From Halichondria panicea (lineage: Eukaryota > Porifera > Demospongiae > Suberitida > Halichondriidae): a DNA stretch of 64,000 bases. The stretch covers positions 13,006,632 through 13,070,631 of the forward strand of contig NC_087377.1 in NCBI RefSeq assembly GCF_963675165.1, given 5' to 3'. The translations under genes and the position numbers were made by a program. Below are positions 1-64,000 of the stretch, in pieces. A model generated the notes under the pieces. The model did no database searches, was not told where the DNA came from, and worked only from the letters and a program-made list of their open reading frames with translations. The first letter of the stretch is position 1; the number at the start of each line of letters is the position of its first letter.

Positions 1-45
1 CATTTCGCCCATATAGCACCTCATTTTTTTGTGTACATTAAAACT

Positions 46-342
46 CTACTTTCGCAAAACGTAATTATATAAAAGTGTCGCCTTAAATCGAGGTTTTACG
101 GTAGTTAAGTTAGAATTTGATTCAGCAAGTAATCCCGAGGTGCGGGATAGGGTGGGGAATTTGACTTCCTCAATATACAAACTTTCAACAGTAATATCTA
201 GCCGCGTGTAGTCAAATCCCGGTGTTGTTAAGTGGGCCTGGGGGTATGGGAGGGGAAGTGGGGATTTTATTTCAACCAGGCTCCCAGAAGTGGGGCAGTT
301 GATATTGATGTAAATCTGGAATGACAGCTTATCGGAAGCCAC
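46..342 (-). CDS. Possible minus-strand exon, product unknown
   Basis: An open stretch of 98 codons on the minus strand has a protein-like composition, with segments such as CPTSGSLVEIKSPLPLPYPQ and two tyrosine contexts, DYTRLDI and LYIEEV. A plausible acceptor (ATTCCAG) lies near 300 on the minus strand. The 3' end runs into a repeat around 46-110, which has a second copy near 59625-59760, so the stop codon is repeat-derived. If real, this would be an internal or last exon of a gene. I do not recognise a domain. Chance openness is a realistic alternative. Confidence 0.22.
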   Translation of the reverse strand: MASDKLSFQIYININCPTSGSLVEIKSPLPLPYPQAHLTTPGFDYTRLDITVESLYIEEVKFPTLSRTSGLLAESNSNLTTVKPRFKATLLYNYVLRK

Positions 343-1415
343 GCCTTTAATCTTTGCATGTTATAGCAGATACTTCTAATTAAAGAACAATTGTCGTGGA
401 CTTAATTTTCGTGTAGGATACGAAACCAGCACCCCTTGAAAATTTCGCGCTATACTCATATTATACAGTATATTATAGTATGAACTAAATGTACAACGCG
501 AGCGTGCATTGTTTATTGATGGCAAGAGTTGTTTGTTAATTCTTAAGGCCACCACCATACACCAGGCAACTTTCAGACAATTCATTGCCTACATGTACAA
601 TGGTTGTAGGCAATTCATTGCCTCGTGTATGTTACACAATCTATTGTATGCAACTTGTTGCCTGAAGTTGATCCATGGTTAACTTCAGTCAACAGATTGC
701 CTGAGTGATCAAATTTGTTATATTACTAAACCACACTACCTATGCCGTCATAATTATCTGAACACGTATCAAAGTGGCCATTTGTGAGTGGCAGAGATTA
801 GTGAACTGATCAAGTTGTATGTAGTTTAAGGTAGTTAAACGTAGTTAACGAGGGAGCGGCCTTACCTCGAGGTAAGGGGCACACAGACATACGGGCGTAC
901 CCCTCCTTGCTAAGCTACCGCGCATGCGTAGCCTACACATGCAAGTACAGGAACTGTCTCACGAGCACACTGGCTGCTGCTCAATTTTCAAGCCTTCCCC
1001 CCCTCCCCCCCCCCCCCTCAGTCGGTTACCACCTATCACCTATTTCCATCTGATGATGTGATTACCGGGATGGGGCTGAATGAGGGCTCCTCAAAAATAA
1101 CTGTTATTTCAATACCCTGTTATAGTATGTAAAATTGCCAGCTATGGACACTCAGTCCTACAACTAGTACCTGAATGCAAAAAAGGGGGGGAAATTGGAG
1201 CTAGGAGGGGGATATTCCCCCTTTCCCCCCTGTATGACACTCTCTCAGGACTCCCCCAAAACCTAACCACAGCCATGTGACCTTCGACTTCTAGGGCGAC
1301 AGAATCCACGGGACACGTGACTCCAGCTTAGACCCGGTACTGCCAAAATGTTAATAATATCCGCGCACCAGATATGACACTCTAGTTATTGCAACACTCT
1401 TGCGACCGTAGTTAA
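343..1415. other. Non-coding stretch, no gene seen
   Basis: No exon with matching splice sites was found. It holds a short local repeat around AGGCAATTCATTGCC near 570-665, a C-run at 997-1017 and scattered AT-rich sequence. Confidence 0.5.
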
Positions 1416-1439
1416 ATGAAGAGAGACCCTGCTTTTACT

Positions 1440-2490
1440 ATACCGTATAGCGGCAAATTTTTGCGTGTGCACATTTTCGCTATTTCGTTCCAGAGCCCTC
1501 AGCAGATATTTTCGTGGGTTTTGCTTTTCAATGCTAGGAAATCATCAATGCTAGGAAATCACACCATAGATATAAGAAGGGAGAGGGATGGGAAACGCTA
1601 CATAAATAGCATTGACGATCCGCGTTTCAGTCAATGTTTTCTTCTTTATTTCCTCCAGCCCATGCTTTTAGCTAGTACTAGGCTATAAACTAGCTACTGA
1701 GCTCCATGTATTAGCAATGGCTAGTGGAACAGTCACAACAAGGTAGCAGCAATAGTTGTGAGACCCCTCCAAGCAGTAAAAAGCAGCTTGGACAGGCAAA
1801 TTCTTGAGAGGAGCTCTGTCTGTATACTGTTGAGTATAGTCACAGACATGATAGGAAATGTAGCAAAGTTCTGTCGTAAATTACTGTGCCGATACGATGA
1901 ACCAACTATCAATGAATACAAAAAGACATTTACCTACATTCAATCATTGATATAACTTGGGTACACAAAAAGTCTGCTTGTCAAAACCAGAATATTACTC
2001 ACCAACCTAAAGCCAAGTGGCTTTGATTTTACTTGCATACAATTCCCAGCTACTTAAGAAAAAGGGAATCATTAATATTTTGGGCTGTAGTCACAGCCTC
2101 TCCTTGTAGAAGGTACACAAAGCCACTAGATAACCGAAACGATAATACTTGGTGAGATACACAACGCTTCTATATGAGGCGTGGATGCTCAGCACAGGAC
2201 TAAAAGTCCCAGTGGGGAGCTGCGAATGATAGTAATAACATTTCCCGCTTGGTTGGCGGGGTGTCTAAAGGCGAAACGCGGATTAACTTTTGGCATTACA
2301 CAGAAGTGATTGTGCGCACGTGCTCCGTTTCCCATCCCTCTCTCTTCTTATATCTATGATCACACCCACCAATAGCTTTGCATGTGAAATACTGGTGTGT
2401 GGGAGTTTATCCATTTTCGCGTTAACTACTCTGCCCTTGAAAAACGCAAAATGTTGCATTCCACGAAAATTTCCTGCTATACGCTATCAA
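1440..2490. mobile_element. TACCGTATAGC-type inverted-repeat element, composite
   Basis: The left end near 1440 reads ACCGTATAGCGGCAAATTTT and the right end near 2490 is a diverged inverted copy (AAAATTTCCTGCTATACG). Inside them is a second inverted pair: ATAAGAAGGGAGAGGGATGG near 1575 and its reverse complement near 2330. The arrangement suggests one element inside another, but I could not fix both boundaries or a target duplication. No transposase frame is present. Confidence 0.4.
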
Positions 2491-3162
2491 GTCCAATCAT
2501 TAATCCATTTTTCGGTCCAATAGACTCTATTTCAATAATTTCCTCTCCTTTTCCTTAGTGCCGTAACCAGTAGAACAGAGCTAAGGACTTGTTTCTCATC
2601 CCCCTGCCTTACCTACTTTGAGCCTGGTCAATTTACCTTGAAAACATACCGGTTGCTCATCACAAGACTCATTGTTGACCTTTGACCTGCTACTAGCAGT
2701 GATTTAGTCAAGCACGTGATCTAGCACATAGCCATAGCTAGCCGCTAAGATAGCTAGCTATAGTATCAAAAGAAGACTGGCTGCTAATTATCTTGCAAAA
2801 GAAGGTCTGCGTGATTACAGACACTCCTGCAGACACTCATAGTACATTTGTACACTACTGGTCTACTGTATATGATGCCTGAAACTTCAGCAACTAATTT
2901 TAAAACAAACTATTAAAACAGGAAGTGACTTCATAATTAATAGACCACAACTTCTGGTACCGGCCTGCCGGGTGCTCTGAATAGTAGAGGGGGGATGAGA
3001 AACACGTAATTGATAGAACTTTTAACCACTATTTTTACCACTATTTTTAAAGATCAGGGTACAAGTAATAGTTGTACCATAATAATAAGTAATAGTTGTA
3101 CCATGGATATCAAGGGTGTATTGGATTTGCCCCCAAGGGAATACATACAACTGCTTGAGGTA

Positions 3163-3473
3163 CAGTAGAACCTCGATTATCCGGACACCTTGGTTCCAGA
3201 GACAGCCCGGATAACTGAATATACCGTATAATCGAATAGATAAACCACGCCTTAATTGATCCACCCACTTTATTGATAAACAGCAGTGCCACACATGGTT
3301 GTCTGCGCATGCGCATGCGCAGAAGATAAGCAGACCTGTCTCCATAGTAACAGCTGCAATGCGCATGCACATTCCAAGGACACGCCCATTTTCAAATCTG
3401 ATTAAACAGAAACTTCCAAGCCAGATAATCGAGGTTCCGGATAATGGAGGGCCGGATAATGGAGGTTCTACTG
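3163..3473. mobile_element. Pogo/Tigger-like non-autonomous element, 311 bp
   Basis: The ends are inverted copies starting CAGTAGAACCTCGATTATCC, flanked by TA on both sides (3161-3162 and 3474-3475). A TA target and CAGT-type ends are typical of the Tc1/mariner/pogo superfamily. No transposase frame is present. A truncated relative lies at about 47975-48110. Confidence 0.7.
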
Positions 3474-3483
3474 TAGTACAATG

Positions 3484-3993
3484 AAAGCACCGCAGGTGCT
3501 GATGCCTCGGTGGAGATGCCAAAGCTACATAACATAAAGACTAATACACATGATAATTTTGCTGCATAAAAACTCAGAGAGTGGGTAATGAATGACCATG
3601 ATTGTTGTTAAAACGATCGATGCCAAAAGTTCAAGTCTAAAATTAATGGCTGCCGTCTGCAGAGCCTTGCAGCTCTCTTCTCACTCTTTCAGCTACCAAT
3701 AGCTAGCGTTCTAGTGCAGAGCTAACTACTAAGTGGAGTAGCAACACTCGATAAACAAGTTTGGCTACGTGCTCTTCTGAAAAGGCTGCAATGGCATTCC
3801 AAGTAAGCAAAACTAGGCATAACTCGAGAACGAAGCATTATTTTGCAAATCCACGAATTAAAATCCAAGTAAACATGACTAGAAGCCTATAGAAACTCTT
3901 ACTTGCACTTGATTCATCCTTGAGCAGCTGTAGCAGTCTACACACACACACAGACACACAAACACACTACCGTATACCTCGCTTGCGCATGCA
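3484..3993 (+). repeat. Interspersed repeat C1, copy 1
   Basis: Same repeat as at 9938-10473 and 49371-49949. It opens with a small hairpin (AGCACC GCA GGTGCT), carries the core ATAACTCGAGAACGAAGC, then a CA microsatellite, and ends near CGCTTGCGCATGC. No coding capacity was found. Confidence 0.75.
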
Positions 3994-4069
3994 CATATAT
4001 CCATGGTACAGGTAGCTTGTAATGAACACATAATTATTACAATTAGAAGCTGTTATCCAACCCATTTAC

Positions 4070-4255
4070 AACTGAGTAGTAGTAAACACTCTTTGATCTC
4101 TGTCGTGCATGCACTGTGCACATTTTGTGTGGTGTGCTTGCACTTGACAAACCACATTTACAACTTCAGACACCCACTTCCAATAGGGTCAGGTAGTTTT
4201 AGTGAATCTGATTGGATATTGACTTCACAATGTGATCCAAGTGCGTCACAGTAGT
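4070..4255 (+). repeat. Repeat shared with 19220-19420
   Basis: A stretch with CACTTGACAAACCACATTTA and CACAATGTGATCC recurs in the same orientation at about 19220-19420. The pair is diverged. The class is unknown. Confidence 0.5.
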
Positions 4256-4259
4256 GTCC

Positions 4260-4620
4260 TAAGGGGTGTGTCGGCAAGTTACAAGAAATTAAGAATGGTT
4301 ACTAAAATAGCTAGCTTCTTTAACAGCTCTTTCTGACTATTGTAGCTAGCGCTTTAGTGCAAGGCTAACTTATAATTATGTTGAATAGAAAGTTTGTGCG
4401 AACAGATGATGCTATAAAAGATTCTGAAGAGGCCTTCAATGTGAGTCAAATAGTCATAACTCGAGAAAGAAGCTTTAGTTTGCTAATCCACGAATGGCTA
4501 GAAGCCTATAGAAGCTGTCAGTTTTTGTTGCATTGCAACCGTTGATCAGTTACAGCTGGAATACACACACAGTCAGCTTTACCATATCCCTTGTGCGGCT
4601 ACGCCTTGAGGCATAATGAA
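4260..4620 (+). repeat. Interspersed repeat C2, partial copy
   Basis: Shares the core with other C2 copies (10600-11031, 15361-15670 reversed, 32400-33542, 51187-52233): GCGCTTTAGTGCAAGGCTAA, ATAACTCGAGAAAGAAGC, a CA tract, and an end resembling CGGCTACGCCTCGAGGCATA. It lacks the 5' half seen in the long copies. Confidence 0.7.
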
Positions 4621-4748
4621 AGAATCGCAATGCCTACCCAGACTGCACTGAGAGTGAGATGGGGTGAGGCTGCTTGCTTGCAACTGGCTTGGTTGAAAAA
4701 GTCTGAGAAATCTGTGCTCCAGAATTCCATGTTCATGTTGCGGTAGCC

Positions 4749-5339
4749 TAGACTCGCCAGCCAGCCCTTCCTCGGGGTAAGGGACTGGTGGATTGCCTAT
4801 CTGAGAGTTGTGCCGTTACCTGAATCTGGTAATGACCAATCAGAGTGCAGTATCAATGTCATGTGACATTCTTACGCCCACAGTATCGCTTAGTTAGTTT
4901 CTTTGTGGTACAATGCATGATAATAACAAAATAATGGATGGGCAAGACTGTGCTAGTGCAAGATTAAGCGACCAAGCAGAGCTTATCAATCAAGCTGCAA
5001 TTGAGACAAATCCTCCAGTGACTTTAGTATGTAGATGATTTGCACCACTTGTCTTACATTGGAGAAAATCTTTCCAGTCTGAAAGTATGTGGGGATGGAA
5101 AGGGCTTGCCTTCTACCACCAGTTCTCATGGTTTCTTGGTTTCTCTGACAAACTAAGCAAGGGGAGCTTATTTGTAATTGTGTATAAGCCATTTGCAACC
5201 CACGCATATCAGATATTACAAACCACATGATGATGTCATACACGGATGTCATGCAACTCATTAAAATTCCACCGGCACAACTCTCAGATAGGCAATCCAC
5301 CAGTCCCTTACCCCGAGGAAGGGCTGGCTGGCGAGTCTA
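4749..5339. mobile_element. 9-bp-TSD fold-back element, 591 bp
   Basis: Perfect terminal inverted repeats of 67 bp starting TAGACTCGCCAGCCAGCC bound the element. The 9-bp target duplication GCGGTAGCC is exact at 4740-4748 and 5340-5348. Long inverted repeats with 9-bp duplications fit Mutator-like (MULE) elements. No transposase frame, so it would be mobilised in trans. Confidence 0.8.
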
Positions 5340-5371
5340 GCGGTAGCCTTGAATCCACGCTGATCAAAATA

Positions 5372-5576
5372 CCGTATAGCAGGAAATTTTCGTGGAGGTG
5401 CAAAATTTCGCGTTTTTCGAGGGCAGATCGATCGAGTAGTTAACGCGAAAATTAAAACTGGTATAAACTCCCATGCACCGGTATTTCAGTATTTCACATG
5501 CAAAGCTATTGGTGGGTGTGGTTTCCTGGCATTGAAACGCGAACATTTGCATCTGTGAAAATTTCCCGCTATACGG
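5372..5576. mobile_element. CCGTATAGC MITE, 205 bp
   Basis: Ends are inverted (CCGTATAGCAGGAAATTTTC and its near complement) and flanked by TA. A close relative of 214 bp is at 45127-45340, and diverged ones lie at 8980-9168 and 54222-54418. It is too short for a transposase. Confidence 0.65.
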
Positions 5577-6218
5577 TATATACGTATTTTAATCGGCGTG
5601 GATTCGAAGCTAATGTTGCAGTAGCATGCAGTTGCAAACCAGAGGAGGTTGGCCATGAGTCATTCCTAAGGTCTCTGCTCACGTTACCATAGATACCGAA
5701 CAATTCTAAAAAGTTATGGCTACTCTTGCTTTGCTGAGCTTATAACACCAAAGAAAGAAAGAAAGAAGGAAGAGACAAACAAAAAGGAGAGCTTGCCTTT
5801 CTAAGTCGCGTGACGGTAGACAAGTGGTAGACAGGTGAAAATGAACGTGGGCAATCACTAACTGGGCGGAGCCTGACAGAGCAAAAAGCTACAGCATGCC
5901 TACGCATTGCAAACTCTAACATAAAAGCTGTTAGCATCCTAGATAGTGTGCCAGAATCAAGTGTGGAGACATCGTAGACGATATCAAGATCTAGATCTCA
6001 TTTATTTTCCTGGGTTCAGAACAGACCCACTTGACTAGTAGATACAGCAGTATAGTCTACTCTAGTCTTTCTAGTCTTTTATACTTACTCTACTGACTAA
6101 AGGTCTCACGAAGGCTGTTCCTCCAATTTTCCTCTTCTTAATTCTTGATCTTATTGTGACAAAGAACAGAAAAAGGAGGGCCTGCGAAGGAGGCTATATT
6201 ATATATGTATCTATATTA

Positions 6219-7500
6219 CAGTAGACACTCGCTGTTCCGTCTCTCTGAAGTACAGCCACCTCGATATACCGGCCGTTTGGTTTGGCATGGAATGCTAGCT
6301 AGATGTTTACTGCACAACTCACCCTAAAGTACGGCCACTCGCTATTCCGCATACTGGCCAGTGCTGGCTGCCCCAAACTATATGTTTCAATGTAATTTTA
6401 TACGTTTGTTACGGCCAGATATGACGTTTTAGGTGTGGTTTGGTAGAATTACACTTAATAGTGAGCAGAATGATTCGATCATTATCCTCGAGACAAGAAC
6501 AAATTACAGTGCTCCAACCAAAGAGACTGGAACTTTTATACAGCTCTATCAGTATAATATTTAAGATAAACTGGTTGATAGGGATGTATTATTATAGTAT
6601 ATAAGACAGATACCTTGAGTTATAGCCAGCACAGTACAACAGAAGCAAAGAACAGAGCAAAGTTAATATGTTTTGTGTGTAAAAACGCCATCTTGTTTTG
6701 ACGTTTCAATGGCTTTGACACGCCCTCCATGATGTTTGATGACAGAAACAATTGTGCAGTTGGAAGGTAGGCTCACATGAGCTTTGGATGTAGCAAATAA
6801 TAACAGGATGATTTATGATGTCATAAATCAGGGAAATTCATTGCTTACGTCAGCAAAAGTAGCAAAACAAGAAATTTGTGCAAGAAGGGCTGCTCTAGCA
6901 ACGAAGAGACTCTTGCAGTTTCTCTAAAGGTAGGTAGATGAAAACTACACTATTATAGTACATGCTCATCAAAAATCAGACCTTAACTAGCATAAACTCA
7001 AAAATTCTATGCCTAACATATTTACTACCACAAAACAACTAGGTACAGTATTTCTCAGTACTTACTAGTGTCTAAGACTTCCGCTGAGGCTTAAAAGTTG
7101 AGCAACATATTGTAGTTCATGCACAAAAAAATTCAGATCTTAACTCAAAGAAATAGGCTAGTTCTATGCCTAACATATTTTCGTCAGTGCTCTTCTTCAG
7201 GAAGCCATCTTGTAGTGATGATGTAATATGATGTAACAGGAGGTGGTCCAAGAGAAGCGCCAATACTTTATCTTTCAATACCTGTACTCATATTGAACAA
7301 AACACTTATACTTTTAAAGATATGAACTGAAATGTGAAAAATAAAAAGTTCCAGTCTCTTTGGTTGGAGCACTGTAGCTAGTCATTAGATTCGAGGTAAG
7401 GTCGTTTTTAAGCCTTGGCTATTTCCTGAAATACAGCCACCTCGCTATTCCGGCCAAGCTGCACTGTCCCAAGGGTGACCGGAATAACGAGAGTCTACTG
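6219..7500. mobile_element. CAGTAGAC element (TA target) carrying a nested insertion
   Basis: TA at 6217-6218 and 7501-7502 flank inverted ends CAGTAGACNCTCG. Removing the nested element at 6507-7374 and one TA leaves about 410 bp, matching the 400-bp copy at 19658-20057. A truncated copy lies at about 17640-17935. Internal CCACCTCGNTATNCCGGCC blocks repeat near both ends. Probably mariner/pogo-type and non-autonomous. Confidence 0.7.
6507..7374. mobile_element. Nested Tc1/mariner-like element, 868 bp
   Basis: Inverted ends of about 31 bp start CAGTGCTCCAACCAAAGAGA, with TA duplicated at 6505-6506 and 7375-7376. It interrupts the CAGTAGAC element between segments that are adjacent in the copies at 17.8 and 19.8 kb. 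No long frame is present; the interior is non-coding. Confidence 0.72.
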
Positions 7501-7829
7501 TATCCTACAGTTGTTGACCAATGAGATAAATTATAGTGGTGACGTAAGTGTGGTATAAGAAGCTTAGCAAGTCTGGAAAAGCTTGGAACTACATGTTCTT
7601 AAAACAATGAACAGAAATAAGAAAACTTAGCTAGCTAACTTGATCAGTCCAAAAGGGCTCACTTACTGGTGTGCAATTAATAATGCCTTAATTATTGTTA
7701 TGAGCATGCGCAGTGAGCTAGTGAAGCCATGAGCAGTGATAACTGCATGGGACATCCCCACAACAATTCAACATGTAAAATATGAATGGTATGAATTACA
7801 CTGAAAATTATACTCGTGCGTTTAATTAT

Positions 7830-8050
7830 TGTGAATTCCCCCAAAATTTGCAACGCCCCCATGTTTTGTCCCGGAAATTTGGCTGGGAAAGTTGCCAATC
7901 AGATTGCGAAGGGTATAAAATTTTATGTTTGTGTGTACCTATACCCACGAATTTATTATCGCAGCATGCAGCTGCAAAAAGCCTGCTATTCCGCGAAAAA
8001 ATAACCTTTTTCCAGTGGTCTTTCCGTGAAAGTTTGTATATACCGTATGC
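7830..8050. repeat. Diverged CCGTAT-type repeat
   Basis: Contains CCCACGAATTTAT, CCGCGAAAAAATAACC and ends near ATACCGTATGC, which recur in 9165-9330. It is a fragment of a dispersed family. Open frames across it are incidental. Confidence 0.4.
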
Positions 8051-8495
8051 TCCCACAGTTGTAAGTTTGTTTTCCCAGCCTGTGTTGTAATAATAATTAT
8101 AATGAATAATGACTGACCGAAGCAGAATCAATAAATCTTCTTTACTTGGCCTTAGCAGTATCTTATTCCATTTACTCATGCACAGCAGCAGCTCAAAGTC
8201 TGTGGTTCTTGCGAAAGTTTATAAAAGTCTTGTTATGACTTTCTAGACACTTGTGGTATGTATACCTACCATGCCTCATACGATGCTCAGGAGTGTGTAT
8301 AAAGGCCCTTTGCTACGGTAAACATATAGACTAGGAGAAGTGCTGAGTGAGCATGATTGGACCCTAACTCAGCACTTTTCCTAGTCTTAATCTGCTCAAT
8401 ACATATAGCACTGGAATGCTTTGGCCAGGCGACAATGCTGTATAAATGTGTGATTTGTAGGCCATTATAAGTATAATTGTTATATTCTTGTTTAG

Positions 8496-10402
8496 GTGGT
8501 GACGTTTTATATTGCTGCACCAGTTATTGGTAAGTACAGTAGTTATGGCTGTCCATCCCCATTCATTCAACTATCTTGTTTTTCATGTCTAGGTCAGGTG
8601 GAGTACATTAATTCAGATTTGAATTCTGCCGGCCGTAACTTTTCTTGTTCTAATGAAGTTGTCACATATACTTGCAGAGGGCAAGGAGGCACTCTCTTTG
8701 TAAATTCTCCACCATTGTTTAATCATCCTTTCGGCAGTACCGGTCTTGTTCCAAACGCTCAAGTATTCCCCTCTGCTCCAAATGTTGTTCTTAATCTTAT
8801 AAACAGATTTATGAACTCGTCGGGTACATATTATGATGTTAGTCTTCAAATCGAAGTATTGAGTGATGTGCGGATTAATGTTTCATGTTCTACGGATGTT
8901 CCTGGCCCTCTGAATGATTTTGTATTACCATTGATCCACGAGTGTGAGTTTCTCTAGTAATATGAGTAATTGTTAGCTGGTAATTCCGGGGGACAAAATT
9001 TTCGTGGTTGGAGCTCAGACAATGAATATTTTACCCACGAATGAAGCGACTGCCTACATTTACCTGCAGTGCAAGCAGCAACTACGAAAATATATTCCAC
9101 GAAGTGACTAAAATTAATATTGCTCAACCACGAATGTTTTGTCCCCGAAAATTGCCAGCTGTACGGTATTACATTATACCCGATAGAAGGTATTTTGAGG
9201 TTGCGTATTTACTAATGTACCACGAAATTTATACCCATGAATTATTAATTTTGGTTGTCCACAAAAATCGGCGAAACCCTTTTTAACAGTATTCCGCAAA
9301 AGTTTATACCCTCTTGCTATACGGTATTGCATTCTTAGAGTGCAATATGCATAAGTATACTTGTCCCGAATTAGCCAGCTAGATTTAGTACCCCTGTTTC
9401 TTGTCCCGAAAGGAAAATTCAAATATCCAGAAAGGGTTATGCAGGCATGAAGGCATGAAGCACCGCGCAGTGCCACAAATTTTTTATGGAAGCATAGATA
9501 ATTTAGACGATAGAAGCCTATTTAGCTATATATACGAACAGAAACACATGCATGAGGAGATGGAGCGACTTACTATGCATAATATTGCGGACTCAATATC
9601 GTCTAACCACATTTCCATGTGCTGTACATGTGCGGCTGATAACACAGCTCTTAGCGGTTTGACATAGTTCCATCTCCTCCTCATGTGCTTCTGATACAAA
9701 CGAGTGTGCAAGCGCACGCTTGCTAATGCCTCTCGCCATGTTTTTGCTTTCGCTCAAAAGTATTAGAGTGTACGTTGGCTTTGATTGTTTCACAAGAAAG
9801 GGGTTTCCACAGTTAATAGTGCATACTGATTGTGCTTGTAGCCAAGGCATAGTCAGTATAGTCTGTGAGATAAATGACAGAATTCAATCACAGAGAGTAG
9901 TATCTATAACAAGCAGTCTAAAAAGAGTTTAATCAATAAAAGCACCGCAGGTGCTGATGTCTCGGTGGAGATGCCAAAGCTACATAACATAAAGCTACTA
10001 ATAGCTTTTATACACATGATAAACAATTGCTGCATGCAAAAACTCAGGGAGTGGGTAATGATTGACCGTGATTGTTGTTAAAAACGATCGATGCCAAAAG
10101 TTCAAGTCTAGGCTGCATTAGCAGAGCCTTTGCAGCTCTTTTCTCACTCTTGCAGCTACCAATAGCTAGCGTTCTAGTGCAGAGCTAACTACTAAGTAGA
10201 GTAGCAACACTCGGTAAACAAGTTTGGCTACGTGCTCTTCTGAAAAGGCTGTAATGGCATTCCAAGTAAGCAAAACTAGGCATAACTCGAGAACGAAGCA
10301 TTATTTTGCAAATCCACGAATTAAAATCCAAGTAAACATGACTAGAAGCCTATAGAAACTCTTACTTGCACTTGATTCATCCTTGGAGCAGCTGTAGCAG
10401 TC

Positions 10403-10436
<34 letters not shown>

Positions 10437-13400
10437 ACCGTATACCTCGCTTGCGCATACGCACCGAGGCATAATCACAGAGAGTAGTATCTTATAACAA
10501 GCAGTCTAAAAATAGTTTAATCAGAGAATTCAATCACAGAAAGTAGTATCTATAACAAGCAGTCTAAAAAGAGTTATCAGAAAAGGTTAGTTTGTGGCTT
10601 ACCAGGACCTCAGAAGATTTTGCCAGGATCTGAGGTTCAAAATGGATTCTCTTACACGTGGTATTGAGCGCGCATGCGCATTACATCCAGGAATAAGGGG
10701 TGTGTTTGCAAGTTCAATATAATGGCTACTAAAATAGCTAGCTTCTTTAGCAGCTCTTTCTGACTCTTGTAGCTAACAAAAAGCTAGCGCTTTAGTGCAA
10801 GGCTAACTCATAAGTTGAATAGAAAGTTTGTTCAGCCTTCAATGTGAGTCAAACTAGTCATAACTCGAGAAAAAAGCTTTAGTTTGCTAATCCATGAATC
10901 GCTAGAAGCCTATAGAAGCTGTTAGTTTTCGTCGCATTGCAACCGTTGAGCAGTTACAGCTGGAATCACACACACACACACAGTCAGCTTTACCGTCCGT
11001 ATCCCTCGTGCGGCTACGCCTCGAGGCATAACAAGAACTAGTTGATAGATTTAAGCCACATAATAGCTCACAATTTAGAGAGTGAACAGCAGCAAGATCC
11101 AAGAGAAGGGCACACTATTCTGACCCGTAAAGTGGAGATCCAGTAAAAGGGGGGGGGGGGGGGGCAAGGGGAGAAGTTTCCCCTTTTGCGACCCCCTGGC
11201 TATATACACCAGTGGTTGCATCCTACACGTGTGCGTTATATACAACACCGTGCTGTGGTTTGCAGGCACTTAGACTTAGCCACCTTCCATATAAGGAATC
11301 ACAGTTTCACCGGCAATTACGGAACGTAAGTTCCCTCTTCTTCCCTTATACATGCGGCGCATAATTTGCATGATCAGAGGTTGCGCAGGGGCGTAGCCAG
11401 GATTTTGGGAAGGGGTGTTATTATAGAAAGAGGGCGCGAAGTGTGTTGACCGGAAGCCACACCTCATAGTAATGACGTCATAATAAACTTATGTGCTTAG
11501 TTGGGTGTGGCCTAATCTTCCTTTTGCTAGCTAGCTATAAGTGTTGGACGAGAAGGGTGCTCAACTAGATAAACAGGTACACTTTGTGTACAATCTCAGC
11601 CTATCTGAAATAGAAAGGGGTGCTTGAGCACCATGAGCCCACCCCCTGACTACACCCCTGTTGTGGCTATTTATTTTGCTGGCAAAGGAGGTAACAGTTT
11701 AGGAGAGGCCACTGTTTTAGAAAGCAGTAAATGCAACTTTTGGCAAAATTTTCTTTTCTCGAACTCTGCTACTAGAAAAAATATACTTAGCACTAGCTAG
11801 CTGCTACCATTGCTACCATAAATACCAGTATCAACACGTGGCAGCCTCACATAGGGTCAAAGTTCACTGAGGCTACTATTTGAGAGTGGCTTATGACAGT
11901 AGAGAGGCTTAAGGGGCTTTATATATGAGAGTGCCCTGTGAATAAAGTATTATCAAGGGCGTATAATTAACATCTTAGCTTTCAAATGTCTGTAGTATGT
12001 TTAAAGATAAATGGGCTACATTTTGATACCAAGCAGTCTGCCTTAAGACCCCAAATGTTGTAAGACAGGAAGTGCTACAAGTTGCCTCATGAATATATCA
12101 GTTTTTCTTTGTTTCTGATAAAAATAAAGGTTTTTAGAGCTATCTAAGTTGACAGTTTAACATACGATAAACACTTTAAATTATGAATTTGGGTCAAACT
12201 AGCATGAAGTTGTGTAAAAGGATTTTGCGGAAAGTTTGAATTTTTGAGCAAGCTGTTCACCATCGACATATATAGCAAGCTCAAAATTGGTTGAATAATT
12301 AAAAAGGATCTAAATAACAACATATTCAAGGTAAATGCCATACAAATGAATAGTGTTTGCAAAGCAGTTACACAAACTTTGACATAAATACACAACTTGG
12401 CATAGAACACATCATGAATCATTTCTAGCCTTCTAGTTTGCTGCAAAGCATGCACATGCATCAGATGCACTAGTTGATACTTTAGGCAGTCACTGGTTCC
12501 ATTCACATCTGGAGATATGCAGCCATGAGTTCCACCAATCACAGAGACTATTCAGAATGAGCTAACTTTGAGTTTTTGCGCAAGCTGTTCTCACTAGTCC
12601 AAACTACTTGCTGAGTCAATACATTCCATATTGAACTAATTTATCTCCTAGTAACACGTTCTAGTTCAGTAAATGGTCTGTGTTATGAGCTTTGGAAATC
12701 CAGAAAAAATCACCCTCAACTACAATCTGGTAGAGTTTTTGGGTGTCATCATTATATAAAACAATTTTTTGTGATGTCATACTTGTGAAACCATTAAAAT
12801 ACTTGTGTTATGTATTTCCCGTCTTGTCTTGCAAATACTGAAAACTTGTGGGTGTTAGGGAAGACTAAACATATTCCATTGCTGAGATAACACTGATGAC
12901 ATCAGCAGCTGCTAACCACAAACCATTAATCAACCACATTCGAAAGCTAAAGCTATTAATTTTTCAGAAGTTATTGCTCATTATACACTGTGAACATATA
13001 AGACCCATAAAGGATAGCCAGGAAACCTAAACCATTGAACAATTATCTTATGAAGTCTGAGACCTTAGTTGTTTAAGCTTAGTGTTTTATTACTCCCACT
13101 ATATGTTCTAAATTAATCCCCCTAAACCCACCACCTCATGTTTTCATGAACATTTTTTTGGATATGTTGTAGCTGGAAAAGGGTCACTACAATAGAAAGC
13201 TAGAATTGTGACTGGTTTGTTGTCCCTGGCCCTGTTAGCTAGCTGACTCTGGGATCCATGCAGGAGCAATACTTCTAGGTTTCTTTGCTGTGATCCTAGT
13301 CCACAGTGCATACCGTATATGCTCGATCAGAGGCCGATCTTGTATAAAGGCCACACTCAAATAGTAGCCTCCCTTGCTAGCAAAATGAAACATTTAGTAG

Positions 13401-16400
13401 CCGCTCTCAAATAGTAGCCTCAGTGAACTTTGACTCTAGCATTTCTGCACGCGGCAGCCAAAAAAATTATTGATACTAGCAGCTAGCTACATGTACATAG
13501 CTACTAGGCAGCTTGTTAGTGTGCTACAAAGACTCCCTCATGGCAGAGTTCAAGTTTATGCAGGTGAAAAGAACTTTTAATGACAAACTAATGGTTGTTG
13601 AATTAGCTGGAGCTAATAAACACCGCTCTTGAACAGTGGCCTCTCTCGAATTGTAGCCAGCCGCCTCTTCCAGCAAAAGAAACATTTAGTAGCTGCGGCT
13701 CCTGATCAAGCATATACGGCAGGGTTCTGCCCACACTGGTCGGGGGTGGTTAGATCCGACCACCATTCTCTTCAATCCGACCACCACTTACCTCTCTCCG
13801 ACCAGTTGCTAATCTACTCTTGCTTTTATAGCATACTCAGTAGGAGGCCACACCTACACACGTGGCTGAATCTCCACGATCTAGGAGTGATAATTATGAA
13901 TACATGTAGATTTAGTTCAGATAAGACTTGATGACAGTGAATCTAGCATGCAGTGGTGATGAGTCTGAGATCTGAGACTATGCAAGCTTCCTCAAAGAAG
14001 ACAGCAGCCATCTGCTGCAAGCTCATGCACTGATTCTGCATGCTGCTATTAGTATCAGCAACTGATGCAGAATCAGTGCATGAGCTTCTAAGACTCAAAG
14101 TAAGCAAAAAAGGCTAAAATAAGTATAGCCTATGTAGGCCATAGGATTTTTTTGTGTTGTATGCTTTTTGTGTTGTATGCCAGAAGCACATTACAGAAGG
14201 AGCGTCTAACTGTGCATGGGTTCGGAAATCGCATCTCGTGTGCTTTCCTAAACGCCGCATTGCCTTATAAGAAAAGTGTGTAAGTACTGTGTACATAAAT
14301 TACAGACCGCGGTCAGCCTGTGAATATCATTATAAACGGATTTTGTATGTAATGCAGCAGCAGGAGAGCTAGGTTGAGCCAGAAAGAGCTAAAATGAATA
14401 GCTAGATCTTTGATGGATGTTGGTATATATCATGGAAGAGACTGTCATCGGTGAGGTACAGAAAGTTCTAAAATAGGAGCATATCCAGTCACTTTGTACA
14501 GAGAAAGTTTGCTAGACTTAGACTAACACATACTAGGCGTTTTGTTTTTGCAGTAGGGAGTCTTACTGGGGTTCTTAGAAGAGAGACAGGCCTATAGCTA
14601 GCTAGCTAGCTGTAGCTTTTCACTTTTATTTACCTATGCTTGGTAAAAGTGCACCGTCAGCTCAATTAGCATTCGCCCGCAGACCCACTTAGTGGTTTTG
14701 CATATAAGGTCATGCTTTGCAAACTTCCACAAGATGCAATTCCCAAGGTAAGACGCTCCTTCTGTAATGTGCTCCTGGTGCCACTAAAACCCTGTTCTCA
14801 AATGTTTCAGCATCTTTATTGTTCCTGAGTTTCTGTGCTAGGACAGTTACGTCATACATGATAACATCACTACATGCACTGTATTATATGGTTTCTTTGT
14901 AATCATGTCCCCAGCCGAGGGTTTGCACTTTAATGCTGTTCTGTCGTAAGTTTGCAGTTATTTATGTGTTATAGTGATGTTAGTGTTATAGTGATGTTAG
15001 TGATGTCTTGTTTTCTTCAGGACCATGCAGAGACTATTTATCAACTATCGCTAATTAGATCTATGACGAGTAATTCACATGTACATACTAGACATGCCTC
15101 GCGCAGAGTTGTATTTAAGTACATTTTTAGGAGAAAAGAGTAGAAAATGAGATTTGGATATAATTATGTAATAGCAAATACATACAGTGCATCCAGCTTA
15201 GATTACCACAAATTTGTGAGTAGCTGTACTTAAATGTAAATATAAGAAATAGTGTTGATACCAATGTGTAGGTGAATGACCAAGCTACAACATACTCAAA
15301 AATTTTTCCATGAAAATATAAGGTGGTGGGTTTGTAGTGATTAATAGAACAACAGCAAATTGTTATACCTCGAGGCGTAGCCGCACGAGGGATATGGTAA
15401 AGCTGTCTGTGTGTGTATTCCAGCTGTAAGTTATGGCTATTTGACTCACATTGAAGGCCTCTTCAGAATCTTTCATAGCATCATCTGTTCGCACAATCTA
15501 TTCAACATAAAAAATTAAATTGTTAGCTACAAGAGTCAGAAAGAGCTGCTAAAGAAGCTAGTAGCTATTCTTATAATTTCTTGTAACTTGCCGACACACC
15601 CTTTATTCCTGCGCATGCGCTCATTACCACGTGTGAGAGAATCCATTTTCAGAAATCAATGGTCTTGGTAAGCCACCAAACACTTGTACAATGATACCAG
15701 AATACAGTAGATGTGTGTACACAAGATGTGTACTAGTTAATGCACTGTTGCGAGTGCTCTATGGATATTATTGGCCAAGCGGAAGTTCAAGAAGCTCATG
15801 TAGCTCGAGGCGAAGCCGAGTGCTACATGATGCTTTGAGAACTTAGCAATACTAGCCTTTACTCGAGAATAAAGCCTTTGTTAGCAAGATAGCATTGCTA
15901 GAAGCTTATAGAATCAACTTAGCTGTACTCTCATTGCAACCATGGAGCAGTTGTAGCTATTATAAAATTCAATGGCTTAAAAATCAATTATTTTAACCAC
16001 CAACCGTGCTCTAACTACCCCAGCCATGCTCTAACTACCAAACTGTTCCAAAAATGCCAACCACAGAATAATAGAGCACGGTCTGTGGTTACTACAGTTG
16101 TAGATCCTAGTCTATGGCATTTGTTACCCGAGGTGCGCGTGGGCGGCCACGGGTATAGTAGTATGTTGGTTTGTTTGTCTGTTTGTTTGTTTGTTTGTCG
16201 CGAGTATATCTACTCACCTGGATGCCACAGCGCTGCGTTTACAGCATGGATAGCCTTCACACAACAATATCTTGGTTTAAGTAGTGGCAGATTTTGATGT
16301 TAAAGCTTCTTTGTCAAGCAAAAGCTAAGAAGCTTGAACAAGCTTGTGACTGGGTCTGCTTACCTGGATGATCTAGCACTGCGTTTACAGCATGGGTAGC

Positions 16401-18366
16401 CTCCACACAACAAGTTAATACTTTTGATAGTGGCAGCTTTTAGTGTTAATGCTTCGTTGTCTAATAAAAGCGAGCAAAATTTAGCTTGAACAGAACTTGT
16501 AAACTTCGCACTACCAGACCGCATCTTAAGTGGGTGCGCAGGTGTAGTGGTAAAAATGATATCAGCATACACACACGTGTGGTTTGTACCTCCAGCCCAC
16601 ATTTAATTTTATTCATGGCTAACAGTTTACATAACTACAAGTGTTAGTGACGGATTCAGTCCGAGATATAGAATGGAATGTGCGTGGGAGTGGCATACTC
16701 CTCTTCATACACTCCTGTTAAAACTAATAACTTATTGTGTGAAGACTATTCATGATGTAGACGCAGTGCTGTGGCATCCAGGTGAGCAAGCTCAGATCTG
16801 ACAAACACAACTATACCTGCTGGCCGCGCAAGTCCAAATGACTACTATACCCGTGACGGCTCACGCGCCTCGGATAATGATACTAATTACGTAAAACATG
16901 CAACAAAGTGATTCCCGAAATCCTTCCGTGCAACGGTAGAGGGCAGCGGCGCCTAACTACTCAACCACGATGAGTAATTGTGATCCTTTATATAATTATA
17001 CAGCACGAGTGGAACCACCATCCGATGTGAGGAGTTTTTACACTGTTAAGTGTACTGAGCTTATAGCAAGTCGATCAGTTCGTGTCTGGTGGACCCCACC
17101 TGCGAACTCCCAATTTGACATTGATTATTATCTTGTAAGAGTTTACAGGAACGGAGTGTTGTACACAACTAGAACGTCTACTAACAATAGTCTGAATGTT
17201 GGCATTCCATTTGGAGCAATAACTGCTGATGTTAGAAGTGTTTCCACTTGCGGCACTATCAGTGCTGCAGGAGCATCAACAGACGAATCAGTTAATGAAG
17301 GATGTCCAGGTTTGTTTGAAACAAATCCTCATGAATCTAATTATTTTTGTTCCCTTTTGTAGAGTTTTATTTTGGTTTTTTGGTTCCAACACTAATCGGT
17401 TTTCTCCTCATCGTCACTGTTATCATACTGGTTATCTTTCTTGTGATAGCACAGAAGAGGGTGAGCATTATAATTTATACATATTTTGTGTATGCGTGTA
17501 CTGCCTTGATGTTAAATATCGACAGTTCACGCATGTGTACTTAGCCTTGTTTTTGCTCCTCTTGCAGATATCACACTTGCAAGTAAATGATGAAAAGGTG
17601 TGTATGTATATATATGTATTGATATGCATGTAACAATGTTGGCTGTCCCAAACAAGGCTTTCAATATAATTTTATACGTATATTACGGCCGAATATGACG
17701 TTTTGGGTGTGGTTTAGCAAATAAAAAATTGGTATTGGATTACAAATTGGATTAGAATAGAGAACAGAATGATTCATTATCCTTCATTATCCTCAAGACA
17801 AGAACCGCAAAAGTAATCATTAGATTCGAGGTAAGGTCGTTTTTAAGCCGCGGCTATTTTCTGAGCTACAGCCACCTCGCTATTCCGACCAAGCTGCATG
17901 GTCCCAAGGGTGACCGGATTAACGAGAGTCTACGTATACTGTAATGATAATAACCTTTGCATAATTATATTAAATCAGCTGTGGATTTTCTAAGAGTATG
18001 TAGTAGTAATTAGGCCTTGATAAATTATGCTTTTTTTCCACCCATTACTTTAATTCTTGAAGATATGCTTATTATTCACATAAAAAATCCGATTATTCTC
18101 ATAAAAGTGCAAAAAAATGCGACATTAATTATAGACAAAATATAATTAAGACGTAGGCATAAACACAGCATAATTATGTACACAAAAATGGACATTTGTG
18201 CCTATTATTCCCAATTATTCTTTAGACGCCTATTATGCTAAAATTATTCCGAGCATAATTTATCAGGGCCTAGTAGTAATTTGTAATTTCATATTTGTCT
18301 CACTACTTTTATGTTTGATTTCCCCAGGGCGAAGCTCTTGAAACACATCGACAGTCATCGCAATAA
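8496..18366 (+). CDS. Ig-like/FN3 single-pass membrane protein, 3' part
   Basis: Six exons with matching phases: 8496-8529, 8593-8943, 17004-17309, 17363-17460, 17568-17597 and 18328-18366. They give 285 codons and a stop at 18364-18366. Exons 1-2 encode an Ig-like domain (cysteines in NFSC, VTYTC and VNVSC-like contexts, several NxS/T sites). Exon 3 is an FN3 domain (RVWWTPP, YYLVRVYRNG). Exon 4 gives a transmembrane helix of about 26 residues ending in AQKR. The tail (ISHLQVNDEK, then GEALETHRQSSQ) is about 24 residues and has no tyrosine. Both extracellular exons are 1-1 phase, as in shuffled modules. The signal peptide exon was not found; it must lie upstream of 8496. Intron 2 is 8 kb and full of repeats. 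Likely a cell-surface adhesion or receptor protein; no ligand can be inferred. Confidence 0.72.
8980..9330. repeat. Two adjoining TACGGTA-type MITE remnants in intron 2
   Basis: The first part (8980-9168) resembles 54222-54418, with TTTTCGTGGTTG, TTACCCACGAA and CATTTTGTC blocks and an end GTACGGTA. The second (9165-9330) is a diverged relative of 7830-8050. Both lie in the large intron of the Ig/FN3 gene. Confidence 0.5.
9700..11031 (+). repeat. Long C2 repeat interrupted by C1 repeat
   Basis: The long C2 form starts near TGCTAATGCCTCTCGCCATG (also at 32400 and 51207) and ends CTACGCCTCGAGGCATAA at about 11031. A C1 copy sits inside at 9938-10473. The stretch before the C1 copy (AATCACAGAGAGTAGTATC) is repeated after it, so the insertion is flanked by a duplicated block of tens of bases. 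Confidence 0.6.
9938..10473 (+). repeat. Interspersed repeat C1, copy 2 (nested)
   Basis: Nearly identical to 3484-3993, including the AGCACC/GGTGCT hairpin, core and CA tract. It ends CACCGAGGCATAA. The start block TGCCTCGGTG-like and the end CACCGAGGCA form a short inverted pair. Confidence 0.7.
11032..13310. other. Intronic stretch without recognised exons
   Basis: Holds a G-run at 11150-11164, a segment at 11800-11960 related in reverse to the element at 13313, and AT-rich sequence. A 132-codon minus-strand open frame at 12144-12542 shows no domain and lacks supporting splice or codon evidence. Confidence 0.45.
13313..13727. mobile_element. CCGTATATGCT inverted-repeat element, about 415 bp
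   Basis: Left end CCGTATATGCTCGATCAGAG and right end are diverged inverted copies. Internal blocks AAATAGTAGCCTC and GAAACATTTAGTAGC are repeated. A related fragment in the opposite orientation lies at about 11800-11960. No coding capacity. Confidence 0.5.
14019..14087. other. Perfect 23-bp hairpin, 69 nt
   Basis: Arms 14019-14041 and 14065-14087 are exact reverse complements (core GCTCATGCACTGATTCTGCA). The 23-nt loop contains a further TGCTG/CAGCA pair. Size fits a small-RNA precursor. Perfect pairing also fits a tiny fold-back insertion. No second copy was noticed in the window. Confidence 0.6.
14090..15360. other. Intronic stretch, no exon seen
   Basis: AT-rich sequence with a local duplication of TTTTTGTGTTGTATGC near 14150 and of TTAGTGTTATAGTGATG near 14975. 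No recognisable element boundary. Confidence 0.4.
15361..15670 (-). repeat. C2 repeat, reversed partial copy
   Basis: Begins ACCTCGAGGCGTAGCCGCAC, the reverse complement of the C2 3' end, and carries the core in reverse. A further diverged relative of the C core (ACTCGAGAATAAAGCC, GAGCAGTTGTAGC) follows at 15850-15960. Confidence 0.6.
16120..16872. mobile_element. Inverted-repeat element with GGATGCCACAG blocks
   Basis: Left end near CCGAGGTGCGCGTG...ACGGGTATAGTAGT is matched in reverse at about 16845-16872. The block CACAGCGCTGCGTTTACAGC occurs at 16225 and, diverged, at 16375, with a reversed copy near 16755. Related partial copies lie at 31030-31250, 40710-40880 and 50370-50560 (reversed). 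It sits just before the FN3 exon. No transposase frame. Confidence 0.5.
17640..17935. mobile_element. Truncated CAGTAGAC element in an intron
   Basis: Matches the interior and right end of the 400-bp element at 19658-20057 but lacks the left inverted end. It lies in the intron between the short cytoplasmic exons of the Ig/FN3 gene. Confidence 0.6.
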
Positions 18367-18608
18367 GGTAAATAATTAATTCATCGACCCTACATGTAAG
18401 ACTCCACACTGTATGCCAATACAATAATTGTTCGTTCTCGCTGTAGATTGTAAGAAGAATCTTTCAAGTCTGCAAGACTTAGTACTCTGTTTAAGTATAA
18501 CGGACTGTAGAGAGACTAATGTATTATAATTATAGGTGCTGTGTTAATGATCTTTATCTATTATGCAGTGGAAAAAGACAGTTTTGCGTAATATTCTACG
18601 TTCTGTTT

Positions 18609-18614
18609 AATAAA
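18609..18614 (+). terminator. Candidate polyadenylation signal
   Basis: AATAAA lies about 245 bases after the stop codon of the Ig/FN3 gene. A GT-AG intron in the 3' UTR (donor right after the stop at about 18368, acceptor near 18446) is possible. Confidence 0.45.
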
Positions 18615-18639
18615 TATAGTAATGATGATAATATCTGTG

Positions 18640-19655
18640 TTGGGTGCAAGCATCGTTTCCCTTAAATAATGGCAATTTGTATATACACGCTTCTCCAAAA
18701 CCGACCATGCAGTTAATTGCATGGAGCACAGCATATTTCCCCATTATTTTCTATGATTAGCCAGCAACTCAATATTAATGGACGAAGACAAATTATGCTT
18801 TTTTTTTTCGTATGGTGCTATAATATATAGTGCCAAATTCAATTATGGTATACTTTTTCATTAGGAGGTATACTTTTTCATTGTATTACTGTTTATCAGG
18901 GTTTCATCATAAATAGAACAGTAAGAGGGATTGGAAACGACCGGGCCGCCCTGTGTAAAAGGTTGAATTCGCGCTCGCAAATATTTTTGTGGTTGATCGT
19001 TCTGTGTTGTATTTTAACTGTTTCTAGCTCTCTTATCCACTAGCGATCACTCAGGGGCTGGGAGGTACTCTAGAGAAGTAAGTTTATACCACTGACAAGC
19101 TCTAAGTCCGTTGTCTTTACAATGAATTACTCTATGTCAACTTTTCTCTTTCCCTGCTGTGGAGTCAAAACAGCAAAGTACATTGCTTGACTTGGTTATT
19201 AAGTGCTATATAAAATGGCCATTTACAACTTACTGAGTAGTAGTTTGATCTCTGCCGTGCATGCACTGTGTGCACATGCATTTTGTGTACGTGTGCGTGT
19301 GCTTACACTTGACAAACCACATTTACAACCCACTTCCATGTGGTCCAGTAGTTTTAGTGATGGAAACTGAAGAATTGATCTTCACAATGTGATCCTAGTG
19401 TGTCACAATAGTGATCTATAAAAGAGTGGGGTGGAGGGTGGAGGGTGGGCTTTAGGCTGACCACAGCCAATGTATACCCTAGGGTATACATGAATGAACG
19501 CCTATAGCAGGGTACATGGATGGGATTTGTACGCGTGGAGTATCCTGAAAGTTTCAATAGATATTCCTTAGTGTCGGAGCACATCATGGTATAAGTGCCT
19601 TTTAAGTATTATGTATGTGTGGTATATTAGTGTAGAGGAATGCATGTGTAATTTA
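18640..19655. other. Intergenic stretch
   Basis: AT-rich, with a duplicated block GGTATACTTTTTCATT near 18847-18882 and the second copy of the repeat seen at 4070-4255. No gene seen. Confidence 0.4.
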
Positions 19656-19657
19656 TA

Positions 19658-20057
19658 CAGTAGACTCTCGGTCACCCTTGGGACCATGCAACTTGGCCGG
19701 AATAGCGAAGTGGCTGTAGCTCAGGAAATAGCCGCGGCTTAAAAACGACCTTACTTCGAATCTAACGACTAATTTTGCGGTTCTTGTCTCGAGGATCGAT
19801 ATGAATCATTCTGTTCTCTATTTAAGTGTAATCCAATTTTATTTGCTAAACCACACCCAAAACGTCATCCGGCCGTAATGTGTATAAAATTACATTGGGA
19901 CAGCCAGCACTGGCCGGTAAACGGAATAGCGAGTGGCCGCGTACTTCAGGGTGATTTTGTGCAGTAAACATATACAGCTAGCATTCCGTGCCAAGCCAAA
20001 TGGCCGGTATATCGAGGTGGCCGTACTTCAGAGAGCCGGAATAGCGAGAGTCTACTG
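19658..20057. mobile_element. CAGTAGAC element, full 400-bp copy
   Basis: Inverted ends CAGTAGACTCTCG, TA at 19656-19657 and 20058-20059. It is in the opposite orientation to the copy at 6219-7500 and serves as the uninterrupted reference for it. Confidence 0.72.
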
Positions 20058-20193
20058 TATACTTCCTCTCGTTATTGACGTCATTATTGTTAGGTTGATT
20101 TTTGTCCCCTTGTACGCAGCTGTTTAAATGATCTTTTATATAAAGAGTGAACTTAGCTCTAGCTGTCTCTAGCTACTCTGGGTAGTTAAGGCC

Positions 20194-20518
20194 TAGTCGG
20201 GCGCCGCCGCCCTCTACCGTTGCCCGGAAGGAGGTCGGGAATCAAGCCTATCCACAGTTTTGTTCTGTTGTTGGAATTCCAACAATTCCACCAGCTCCAA
20301 TATCAGATTGCAGTATCTCAAGGGTATTGATCACACCCACTCAACTGTACCACGTGTGAATTTTGCACATCTTGGATTGACTGAGAGGCGAGGCCAACAC
20401 CCACTTTAATAAATAATATTCATCGCTATTCGTTAGCACCCACATAGAATGATCATGATACTATTGCGGATAGGCTTGATTCCCGACCTCCTTCAAGGAG
20501 GGCAGCGACGCTCGACTA
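20194..20518. mobile_element. Fold-back element, GGTCGGG...CAAGCC type
   Basis: Inverted ends begin TAGTCGGGCG / TAGTCGAGCG and share GGTCGGGAATCAAGCCTATC. It is built like the elements at 32850-33166 and 59801-60114, but its flanks do not show a 9-bp duplication, so it may be older or rearranged. Confidence 0.55.
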
Positions 20519-21720
20519 TGCACTAACACTAGCGATGTCAGACCGATTTTCATTTTTGCTATTTCTAACTCCTATGTATTACTATCTCTTTTGAACACTC
20601 TAGGCAAACCAGAAAAACTTTACTGCACTGGATTTGGTCAAGCGAATGCAGAGATACAGCGTTTTGAAGAACACTAGTCAGGGAAAAATTCGTACAAAAA
20701 TTTACCGCATTTTAATGTACTTGGGCGGGACTTATGAAATTTGTTGTTAATACCGGAAATGATCTTAAAGTTAGCATATATGCTGAACCGCTTGGTCTAT
20801 TCTCTTTTAAAAAAGTATGAAATGGACACTCAGGACTCAGGAGTTAACATTGTAACCATTTGATATCTAGATCTATTATGAAGTTTATAATGTTTCTGTA
20901 ATGTATATCTTTATGATGTCCCTATAATAGTATGATGTCTCCTGCTTCAGAGAGTTCTTTTGGATTTAAAGTAACCATGCTATCTTTTCAGTATATTGTA
21001 TCATGTTTCAGAACTCTCATCAATGTCCACCTTACGCTTGTATCTGCTTTTTGATCTTTATAAGCAACTTTTCTGTCAATTTCATTTGGTCTAAATAATT
21101 CGTTTTTAGTGTGATGTAGATTTAAGGCCATACAACTATAAATCTATGATACAACTCTGTTGACAGCTTCCAGTAGATTACTCTTGTCTTTTTTTGTGTG
21201 CAAATTGAATCAGTTCTTGCAATTTGCATTGTTGTCCCTGGAATTCTCTCCAATCTTTCTTGTTTCTTTTCAACAGAGGCTTTCAGATTGCTTCAATAAT
21301 TACTTTCAGTAACTTCTAAGAACTTCTAAGAAATAAATACAGCTACTTGGCTTGATTTTACTGCATTTCTATTCTCAGCTCCACCCATCTATCCATGCAA
21401 TATGTGATTCCGCAAGAAATAAAAGCTTATTGTAGCAACTTTTTGCATAATCTGGAGAGAGTTAGAGATGAAAGACATGCTCACTTGTGTTTTTGTTCAT
21501 TTTTATGTTTGGTTGCTGAAATGATGATCACCTTTGAGAAAAAATCACACACAAAACAAGCATCAAATGCTAAAATCATAAAAAACTGTTATAAAAATCA
21601 AATTCTATGCTATTTTTTACCCCTGGGAACAACTGTTCTTTGTTAGACTCTTCCAGGGCTTGCGGAAAGCCTTTCTTGATCACTCACTTTCTGGTCCCGT
21701 TTTTTACCATTGAATTACTG
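20519..21720. other. No recognised gene
   Basis: AT-rich. Open frames up to 83 codons (21395-21646) are low-complexity in translation and lack splice support. An AACTTCTAAG duplication is at 21311-21330. Confidence 0.4.
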
Positions 21721-21724
21721 TACG

Positions 21725-21728
<4 letters not shown>

Positions 21729-21760
<32 letters not shown>

Positions 21761-22107
21761 CAAAACAATACAAATGTACAAAAGCAAACAGACTAAAAGA
21801 TAAGAGGGGGGGGCATACAGTTTAGCGGATACCATCCGCTGAAGGAGGTAAAGTTTGTTGGCGATGAAGCCACAGGCAGGCATTTCCTCTCCAAAGTGCA
21901 ATGGCCAGGCGATGAAACAGATGCTTCTTGGTGGAGGATGTGGAATGTGTCATAGTTACTCTCCGGTCGATGGCATTTCCGATGGCACCTATGATGTTGA
22001 TTGCTTCTTCGCCTAGACCTCCTAGTGTAAATACGCCCACGCACTACTTCCGGTGAATTTAATGACATTCCATGCCAAATTGCTTTTCGTTTTTGCTGAC
22101 TCAGCAC
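21729..22107 (-). pseudogene. 3' fragment of a degenerate LINE-like element
   Basis: A T-run at 21729-21755 is the poly-A tail of a minus-strand insertion. Two overlapping minus-strand frames (21793-22107 and 21822-22040) read GGLGEEAINIIGAIGNAIDR and LFHRLAIALWRGNACLWLHR in one frame, which has a real-protein look. The position next to a poly-A suggests a C-terminal piece of a retrotransposon protein, heavily 5'-truncated. No reverse transcriptase motif is present, so this assignment is inference. Confidence 0.35.
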
Positions 22108-22385
22108 GGCTACTGCACTTCAGCTAGTTTCATATTTTAGCCGCCCTCTAAAAGTTGGGCGGCCTAATCACAAGTCTATGTAATAGAGGGCGACTGATTT
22201 ATGAGATAATGTTTTTGCACGCTTTCTGTCGCTAAATCTGTTGACAACTAGTTGTGTTTGGTGTCTGTGATGGTTACTGGACCTAACCCTCAGCACATAA
22301 TAGCCATTGATTCTAGCTAGATCCAGCCGTGTTCTATTGCTGAGTCAGCAAAAACGAAAAGCAATTTGGCCTGGAATGTCATTAA
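22060..22385. repeat. Inverted repeat made from the LINE-like fragment
   Basis: TTGCTTTTCGTTTTTGCTGA at about 22080-22100 has its reverse complement at about 22340-22365, extending to TGACATTCCATGCC/GGCCTGGAATGTCA. About 230 bp separate the arms. Part of the presumed coding segment is thus duplicated in inverse orientation. Confidence 0.55.
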
Positions 22386-22399
22386 TTAAATGAAGCTTT

Positions 22400-22860
22400 T
22401 TATAGCCTAGCTAGCTAGCTAGCTGTGGCCTTCTCTATGGTGTTGTGTTGAGAAGGCTTGTACACGAAGCCAGAAGAGGCTCTCATCTACCTCTATGATG
22501 GTTGGATGGTCGTGATGTTTTGAACTGGGTTTCTGACAAACTATGGCAAGTCTTTGACTTTGTGCTTCCAACTGCAACCATAGGACCATCGTAGAGGTAG
22601 ATGTGAGCCTCTTCTGGTTTCATAATAGTGTGCAAACCTTCTTGACAACACAATAGAGAATATAAGCCACAGCTTCACAGGAGAGAGAGTTTAAAGTGTT
22701 TCTGACAGACTATGGCAAGTCTTTGACTTTGTGCTTCCAACTGCCACCATAGGACCATTGTAGAGAGCCTCTTCTGGCTTTAGACAAGTGTGTAAGCCTT
22801 CTTGACAACACAATAGAGGGCATAAAGCCACAGGAGACAAGTATTTGTTAAAAATAATAC
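22400..22860 (+). repeat. Repeat shared with 57840-58110
   Basis: AGCTAGCTGTGGCC, GAGAAGGCTTG and CTCTCATCTACCTCTATGA blocks recur at 57.84-58.11 kb. Internally TGGCAAGTCTTTGACTTTGT occurs twice (near 22543 and 22710). Non-coding. Confidence 0.6.
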
Positions 22861-22980
22861 GGAAAGAAACTAGTAAACAAACTAGTTTACTGTATAATTT
22901 TACAAAGGTTTACTAATGTGAACGAATTCCCCAGATTCTGGGGAACTCAGTTTTGCGCATGTGCACTATCACATGGAGTT
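22856..22980 (+). repeat. Direct repeat, left copy (AAACTAGTTTAC type)
   Basis: About 120 bp nearly identical to 24492-24610 in the same orientation, including TTTTACAAAGGTTTACTAAT and the palindrome CCCCAGATTCTGGGG. The same sequence type forms the arms of the fold-back at 58068-58510. Confidence 0.7.
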
Positions 22981-22984
22981 TAAG

Positions 22985-23685
22985 TTCGTTAAACGGAGTT
23001 AATGGGGTGGAGCGTATGTCTCACATGTATATGGTAAAGCGCATGGGTAATATCACATGGCCTCGTGCTTGCTATAATCTTAACTGTTGCTGGTTATAGC
23101 TATCCTTCAATTCGATTGTCTCCTCTACGTACATACAAGGGAGTCAAGTGAGTTGTCACACTGGCACAGGAGCTGGCTTTATCAGTCTGACCATCCAAAC
23201 ATAAAATCGGTCCTGACAGGGCACAGGGCATCAGTCCAGCGGTAGCAACCTATAGCCCACAGGTTAGTAGCAAGTAATTAATCATACAGCATTCCATAGG
23301 GACAATGTGCTTAGTGGGATACAGACATCCCAGCACCAGCACTATAAGCTATTGGCATGGTGATTAACCACCCCTTAAAAGCAACCACCCCATAAAAGCA
23401 TTCGACGGTCCAGGGCTGGGCAGTCTGCACGGACCTTTGGTACTGTTAGCAGGTATGTAATTAATAAGCACCTGTAATTAATAAGCACAGTTAGTATGTA
23501 TGTAATTAAAGTTAATTAAACACCCTTGATGAACTTTCCGTGGGGGTGAGTGGCTGTGATATCTGCGGGGGTGAAGTGCTTAGCGTGACAACGGCGTCCT
23601 GCTAATCACCTAACCCCCTCTCCAGTACCTCCCCCCCCCCACCCAAATAGGTCGAGCGACCCTGGGATACATTGCCCACTAAGTG
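22985..23685. other. Non-coding between repeats
   Basis: Contains an ATTAATAAGCACNTGTAATT local duplication near 23450-23490 and a C-run at 23630-23640. No gene seen. Confidence 0.4.
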
Positions 23686-23689
23686 AACA

Positions 23690-24450
23690 CACATTGAACG
23701 CAGAATACAGACTGAGCAATCTGACAGAATACGGCATACTGTCTGGGGCATTTACCATGAACACATAACAGACTGGGCTGTCTGGGGCATACAGTCAGGC
23801 GTGAACACAGAATATTGAACACAGAATATGGCATTGACCCAATACAGACTGGGCTGTCATACAGAACAGACTGGGCTGTCTGGGCAGAATACGGCCAATA
23901 GGGCATTGACCGTGAACACAGACTGGGCTGTCTGGGGCATAGCACAGAATACGGCATTGACCCAATAGGGCATTGACCGTGAACACAGAACAGACTGGGC
24001 TGTCTGGGGCATAGCACAGAATACGGCATTGACCCAATAGGGCCATTGACCTTGAACACAGAACAGACTGGGCTGTCTGGGGCATAGCACAGAATACGGC
24101 ATTGACCCAATAGGGCATTGACCGTGAACACAGAACAGACTGGGCTGTCTGGGGCATAGCACAGAATACGGCATTGACCCAATACAGGCATTGACCATTA
24201 ACACAGAACAGACTGGGCTGTCTGGGGCATTGACCGTGAACACTGAATACGGCATTGACCCAATACGGGCATTGACCGTTAACACAAAACAGACTGGGCT
24301 GTCTGGGGCATTGACCGTGAACACAGAATACGGTCAAAATACGGCATTGACCCAATACAGACTGGGCCGTTAACACAGAACTGTCGGGGGCATTGACCGT
24401 GAGCATTGACCGTCTGGGGCATGGTGCAGAATACAGACGGGACAGTCTGG
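23690..24450. repeat. Minisatellite, about 72-bp variable unit
   Basis: The unit contains CAGACTGGGCTGTCTG, then GGGGCATAGCACAGAATACG, then GCATTGACCCAATAGGGCAT and TGACCGTGAACACAGAA. Full-length units in the middle are nearly identical and shortened or shuffled ones occur at both edges. The CAGAC...GTCTG core is an imperfect palindrome. Long open frames on both strands arise from the repeat and are not genes. Confidence 0.85.
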
Positions 24451-24491
24451 TTGATTATACCCAGGAAAAAAAAAGGCGATCTAGGGCAGTG

Positions 24492-24660
24492 GTAATACGG
24501 AAAGAAACTAATAAACAAACTAGTTTACGGTATAATTTTACAAAGGTTTACTAATGTGAACGAATTCCCCAGATTCTGGGGAACTCAGTTTGCGCATGTG
24601 CACTATCACCCATGCAATAGAGACCAGGCCGTATTTTAATCGGCCTGGTCTCGAGGCTAA
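24492..24660 (+). repeat. Direct repeat, right copy, plus CAGGCCG hairpin
   Basis: Second copy of 22856-22980, followed by the hairpin AGACCAGGCCG / CGGCCTGGTCT with a 9-nt loop and then CGAGGCTA. The hairpin recurs at 57725, 58310 and 58515. Confidence 0.7.
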
Positions 24661-25175
24661 AACGTTCATGGATTATGAAATGAGAGATACAAAGAGAGAA
24701 AAGGCTAAATAAACTATCTGTCTATTCAGTTTCTTTATGTGGCCTTTCCCTGCAGAGATAGAACAGTTGGAACACAAGTCAAAATAAGTAAAATATTGCT
24801 AAACACGGGCAAACCCACTGCCAATCCTATGTAAAACCTACTGGTTTTACCAAGGGCGTATACAGAGAAGAGGGCATGCAGCTCACTATGTATCCTACGT
24901 ACTCATCCGACTTCGTATCAGAGACCGGATATGCTAAAAATAGAATCCAGTATACGGACGTGAACAAGTGGGCGGTGTTGTTTACGGAGTTATAATTATG
25001 GGCGTGTACATCAGAGCTGCCTAGCTAGCTAGCTAACAGTGCAGTATTATTTTAGAGAAGTGTCATGACCAGTCCTAGTCCAGCCAGGTCCAAGACAACC
25101 CCTTCGAGCATGAAGTTGAGTGCTGGGCGCATTGTTAAGAAGTACCAGAGACTCAGGAAGACAGATTATTGTACC

Positions 25176-26490
25176 TTTTTTTTTTTTTTTTTTTTTTATA
25201 ATAATTCTGCAAAATGCATGGATACACTAGTAGCATATTACGCTAACCTAATGTGCGCCCTGTATATATTACTTACAATAGCGAGTACAAATTAAAAATA
25301 AAGACTAATATTATACTAATGCAAGTGACAGAGTACATTTCTCTTAAATGACAAAATCGATGTACTTTCCTGCAGCTCCAGTGGTAATTCATTCCACACA
25401 GATATTGCCTTTGGGAAAAAAGAGTTCACATATGCATTTGTTCTGCAAATTGGTCTTTCAAACTGTATATTTTTTGTGCTTCTTAGATTGAGAGGGCATA
25501 CTCTTCTTTCCAGTGGTGGATCAGAGAATTTAAAGTTACCATTTATTACCTGGTAAAGGTATGATAGCTTCAGGTACAATCTTCTTGTAGAAAGGGACGG
25601 TAGGTCCACAGTATCTAATAGGGAGTCGTAGTCCATATTCCAAAGTTTTGTGCAGATTTTAAGGGCAAACTTTTGTACTTTTTCTATTTTGTGAGAATTT
25701 GTTTTTTGGTATGGATCCCAAACAGGGGCAGCATATTCCAGTTTTGATCTCACAAGGGAGATGTAGAGTTGTCTTAAACATTCTAGTGACGAGTGGCCAT
25801 AGAACTGTCGGTAAATTATACCAACCTGCTTGCAGGCATTTCTGCACATTTCTTCTATGTGTTTTGACCATGAGAGGTCGTGAGAGATCCACACGCCAAG
25901 GTACTTGTAGTGGTCAACTTTAAGTAGGGGACGTCCACTGATATTGAGACACATGTTGGGAAGTGGTGGGCTGAATTTTCTTGATATAGTCATGTATTTA
26001 CACTTGCTTTGGTTAAACAAGAGTACATTTCTTTCAGACCATGCTTGGAGTTGATCAATATCTCCTTGCAATTTTATATAATCTTCAGGAGATTGAATAG
26101 GATGGTAAAGAAGAAGATCATCAGCATAGAGCAAAAGACTTCCTTCATTTTGATGTAGATCGATGTCATTTATATAGATTAGGAAAAGAAGAGGTCCCAG
26201 CACCGAACCCTGGGGAACTCCTGACACAACCTCCGAGATATTTGATGACTTTCCATTTATTATGACATATTGTGATCTATTCCTGAGGTAGCTTGCTACC
26301 CAAGATACCAGGTGGGGATCTAGGTTCAGATTGGTTAGCTTACTCATCAATATCGAGTGAGGAACCTTGTCAAATGCTTTTTTGAAATCAAAAAAGACTG
26401 CACATACACTCTGACCATCTTCAAGCAGTTTGTGCCAATTGTGCACTGCCGTAAGCAGCGCACCTGTGGTGGATTTTTCTTTACCTAGGT
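25176..26490 (-). mobile_element. 5'-truncated LINE (non-LTR retrotransposon)
   Basis: A T-run at 25176-25197 is the poly-A tail on the minus strand, followed upstream by the reverse transcriptase frame. The open frame begins at about 26490, after an in-frame stop, so the 5' end including endonuclease and RT fingers is missing. I could not find a convincing target duplication. Confidence 0.75.
25316..26446 (-). CDS. Reverse transcriptase of a LINE, N-terminally truncated
   Basis: A 376-codon frame without internal stops encodes RNA-dependent DNA polymerase of a non-LTR retrotransposon. Seen in order: motif A FFDFKKAFDKVPH (residues 18-30), motif B GVPQGSVLGPLLFLIYIND (about 80-98), catalytic motif C LLLYADDLLLY (about 105-115), then HYKYLGVWISHDLSWSKH and the thumb/C-terminal region to the stop. 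In-frame codons upstream of 26446 continue the family pattern (STTGALLTAVHNW), so the annotated start is only a convenience. The family normally carries an upstream endonuclease, absent here. The intact YADD and the open frame suggest a fairly recent insertion, but it cannot be autonomous. The clade is not resolved from sequence reading alone. Confidence 0.85.
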   Translation of the reverse strand: MHNWHKLLEDGQSVCAVFFDFKKAFDKVPHSILMSKLTNLNLDPHLVSWVASYLRNRSQYVIINGKSSNISEVVSGVPQGSVLGPLLFLIYINDIDLHQNEGSLLLYADDLLLYHPIQSPEDYIKLQGDIDQLQAWSERNVLLFNQSKCKYMTISRKFSPPLPNMCLNISGRPLLKVDHYKYLGVWISHDLSWSKHIEEMCRNACKQVGIIYRQFYGHSSLECLRQLYISLVRSKLEYAAPVWDPYQKTNSHKIEKVQKFALKICTKLWNMDYDSLLDTVDLPSLSTRRLYLKLSYLYQVINGNFKFSDPPLERRVCPLNLRSTKNIQFERPICRTNAYVNSFFPKAISVWNELPLELQESTSILSFKRNVLCHLH

Positions 26491-26769
26491 TTCATCTTCT
26501 TGGAGTTGCAACTGTTGGATGGTTTGCCTTTGCCTTTGACACTGCTAGTACAAGCCATACTGCTGCTGAGAACTAGTTTTACTATGCTGCAATCGAGCTA
26601 GCTAGCTGGCACAGATATAAAAAATACTTTGATTTACCTTGTGCGGTCAAAGGTTACGCGTGGGCGTTTTTGTGGGCAGTTCTAAAAATAGCTCAATACG
26701 AAGTCGGATGATTCTGAGAATGGGGCGAGTTGCATGCCCTCTTCTCTGTATACGCCCTTGGTTTTACTA

Positions 26770-27290
26770 ATGTATTCATTTATGATGTACGTGCAATTTG
26801 TATTAATTTTGACACAAATGGCACCCCATAATAATATTATAGTGCATGCATGCATATATATACGCTTATTTTTTTGAGCATTTTTTGCAACAATGTTATG
26901 AGCTATAATTATAATTGGCTACCTCCAATAAGATTAAACCAAATTATTAATTTTGTGATTGTAACACATTAATTACTACCGTACCTGTGTGCCTAGTCGT
27001 ATACGATGATCTTATATAAAATGTAGGTTCATGCATGCATATACGCATAATTATATGCATGTATCAAATTACATTTATCACCCAATTAGAATTAATTAAT
27101 GTCTCATAATTATATATCTGTATGTATAATTATATATACATGTACTATAGCTATATAGATCTTATGACAGCATTCTATAGCTATATTATCATGCAAGTCA
27201 CGTCGGATTTTATGACGTACGTAAAGATATGTAAACGTGTCTATAAATAATATTGCTAGTAAGCTCCAGTGCTTTGAGAGTTCCACTCTT
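26770..27290. other. Very AT-rich spacer
   Basis: TAATTATA-rich with several ATGCATGCATATA stretches. No gene or element boundary seen. Confidence 0.4.
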
Positions 27291-27297
27291 TGAAGAC

Positions 27298-27685
27298 TTA
27301 GAAGCTGGGCTTCTTCACGTCTACATCTGTTAACGAAGCTTTTGGCTTTGGTGGATCTACAATTTAAATGAAAGAATGATGTAAGAATTGTACAATGTTA
27401 ACTTTGACAAGCAATTCATACGTACCTGAATGACCTTCTGTGATAAGTGACATATCACCTCCTTTTCTGCTGGCGTCATTATCACTGGATATTTATGCTA
27501 TATAGGCATCCATGTGTTAAGTATTGGATGTGTACACAATTCATACAAATTTAATTATAGTGTGTATACATACCTGCATGTAAGAACTCCTCTCTTTCCA
27601 CCCCTTATATACATTGTGTAGTATGTGCCTCTGGACTTCTTGTATATAGAGTGCATGGGGAAGAAATTATCGTTGTCATTTACAT
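27298..27685 (-). CDS. Last three exons of an unidentified minus-strand gene
   Basis: Three exons join in phase with canonical sites: 27574-27685 (enters in phase 1, leaves in phase 2), 27426-27484 (2 to 1) and 27298-27356 (1 to stop at 27298-27300). They read VNDNDNFFPMHSIYKKSRGT, a basic stretch YIRGGKRGVLTC, then SDNDASRKGGDMSLITEGHS and DPPKPKASLTDVDVKKPSF. The composition is hydrophilic with K/R and D/E clusters and no membrane segment, like a C-terminal cytoplasmic tail. Further in-frame pieces may lie upstream: near 28006 (TYEVSIGALPHGDDETNL) and near 28159 (FDDDLQAIENLHEVEYTS), but they need weak donors. The family is not recognised. Confidence 0.5.
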
Positions 27686-28459
27686 CTGTTTAAAAAAAGT
27701 TGTTTTAAAGAGCAGGCACATGCAATGTATAGTGTACACGCATACCAGAGTCTAAAAAGAGAGGTTCTGGGGATTGGTTGACACCTCAGGTGTTTTATGA
27801 TGAATTGATCTGCTTTTGTTCCCAGGGACCCTTAGAAATTGTTACATGTACTGTACCATGTACAATAATTAATTTACGCCACATACCCTCCGGAGCACAC
27901 CTTACACTGTGTAGTAGTATACTATGATTTACCTCTTCATCATGCACTTAGGTTGGTTTCATCATCACCATGGGGAAGTGCTCCAATTGAAACCTCATAC
28001 GTAGATCTGCTAATTCACATGACATAATAGCGATTACAGCATAAAACCACTCACCATAATCTATATACCGCGAATTTCGAGGCACTTAAGGTTGACTGCT
28101 AAACGGACGTATATTCTACTTCGTGTAGGTTTTCAATGGCTTGAAGGTCATCGTCAAACCTAAAGATGGACAATCGAATACTATAATTTGTATATACCTC
28201 TTAACCTTTGAGTCACTTCCTCCAAACGACTTCAATCTGTCGCACATTCATCCCTAAAAAAGAAACGATTGTACAAGTCATGTGTATTACGTAGCTGTAT
28301 ACTGTAAGTACATTTCACGAATATGGTTACACTTCTTTAAGTTGTGTCACTAGGAATAGTGAACTTCACAAGCAAAAGAGTATCAAACTTTGTTCAGTGG
28401 TGTCAGTAGCTATATATAGCTGTATCCTTCCACATCCTTTAAACACAAGCCAAAGTTAC

Positions 28460-28848
28460 CATCAAAAGGAGTAGAACGCACTACCATCCTAGGAAATTTT
28501 ACAAGATAATAGACAACATTCGTATTTGGTGCGTACCTTCGGACAAGGGACATTTCTTCCTATCATTTTTCCTGAGTGTCTGGAATTAGAAGTTTCACCT
28601 CGTTGCACATGTGGCTACACAGCTGATAAACTACACATTCATTTATCAAGCTTACCGGTACTCCTCAAAGCAGTCTATAATCATGGGGTACGAGTTTCGC
28701 TTCTTCTCCTGGAACAATTAATTCCTTATACAACACTGTATACATGAGGGAAATTTGTACGTTTATACCTTCAACAACTTGAGCATCAGAGTACAGAAAC
28801 AAATTCTTTAGCAGACACTTGGCACTCGTCCTGAAACCAATCCAGCAG
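28460..28848 (-). CDS. Possible further minus-strand exons
   Basis: Phase-compatible pieces: 28795-28848 (LLDWFQDECQVSAKEFVS, donor weak), 28656-28708 (EKKRNSYPMIIDCFEEYR) and 28537-28579 (HSGKMIGRNVPCPK). The next acceptor near 28488 leads to DGSAFYSF and a stop. Canonical acceptors precede each, but the alternative frame of the first piece (CWIGFRTSAKCLLKNLFLYS) uses a better donor and then breaks. These could be one gene end, alternative exons or a decayed copy. No domain is recognised. Confidence 0.25.
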
Positions 28849-28869
28849 CTGTAAACACACATTAATTTT

Positions 28870-29440
28870 TATAAGCACACAGCTTGGTAGTAAGCAGGGA
28901 CACGCATAAGCAACAAGTTGCAGTGATTGAGTGAAAACAACCTATATAATTATTTCTCAAGAATATCAACGTACCATTCTTATCAACGCATGTGAGGTTA
29001 CGATGGTACGTAGCATTGTAACATAATCACAACCTCTATTCGTATTTGATGTATATTCATCATTTAAAATCACAACATAAATTAATTGAGCTACGAGCTA
29101 TCAGTCGAGAGACAATTTCCATGTGCCTTTTAGCATTCTTCGAGATCACAAATAATTATATGAAAGATTAGTCTTCTGCGACTAGGGCCTAGCTCTTTTA
29201 AGCAAGTTTCCACAAATAACTGATCAAAAAGAGGAGCTAGCTGTTCAGCTTATTAAAAGTGGACCTTATTGACCCTGTCGTATATACGTACCTCCCAGCA
29301 CACTCTTTGTAAGTTTAGGAGATACGTTGCAGTGTATCCTATGCTTGCATTTTATAATAAAACAAAGTCATGTCATAGATTCTAGATAGGAAGTTGACAC
29401 ATTCCCATTGTGAAAATGCATGGGACTGTCGATTACTTTG
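28870..29440. other. No gene seen
   Basis: AT-rich sequence upstream of the minus-strand exons. If the gene is real its earlier exons should lie here or further right, but none could be fixed. Confidence 0.35.
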
Positions 29441-29458
29441 GCTAGACTCGCAAGCCGT

Positions 29459-29725
29459 CACTGTTGTATGGCGAACAGTAGACTGGTAAAACTCCGTGTA
29501 GAGACTCGTGTTGCTCAGTCAGCATTTAAGTGGCTGCGGTTTTCGTGACATCAGTATACTGCATGTGATACGTAGAGTTTTCAAGTGCTATGTCACTATC
29601 AATGATCTTGTGGTAACCGCATGCGGTCTAGCCACTTGAGTTGCCACAAATATCGTGGCAAATGTTGCAAGAGTCTCTACACAGAGTTTGACCAGTCTAC
29701 TGTTCGCCATGCAACAGTACACGAG
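29459..29725. mobile_element. Fold-back element
   Basis: Arms of about 52 bp: ATGGCGAACAGTAGACTGGT at about 29477 and its reverse complement at about 29690-29712, extending to GTAGAGACTC. The left end starts TAGACTCGCAAGCC, like the 9-bp-TSD family, but a duplication was not found. Confidence 0.5.
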
Positions 29726-29849
29726 CGTAATAAATAGCCCGGATTGGACAGGGCTACAATACACGCCTTCAGATGTTATAACTACCTTATTGGCTTATCT
29801 TCTTTATTCAGCTGTTAAGCCATGCTGAATTACAGTTATCAAACCTCTC

Positions 29850-30051
29850 CTTAATGGACACATTATCCATCTCATCATCAAATGCCTTAGCAAGAGCTTG
29901 CTTTTCCTACTGCGTAAACTCCCTCTTTGCAGTCGGATGGCCAGCGACCGTTTTATATTTTTTAGCCGGAAGTACTTCCTGTTTCTTTTTATTTTGCGGT
30001 TATAGGTCCCGTTTTTCTGAGCTATCTTCTAGCTTGTTTATCTTTCTTACT
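29850..30051 (-). pseudogene. Degenerate coding fragment with two in-frame stops
   Basis: On the minus strand one frame reads RKINKLEDSSEKRDL, stop, QEVLPAKKYKTVAGHPTAKR, EFTQ, stop, EKQALAKAFDDEMDNVSIKE. Composition is charged and protein-like on both sides of the stops. It may be the DNA-binding end of an old transposon protein. No motif is diagnostic. Confidence 0.3.
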
Positions 30052-30069
30052 GCAAAAGGTATGATCTTC

Positions 30070-31025
30070 TAAACAGCTCCAAAGTGCTTTTCAGTCTTCC
30101 AGGAGTCGAATAATACTAATAAAGTATCTAGTTTTGCTAGCTGCTTGCCTCTAGCCCCGTTTTTGTACATACTGCACAATTTTGTACCTCAGCAGTGCAT
30201 GTGTTTGCACTGTTCAAAATCGCGTTTCCCAATACGGGCATGCCACAAAAAGTCAAAGGTATTATTGCAAAAAAACCTGGTTGTTCCAGCAAAAAAACAA
30301 AAAGTTAGAGCATGCTAAATTTACCACTTAACATCCATGTGGTCACAGTGTGGCAACAAGTGGGAAACAATTTAACAACACAAAGGTTTGTTCAGAATAT
30401 GTATGACAAGTTACAAAAGTTATCAGCTAACTAAATGGAGCAATGTAGAACCAATCTAGCAACACAAAAATGGACGTTACAGAAGTCAACTGATTATATT
30501 ACACTACGTGAGGCCAGTTCAATCCAGTGTGTATCCAGGGCAACCATGTCGCACCCTCCCATGTCAGCCATGTATCCTCTGTGAGAACGCAAAAAAATTA
30601 TGTTCGAAGTATTTTCACCCCAAAAGCCTTCTTTGGATATCAAGTCTGACAGTTGTGTTATGTAGGAGCTGCCGGATTCCGTCGCAGTAATAGTAGATTC
30701 ATACCTAGACCGAAAAAAGAAAGTGTAAGGTCAGAACAGTGCAATGTGAGTGACATCAGTTCGCTAAAATGATTGATGATTCAATAAGCAATGTGTTAAA
30801 ACTAGAGTTGATTCTAGCAACAGAGACCACTTTAACAGATACCAATTAATTTACTATGATCATTATAATTATAGCAAACTTATTATGCCGATTCATTCCT
30901 GAAGCTTTCTTCAGAGAGAGTGTGCTTTACCTGTTACAAATTCACATCTAATTGTACTTAAAACACACTCGGGGCTCACTTCAAGTATTGACGAAGACCT
31001 CATTAACCCGATGCCTCGCGAGCGA
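30070..31025. other. No supported gene
   Basis: A 60-codon plus-strand frame at 30508-30690 is cysteine-rich (LPCQPCILCENAKKLC) but has no ordered zinc-finger spacing and no splice support. Confidence 0.35.
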
Positions 31026-31029
31026 CTTG

Positions 31030-31250
31030 TCCTAGAGGGAACGGCGCGCTGCGGCGCCATGGGTTATACTAGTCTGTCTGTATGTCGTTCTGTGTATTCT
31101 GAGTATTCTGAGTCTACTGCGATGGCACCGTGTTTGTACCATGGATAGCCTCAACACAACAAGATACAGTATAGTAATTTAAAATTTAATGTTACTCAAG
31201 CTTCGTTGTTGAATAAAAGCGAGCAGAAGCTAAAAAGCTCGAACTTGAAT
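31030..31250 (+). repeat. Partial copy of the 16.1-16.9 kb element
   Basis: Shares ATGGATAGCCTCAACACAAC, GCTTCGTTGTTGAATAAAAG and following blocks with 16225-16470 and 40790-40850. Confidence 0.5.
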
Positions 31251-32395
31251 ATTAGCCTAGATGTACACACGGCTTTAACTCGAGGTTGTAGACTAACTAA
31301 ACCTCAAATAAACGCAGATGGTTTGCACTTCAGTGCTCTAGCTTTTACATCGCTATCCACAAATGAAATAACGGTTCAGCTATAGTTGCAATTCATAGGA
31401 GAACTAAAAAACAGACTGCTCTATTATTATCTGTAGTGTTTAAAGGTCTCAGTTCTTACAGTACAATATTCACTAGGTTATGCTTACTTCAAGAAGCACA
31501 CGTTTGCCATCATTCCCAACCCCAATGAATCCTTAATAAGAGCTCAACACAGTGTATGGCTTGATCTTATAAGGGATTAAACAGACATTGGAAACGTTCA
31601 TGTTGGGGTTTATTGTGTAAAGGGCCAACCCACCACTTCAGCTTCCTCAAGATCAACTGGGATAGCGACAACAACGTCATTCCATTTAGGTGTAAAAAAA
31701 AGAACAGTACTGTGCACCTGGCAAACTTACCTCTACAGTTAAGTAGCACCCGCACCTTGCATGGAGCAGCCGAGTAGCTCAGAATCAGAAACAGATTCTA
31801 GAGACGATAATTATAGTTAAGCAAGTATTTGGTGATTTTTTACTTACATATAGTTTAGCCAATCAATATATAAGAACCAGACAGCCCCTAGTATGATCTT
31901 ATGACAATATTCAAGCATCAGACAGTCCCGATTATGATCGAGATGACATGGATGAACAATTTGTTGTATATCGTGATGTTTTATATTGACTAACTTTGTA
32001 CTTTCATAAAACGATAACTACAACTGGGAACAAAACAGAGATTACAGTATAGCAAAGGGCAGCTCTTCTTCTATCTCCTAACAAAATGTTATAGTAAAAT
32101 TTTATTGGGAAACGCATTTTTGAACACTGGGTAAATAGCCACTATTGTGGGACAACCTTGAGTGAGAATTGCTATGCTAGTGTATCTCTCAACTTACTTG
32201 GCAATAATAGGTGAACTTGGTACCATCCTGTTCCTTGAAGGTTAGTTCACAATACTAGCGCTAAGAGATATTGAATAGTAAGCCCATTTCTTAAATATAA
32301 TAGCTCAAACAACACTGATAAAATTCTAACATTTTGTTGCTTGCAAACAAATGATGTAATGCGAAATGCATATTAAACTAGTGTTCAAGCTGGCG
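31251..32395. other. No gene seen
   Basis: AT-rich, with two short direct repeats (AGACAGTCCC and ATATTCAAGCATCAGACAG near 31880-31925). No element boundary resolved. Confidence 0.35.
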
Positions 32396-32399
32396 CTGT

Positions 32400-33542
32400 G
32401 CTAATGCCTCTCGCCATGTTTTTGCTTTCGCTCAAAAGTATTAGAGTGTTATAATTAGTTAATTTTATATTTTATATTTTATCTATATAAAGTCACTGAG
32501 AAGAAAAGACTTATTTACATGCATCTATTGTTGTTATTTATTGTATTATGTGGCTTACCAGGACCTCAAGAAAGAAGAAAATTGATTATTCCAGGATCTG
32601 TAGTTCAGTGTATCTAAGAAGAAAAGACCTGTGTACATGCATATTGTTATCTATATTGTTATATGGTAGTGCTTTGTGGCTTACCAGGCCCTCAAGACAA
32701 AGATGATTCTGCCAGGAGGATCTGGATCTGGATCTTGGATATTATTTTCTCACACATGGGGGAATGAGCGCGCATGCGCATTACATCCACAGGAATAATT
32801 AAAGGGTGTGTCCAAAGAGATCAATGAATGGCTACTGCTAGCTAGCTAGTAGTTGGGCGGAGCCCGACCGTCCCTGACGGGAGGTCGGGTTGCAAGCCTA
32901 TCTGGGATTTGTTCTAGCGCCACTATAGTGGCGCCCTATCAGATTGCAGCATTTTTCACGTGGCTTGGTTACACTTCCGCTTGCATCTAGTTGCAAAACC
33001 GCATGCAGTATTGCTGTGCCATCCTGTGGTTTACACGTCATCAAGTCGGTTAACACCCACTTGAGAATAATAATATTCATAGCAGTACTACATAATGCGC
33101 AGAACAAATTCCAGATAGGCTTGCAACCCGACCTCCCGTCAGGGACGGTCGGGCTCCGCCCAACTAGCTAGCTAGCTGTTTTAACAGATATTTTCTGAGT
33201 ATTGTAGCTAACAAAAAGCTAGCGCTTTAGTGCAAGGCTAACTCATATGTTGAATAGAAAGTTTGTGCGGACAGATGATGCTATGAAAGATTCTGAAGAG
33301 ACTGCAACAGCCTTCAATGTGAGTCAAACTAGCCATAACTCGAGAAAGAAGCTTTAGTTTGCTAATCCACGAATCGAAATTCAAGAGAACGTGGCTAGAA
33401 GCCTATAGAAGCTGTTAGTTTTCGTCGCATTGCAACCGTTGAGCAGTTATAGCTGGAATACACACACAGACACACACACACACACACACACACACAGTCA
33501 GCTTTACCGTATCCCTCGTGCGGCTACGCCTCGAGGCATAAT
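32400..33542 (+). repeat. Long C2 repeat interrupted by a fold-back element
   Basis: Starts TGCTAATGCCTCTCGCCATG and ends CGGCTACGCCTCGAGGCATA. The 9-bp-TSD element at 32850-33166 interrupts it. The CA tract at about 33462-33494 is expanded relative to other copies. Confidence 0.65.
32850..33166. mobile_element. 9-bp-TSD fold-back element, 317 bp
   Basis: Inverted ends start TAGTTGGGCGGAGCCCGACC and extend about 65 bp. The 9-bp duplication GCTAGCTAG is present at 32841-32849 and 33167-33175, although that sequence is itself a common simple repeat here. Internal CAAGCCTATC links it to 20194-20518 and 59801-60114. Confidence 0.7.
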
Positions 33543-33544
33543 AA

Positions 33545-34805
33545 AACTGTTTGACTCCATTACTTTCTAGTGACCCTGCTACAGTCTGTAGGCACTGTTT
33601 TGAGCTCAGCTAAACCTCTGCACTGTCAATGCCACCATGCCACGTGGGTCCTGGGTCTGTTATTATCTTATACAAGTAGCTATAGTGCCTGACAGCATAA
33701 CTGCAACCAAATTGTATTGCTCATATCTCATGTTCTATAATAGCTATCAAAAATCTGATGATATCATTCAATTCAGTGTTAAAAATAGCATTGAATGGGC
33801 TGCTTGTTTCATGCTGTAGCTGGTAAGTCAAATCTGACCAATCAGAGTAGAGCTTTGTGGACTGTTGTCACGGCAATCATGACATCACTGCGTGGTTACC
33901 ACGGATACCGCAAGCTAAATTTTTACTAGTGAGTAGAAAGAGGGCCTTAGTATCAGTTTAGAATAGCTACAGGCCCTGGACTAAGAAAAGGAAGGCTATA
34001 GAGAGATGTTCCCTTATCAGAGAAGAAAAAAAAAGAAAATAGCTCCAGTGGGAGTCTGGAAAGCAATGATTTACCTGAGACAAGTCAACCTTCTAGTTGT
34101 TCTTTAGTCAAAGAGTGAAGACCTGCATGATACACTCAATGATAGTGAAACATACTATGACAGTGATCCAAATGAAGACCTTTTCAGCTGATGTAGCTCA
34201 AGAATTACTTTATATTGCCCTTTTCTTAGATGGCAGACATCGATTAAAATACCCTCCGAAACAATTGCTTTTTTGTGTGCTTAATTTAAATTTTAGTTAC
34301 TATTCTTTCTGTACATTCTAAAGAGTGGACTGTTGTGTGTATGATCATGTGTTTTGTTTTCATGTGCTGCAGAATGCACCTGTAAAAATTTCCACTAAAA
34401 GCTGGTAGTGCTTTATCACATTCCATCATGACAAAATTAGAAAAAAAAAGATTTTTAAGAAACTGTCTGGCCACAACATTTGCACCCTGTAGTACTACAC
34501 ATGCCCAAATTTGGAAGCCTGAGGAATGAACAGGAAGTCAGTAAATTCCTTTTGTTGAGTTTTCCTTCTTCTCATGTACTAATTGATTATCATAGTTGCG
34601 GTTAATGGAATGCGAAAAAGGGGTGTGACACCTTAATGTTCCCTCTGTCTCCAGTCTGTGTGAGAAGTAAAAAATGTTCTGGATGGTGCTACAGACAGTT
34701 ATGCATTAATATTGCTGGGTATCATTTGGTTGCAGTTATGCTGTCAAGCACTATATGGTGATGAAGACACTCCAGCCTGCATCAGTCCATCCAAACATAC
34801 GTTAG
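33545..34805. other. No gene seen
   Basis: Scattered short open frames without splice support. An A-run at 34440-34450 is the only low-complexity feature. Confidence 0.35.
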
Positions 34806-34810
34806 ATCTA

Positions 34811-34931
34811 TAGTTATAACACGGGCACAAGGGATGTATGGAATATATTGCACTGAAGCACGAGGGCGCCAGCCCCGAGGGCTGAGTGCAATATATGCCA
34901 TGCAGCCCGAGTGCACGTGTTATAACTAGTT
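34811..34931. repeat. Short fold-back repeat
   Basis: TAGTTATAACACGGGCAC... is matched in reverse by ...GTGCACGTGTTATAACTA, and the inner ATATTGCACT by AGTGCAATAT. Total about 120 bp, palindromic with imperfect middle. Confidence 0.55.
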
Positions 34932-35099
34932 TATATCCCGAGGGCATAGCAACATTAACACTGTCCTAGTAGCACAATATAAACAGCACAAAAAAAGACA
35001 GAGACAACTCTAGACACAGCTCCATCTCTTCTCTCTTCTAGACGCCAGTATCTGCAGCGTATAAGATTGGCATGACCGACACAAAATTGTTGGAGTTTC

Positions 35100-35190
35100 A
35101 ACTGAAATCTGCAAAACAGCCCCACCCCACTTCTGGTGCTGCAAAACAGCCCCGCCCCACTTACTGCTGCATAGAAACAGCCACACCCCA
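35100..35190. repeat. Imperfect tandem repeat, CAGCCCCACCCCACTT unit
   Basis: Three diverged copies of GCAAAACAGCCCC-CCCCACTTNCTG lie in tandem. Non-coding. Confidence 0.5.
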
Positions 35191-35575
35191 CTACTCAGTG
35201 AATACACGGTATTAGCGGCCTCATAACCAAGCCAAGAAAGCTCGCTTCTACACTAATGCAAAATAGCTCATGCCCCCAGCAAAAAGAGCCACTTCTAGTG
35301 CTACGGTGAAGCAGAATTGACATGCATCACGATGTCGAGGACTAGGTCGATCTAGGAACACAGAATATTCCACAAAATGAATCTTGGACAATTTTAAAAC
35401 CTGCATGGTTGCAAGAAGAAACTCCAGCAGTGCTGAACATTCATTCCTGCATGGCTGGACATACTTTGATACTTGTTATTTCTCATGCGTATTAATTTAA
35501 TTTTAATTTAATTGTCTGTCTAATTGCCAGAGGGGGGTTTTGCGGTCAGTGCAATATGACTTTCAGCAGTGCAAT

Positions 35576-36043
35576 TAGTCTCATGAATCAGCCGCCGTTC
35601 TTTTGGAACCACCGTCTGAGCACTCTTGTCATCGTTTTATGTGCCAAGACGGAATTCCGTCTTGACCAATCAAATTGCAGAAGTCCAGTCAGGTGATGAA
35701 CTTGGAGGCAGCAAAGAACTGCACTTTGCTCAACGCATTTGGATAATCATTACGCATGCATTACGCATGGTAAATACTTCATACATAGAAGCTGCTACGA
35801 AGCATAAGCAAGGCAAGCAGGGGTCCTTGGGCACAGATTAGCACCACAGCAAAACACAAGTGGAGAGAGATGCCTTCGCTTGGCGATTTGTATAACAATT
35901 AGGAAATATGTGTGGGCGTAAGATCACGATTTAATTACATTCCATTGGTTTTGTGAGCAATCAACATTCCATTTTGAAATGACTTCATGACAAGAGTGCT
36001 CAGACGGTGGTTCCAAAAGAACGGCGGCTGATTCATGAGACTA
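35576..36043. mobile_element. 9-bp-TSD fold-back element, 468 bp
   Basis: Inverted ends start TAGTCTCATGAATCAGCCGC and extend about 60 bp. The exact duplication CAGTGCAAT is at 35567-35575 and 36044-36052. A diverged relative (TAGTCGCATGAATCAGCCGC) lies at about 43082-43410. Confidence 0.78.
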
Positions 36044-36129
36044 CAGTGCAATATGCTTCATATTGCACTTGGCAACAACGTAGCAACGGGATATAAGATA
36101 ATTATAGATTATATACGGTAGGGTTTCCA

Positions 36130-36180
36130 TAGTCTCGCGGACCCAGACCCTGATAATATATCGGCTGGTCCACGAGACTA
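36130..36180. mobile_element. 51-bp mini element with 9-bp TSD
   Basis: Ends TAGTCTCGCGGACC and GGTCCACGAGACTA are inverted, with 23 bp between. GGGTTTCCA is duplicated exactly at 36121-36129 and 36181-36189. It interrupts the extreme left end of the 2.4-kb element. Confidence 0.72.
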
Positions 36181-36996
36181 GGGTTTCCACATGAAAAATA
36201 AAAGTCAACAAATGAGGCTCAAATTTTTGTTGCACACTACACTACATGAAAGTATAATGGCTGCACCTTCAAATCCAAATTTCGCTACTCTTATTCTAGC
36301 ATGCTAGCAATGGTGCTCTTTATTTCACAACATTTCTCTCAAAGGTCAAAGGTCATAGTGATCTCTAATAAAATAAAGCTATGACTCTCCTTTTGCTTTA
36401 CATCCATTCCTATACTAACTAGTAGTGTGTGGATCACCCCAAACTGGAGAAAGGATTCTCACAGGTGAGTATTTTTATGGGTAGCAGCACATAGTACCAC
36501 TAGTAGGTCAAACATTGCGACGATTTACCGATAATGCCGTTGAAATTGCTAGTTCCTCATGTGATTGTCAGAAAGTACTAAGCCTAAGTAGTCCATGTAT
36601 CAAATAACAGGCAAAATGCTAATTTTTTACCAACTGGCTGGAGTGTTTTTTTATTTTTATTAGTGTTTGCATCCCATAAATGCACCCCCATTGTCTCATT
36701 GAGCATGGTAGACGCTTCATATAGATGCCACATTGTAGTAGAATGATAACAAGTGATGGTGAAGAAATACAATGATTATACACCACTATCTACATTCAGG
36801 TGCGAAGCAGAAGGTCTCGAGGTATCATCCTACAGTGTCAAGATCAATCTACCTGCTCGACAATACAACACAGTAATACAGCATAAAGTGGAGTCTATTC
36901 TTCCGAAAACAAAGTCAGAACTGGATCACCTTGCTATTAAAATACTGTTGGAGCAGGAATTTAGGATTAAATTACCCTAATTATTTCACATTTGTG

Positions 36997-37724
36997 ACCT
37001 GGCATGCAAAAAGGTACCTATCCAACTTTTACAGCTTCGTGGTAAATTGGTAGTAAAGTTTACACATGGTCACATTCCAGGACACATGCATTTTCCATGG
37101 CAACCAGGGCTGGATTTCCCCTTACATCACAATGAAGTATACACGTGGCTTCAGTAGGTAATGAGCTTTCATTAGACTCCAAGTTGGCCTCCCTATCTTC
37201 TTCCTAGCCAAAGTTACACCCAGTCAAAAAGTTATAGATGTTGACTCTACTCCTGGTCTACCAGAAGAACTAAATTAATTAAAGCAAGGAATGCCAATGG
37301 AGAGTTGTTTGAAACACAGTTCTGGGACCCTCAACTAGATCTACCACCTCTTGTCTTGATTTTGATGAATTTTTTTGAAGACCAAGAGAAATAAGTCCTT
37401 CTAGGTAAATTGTTCGAGCTTACTTGAACTTCACAAGACTGCCTGTTGGAAACATTCAATTTTGATCTAAAATGTAGCTGAAGACGTTACGTGACCAGTA
37501 CCGGAACCCGCCAGCAATGAACAGTTACACAAACGAGCAAAGCTGTCCCCATAACGCCCACGCACATGTAGAGTGATTAGTGTTGCTAGGGACTTAGCTG
37601 CGAAACCATTGACAACTTAGTGTTTCTTTTTTGTAGACATGTTTTTGATGTATTAAAGTTTAAGATGGATGACAAATCTCAGAATTTCAATTTTTGGGGA
37701 TAGGTACCTTTTTGCATGCCGGGT
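36997..37724. mobile_element. Nested 728-bp inverted-repeat element, 10-bp direct flank
   Basis: Inverted ends ACCTGGCATGCAAAAAGGTA / ACCCGGCATGCAAAAAGGTA, 26 bp with one mismatch. CACATTTGTG is present on both sides (36987-36996 and 37725-37734). It sits in the interior of the 2.4-kb element. No transposase frame. Confidence 0.65.
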
Positions 37725-38642
37725 CACATTTGTGTTCCGATTTCATGGTATTTCAATTAAAAATACAAGAATGAATACTGGTACTAACTACTTTACATAC
37801 AAAAAGAAATAAAATCTTATTTTGATATTGTTTAAAGAGTGTTGTATCATTGAGCAGGTAGATCGATCTTGACACTGTATGATGATACCTCGAGACCTTC
37901 TGCTTCGCACCTGAATGTAGACAGTGGTATTATGATCATTGTATTTCTTCACCATCACTTGTTATCATTCTACTACAATGTGGCATCTATATGAAGCGTC
38001 TACCATGCTCAATGAGACAATGGGGGTACATTTATGGGATGCAAACATTAATAAAATAAAAAGCACTCCAGCCAGTTGGTAAAAAATTAGCATTTTGTCT
38101 GTTATTTGATACATGGACTACTTAGGCTTAGTACTTTCTGAAAATCACATGAGGAACTAGCAATTTCAACGGCATTATCGGTAAATCGTCCCAATGTTTG
38201 ACCTACTAGTGGTACTATGTGCTGCTACCCATAAAAATACTCACCTGTGAGAATCTTTTCTCCAGTTTGGGGTGATCCACACACTACTAGTTAGTATAGG
38301 AATGGATGCAAAGCAAAAGGAGAGTCATAGCTTTCATCCACAGTTTGAAAATCACATTTTATTAGATATCACTATGACCTTTGACCTTTGAGAGAAATGT
38401 TGTGAAATAAAGAGCACCATTGCTAGAATAAGAGTAGCGAAATTTTGGATTTGAAGGTGCAACCATTATACTTTCATGTAGTGTAGTGTAGTGTGCAACA
38501 AAAATTTGAGCCTCATTCGTTGACTTTCATTTTTCATTGTGGAAACCCTATAATTATACGGTCAGCACATACCTTCTACCGTACACGGGTAATACTTGAT
38601 TACAACACGTAACAACTACTACCTAATCCCGGTAATGTGATG

Positions 38643-38692
38643 AGCTAGCCTCCTTCACTAAGTGGGAAGTGCGGCCTGGGATCGAGGCTACA
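38643..38692. repeat. Collapsed TAGCCTC element remnant
   Basis: TAGCCTCCTTCACT and CCTGGGATCGAGGCTA, which are the ends of the 9-bp-TSD family, lie only about 20 bp apart. No duplication flanks them. About 170 bp upstream of the R1 start codon. Confidence 0.4.
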
Positions 38693-38866
38693 CCATGAGC
38701 ACACGTGCTCCTGTGCTCCAGATTGCATAATTGAAGGCAAAGAAAAGATTATAGAGGGCGATCATAATTCGAAAGTGCCAAGTCAGCATATGGAAACCAT
38801 TCTTTTTGTGCAGACCGAGAATGGTTTTTGTGCAGACCTAATATAGAGAGAGAGAGAGTAGCAGAG

Positions 38867-41800
38867 ATGAATGCAAGGTCATCAGATCTACAGATTGCTG
38901 TCACTCTAGCGTTGCTTATTTTAAGTTGGTCATGCCGAGGGGAAGGTAGGTAGATGTAAATAATAAATTATTATTAAACAATGTTACACAAAGCAGCTTA
39001 TTTGACAATAACCCCCACTGTGGCTTGTCCTGATGACACTGTATCCTTCACCTGCACTCTGCCTGGTAGCTTTATACGATGGGTAATCCTTCCACTGCAA
39101 GGGGCCCTGTTCAGCATATCTTTATTTTCTAACAATGATGATGTCACAGACGGTATTCCAGCATTCCGTGGTGTTCGCAATGACACGAGTGAAGATAATG
39201 TCACTGCCACTCTCATTTCACTGTCCAAGGCCTCCATTGTGGAGGGTTTTATGGTGGAGTGTATTGGGGCTAGCTCACGAGAAGGTCCTCTTCCCATTAC
39301 TGTTGCTGGTGAGTGGTTGATGAATGAGAATTACAAAGTTTGGGCGTTGCCTGGTTTCCGTGAAACGAATAATACAGTGCATGCAGTGTATGATGTGCCA
39401 GGGTTTTGTACAGGGGGGAAGGGGAGATATCCCCCCCTAGATCCAATTTCTCCCCCCCCCCCCCCCCTAAAATGTGCATTCATGTACTAGTTGTATGACT
39501 GAGTGTCCATAGCTGGCAATTTTACATACTAACAGGGTAGCAAAATTTTCTGGTTACTTTTGTTACTTCCCGGCCCCCTCTACTTCAAAATCCTGTATGA
39601 CGACACCCTGTATAATGCACACACACACACACAGATCCACCCTCCCCTCCCTTGAGTCCAAGAGTCTCCTTCACTCTAAACCAACCCAGCTACTCTAATA
39701 CTACCCTGGAGTGGGGCCCTCCCTCCTCTACTGGCAGTGTGTCTGTCAACTATGTCGTTACTATCTCCCCAACACCTTTCTCTGGGTCACCAGTCACCGT
39801 GGAGGCCATCTCGGCACAGATAACTGTCTCCTACAACACTCTCTACAATGTGACTATCAGAGCTGACAACTGTGCAGGAATGAGCCAAGAGAGTTTAATT
39901 ATGGATCTAAGTCAGTCATGATTTATATAGCTAATACTATATAATTCCTCCTCCTTAATGCAGTTGTGTGCCCCACACCGTCTACTGCTGCTGATGTGAC
40001 TATCACCAACACACCTCCTGTCACTATTGGTGGATCTATGCTCACCTTCACTTGCAGAGACAGTGAAGTGATAACCTCAACCTGTGGCAGTAGTGGGTGG
40101 TCTCCTGACCCTGGGACCTTCGACTGCAGCAGTCCAGTTACAGGTATCATGCATGGGCAATTAACTCTCTAAAAGGAATGTTGATCTCACGCATTAGATC
40201 CCCAAGTCAGCTGTGGTTCTCCTGCTATACCATCTAGAGGTAGTTTGGACATCAATGGTGGGACACCACCCTTCTCACTGGGTTCAGAGATAACTTATCG
40301 CTGTGACGATGGACTGTTCCCTCCTGATGTGAGGACCAGCACATGCACTGATGTGGAGGGTAGGGGAGAGTGGGTGGAGAATCCTAGGAGCTTGGTGTGC
40401 AGAGTGAGTCCAGGTAATACAGTATACAGTGACAGAACAAGGTCAACCATTAAATTGTCAATCCTTTTTTCAGTCAACTGCTCTCTTCCTGCTGAGCCAT
40501 CCAACGGAACTATAGTGAACTATGAGAGGTTGAATGAGACAGTGTCTGAGGGAACAGTGCTGACTTACCAGTGTGACAATGGATTCTCATTGACTAAACC
40601 CAACACCATCACTTGCACTAATGCTGGAGTCTGGAGTATTGAGCCTGAGGCAATCATGTGTGTGCCACCAACTGAAGGTGAGAGTAATGAACCCGAGGCC
40701 CGAGGCACATAGCAACCACGGGGGTTATGGTAATCCCTTGATTTGTTTGTCTGTGTATTTAAAGTCTGCTCACCTGGCTGCCATAATTATATACTATAGC
40801 GCCTTCTTTTACAGCACGAATAGCCTCAACACAACATATTATAATTAGTGGGAGCAGATTTAATTTTGTGGCAAGCGAGCAAAAAAGTTATAGTTTATAA
40901 GACGGTATACAATATGTAGCTAAACATGATATATATGCCTTTAATTTGAGGCACGCTATTACACATGCGATTGTGCCCTTGTGCACTATACATGCAGCCA
41001 TGTGCATGCATGGAGCCTTATTTCATGGGAAGACTTCTTAACTTGCTGGCTTCATTATTATACTGTGAGCCTATACTCCGGTCCCACGCATATATAATGT
41101 GTTAGGTGTGTCCTATACATGTATACTTGTAACACTCCAGGCCTCGATCTTTGCTAGCTCTGCTGTAATTAATCCTAATGGTCCGGGACTCTCAGTGCAT
41201 GTCAGATGCCACTAAGGTTTATTTCAGTGTGGCTTAGCATGTTATAATTATTTCACCTGCTTAAAATGTTCTGTCACCTGCTTGGAGCATGTTCTCACAG
41301 CTCAACAACTGTAAGGCAATGTCGTTCCCTATCAAAGACACCATCTGCTGGCTAAGGGATTTTTGACAACAAGTAGGAACTAATGAAACAGAAGTTCATC
41401 TATATATCACCCCCTCCTCAACTATAACCTCAATCCCAGGCAGCACTTCCTTTCTTCAATGGAAGGCTTGTGGCTACCTGGCCCTCAACTTAGCGCATGT
41501 AACAACAATTAATTAATGACTGTACATTATTAGTCACAATACTATACTACATTGTATAGATCTACTATGAGCAGTAAGGCAATTACATACATGTATGTAC
41601 ATGTAGCACACAGGCTGGCTTACAAAGCAATCTTCTTGACGACAACCAGGTAGATGAAGAGTATGACAACTATATAGCTGGTACATTATATACCGGTATA
41701 ATACAACATCGCATGCTCCAGGGTTTGCAGCAACATTGCAGGAAGTTACCACAAGTCAACCATTTTGTCTGGAAAACGTTAAAGTAACATTTTTCTGGGG

Positions 41801-42644
41801 GGACGCAAGCAAGCGTCCTATATGCTAGCTACGTGTCAACCACATGTCACCTACATGCTTGGGAAAATCTGAAATAAATCCTGATTTGGACTTCTTTGCC
41901 GACTTTACTGAGATCCTATAGTGAATTATATAGTCCCATGCATGAAGTGCATGTCTGACCATGTACACCACCATCTATCTACGTGCACGTGTCAAGTGGC
42001 ACCACGACCGTTTCAAAACCTTTGTCATAAGGCCATGCAAAGTAGTTTCTCAGGCCCTCGCGCTTGGAAATTGGCAGCTTTACAATATCACGTGACCTCA
42101 AATTAAAGAAAAAGAAAAGGATAAATTGATATGGTTTTTTGGTCATGAACTAAAATTAATTAGTAAAAATTATGCACTTCCGCTTATTGAGAAAGTTAGG
42201 GGTGTGTTTTCAATTAAAATTCTATGAATATCATTATCATTAAATGCCTCAATCCGCTTGCTATTTTAGCCTGAGAAACTACAAATTGACTTTGCATGGC
42301 CTAAGTGTATTATACTAGTAGGGTATATACGAATCTGATTGTGCTCTATATAATGTTATGCCAATAATTACTGCCAATCCTTCACAGCTGCCACCCTATC
42401 AACTGGTGCAACTCTTGCCATCGGTGTTACTACTACTTTCGTTGCATCTACTATCCTTGGATTTCTAGCTGGACTCCTAGTGATGTATTCGTTCACGCGT
42501 AAGAAGGCAGTGTACTACACAAGAAAAACAGCATTATCTGTTGTACAACCCACTAAACCAGTTGGTCCTGTTTATGAAGAGGTGTCACCCAAAGAGGAGA
42601 TTGAACTGAACACTAACCAGGCGTATGGACCAGTAGGACTGTGA
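38867..42644 (+). CDS. R1: Ig-like/FN3/sushi transmembrane receptor, intact
   Basis: Seven exons, all joined in phase 1 with GT-AG sites: 38867-38945, 38997-39308, 39635-39910, 39964-40143, 40198-40413, 40474-40677 and 42388-42644. The product has 507 residues. Exon 1 gives a signal peptide (LQIAVTLALLILSWSC). Exon 2 is Ig-like (VSFTCTLPGSFIRW ... MVEC). Exon 3 is FN3 (LEWGPPSSTGSVSVNYVVTI ... YNVTIRADNCAG). Exons 4-6 are three sushi/CCP modules (for example ITYRCDDGLFP and LTYQCDNGFSL). Exon 7 holds a transmembrane helix (TTFVASTILGFLAGLLVMY) followed by RKK and a tail of about 45 residues with VYEEVSPKEE and NQAYGPVGL. It should sit in the plasma membrane with the modules outside. YEEV resembles the pYEEI motif favoured by Src-family SH2 domains, and NQAY is NxxY-like. 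Signalling is inference. The start was chosen because it opens the signal peptide. The 1.7-kb last intron carries a repeat fragment. Confidence 0.85.
40710..40880 (+). repeat. Partial 16.1-kb-type repeat in the last intron of R1
   Basis: Shares AGTCTGCTCACCTGGCTGCC and GCACGAATAGCCTCAACACA with 16210-16260 and 31130-31160. Confidence 0.45.
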
Positions 42645-44600
42645 ATTTTGTACTACTAACTTTTGTACTAACTATCATCATGCATACAATTTAAGTTTTC
42701 TAGCCAGTATTATAAGTGTTTCATCGATCTGCTATAGACTGCTAACCGTTTAAACAGTTACTTTAATTATATAATTAAAAACAATAGCAATTACATAATA
42801 ATGTTTTGTTAACAAAAAATATACACACAATTAAGTCATAATAATTATTATGCACAACATTGAGAGAAACTACAGTACTGTTACTGTTCTGTAAAACTAG
42901 TACTGTCCAGATACCTGCAGTAATTAATAAAGGAAGTGCTGCCATATGAAGTTAGGAAAGTAAGTAATTATATAAGAGACATTCCATGCATGTCACAAAC
43001 AATAATGTGCACCCTCAGATTTCAACAAAACTTGGTATAAAATTATAATTATGTACACACCTTTCCATAATAAGTATATATTAGTCGCATGAATCAGCCG
43101 CACCTCTCAGAGAGGAACGTCTGAGTATTTTCTACGTATAATATCATGACAATGGAACGTATTACAACGTACACTGTATATATACAAGCTGACAAAACCA
43201 TAAAAATCATAACAGTGCCACATCCGCTATCTCTGTTTAGCCACAACATTTGCTTGCTGCCGTAAAGTTTCATATTATTTGCTGCCTCCTATTCAATTCA
43301 AGTCACCTGATACTTGTGAGCAATCTTATTGGTTACATTGTAATTCCATCGTGGCCCATGAACTTACATAAAGAGTGCTCAGACCCTTTAGGAGGGCGAC
43401 TGATTCATGATCGCCAATAATAAAATTATGGCTTCTTAGCCTTTAAAATCACCATAATTATTTTGGTGATCACCCAGGTCATAGAACATAAACTTTTGCC
43501 ATGATTCGAATAAAAACTGATAGGACTGTACCACCGTACTCCTTATGATATGGTATTTTAGGTGACATATTTAAAGGGGATGGGCACTCGTTAAAGGGTC
43601 AAAGCTTATTGTTGCATCCTTTAATTACTCAAAAATGGCGTCTTTAGTTACTATTGTCCGCCTTTTATAACTTAATTTCGTGATGAGATCAAAAGATATG
43701 GACATTGCAATATAAAAGTGAACTGCAGTTATAGACATGATTGTGGGTCATTCCATAGGAATTGCCTATAGCTAAAAGGGTGACCTTTCAGAATTCTCCA
43801 AAGCATCACGTATATTATAATTATTGCTTCTGAGGTAAGGCCACCTCTTAAAAAGAAAAACAACTTACGATCAGAGTGTTTCCAGAGTGTATTCTTGTAG
43901 CTAATGTAACAACTAGGTTTTCACAATGTTGTGTGGCCAGATTATGGGATAATTAACGTTAAAATTTGGTTAACAATTTGGTTTGAAACAACTAATTGAA
44001 AGGTATACTATATAGCGGATAATTTTCATTGGTGCAATTTTCATACTAACTACCTATTTGTATTCGTACAGTTCAGGATGGTGACGTTGAATATAATATG
44101 AACAATTCTCAGTTTTAATTTTTGTAGCCACTGATATGAAAATTTCCACCATACGAAAATAACCCACTATAAGGTAATTGGCAGAAATTATGCTCTATGA
44201 AGCATATAGGTAGTCGGGTCACCAACATTTTAGTGAATTTTGAAGGACTCGTAAATAATTATGAAACATGGGGCTAAGGTGTTAGTATGTATGTTTCGTT
44301 GAAATCTGAGGGGGTGCTCATTTTTTGTGTTGACTAAATTGAGGAATGTCCCATAAACGAAGTAAGTACTTTAAGTGACACATGTACGTGGTATAAAGTG
44401 GAGGTTTAGCCTAAGCTGAGTGGGTTTGGTTGTGAGTTAGCTTAAGGGTCATACTGAATGACACAATAAACATACGTGGGTACAGTAATAATCGTCCTGT
44501 ATAAGGAAAGTTGGACTTGAGCCTATGTCATGCCATACAGTGCTATCATACACATAGACAGAAGCTAGACATTACGTAATAACTCACGTCGGATTATGTT
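42645..44600. other. Intergenic, no gene; diverged fold-back at 43082-43410
   Basis: AT-rich 3' flank of R1. The segment near 43082-43410 has TAGTCGCATGAATCAG at one end and CTGATTCATGATCGCC at the other, a diverged relative of 35576-36043 without a clear target duplication. No polyadenylation signal stands out as unique. Confidence 0.4.
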
Positions 44601-44629
44601 GTTCTATTCTCCCAGCAGCTGACAGAGTG

Positions 44630-45090
44630 AAGTGAGACAGACCACTACAGCAGACTGCATGCACCAGGCATTATCACTGCTCTGTGAGGGGTAAATGTAG
44701 TATCTCTACATTATCAATAATAGGAAACAAGGACACATTTAATTTATACCACATGTACAAAATTAAGTACCCTTATCAAACACATCTTTGTACATGATCA
44801 GTACACCTAATCTACACAACATTAACATACCTTTATCCCATACCTCACTACACCCTTAATCACATAGCATACCCACACACATCTCACACCCTCACACACC
44901 ATTCTTCTCCCACGGCTCTCCCGGCTTGTGATAGTGTGAGTCCACACATTGATCCTCCCCTCCTCATTTTGGGGCCAGTAAACCACATGAGAACATCTGC
45001 TGATCTGTGTGGGTCGGGTCGTTATAGATACAAGGCACTACCCCAATACAGCCAGTCCACGATCAATACCAGAGGAACTGAGGAAGGGGG
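44630..45090 (-). pseudogene. Fragments of the HEAT-like neighbour gene
   Basis: On the minus strand, 44635-44700 carries a copy of the exon at 55730-55793 (acceptor CACAG, then SSDNAWC) ending in a stop. 44890-45080 carries a copy of 50880-51060 (frames reading YNDPTHTDQQM and WPQNEEGRINVW). Frames are interrupted relative to each other, so this is debris of a duplicated gene, upstream of R2. Confidence 0.4.
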
Positions 45091-45126
45091 AGGAAGAACT
45101 GTAGTAAAAATAATTTGCTTCTTATA

Positions 45127-45340
45127 CCGTACAGTGGGAAATTTTTGTAAGGTGCGTTTCGAGGGCACGGACAGAATACGGGAAAATTAAACCTGGGATA
45201 AACTCCCAGCACTGGTATTCACATGCAAAGCTATGTGAGTGTGGTTTCCTGGAATTGAAATGCGATTATTAGAATTCACGAACATTTATGCTGAGGGCTC
45301 TGGAGCTAAATAGCGAACATTTCCCGCTATTATTATACGG
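45127..45340. mobile_element. CCGTATAGC MITE, second copy
   Basis: Same family as 5372-5576, with inverted ends and flanking TA. Shared internal blocks include ATAAACTCCCA and CACATGCAAAGCTAT. Confidence 0.6.
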
Positions 45341-45593
45341 TAGCTTAAAACACGATCAGCATTAACATTAAAGCACATCCGCACACAATCTTTCAGACAG
45401 CTGTTCAGGTAGTAACACAGTGGAAAGTAAAGCTCAATGCACAACAAATTGATTGCCAAGCAGCAGCTTACAAAGTTAAAGAAAGAGATAGAGAAACTTT
45501 ATAGCATTTTGTACAAGTGAAGTACAATATGGAGATAAGACAAAGAATGTAGTGGTCACCCACACTGCATTCTTTGTTCACTTTGTTCATTCA

Positions 45594-45619
45594 GATCACT
45601 AAGTTGCAACTTAGTGATC
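45594..45619. repeat. Perfect 26-bp palindrome
   Basis: GATCACTAAGTTG is followed directly by its reverse complement. It lies inside a larger imperfect inverted pair, ACAAAGAATG at about 45541 and CATTCTTTGT at about 45570. Confidence 0.6.
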
Positions 45620-45951
45620 TGTTACAGAACACAAAGGATTTGGAAGGTGATACACTCCATACTAGTTAAACTGTAACAGGAAAAAATTTCTTAATGGGGC
45701 TTTCATACTTGTATAGTGTTGTTTTCACATGGTCAGAAGCAGAGATAATAAAAACCGCTCATGGTATCGAGGCTAACACAAGAGCACTGACTTGTACTTG
45801 TATCTCTGAGCAAAATTGGCGAAAGTAATTTTAACCTCATGTGTGTAATCACGTATCAATCCCTTGTATATAATTATGGGGGATAAAACATTGATGCAAA
45901 AGCCCCTGTATGGGTGAGTGATAATTGATGCCGTAACAATGCAGGAACAGC

Positions 45952-46028
45952 AAATGACCTCTTAACTAAACAATGAATAACGTTAAAATTCGCACTTATT
46001 CATTGTTTAGTAAGAGGTCATTTGCTTA
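45952..46028. repeat. Fold-back repeat with 29-bp arms
   Basis: GCAAATGACCTCTTAACTAA... is matched in reverse by ...TTAGTAAGAGGTCATTTGC, with one mismatch and a loop of about 18 nt. About 160 bp upstream of the R2 start codon. Confidence 0.6.
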
Positions 46029-46188
46029 TTAATTTTTTTATTAGAGCTTTATATAGGTCTAGGAATTGTAACATTGGTGCATGTGATACACTGATCGTTT
46101 TCATGTAATCCCTTTCCTTTGATGTGCTATCATTCTATAGAATAGGCAGAGGCTGGTTTAATTCTAGTCCACTAACTGGTAAATAGAG

Positions 46189-47649
46189 ATGATCACTGGA
46201 CTTCTTATGATTTGCTTTCTAGCTGGCTTCAGCACTGGTAAGACTGACTATTCACTTATAGAATTCTTTACATTGCTGCATGTTTCGTAGAGCCCAATAT
46301 TCAGTGTGAGTGTGGAGAGACCATGTCCAATGGAAACAGTCACTTTCACCTGCACTGCTCCTGTTTTAATTATTTATTACACAGCCTCTCCGGATCCAAT
46401 GAACTGCACAGCTTCACTACTTCCATCATGGAATGGCACCATCAGTGGTCATTCAGTACCAGCTATTCCCGGTACACAAGTGACCTTCCAGTGTGACGAC
46501 GGACTGTTCCCTGAGGGCACAATGAATGTCATCTGTTTAGCTACAGGAGAGTGGGACAAAAATCCTTGGGAGATCGTCTGCCGACTTGAACCTAGTAAGT
46601 TATTTATTTAAGTAATGGGCATTCACTATCCCCTGTACCCAGTTTTGTGTGTCCCGCCTGCCCCTCCACTCAATGGAGCATTACTCAACACCTCTCAGAA
46701 TACTAATGCAATTAACCGAGGGCTCAGTTCCAGTGTGCTCCTGGGTTCTCACTGGTGGGTGCAGCGACTGCCACTTGTAACAACTCTGGTCTCTGGGATC
46801 CTGACCCGGCTCTATTGGAATGTTGTACGTACGCATGAGTAGTATAATAAACCAGCTGATACAACTATACAATTATATAAGCCAAGGTTTGAATTACTAA
46901 ATGAGCGATCTATTTTCCAGTTTCCTGTGTCCTGCCTGTCCCTCCACTCAATGGAGTGTTACTCAACACCAGCTCTCAGAACATTAACCTAATGGAGGGC
47001 TCAGTCATTACCTTCCAATGTGATTCTGGGTTCTCACTGGTGGGTGCAGCGACTGCCACTTGTATAGCAACTCTGGTCTCTGAGATCCTGACCCTGCTCT
47101 ATTGGAGTGTTGTACGTATATACACATGAGTAGTAATAGACTATAGCTGGTATACAATGATATATATATATTATAGCCAAGATTCGAATTACTATAATAC
47201 TTTAAATAAGCTCAATAATCTATTTTTACTATATTCGTTGTATACCCAGTTTCCTGTGTCCTGCCTATAATTATAGTAGTAAACTATAGCTGATATACAA
47301 GAACTTTTTATTAGTTTACTCTGCATGCCTTCAATTTATCTATTGGATTTCACTATATTATTGTGTAATTTAGCCTTCTCCCATGCACAGTTCAATCACC
47401 CACTCTATTTACCGGAGAGATTCTTTCTATCAGTGTGGTTGTCACTGCAGTTGCTTTCTTAGTCATTGGATTCCTCGCTGGACTCCTAGGATGCACCTTT
47501 GCTCTCGTAAGAAGGCAGTGTACTTCCCAGCAACTAAAGGACAAGCTAACGTAGGACCCACTCCAGTTGGTCCTGTTTATGAAGAGGTGTCACCCAAAGA
47601 GGAGATTGAACTGAACACTAACCAGGCGTATGGACCATTAGGACTGTGA
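46189..47649 (+). pseudogene. R2: decayed copy of the sushi receptor
   Basis: Exon 1 (46189-46237) still gives a signal peptide (LLMICFLAGFSTG). The Ig exon keeps only its first 60 bases (CPMETVTFTCTAP), with 2 extra bases near 46305 relative to R3. After 46363 it jumps into the intron before a sushi exon, so the rest of Ig, FN3 and one sushi are deleted. The sushi exon 46385-46594 is intact. Two more sushi exons (46643-46828 and 46921-47115) carry an 8-base loss and a 2-base gain that shift the frame. In the last exon (47391-47649) an extra T near 47421 and a missing base near 47489 put the transmembrane part out of frame, while the tail (VYEEVSPKEE ... NQAYGPLGL) is in frame to the stop at 47647. 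A short secreted or sushi-only product by exon skipping is conceivable but not supported. Confidence 0.7.
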
Positions 47650-48240
47650 AACTTAAATTACTATAATATTCCCACAGGCATATTTATCGGTTAAAACTTA
47701 AAAACTTAAAGCTAATTAGTATAATTAAAGTGTTTTTACAACAAAAACATTTGCGATGTAAAGTTGCCGGGGGAAATATCAAAAAGCGTGGAAACAAGAA
47801 AGCGGGCGAGCTGAGAGCATAATGACAATCCGTTTCACATGTATATCTTTCTCGCAAACTTTTTAAGTTCAAGTGCGGCCTATAATTATAAAGAGAAGAG
47901 AGCAACTCACTATCTACCCACGTATATAATCACCAAACTTCATATCAGAGGCAGGATACATGCATGATCTAGTACTGTAGAACCTCGATTGCTTGGTTCC
48001 AGAAGCAGGCTGGATAACTGAATGACCGGATAATAGAATGGATAAATCATGCCTTGATAAACAGCAGTGGAAATTTGGTGCACGTGCATGGGCAGAGAAG
48101 GATTGTCAGGGTCAATAGGTCTTAATCATAAACCTGCTTCCAGGGGACTTTAATTGAATTCCACTCATCTACTCTTCCTTTAGTATCTCCAATTTACATG
48201 GAGCTAGCTGCGCATTTTATACATACACTGTTTGTGATTC
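47650..48240. repeat. Spacer with fragments of three element families
   Basis: About 47895-47960 resembles the end of the element at 24850. About 47975-48110 is a truncated copy of the pogo-like element at 3163-3473. The rest is non-coding. Confidence 0.45.
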
Positions 48241-48251
48241 TCTCCGAGAGT

Positions 48252-49333
48252 TAGCCTCGATCCCAGGCCGAGTTTTCGCTTTTATAACGGTTAGGCGAAC
48301 AACTGGGCCTGGTACTAGTTGTCTGCGCATGCGTCAGTCGTTCGTCAGATTCTGACGAATGGATATTCTCGTTCACTTTTGTGACATTTATATTCGTGTA
48401 CTATCGTGTACTAGAAGTCAGTTCCCGTTTTATCATTATTGGAATCGATTGGAATGGCTCTTAGCTGAAGCTTCTCTCTTCTCTGAAGCTTATTCTGAAG
48501 ACTGAACAACAAGGGAAGAGGTATAAAGCTTTGTCAAGCTTGTTAAGGTCAGATATTTTTGTGTGGGCCCTATGGCCGGCTATGCTATCAAGTCTTGTTC
48601 ATGTTTGGCAAGAATGTAGGTAGACTATAGTTTCATCATTAATATGGTGGATCAAGTGAAGAGTGTGAGCTAGAGAACTTGGTGCTGCCATCATCAGCTC
48701 GTCGACAATGACACTATAACCGAGAAATTTAATATGTATAGATCTACACGTATTTAAAATGTCTACTTCTCTGTACAGGAGCAATGGCTAATATCCAGCT
48801 ATCCCAACAGTGCTCCTCTTGGCTATACTAACGGACGAGACTGGACAGTTTGAGGTAAGGGTTTAACCGTCTTTGGTTTCTTTTAATATTGTCCTATACT
48901 CACAGACACAGGACTGGAGTATGACCTGCTCATTCGAGCGTTGCTGGGTAGCTCAGAGACATCAAGAGAATCTACGTTTTCTCAAGCAATGAGTTACGAG
49001 TTGGGGCCTAGAATCAGAGAAGTCCAGCAGCCTGCTAAATCTTTTTGAAACGTAATTTGAAGGCATTCAATCATCCTGAAGTTGCCCTGGGTCACTGTAA
49101 TTGTGCTGCAGCACAACTGGCAACTCCCCAGGCCTTTGTGAAGCAGCTCCCTATGTGCATCTTTTGTGTACTCACTCTGTGCATTTTCTGTGTATTATTG
49201 ATTTATTAAATATTTTTGCCGACCACAAAATAATATACAATGAAAATTTGACGCATGCGCAGACAACTAGTACCAGGCCCAGTTGTTCGCCTAACCGTTA
49301 TAAAAGCGAAAACTCGGCCTGGGATCGAGGCTA
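48252..49333. mobile_element. 9-bp-TSD fold-back element, 1082 bp
   Basis: Perfect inverted ends of about 84 bp starting TAGCCTCGATCCCAGGCCGA. The duplication TCCGAGAGT is exact at 48243-48251 and 49334-49342. The interior of about 910 bp has no transposase frame. Largest member of the family in the window. Confidence 0.82.
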
Positions 49334-49370
49334 TCCGAGAGTATACAAGATTAAAACTGCCATTATAATG

Positions 49371-49949
49371 AAAGCACCGCGGGTGCTGATGCCTTGGTGG
49401 AGGTGCCAAAGCTATATATAACATAAAGCTGCACACATTATTTCATGATGAATAATTGCATTAATTAACTTTGCTGCATGCAGACAGAATCCAGAATCAC
49501 AGGGAAACTCAAAGAGTGGGTAATGATCAACCACGATTGTTGTTAAAACGATCGATGCCAAAACTTCAAGTCTGAAATTGATGGCTGCATCAGCAGAGCC
49601 TTGTAGCTCAATCTCTTCTCATGCACTCTTGCCTGCAGCTACCAATATATAGCTAACATTCTAGTGCAGAGCTAACTACTAAGTAGAGTAGCAACACTCG
49701 GTGAAGAAGTTTTGCTATGCATGCACTCTTCTGAAAAGGCTGCAATGGCATTCCAAGTAAGCAAAACTAGGCATAACTTGAGAACGAAGCATTATTTTGC
49801 AAATCCACACATCAAAACATGACTATAGAAGCCTATATATAGAAGCTCTTACTTGCACTTCATTGATCTTGAGCAGCTGTAGCAGTCTATACACACACAG
49901 AGACACACAAAACACACTACCGTATACTTTGCTGCACACCGAGGCATAA
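49371..49949 (+). repeat. Interspersed repeat C1, copy 3
   Basis: Same order of blocks as 3484-3993 with several small insertions. It ends CACACCGAGGCATAAC. Confidence 0.65.
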
Positions 49950-50369
49950 CTAGAACACTGAAGTGCTAACCCTCGGCAGCTTTACCTTTCGCAACCAAGC
50001 AGGTATAATGATACGGTATGTACATGAACATGGAAGGGCCTAGCGGCGACTGAGGAAAATAAAATTTTAGCGCTAGTGTTGCATGGTCTAGCATACACTA
50101 GGACTGTATATAGGATCATAGCAGAGTTAACAGAAATTAGGCACCTGACATACACTGTGGGAGTCCTGGACCGTTATTTAGATCACAGCAGAGTAGGCCT
50201 GGAGTGTTAAAAGTAGGACACCAGCCTCACATGCAGTGGGACCGGAGTAGGCTCACAGTAGCCAGTAAAGAAGACCCTGGAGTCTCTTCCCATGAAAACA
50301 AACAGGTATCCAAATGGCTGCGCAAGTGTAATAAAATTCCTCGAATTAAAGCCGCGTACGTGTATCTAG

Positions 50370-50560
50370 CTATAGCTCCATGGCGGCTAGCTATAGCTCC
50401 ATGGCTGGCCAACGTGCAAGTTCAAGCTTCTTAGCTTTTTTTCATTCGACAACGAAGCTTTTAACGTCAAAATCTGCCACAATAACTTGTTGCATGAGTG
50501 TTACTGTAGGCTGTATACGCAGTGCTATGGCATCCAGATAAGTAAACTCTGATATTATAA
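50370..50560 (-). repeat. Reversed fragment of the 16.1-kb-type element
   Basis: TTCGACAACGAAGCTTTTAA, GTCAAAATCTGCCAC and CAGTGCTATGGCATCCAG match 16225-16330 in reverse. A duplicated block TAGCTATAGCTCCATGGC is at 50376-50407. Confidence 0.5.
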
Positions 50561-50649
50561 CAAACAGGTAAACCAAATGGCGGAGGGTAATTGTTATAAT
50601 TATTTTACCTCAATTTACATATTAACACAACACATTCACAAGCTGTACT

Positions 50650-51060
50650 CAACACTTGGACACTTGGATCCTTGTGTATCACTATAGTGACCACCACATT
50701 TATACCATATGCACATCTACAAAGTACTTTATCACACACATCTTTGTATGATCAGTACACCTATATATTAAAATCTATACATACATCATCATACCTTTAT
50801 CCCATACCCCACTACACCTTCAATCATATAGTATAACATACCCACACACATCACACACCCTCACCCTTCACTTTTCTCCCACGGCTCTCTGGCTTGTGAT
50901 AGTGAGAGTCCATACATCCTCCCCTCCTCATTTTGGGTCACTGAACCACACGAGTACATCTGTTTGTCTGTCACGATGGGTCGGGTCGTCATAGATACAA
51001 TGCACCACCCCAAATACAGCTGGTCCAGGATCAATACCAGAGGAGCTAAGAGAGGGATAG
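50650..51060 (-). pseudogene. Second copy of the HEAT-neighbour fragment
   Basis: Matches 44740-45090 over its length. On the minus strand one frame reads IDPGPAVFGVVHCIYDDPTH, RDRQTDVLVWFSDPK before a stop. The flanking non-coding part also matches, so the duplicated unit included introns. It lies upstream of R3 as the first copy lies upstream of R2. Confidence 0.4.
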
Positions 51061-51186
51061 CAATAAGAAGGCTATGCTTGACTGATTATGCCAACAGAAT
51101 AATAGGGACATATAATTAAATGGGTGGTATATCTAAACTATTATAGTGTAAGCATAATTATCTTATACGTATATACTGAGCATAAC

Positions 51187-52136
51187 GAGTGTTGCAAGCG
51201 TGCGCTTGCTAATGCCTCTCGCCATGTTTTTGCTTTCGCTCAAAAGTATTAGTGTTATAGAAGAGCTAAATAATTTGCGATGTGCTTTGATTGTTTGGGG
51301 TGTCCACAGTTAATAGTGTATACTGATCATCTTAAATGGCCTGTAGCCAAACAGTGGGAACAAATAGTCAGTACTCTGTGAGATAAGTATTAAAGACAGA
51401 ATTCAATCACAGAAAGTAGTATCTATATAACAAGCAATCTAAAAATAGTTATCAGAAAAGGTTGGTTTGTGGCTTACCAGGACCTCAACAAAAAGAAAAT
51501 TGATTCTGCCAGGATCTGGGGTTCAAAATGGATTCTCTTACACGTGGTTTGAGCGCGCATGCGCATTACATCCAGGAATAAGGGGTGTGTCTGCAAGTCC
51601 ATTCACAAAAATTACTAATGGCTACTAAAATAGCTAGCTTCTTTAGCAGGTCTTTCTGACGCTTGTAGCTAACAAAAAGCTAGCGCTTTAGTGCAAGGCT
51701 AACTCCTGCTTTTGAGACTTACCAAAGTATTATCACCTTCAATAGTGTCACATATTCTAACAACGCTCCTCGAGCACCATACAATGTGTTGTGGTCTACT
51801 GTGATATTTTATGGAGGAGAAAGCGTCTTCAAAAAGAACTCCCAAACTGCTTGTTTCTTGAGTTTCAGTAATATATTATGACAATTACGGGAAAATCAAC
51901 ATTTTACTTCATAAGTTGAATAGAAAGTTTGTGCGAACAGATGATCGATGCTATGAAAGATTCTGAAAAGACTGCAACAGCCTTCAATGTGAGTCAAACT
52001 AGCCATAAATCGAGAAAGAAGCTTTAGTTTGCTAATCCACGAATCAAATCCAAGAAAACTTGGCTAGAAGCCTATAGAAGCTGTTAGTTTTCGTCGCATT
52101 GCAACCGTTGAGCAGTTACAGCTGGAATACACATGC

Positions 52137-52185
<49 letters not shown>

Positions 52186-52233
52186 CACAGTCAGCTTTAC
52201 CGTATCCCTCGTACGGCTACGCGTCGAGGCATA
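51187..52233 (+). repeat. Long C2 repeat with a 190-bp insertion and GACA tract
   Basis: Starts near GCGTGCGCTTGCTAATGCCT and ends CGTCGAGGCATA. About 190 bp at 51713-51903 are absent from other copies and split GGCTAACTC from ATAAGTTGAATAG. The usual CA tract is replaced by (GACA)n at 52137-52187. Confidence 0.65.
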
Positions 52234-52239
52234 ATTAGA

Positions 52240-52700
52240 TGCATATAGTGTGGTGTGGGTAGGGGGGAGGGTTCAATCTTTTGATTTTATTCAATGTCAC
52301 GGTATGAAATTGGGCCAAGGTATGTAAGTACTCTTACCACTATCAGCCGCATTAGAAAGAGTTTTCCCCCTTTTAGCTAAATCGAATTATTTTTCTGATT
52401 GACAAGAACGTTCTCTTTAAGAGACATAATAATTCAAGATGCGTATTTCGATCTGAGGACAATTACACAGCATAATTAGAATAATAATGAATGAGCATTC
52501 ATAAAAAATAGAATAGCCCCTAAAAGAAAGGCCACCAGATGCGGTGTTCAGATGCGGTGTTGTATCAACAAAATTATAATTATACGAAAACAGGAAGTGT
52601 AATTAATATATGCCTGCAGGGAAGGGATGTAAACAGACTAAACAAAGAAGTTGTCTAGTCAGCAATCACATTGAAATGTAACCTTCTAAACTGTCAATAA
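52240..52700. other. 5' flank of R3
   Basis: AT-rich with a GATGCGGTGTT duplication near 52538-52560. The last bases before the start codon are similar to those before R2. No TATA box can be singled out. Confidence 0.35.
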
Positions 52701-52707
52701 ATAAGAG

Positions 52708-54766
52708 ATGACACTAATAGAGATAAAGCTCATTAGAGTTCTCCTGATTTGCTTTCTGGCTGGCTTCAGCACTGGTAAGACTGACTAGGTTTCCTTATAC
52801 ATTGCTGCATGCTTTGTAAAGCCCAATATTCAGCGAGTGTGGAGAAACCATGTCCAATGGAAACAGTCACCTTCACCTGCACTGCTCCTGGAGATTCCTT
52901 GAGATGGGTGTCTTCAGATGGTACTCGCATCGCTATCTTTTCCACCTTAGAGCTCAATGCACCAGTAATGCAGTCAGGTTACACTGTGACACTGATTGCA
53001 GCCAACGACACCACATTAACGTCAACTCTGTCCAGAACAGCAGAGAATGGGATCACTGTGTCCTGTGTGGACCAGCCTGCGCCTTCAACAACCATAGGAT
53101 CTTCAATGATCCAATTGGTTGGTGAGTTGCAATAAGTGCCTCGCCAGTTATCTCACAATTAATAAGTTAAATAGATCTACCAGGATCACCTTCTACCATA
53201 AGACACTCCATTGCAAGCAGCTTAGCCCATGAAGTTAGTGTATCTGTGCAGTGGAACCCTCCTACTGAGACTGGTGGTAGAGATGACCTCACCTACACAG
53301 TGACCATCTCACCTCCAGCCCAGCTCTTTGCTACTGTCCTCACATCAATCTCTGTCACTGTGACTGTTCAATACAATGTGGACTACACTGTCAGTGTTGT
53401 GGCTACCAACTGTGCTGGGAACAGTACAACAGCTGAGTACAACTTTAGGATTGGCGAGTTTTATTTTATTTTATTGGACACAGTGTCAACTCCTTTTCAA
53501 GTGGCTGTCTTGCGTTGACCAACCCTGTGAATGGAGCGTTTGGACCTGTCTCCAGCAGATTGCCTGGATCCACAGTAACCATCCAGTGTGATGCTGGATA
53601 TGTGTCTGCTGTTACAATGGTGACATGTGAAGATACACTGATGTGGAGTCTAGACCCTGAGGCTATTGAGTGTACATCACTACCCACACTCCCTCCCACA
53701 ACTCGTGAGTTGAGTTCTTCATTGTACAAAACTTAATACTTAAAATTATTTGTTTCACCTCACAGCTCTTCCAATGAACTGCACAGCAGCACTATCCCTA
53801 CCACAAAATGGCACCATCATTAGTGATCCTTCAGTACCAGCTATTCCCGGTACACAAGTGACCTTTAAGTGTGACAATGGACTGTTCCCTGAGGGCATAA
53901 TGACTGCCACCTGTCTAGCTACAGGAGAGTGGAACAAGATCCTGGGGAAGATTGTCTGCAGAAATGAGTCTAGTAAGTTTATACCTGGTTTATGGTTCAG
54001 TGTACTCAATTTATTGAGATTAAAATTCGAACTACTAAAACCATTACCTTCCAATGTGATCCTGGGTTCTCACTGGTGGGTGCAGTGACTGCCACTTGCA
54101 GCAACTCTGGTCTCTGGGATCCTGACCCGGCTCTGTTGGATTGTGTATCTAGAAGTTGTACGTATATATACTATAATTATATAAGCTGATACAAGATCAT
54201 AGTACCATTATTATATATAGAGGGTAATTTTCTTGGGGCAAAATATTCGTGATTTTCGTGGTTGATGGTCTGACCACGAATATTTACCCACGAAAGAAGG
54301 GACCTTGCCTACCTTTACCTGTAGTGCAAACTCCAACCACGAAAATATTACCCACGAAATGTCTCAAGATTGCTGAACTACGAACATTTTGTCTCCTGAA
54401 AATTACCGCTATACGGTAGTCTTATATAATGTACTTCTGTGATGCATGCCCTCCCGTTGTCTGATATTTTTCGCTCTAAAAATTTAGCCTTCTCCCATGC
54501 ACAGTTCAATCACCCATCCTATTTACTGGAGAGATCTTTCTATCAGTGTGGTTGTCACGGCAGTTGCTTTCACAGTCATTGGATTCCTCACTGGACTCCT
54601 AGTGATGCACCTTTGCTCTCGTAAGAAGGTAGTTTACTTCCCAGCAGCTGAAGGACAAACTAACTTAAGACCCACTGTACTAGCTGGCCCTGTTTATGAG
54701 GAGGTGTCACCCAAAGAGGAGATTGAACTGAACACTAACCAGGCGTATGGACCAGTAGGACTGTAA
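52708..54766 (+). CDS. R3: Ig-like/FN3/sushi transmembrane receptor, nearly intact
   Basis: Exons: 52708-52774 (signal peptide IRVLLICFLAGFSTG), 52834-53121 (Ig-like, VTFTCTAPGDSLRW ... ITVSCVDQ), 53175 to about 53457 (FN3, VSVQWNPPTETGG ... VVATNCAG), about 53502-53704 (sushi, VTIQCDAGYVS), 53766-53972 (sushi, VTFKCDNGLFPEG), about 54001-54161 (third sushi, TFQCDPGFSLVGAVTATCSN) and 54505-54766 (transmembrane SVVVTAVAFTVIGFLTG plus tail). The tail ends VYEEVSPKEE ... NQAYGPVGL as in R1. Two joints are weak. After FN3 the phase-1 donor would be GC, while a GT donor four bases later is phase 2 and fits the next acceptor. The third sushi lacks its first third and no acceptor restores the phase left by exon 5. 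It may be a recent pseudogene or skip that exon. Same expected role as R1. Confidence 0.65.
54222..54418. mobile_element. TACGGTA MITE in the last intron of R3
   Basis: Left GGGTAATTTTCTTGGGG and right GAAAATTACCGCTATACGGT are diverged inverted ends. Related to 8980-9168. About 90 bp from the acceptor of the transmembrane exon. Confidence 0.55.
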
Positions 54767-54769
54767 AAC

Positions 54770-55620
54770 TTCTGTTAATGTGCATCAACTGCATGCTTCA
54801 ATTAATGTATGTGTAAATAGTATGTGCATGTAAACAGCACTGCTCATTATACCAGAATATTTTGTGGATGAAAAACCTTTGCGAATGAGCCATATCAGCA
54901 GAAAATTTGACCCTTTGCGATCTAACTATTGCGTTCTGGCAAGGATCGTGTGTAAATAATTTAGGTTTTGCGGATTTTATTGTTGCGAATTGATCAACCT
55001 TGGCAAAATTCGCTTAGGTTTCCTCGAGTTTAGCAACATGCAGCTATTAAAACAGCCACGCCCACTCTCTATATGCAGTACACGATTACCACCTCTAAGG
55101 CACTTCTCACAATGGTGACATGTACATCATATAAAAGTTATACACTCAAATTTTGGAGGTGTCTAGAAAGATGCCCAAAGGCACTGTTTTAGTATCCCGA
55201 TCGTAGCGAGGGTACTACAAGTGGCTGAAGGCTTCTAAATCACACGGACATACACCGACAATACAGTGTCTAACTCATTTTGATACTACAGTACGCATGC
55301 ACAACCTAGCTTGCCACGAGGCTTAATTGACTATCAACAGGATACTAAGTACGTTGTAGGTGCACTAAGTCCCATAGTATACCTTCCCTGAGGCATTTTC
55401 CCGTGCACTTAACAATTAGGTCTTAATTATCAACTTACTATACCTCTGAGGCACTTCAGAATGGTATATCAACTTAGTAAGTTGATAATTAAGACCTAAT
55501 TAGAAAAATTAGAGAAAGTGTCTAATGTCTAATATATATATGCGTACATGCATGTACAAAGGAATCCTGAATGAATGGACACTATATATAATAATTTTAT
55601 TATGATTTGACAGTCGTCCT
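54770..55620. other. Intergenic with a fold-back at 55409-55500
   Basis: AATTAGGTCTTAATTATCAA at about 55410 has a reverse complement ending near 55500 (arms about 27 bp, loop about 35 nt). The rest is non-coding, with GCGAAT/GCGATC-rich stretches at 54890-55010. Confidence 0.5.
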
Positions 55621-55729
55621 ATAGGCTTTGAGTTGTTGGCCTAAGACATGTAGCTACGTAGATATTATTCAAAGACTCACGTTTTTGTTGTTCTATTCTC
55701 CCTCTGAGGATCATTCTCCCTAGCAGCTG

Positions 55730-56803
55730 ACATAGTGAGGTGAGACAGCTAGCTAGTCCACTCCAGCAGACTGCACCAGGTATTGTCACTGCTCTGTTTG
55801 TGGAAGGGGAGTACATGTAGAGTATGCAGATTCATTATCTAAATGTAGGAAACACACTCAAATAAATTATGTATAGTCACAGTAAAATTAGACAAATACA
55901 AGAAAATGGTATAATAATTATTATGGAGAAAGTTTCTTACGTCAGCTTTTAAGATAATCTAGCTGTCCAAGAAATATCAACCCACGCTATCGATAGTACA
56001 ACATGCATCACACTAAAGTAAATTTATAGACATAGAGAGCATAGGTCATCACCAGAGGACGTCCGACATGCATACAAGTGCTAGTGTATTTTTTACCTGG
56101 ACATTATCACGCAATGGCATCAATGCACTGAACTTATAATTATATAGTGATTCGTACACGCATGTCGGACCTCCTCTGTGGTCATACTGAATGATACAAT
56201 GAGTATCCTTTTATCACCAATCTCACCAGTTTGAGCAGTGTCTCCAGATCGAGGTTGAGGTGTTGAGGGTAGTGTTTGTGCTGTAGTGTCTCAGCACAGA
56301 GGGGGAGGAGGGAGGACACTCGGTCATGCACACCCACTCACACCACTCAGCTCTCCAAGCAGGAGAAGGAAACTGGAGGGGGAGCATAAGCTGGATTAGA
56401 TTTGGTTTAAATTGCTATTGCGCATAATTATTATACATCACACAACAATAGGCCCTGGCAAATTCTGCCGGCATAATTTGGGGCATAATAGGGTTAAAAT
56501 TTTGAATTTGGTGAATTCAGTACAAATAGGACGGTCCTCTGCTGCTGCTGAATGTGTTTTTTCTCTTTTAAATGACTCTTTCACATCTAGAAGATTATGT
56601 TGAATCTTCAGTTATGTTACAAATGTACAATATACAACAAGAGATAATTTTTTGCTACTACTATTCTGAAAAAAGGACGTCAATGTAGGGCATATTGATG
56701 CTATTACACCTTTGTCACCTTTATCCTCCACACATCGTCATAGAAACACTACAATAACAACAGTAAGCTCACCTGTCCCCACGTACGGTTTCAGACAATC
56801 CTT

Positions 56804-56885
<82 letters not shown>

Positions 56886-57610
56886 GGGGGTGGGTTGAAT
56901 TGTTGAGCTGTAATGTGTGAACATAATTATGTGTGCTACTGAAAACATGATATCAGACTTTAGGGGATATACATGTAGGTTATTATTGCATGACCACCCA
57001 CTCACCTTAGTGCCCAGCTCTGCAGTACAGATACAGGCTGCCTCTCTCACTGCATGGTTGGCTGCCTGGCTCTGGGAGATGTAGAAGTCCACCTACACAC
57101 ACATCAACATCACAACAAGATTGAGACTGCTTCAATAACATACTAGAAATGTACGTTCCATTTAAATGAAAGTAACCTGGTGTAAATACATGTACAAAGG
57201 AATTCTGAACGACACAATATATATAACGGGTACATGCAGTCGTCCTATAAGGCTTTGAGTTGTTGGCCTAAGTCATGTGGCTACGTAGATAATATTCAAA
57301 GACTCACATTGGACTATATTCTCCCTCTAAGGATAATTCTCCCCAGCAGCTGACAGAGTGCATGCAGAAACAAACAGTGTCAAGAATATCTTTCTGTTAC
57401 ATATCTGTACAATGTGAAGCGGTAAAGCATTGTATTAATGCATCACACAGGACACCCTACACAAACATTCTTTGTGAACCTAAAAGTAATTTGTTTAACT
57501 TGAAAGTAGTAGTTACAATACCAAAATAAACCAATACTCATTAGTCACAATACTCTCACTAATGATTGTACACACACTCACCAAATTGGCGAGCTGGCCA
57601 TACACAAGCG
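55730..57610 (-). pseudogene. HEAT-repeat-like gene, 3' exons, apparently disrupted
   Basis: Minus-strand exons with matching phases: 57582 to about 57605 (ALVYGQLANL, acceptor lost in a CA tract), 57006-57092 (VDFYISQSQAAN, AVREAACICTAELGTK), 56773-56806 (VKDCLKPYVGT), 56227-56336 (HDRVSSLLPLCAETLQ, LNLDLETLLKL) and an exon starting at 55793 (SSDNTWCSLLEW). The AVREAACxCxAELG pattern and paired amphipathic helices resemble HEAT/ARM repeats. Such proteins are scaffolds or transport factors; which one is not clear. The last exon meets a TAG at 55749-55751 beside an 8-base TAGCTAGC insertion missing from the 44.65-kb copy. A third copy of that exon lies out of order at about 57310-57360. It could be a recently broken paralogue or a real 3' end with a polymorphic insertion. 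Confidence 0.5.
56807..56885. repeat. (TG)n microsatellite
   Basis: An almost uninterrupted TG tract of about 78 bp starts exactly at the acceptor side of the VKDCLKPYVGT exon on the minus strand. Confidence 0.9.
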
Positions 57611-57663
57611 CCACACACGCACACACGCATGCACGCACACACACACGCACACACGCACACACG

Positions 57664-57690
<27 letters not shown>
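57606..57690. repeat. (CA)n microsatellite with CGCACA variants
   Basis: About 85 bp of CA with interspersed CG steps, adjoining the ALVYGQLANL piece on its acceptor side. Confidence 0.85.
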
Positions 57691-57694
<4 letters not shown>

Positions 57695-57839
57695 ATTGCC
57701 GAGCTGGTCATAGCCTAGCCTCGAATCCAGGCCGATTAAAATACGGCCTGGTATATATTGCATGTGTAATAATTAATCATAGGCGTGGTCCATACACGCC
57801 CATGTACTATCTACTATGTATATATGAAGCTTTGTAGCC

Positions 57840-58110
57840 TAGCTAGCTAGCTAGCTGTGGCCCTCTATGGTATTGTCGAGAAGGCTTGCACACTAGTCTG
57901 AAACCAGAAGAGGCTCTCATCTACCTCTATAATGGTTGGATGGTCGTGTGATGTTTTGAACTTGGTTTCTGTACAAATGAGAACTTCTTCTGGCTTCAGA
58001 CTAGATGCAAGCCTTCTCGACAACACCATAAAGGGCCACAGCTAGCTAGCAAGCCTTCTCGACAACGCAATAGAGAGCATAAGCCACAACTTCACAGGAG
58101 ACAAGTATTA
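57840..58110 (+). repeat. Repeat shared with 22400-22860, fold-back
   Basis: GCTGTGGCCCTCTATGGT near 57855 and its near reverse complement at about 58025-58050 form arms of about 64 bp. The interior matches 22.4-22.6 kb. Confidence 0.55.
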
Positions 58111-58510
58111 TTTTGTTAAAATTAATATGGCTAGTAAACAAACTAGTTTACGGTATAATTTTACAAAGGTTTACTATAAAGTATATGAGTTACCCAGATT
58201 CTGGGTAACTTAGTTCGCGCAATACGGGAAACTTGTCTTGACTCAATCCTTTTTACTCCCTTCTACAGAGTGCTCAGAGGATATACCCGGCTATGACTAG
58301 CCTCAAGACCAGGCCGATTAAAATACGGCCTGGTCTCTATTGCATGGGTGATAGTGCACATGCGCGAACTGAGTTACCCAGAATCTGGGTAACTCATATA
58401 CTTTATAGTAAACCTTTGTAAAATTATACCGTAAACTAGTTTGTTTACTAGCCATATTAATTTTAACAAATACTTGTCTCCTGTGAAATTGTGGCTTATG
58501 CTCTCTATTG
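58068..58510. repeat. Large fold-back, about 150-bp arms
   Basis: 58068-58219 and 58361-58510 are near-perfect reverse complements separated by about 140 bp. The arms carry the AAACTAGTTTAC sequence of 22856 and 24492. The spacer holds the CAGGCCG hairpin. No duplication could be confirmed because the flanks are also repeats. Confidence 0.7.
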
Positions 58511-58849
58511 CTTATGCCTCAAGACCAGGCCGATTAAAATACGGCCTGGTCTCTATTGCATGGGTGATAGTGCACATGCACCTGCCTGGTGTTGCACATG
58601 CACAATACATCATACCCACCAAAATACTTAATCATGGCTGATTCTGGTTGTAGCCTTCTTTGTCTGCTGATATTGAAATAACAACATGTATAGGAATATA
58701 AGCGAGTAAACATTTTCTTAGGCAGTGGCGGATCACAGAGGGGGATCCCAGAGTGCCATGGAACCCAGCTAGCTATTTATCAGTAATTTGATTCAAAGTT
58801 TATAGTTGACTGTTTGGTTGAGCAATATTTAGTGTTCAACCACGAAAAC

Positions 58850-59225
58850 TTTACCACAACTATTTATCCCATACCCACTACACCACAGCTCTACACATCG
58901 CAATGGAAACACTCCAACAGTACACTCACCAGTCGTCCCACGTACGGTCTCAGACAATCCTTTCATCTGTGTGTGAGTGTGTGTGGGGGGGTTGCTGAGC
59001 TGTAATGTGTAAACATAATTATGTGTGCTAGCTACTAAGCTAGAAAAGTTATGAGACCCCAAAAATTATGATACCCCAAAAAGGAATATAGGTTACACAG
59101 GCACTATCACATGACCATCCATCAACCTTAGTGCCCAGCTCTGCAGTATAGATGCAGACTGCATGCCTCTCACTGCATGGTTGGCTCCCTGGCTCTGCAT
59201 GAGAGATGTAGAAGTCCACCTACAC
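58850..59225 (-). pseudogene. Frameshifted duplicate of the HEAT-like exons
   Basis: Copies of the VDFYIS exon (about 59120-59219) and the VKDCLKPYVGT exon (about 58930-58968) lie in the same order and strand as at 56.8-57.1 kb. The first has extra bases after VDFYIS and the second an extra A after its start, so neither frame is kept. Confidence 0.55.
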
Positions 59226-59259
59226 ACACACACACACACACACACATCGACATCACAGC

Positions 59260-59790
59260 AAAATTAAGACTGCTAAAATTATTAGGATATGCACATGTAT
59301 CTTAATCTTAAGGTAGTCCATTTGAAAGGTTTGTAAAACGTAAGCATCTGTCAACCAATATGCACATTCTGCTAGGGTGGGTGGATTTGGTAAAGACTTC
59401 TGAATGGATAAGCAATAATCACACAGAGCCATAACAGACAGTAAAGACCCACTACACTAAGCATGAAGCATCAATCGTAGCTCTAATAACTGTATGGGTG
59501 CATGTAAGGGGGTTAGTACTATTAAAAGGGAACAACTAAAATGAGAACCAATTAAGGATGATTCATGCATATACTGTGGTTGCGATGTAGGTACACGTAT
59601 GTATACATGCATGTACCATAAAACCTCGATTTAATTTAAAGCGACACTTTTATTACATTTTGCAAAAGTTGAGCTTTAAATGTACACAATAAAAATGAAT
59701 TTATATAGTGCTATAATTATGGGAGAAATGTCCAAGTGTCGCTTATTTAGAGAATCTTACTGAGCATGGGATGATCTCCCAACTCCCTCC
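59260..59790. other. Non-coding; second copy of the repeat seen at 46-110
   Basis: ACCTCGATTTAA, GCGACACTTTTAT and ACATTTTGCAAAAGT at 59630-59680 match the first 120 bp of the window in reverse. Confidence 0.45.
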
Positions 59791-59800
59791 ACGTGGGGGC

Positions 59801-60114
59801 TAGATGGGCGTGCCCGTCCCCCCGTTTCAGCCCTATCTAGCATTCGTTCTGCTGCAGAAAATCATGCAGCACCAATCAGATTGCAGACTGCTTACGTAAT
59901 ACATTTCAGCACCAATCAGATTATATAGTTCTTACGTAATGCATTCCTTGGCTTCCCAGCTCCTCCCCTTCTCTGCAGCAAGCTGAGCTCTGTGGTTAGA
60001 GGCGTGGCTAATATTAACTATATTCATAGTTAGTACGGGAACAGCAGAATGAATGCTAGATAGGGCTGAAACCCGTCCCCCCCTTTTATGGCTGGGGACG
60101 GGACCGCCCATCTA
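59801..60114. mobile_element. 9-bp-TSD fold-back element, 314 bp
   Basis: Inverted ends start TAGATGGGCG and continue through GTCCCCCC and GGGCTGAAAC blocks, with small differences. CGTGGGGGC is duplicated exactly at 59792-59800 and 60115-60123. Confidence 0.75.
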
Positions 60115-60522
60115 CGTGGGGGCCTCATCGACAAAAAACAGCATAATAAACACACAATAAACATCAAGTGAGACAAGGTATGATAAAGGGTCATGCAATC
60201 TATAACCATCATTGACGGACATACTTATTACATGATAAAGGGTCATGCAATTTACAACCATCATTTGATGGAGATGATAAAAGTACCGGTGGTTGGCTGG
60301 TAGCAGTATGCATGCATAGATACTATACCTAGTATCTATGATGCATGGGTATATGGGTGTGGTTGTCTCTCCTCTGTGGGGAGGTGGACCAGGAACTCTC
60401 TCGTAACTACGAAGGCTGACCGGATCGAGAAGAGTTACAAACGAAAAATGTCTCATGTATAGGGGAACCTGCATGAGGCTAACTGTCCTCTAGTCTCGAT
60501 TTCAAGTTAGTGTACTGATGTA

Positions 60523-60960
60523 TTGCAGCTTGGAATTGAGGCTAGAGAACTTTTAGATTTTAAGAAAGCTTTTAACACTGTTCTACATGATCCTAAAGCT
60601 ATTGCAGTGGAACATGGGAATTACAGCTCTTTGTGGTATTGGCTTACTAAATATCAAACAGACATCACGTTTGTATCAATCATTATTATTGATGGCACCA
60701 AGTCATAATAACTATAAGTCTCACTCTATAGGAGTTCTAATCAGAAGTGAATTATCATGCAGTTGCTCATAAAAAAATCACTTCCATCTAATGCACCAAT
60801 TCACCTAAAGAAACGGTTGTACTTCATTTTGTTGTTGTATAGTCTTGCACCATACCAATTGTATTACTTTGATTATATTTTGTACAATTGCTGTAAAGTT
60901 CAAAATAATAATGGTACTGGTATATATGAGCATAGCCATTATCTCATGTATGTTCACGAG
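60523..60960 (+). pseudogene. Decayed reverse transcriptase fragment
   Basis: The frame from 60523 reads LLDFKKAFNTVLHD, which is motif A of LINE reverse transcriptases, then EHGNYSSLWYWLTKYQTDIT in the expected place before losing the frame near 60710. The following 250 bases contain more plausible but shifted pieces. The element is old and lacks motifs B and C. Confidence 0.6.
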
Positions 60961-60969
60961 TGAATCTCT

Positions 60970-62655
60970 GAGTGAATATGTACTACTTGAGACACTACTG
61001 AAGCTGATTAGGTAGAGAGTGTTCACTAAACGTAAGCCTATCTTACTGACACAATTGTCTTGCTGAATTGATCACATTCGGACACATTCGTCGTTATGCA
61101 AAACTTAATGAAATGATCTTTACCAAAAGTCAACATTGATGCCTTTGGACACCTAGCTATATGCTAAAATTATTCCCAGCATAATTTATCAGGGCCTAAA
61201 CATCACACTTAACTACTAGTGACTCTTACCACAGGCAAATATAGGTCAACATGCATACAGCCATGAGCATACTGTGCTTAAGGGGCTTCATGCACAATGT
61301 ATTAATGCTCCATAATCATAGTGGTAGTCAAAATAAATTGCGTGTTTAATATTTATTTCCCGTCCCTCCCTATAGTTTTGTTATCACAGTCTCTCACTTT
61401 GCTAAATGACCCTTTTAATTGTTAGGCACCTAGCCCCTAGATTTTGTGGCGGGACATCTGGGGAGCTGCCCTAGAAATATGAAAATTCATCAGTATAGTA
61501 ATTACTAAATTAACTTTTCCTAATGCCTTACAAATAGTTACTCCCCTTCTCATAGGCAAATAAATGCGTTTACAGCATTCAAAGAGGGTAAACCACCAGC
61601 CATTAAAATAGAAACTATTTTCACTGAAATAAGTATACCCCAACTACCACAAACAGACAATAATCTTCCTATAATAACTATCCCTTAGAATGACAACAAC
61701 TATTGTATTGAACATCAACATTTCTATGCAAATAGCTATAATGTACGCGTGAACATGTGCAATACATTATTATATACACACCTATACACAGCTGCTGGCA
61801 ACACATGCATAAACAACCAAGAAAGTAAACGGACTTTACTTTCACTTTATAACCTAACAATACATGGTCATACTAACTGCTTTCATAGCAGGAAAAACTA
61901 ACATGCATTAGTGCATGCCTGCCCACCTATACATACATGCTATGTACAGCACATACATTTTAATGTAGGGAACAATCGCTATATAGACAGCTGGCATTGT
62001 GTCAAGTGTGTTGATTGTCATGTGCTGAAAGCCTTGTCATGTACGTGTACATATAAAGAACAACTAGGGTTATATATAGCATTCTATTATTAAGTTTCCA
62101 TGTAGAGTCCAACGATGCATTACGGAAACATTAAAAGTACGCCATAAAAGCAACCAAGCTTCCCACCAACGTTCAAAGTCTGAGTATAAAATTTCAATTC
62201 AGATAGACAAATGATAGCTACTCATGATTATTTATGATGTCAAGCTTTGCTATGGAAACATCAATCAGTGAGTAGACCGTAATCACAGGGGCTCCCCAGT
62301 AAATTCCAGACACACCCAATAATAAGAGGAAGTGACATAGGCAGACAGGAAATTACAAGGCCATTCAGGCCGATAAAGCTACTATAATAGGATATTGGCT
62401 ACACAATTAATCCATATTATATCCAAACAAACCAGAGTTAGAAATAATAATATCATAACGCCATGACTATGAACAGACACAGACGTCATGCTAACAGTAC
62501 GTCTTACATGTAAAGAGGATACATATCTACACACATGCATCACAGTAGATCTAGTTACATATTGTACACCATAGACAGTACTAATGTGATGATGTCATTA
62601 TTATACACAAATTTTTTGGGGGGGGAAGGTTCACCCCAGCCCCCCCCCCCCATTA
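60970..62655. other. No gene seen
   Basis: AT-rich with scattered short frames on both strands and no splice-supported exon. A G-run and C-run at 62620-62651 adjoin the next element. Confidence 0.4.
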
Positions 62656-62664
62656 GATGAAACC

Positions 62665-63234
62665 TAGTCTCAATCCCAGGCCGCTCTTCCTCGAAGAGAG
62701 GGCCTGGTATCGACTGTTTGCGCATGCGCCACATAATCCCCAGAAACTGGGGACTCCGGATTTCATCGTATAATGCTCAGTAAAACCATGACGTCACAAC
62801 GAACGGAAGTGGATTGGAGAAGTGCGATTGTGAAGGTTTCTAGCCAGTGTGATAGCATTCTAATAGCTACCCGTAGCCTGCTATGTTAACAAAGGACTCA
62901 CAGCCTGCAATAGTGTGGATGGCAAATCGTCTGAACGGAGGGAAGGCTGACAATAGCTTATATGGACAGGCCACGCCCATCTGACACTAACCTTGGTGAA
63001 AGTCTACATGTAGACTCTATCAGAAGAAATAGCATGCTGTAACCAAACGTACAGCTCTGTCTCTAGCTAGCTAGCTATATAGCTTTGTGTATGTAGTGTT
63101 CTTTGTGTGTACATGTTATTCAGGATACTTTTCGGGTAAATATCAGTTTAATACGGGGAAATTATCCAATAATTTTGCGCATGCGCAAACAGTCAGTAGC
63201 AGGCCTCTTTTTTGAGGCCTTGTGAAGGAGGCTA
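62665..63234. mobile_element. 9-bp-TSD fold-back element, 570 bp
   Basis: Ends TAGTCTCAATCCCAGGCC and TAGCCTCCTTCACAAGGCCT (reverse strand) are diverged inverted repeats sharing GACTGTTTGCGCATGCGC. GATGAAACC is duplicated exactly at 62656-62664 and 63235-63243. Confidence 0.75.
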
Positions 63235-63551
63235 GATGAAACCCTGATAGGGTATGTTGACTGCTCAGCATTATTATGTCCATCAACCAACAGACAGCAG
63301 ACATGTACAGTACACTATAATTGTATGTGCACAAAATAATGTTCTTGATAATTATAAGCAGTGATCGAGCAAAAAATGTTTGTGAATTGAGAGAAATAAC
63401 CTAAAACTTTCTTAACATGTTAAACATGTAAGCTGACAATTAAGTGATTGTGACTAAACTATGGGGGATAATAAGCTTGTCAATGAGTTCATGTATTGAG
63501 TTGATTCTTGTGCTAACACTAAAATGTTTGTTGTATTCTACCACACACCTA

Positions 63552-63671
63552 GCAGCTACTACCTATGAAAATATGTCACCTAAAGGATATGAGTTGATTC
63601 TTGCACTAACAAGTTATGATCCAGTACCTCCAGTACCTAATGCTTCGCATATTGCTTGGACTGACGTGCAG
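63552..63671 (+). CDS. Possible exon of a receptor tail
   Basis: Bounded by an acceptor (CACACCTAG) and a donor (CAG before GTACTGG), this phase-1-entry exon reads ATTYENMSPKGYELILALTS and YDPVPPVPNASHIAWTDVQ. TYENMSPK resembles VYEEVSPK in the R1-R3 tails. The exon has three tyrosines in YxxM, YxxI and YxxV settings. A tandem GAGTTGATTCTTG duplication at 63498 and 63591 makes chance coding possible. If real, its gene continues beyond 64000 or upstream exons were missed. Confidence 0.3.
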
Positions 63672-63709
63672 GTACTGGAGGTTCATTGCTATGGGCTGAT
63701 TTAGGGGGA

Positions 63710-64000
63710 CGGGCTGGAACCATTGCCGCACCAGCTCTGTATAGGGGAAGGAGATAATGTTTAGGTAGCTAAGCTAATTAAAAGTGTGTTGTACATGGAC
63801 AATTGAGGAAAGCCACTAATCACTCCCAGGGTTACTATCCAGCTAAGAAGCTGTACTACACATGGTCTACCTGCTTAGAAAATGCATTTTTGTGGGTACT
63901 AGTTAGAGCCCTGCCTGCAGGTTTCTTAGTTGATAAGAGATAGTGACCTGCTAGCAGGTTTCTTAGCTAGATAGACACCTCATTAGCAGTGGCCACTTCA
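63710..64000. other. Window end, no gene seen
   Basis: Non-coding, with an imperfect duplication of GCAGGTTTCTTAG at 63917-63930 and 63955-63968. Confidence 0.4.

What the first reader, a model, noticed from the sequence alone, without database searches (positions are those of the whole stretch)
38867..54766. Tandem cluster of Ig/FN3/sushi transmembrane receptors
Three plus-strand copies share exon order, phase and tail. One is intact, one decayed and one borderline. Mixed extracellular modules in a birth-and-death cluster are what diversified recognition receptors (immune or self/non-self) look like. The combination of one Ig-like, one FN3 and two or three sushi modules on a short tyrosine tail does not match a standard named receptor that I know.
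Basis: partly seen in the sequence, partly recalled or inferred. Interest (0 to 1): 0.72.

Follow-up and report, generated by a model that had tools for sequence, protein, structure and literature searches.

The report
Giant sponge cluster of variable-headed receptors

Summary
R1 is as described: seven exons, six GT-AG phase-1 introns, signal peptide / Ig-like / FN3 / three sushi-like / TM + tail, 507 aa. R2 and R3 are damaged. The scale was missed. The genome has silicatein-type genes, so it is a siliceous sponge. At least 177 places on contig C1 (11.25-14.93 Mb) carry this tail; 136 of 149 have a family Ig exon upstream. The R1 Ig exon models as a V-set domain, structurally nearest to antibody and TCR V domains, yet Pfam recognises no Ig there. 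Between R1 and its two nearest paralogues, introns 1-3 and 6 differ by 1.6-1.9%, but Ig nonsynonymous sites by 5.6-7.1% (dN/dS about 2.3). In wider sets omega is below 1, but nonsynonymous change concentrates on the V domain's front face; the last 26 tail residues are strongly conserved (omega 0.19). Best reading: germline-diversified recognition receptors working like Hydractinia Alr, probably allorecognition, possibly microbe sensing. Ligand, expression and polymorphism are untested.

The parts
38867..38945 (+). R1 exon 1: signal peptide (MNARSSDLQIAVTLALLILSWSCRGE)
   Evidence: 100% aa identity in L039 and L040; signal peptide judged by eye
38997..39308 (+). R1 exon 2: V-set Ig domain, the variable head
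   Evidence: splice sites; fold; diversification
39635..39910 (+). R1 exon 3: FN3 domain, near-constant among the nearest paralogues
   Evidence: (below cut-off)
39964..40143 (+). R1 exon 4: short sushi-like module 1 (by eye, not called by Pfam)
40198..40413 (+). R1 exon 5: sushi module 2; exon and the preceding intron 4 differ from L039/L040 as one divergent tract
   Evidence: S2 13-14%, intron 4 34%
40474..40677 (+). R1 exon 6: sushi module 3
42388..42644 (+). R1 exon 7: transmembrane helix and cytoplasmic tail ending GPVYEEVSPKEEIELNTNQAYGPVGL
46189..47654 (+). R2, decayed copy: signal exon, Ig start fused to a sushi exon, two degenerate sushi exons, TM/tail exon with a broken TM frame
   Evidence: tail re-found (C1:13054200)
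52708..52774 (+). R3 exon 1: signal peptide
   Evidence: read by eye from the sequence printed; aligned to L117
52834..53121 (+). R3 exon 2: second-type Ig domain
   Evidence: related to the R1 type by profile comparison
53184..53453 (+). R3 exon 3: FN3, followed by a GC donor (GT in relative L117)
53502..53704 (+). R3 sushi exon 1, acceptor AG lost (approximate ends)
53766..53972 (+). R3 sushi exon 2
54043..54150 (+). R3 sushi exon 3 remnant, 5' half missing
54536..54766 (+). R3 TM and tail; last 26 aa identical to R1

Best explanation
R1 belongs to a sponge multigene family of single-pass receptors in which a membrane-distal V-set Ig domain is diversified while the FN3 part of the stalk and an in-built two-tyrosine tail are held nearly constant. 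Many germline versions sit in one megabase-scale array. New versions arise by duplication, by swapping of exon-sized tracts between copies, and, in the youngest copies, by positive selection on the V domain. The head binds a variable ligand on a touching cell or microbe, and the tail (YEEV ... NQAYGPV/L) signals after tyrosine phosphorylation through SH2 or PTB proteins. The most likely use is self/non-self recognition (allorecognition) at cell or tissue contact, in the manner of Hydractinia Alr proteins. Shown by computation: gene structure, minimum copy number, array, V-set model, head-versus-tail contrast, conserved tyrosines. Inferred: ligand binding, phosphorylation, allorecognition.
Against: No transcripts, population data or ligand. 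In wider sets omega is 0.65 (27 R1-type exons) and 0.58 (21 R3-type) and no single R1-type site is significant for positive selection. Twelve disjoint recent pairs (three of them identical) together give dN/dS 0.71, with flanking intron divergence 5.4% above exon divergence 4.3%. The N-versus-S test on the six youngest copies gave only p 0.10, and FN3 in the same six also had dN/dS above 1 on few changes (1.24; 0.83 in five copies). Pairs share copies, so their p values are not independent. Sushi 2 and 3 also vary (dN/dS 0.42-0.48), so the stalk is not wholly constant. YEEV/YGPV could be YxxPhi endocytosis signals; the 13-residue spacing is longer than a classical ITAM (recalled). Microbe recognition predicts most of the same features.
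Confidence: 0.5

Rival explanations
1. The same diversified receptors recognise microbes (symbionts, food bacteria, pathogens), like expanded SRCR or NLR repertoires, with no role in allorecognition.
For: In Halichondria panicea, genes that respond to LPS include ones with sushi and with immunoglobulin domains (passages of PMC8242945). The sushi modules' best solved matches are complement proteins.
Against: Nothing here discriminates. A fixed tail with a diversified V-set front face resembles the contact receptors Alr more than scavenger receptors (inference).
Confidence: 0.27
2. A cell-type or tissue adhesion code inside one animal, where diversity labels cells and not individuals.
For: Ig/FN3 modules are typical of adhesion proteins; the few phmmer hits outside the sushi part are titin and Robo3 modules.
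Against: Identical and 95-99% identical duplicates, damaged copies and fast nonsynonymous change in the youngest copies fit an arms race or polymorphism better than a stable developmental code.
Confidence: 0.12
3. Mostly an inert birth-and-death array, or one inflated by assembly (unmerged haplotypes), with few working genes.
For: R2, R3 and the C7 copy L042 are damaged and L040 has a frame break in sushi 2; some 3.3-kb loci are identical; one Ig exon lies on the separate contig C32.
Against: Only 5 of 150 listed tail exons contain stops; 0 of 42 strong R1-type and 1 of 78 strong R3-type Ig exons on C1 do; tail omega 0.19. Identical pairs lie 30 kb, 234 kb, 718 kb and 1.32 Mb apart, not at one collinear offset. 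Listed tails run from 52 to 100% aa identity to R1, too far apart for haplotypes in most cases. Exons without stops do not prove whole intact genes.
Confidence: 0.11

Closest known systems
Hydractinia Alr family / allorecognition complex (ARC)
   Same: Clustered IgSF genes with V-set domains, single-pass TM, pseudogenes mixed in, low overall sequence identity with AlphaFold supporting the Ig assignment; at least 41 loci (passages of PMC11067881; PMC11999971).
   Different: Here the ectodomain is one V-set + FN3 + two or three sushi modules, not V-set plus I-set; at least 177 tails in about 3.7 Mb; near-invariant tail end; no genetic link to fusion shown.
Botryllus schlosseri fuhc histocompatibility locus
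   Same: A highly polymorphic locus controlling a natural transplantation reaction (start of the abstract of PMC12065747).
   Different: Different proteins (recalled); no sequence comparison made here.
Sponge aggregation factors
   Same: Long-standing sponge self-recognition candidates; the A. queenslandica graft transcriptome reported no significant enrichment of aggregation-factor-mediated adhesion genes (passages of PMC5450542).
   Different: Extracellular proteoglycan proteins (recalled), not single-pass V-set receptors; not compared here by sequence.
Geodia cydonium Ig-like receptor tyrosine kinase and adhesion molecule
   Same: Sponge proteins with Ig-like domains (passages of PMC12018476; PMC11999971).
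   Different: Kinase or other cytoplasmic parts, few genes (recalled); here a short tyrosine tail and a giant family.
Vertebrate novel immune-type and leukocyte receptors (NITR, KIR/LILR; recalled)
   Same: Multigene clusters of diversified Ig heads on TM stalks, many with tyrosine tails.
   Different: No FN3 + sushi stalk; tail motif here is not a canonical ITIM or ITAM.

Membership tests
Ig superfamily, V-set | V-type beta sandwich with C' and C'' strands | tested here: met
   Predicted strands in the order A B C C' C'' D E F G (strand names mine); best structural matches are antibody/TCR V domains (Foldseek none at E 0.001 or better). R1-type model only; the R3-type was not folded.
Ig superfamily, V-set | Matches the Pfam V-set profile | tested here: not met
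   0 of 30 R1-type (one weak Invasin_D3 hit, E 0.0099) and 0 of 21 R3-type exons match an Ig model at E 0.01; of 36 genome V-set matches (150 of 172 candidates scored, E 0.001) none lies in C1 11.2-14.95 Mb.
Ig superfamily, V-set | B-strand Cys, C-strand Trp, F-strand Cys | tested here: met
   C20, W29, C89 invariant in 30 of 30; C19, W28, C81 in 21 of 21 R3-type.
Hydractinia Alr | Clustered IgSF genes, V-set head, single-pass TM | tested here: met
   the TM helix judged by eye
Hydractinia Alr | V-set plus I-set (tandem Ig) ectodomain | tested here: not met
   Stalk is FN3 + sushi in R1, its two near paralogues and five other loci.
Hydractinia Alr | Allelic polymorphism co-segregating with fusion or rejection | not testable with these tools
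   One assembly only.
ITAM-type receptor | YxxL/I x6-12 YxxL/I in the tail (recalled) | tested here: not met
   YEEV x13 YGP[V/L]; both Tyr conserved in 46 of 46, but spacing longer and V for L/I.
SRCR receptors of sponges | SRCR domain (PF00530) | tested here: not met
   No SRCR in R1 by Pfam scan at E 1.
Sponge aggregation factor | Calx-beta / wreath-domain proteoglycan core (recalled) | tested here: not met
   No Calx-beta match in R1 at E 1; single-pass receptor layout.

The most novel reading that the evidence does not exclude
This array is the histocompatibility (allorecognition) complex of a sponge: a megabase-scale V-set receptor complex, hidden from ordinary domain annotation, that diversifies its TCR-like V domain by exon-confined gene conversion and positive selection on the binding face while keeping one signalling tail. 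It would extend germline V-domain diversification for self/non-self recognition to sponges.
Probability: 0.35. Interest if true: 0.93.

Novelty: new variant of a known kind. Interest (0 to 1): 0.76.

Why it matters
Sponges discriminate self from non-self grafts with high specificity (abstract of PMC5450542), but I found no paper in the ten searches listed in Tried and rejected that names the receptor genes. A single mapped interval with a defined head, stalk and tail turns that question into a direct genetic and biochemical test. It also suggests that V-set repertoires in sponges are undercounted: the Pfam V-set model lists no match inside this array, where about 200 family Ig exon places were found. 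If confirmed, diversified V domains on signalling receptors would serve recognition in a lineage far from vertebrates.

Tried and rejected
Three-copy cluster: rejected. Positive selection across the whole family: not supported (omega 0.65 and 0.58; no significant site; twelve disjoint pairs summed 0.71), so I claim it only for the youngest copies. The first exon-by-exon estimate on six copies included L046, which loses homology after FN3 and misaligned S1-S3; redone with five copies. In one search introns 4-5 (19-21%), S2 (7%) and S3 (10%) also vary; I read these as replaced tracts. In L055/L056 synonymous change is also high (15.5 of 81), so exon replacement, not selection, explains that pair. 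Pure haplotype duplication rejected as sole cause, but individual identical pairs may be assembly artefacts. A simple 75-kb tandem duplication around R1 was considered: marker distances fit (74.3-76.8 kb), but the 5' flank of R1 does not align with L039 or L040 (37-51% mismatch), so the unit is not intact.

Biases and limits: tail and Ig sets were found by similarity to R1 or R3, so conservation within each set is biased upward; the contrast between exons of the same genes is free of that. Each search scores at most 150 candidates, so 177 tails is a lower bound. The 208 Ig places (204 inside 11.2-14.95 Mb) include split fragments; when typing the lists I dropped overlapping duplicate rows and the C6 and C32 hits. 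The tail set uses 25 of the 30 loci (left out: L014, L023, L035 with stops, L033 identical to L032, L036 on the minus strand) plus 20 further tails and R3. The introns pooled leave out introns 4 and 5. N/S counts use a parsimony script of my own, not a published program. R3 was in a wrong frame, corrected. A codon-model run timed out. The fold of the R3-type Ig (A3) could not be run; its link to the R1 type rests on profile comparison (96.5%, E 9e-10). A family absent from the fold lists is not excluded.

Literature: ten searches (judged from titles and abstract starts) listed no paper on such a sponge array; the library lacks most subscription papers, and Huene 2022 and Grice 2017 are not held. 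Dysidea avara has V-set in 594 (text) or 564 (table) sequences (passages of PMC12909245), so sponge Ig richness as such is known.

Full report
WHAT IS THERE. R1 is a complete gene model: seven exons between 38867 and 42644, six GT-AG introns, every intron phase 1, 507 aa. Order: signal peptide, Ig-like, FN3, three sushi-like modules, transmembrane helix, short tail GPVYEEVSPKEEIELNTNQAYGPVGL. Pfam confirms two sushi stretches (E 3.1e-13), gives FN3 below its cut-off, and finds no Ig; the short first sushi-like exon is my assignment. R2 (46189-47654) and R3 (52708-54766) carry the same tail but are damaged: R2 has its Ig start fused to a sushi exon and a broken TM frame; R3 has a GC donor after FN3 where relative L117 has GT, a lost acceptor before the first sushi exon, and half of the third sushi exon missing.

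WHOSE GENOME. The assembly is 131 Mb in 39 contigs. Of nine cathepsin-like pieces fetched, two on C2 read CGASYAFS and CGASYAFA, with Ser at the catalytic Cys position; the others read CGSCW or CGGCW. The Ser-for-Cys motif marks silicatein (recalled), so the animal is a siliceous sponge. The species was not identified.

SCALE. The R1 TM-tail exon gave 150 scored matches of 297 candidates, 149 on C1 and one on C7; 5 of the 150 contain stops. The last 26 aa alone gave 150 scored of 262 candidates, all on C1; 44 are identical to R1 over all 26 residues. The union is 177 places on C1 between 11.249 and 14.928 Mb, 168 of them between 11.2 and 13.95 Mb, 142 of these 168 on the plus strand. Ig exons related to R1 (112 matches, two of them on C6) and R3 (131 matches, one on C32) fall almost wholly in the same interval. 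Of the 149 C1 tails, 136 have a same-strand family Ig exon within 12 kb upstream (30 R1-type, 55 R3-type, 51 weaker or partial), 13 do not. Five further loci, four with weakly related Ig exons and one R3-type, read by eye as Ig-FN3-two or three sushi-TM-tail. Among the 30 loci nearest to R1's tail, alignable stretches over 700 bp are 80-100% identical; identical pairs lie 30 kb to 1.32 Mb apart. Markers around R1 recur 74.3-76.8 kb away, but R1's 5' flank does not align to the paralogues, so a simple tandem unit is not shown.

VARIABLE HEAD, CONSTANT TAIL. R1 and its two nearest paralogues L039 and L040 differ by 0-2.7% in the signal exon, introns 1-3 and 6, FN3, S1, S3 and the TM-tail exon, but by 4.8-6.1% in the Ig exon. 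Synonymous Ig divergence (3.1%, 2.5%) is like the pooled introns 1-3 and 6 (1.9%, 1.6%; p 0.66 and 0.39); nonsynonymous divergence is 7.1% and 5.6% (p 5e-5 and 4e-4 against those introns); dN/dS about 2.3. The two comparisons share R1. R1 also differs over intron 4 and sushi 2 (34% and 13-14%), which looks like a conversion tract; L040 has a frame break in sushi 2. In six and five young copies Ig dN/dS is 1.55 and 2.27, with 27 of 312 Ig sites segregating against 13 of 348 in the two flanking introns (p 0.009) and 4 of 276 in FN3 (p 6e-5). An N-versus-S test was not significant (p 0.10), and FN3 gave 1.24 in six copies on few changes.

In wider sets the picture is weaker: omega 0.65 over 27 unique R1-type exons, 0.58 over 21 R3-type, no individually significant R1-type site, and twelve disjoint recent pairs, three of them identical, sum to 0.71 with introns more diverged than exons (5.4 vs 4.3%). 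Yet where change is accepted is not random: strands of the front sheet (C C' C'' F G) carry 4.0 nonsynonymous changes per codon, the back sheet (A B D E) 1.7 (p 0.011), with synonymous counts alike (2.0 and 1.7, p 0.20). The tail is the reverse: last 26 codons omega 0.19, TM 0.54, linker 0.85. Both tail tyrosines are unchanged in 46 of 46 sequences although their codons changed synonymously 2 and 9 times. That set was chosen by tail similarity, so its conservation is biased upward; the within-gene contrast is not.

EXON TRAFFIC. In L055 and L056 the adjoining downstream intron differs at 4 of 250 sites, while the Ig exon differs at 36 of 306, synonymous sites included (15.5 of 81). Pieces of each exon match different loci best, one 60-column piece exactly. 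That fits exon-confined gene conversion making mosaics, on top of selection. L041 carries an R3-type ectodomain on an R1-type tail, so heads and tails also reassort.

HOW IT MOST LIKELY WORKS. A diversified V-set head on an FN3/sushi stalk meets a ligand on a touching cell or a microbe; the uncharged TM helix (read from the sequence) suggests signalling through the receptor's own tail, where YEEV and NQAYGPV/L would act as phosphotyrosine docking sites (SH2 or PTB; inferred) or as endocytosis signals. I think self/non-self recognition is the most likely use (about 0.5), microbe recognition next (0.27). Nothing here tests ligand, expression or polymorphism.

COMPARISON. The closest working analogue is the Hydractinia allorecognition complex: at least 41 clustered Alr-like loci of low sequence identity whose Ig membership AlphaFold supports, pseudogenes among them, with V-set and I-set domains (passages of PMC11067881; PMC11999971). 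This family works like that but is not shown to be a member: its stalk is FN3 plus sushi, not tandem Ig, and it is larger. Sponge Ig richness has been counted before (V-set in 594 or 564 sequences of Dysidea avara, passages of PMC12909245). Ten literature searches (listed in Tried and rejected) showed no description of such an array; the library is partial.

Noticed in passing
window 8496-8957 and 16940-17362 (+): A second Ig-like + FN3 pair of a different small family: nine strong relatives of the first exon including itself, all on C1 (100, 96, then 53-62% identity; three with stops), and relatives of its FN3 beside them. In the window the exons are about 8 kb apart, in most other copies they start about 0.5-0.6 kb apart, so the intron has probably grown. 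Pfam gives only weak hits (DUF7836; fn3 below cut-off).
   Followed up: partly
G000:C1 11.69, 12.34, 12.41 and 13.35 Mb: Copies of that second exon sit about 2.6-3.4 kb upstream of R1-type Ig exons with a long insertion (L068, L072, L069, L071), hinting at larger compound genes.
   Followed up: no
window 25316-26491 (-): 391-aa reverse-transcriptase-like open frame of a retroelement (judged by eye from the translation); only noted.
   Followed up: no
window 23692-24409: Internally repetitive block, self-matching at about 66-79%, giving long spurious ORFs on the minus strand.
   Followed up: no
G000:C4 0.2-3.5 Mb; C9 5.62-5.68 Mb; C2 6.45-6.48 Mb: Dense sushi-domain regions elsewhere in this genome (best 150 of 4112 candidates), separate from the array studied here.
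   Followed up: no
G000:C10 5.07-5.16 and 1.64-1.73 Mb; C4 5.66-5.72 Mb: Groups of V-set domains that Pfam does recognise, away from this array.
   Followed up: no
G000:C32:2551-2850 (-): One R3-type Ig exon on another contig, possibly an unplaced or alternative-haplotype piece of the array.
   Followed up: no
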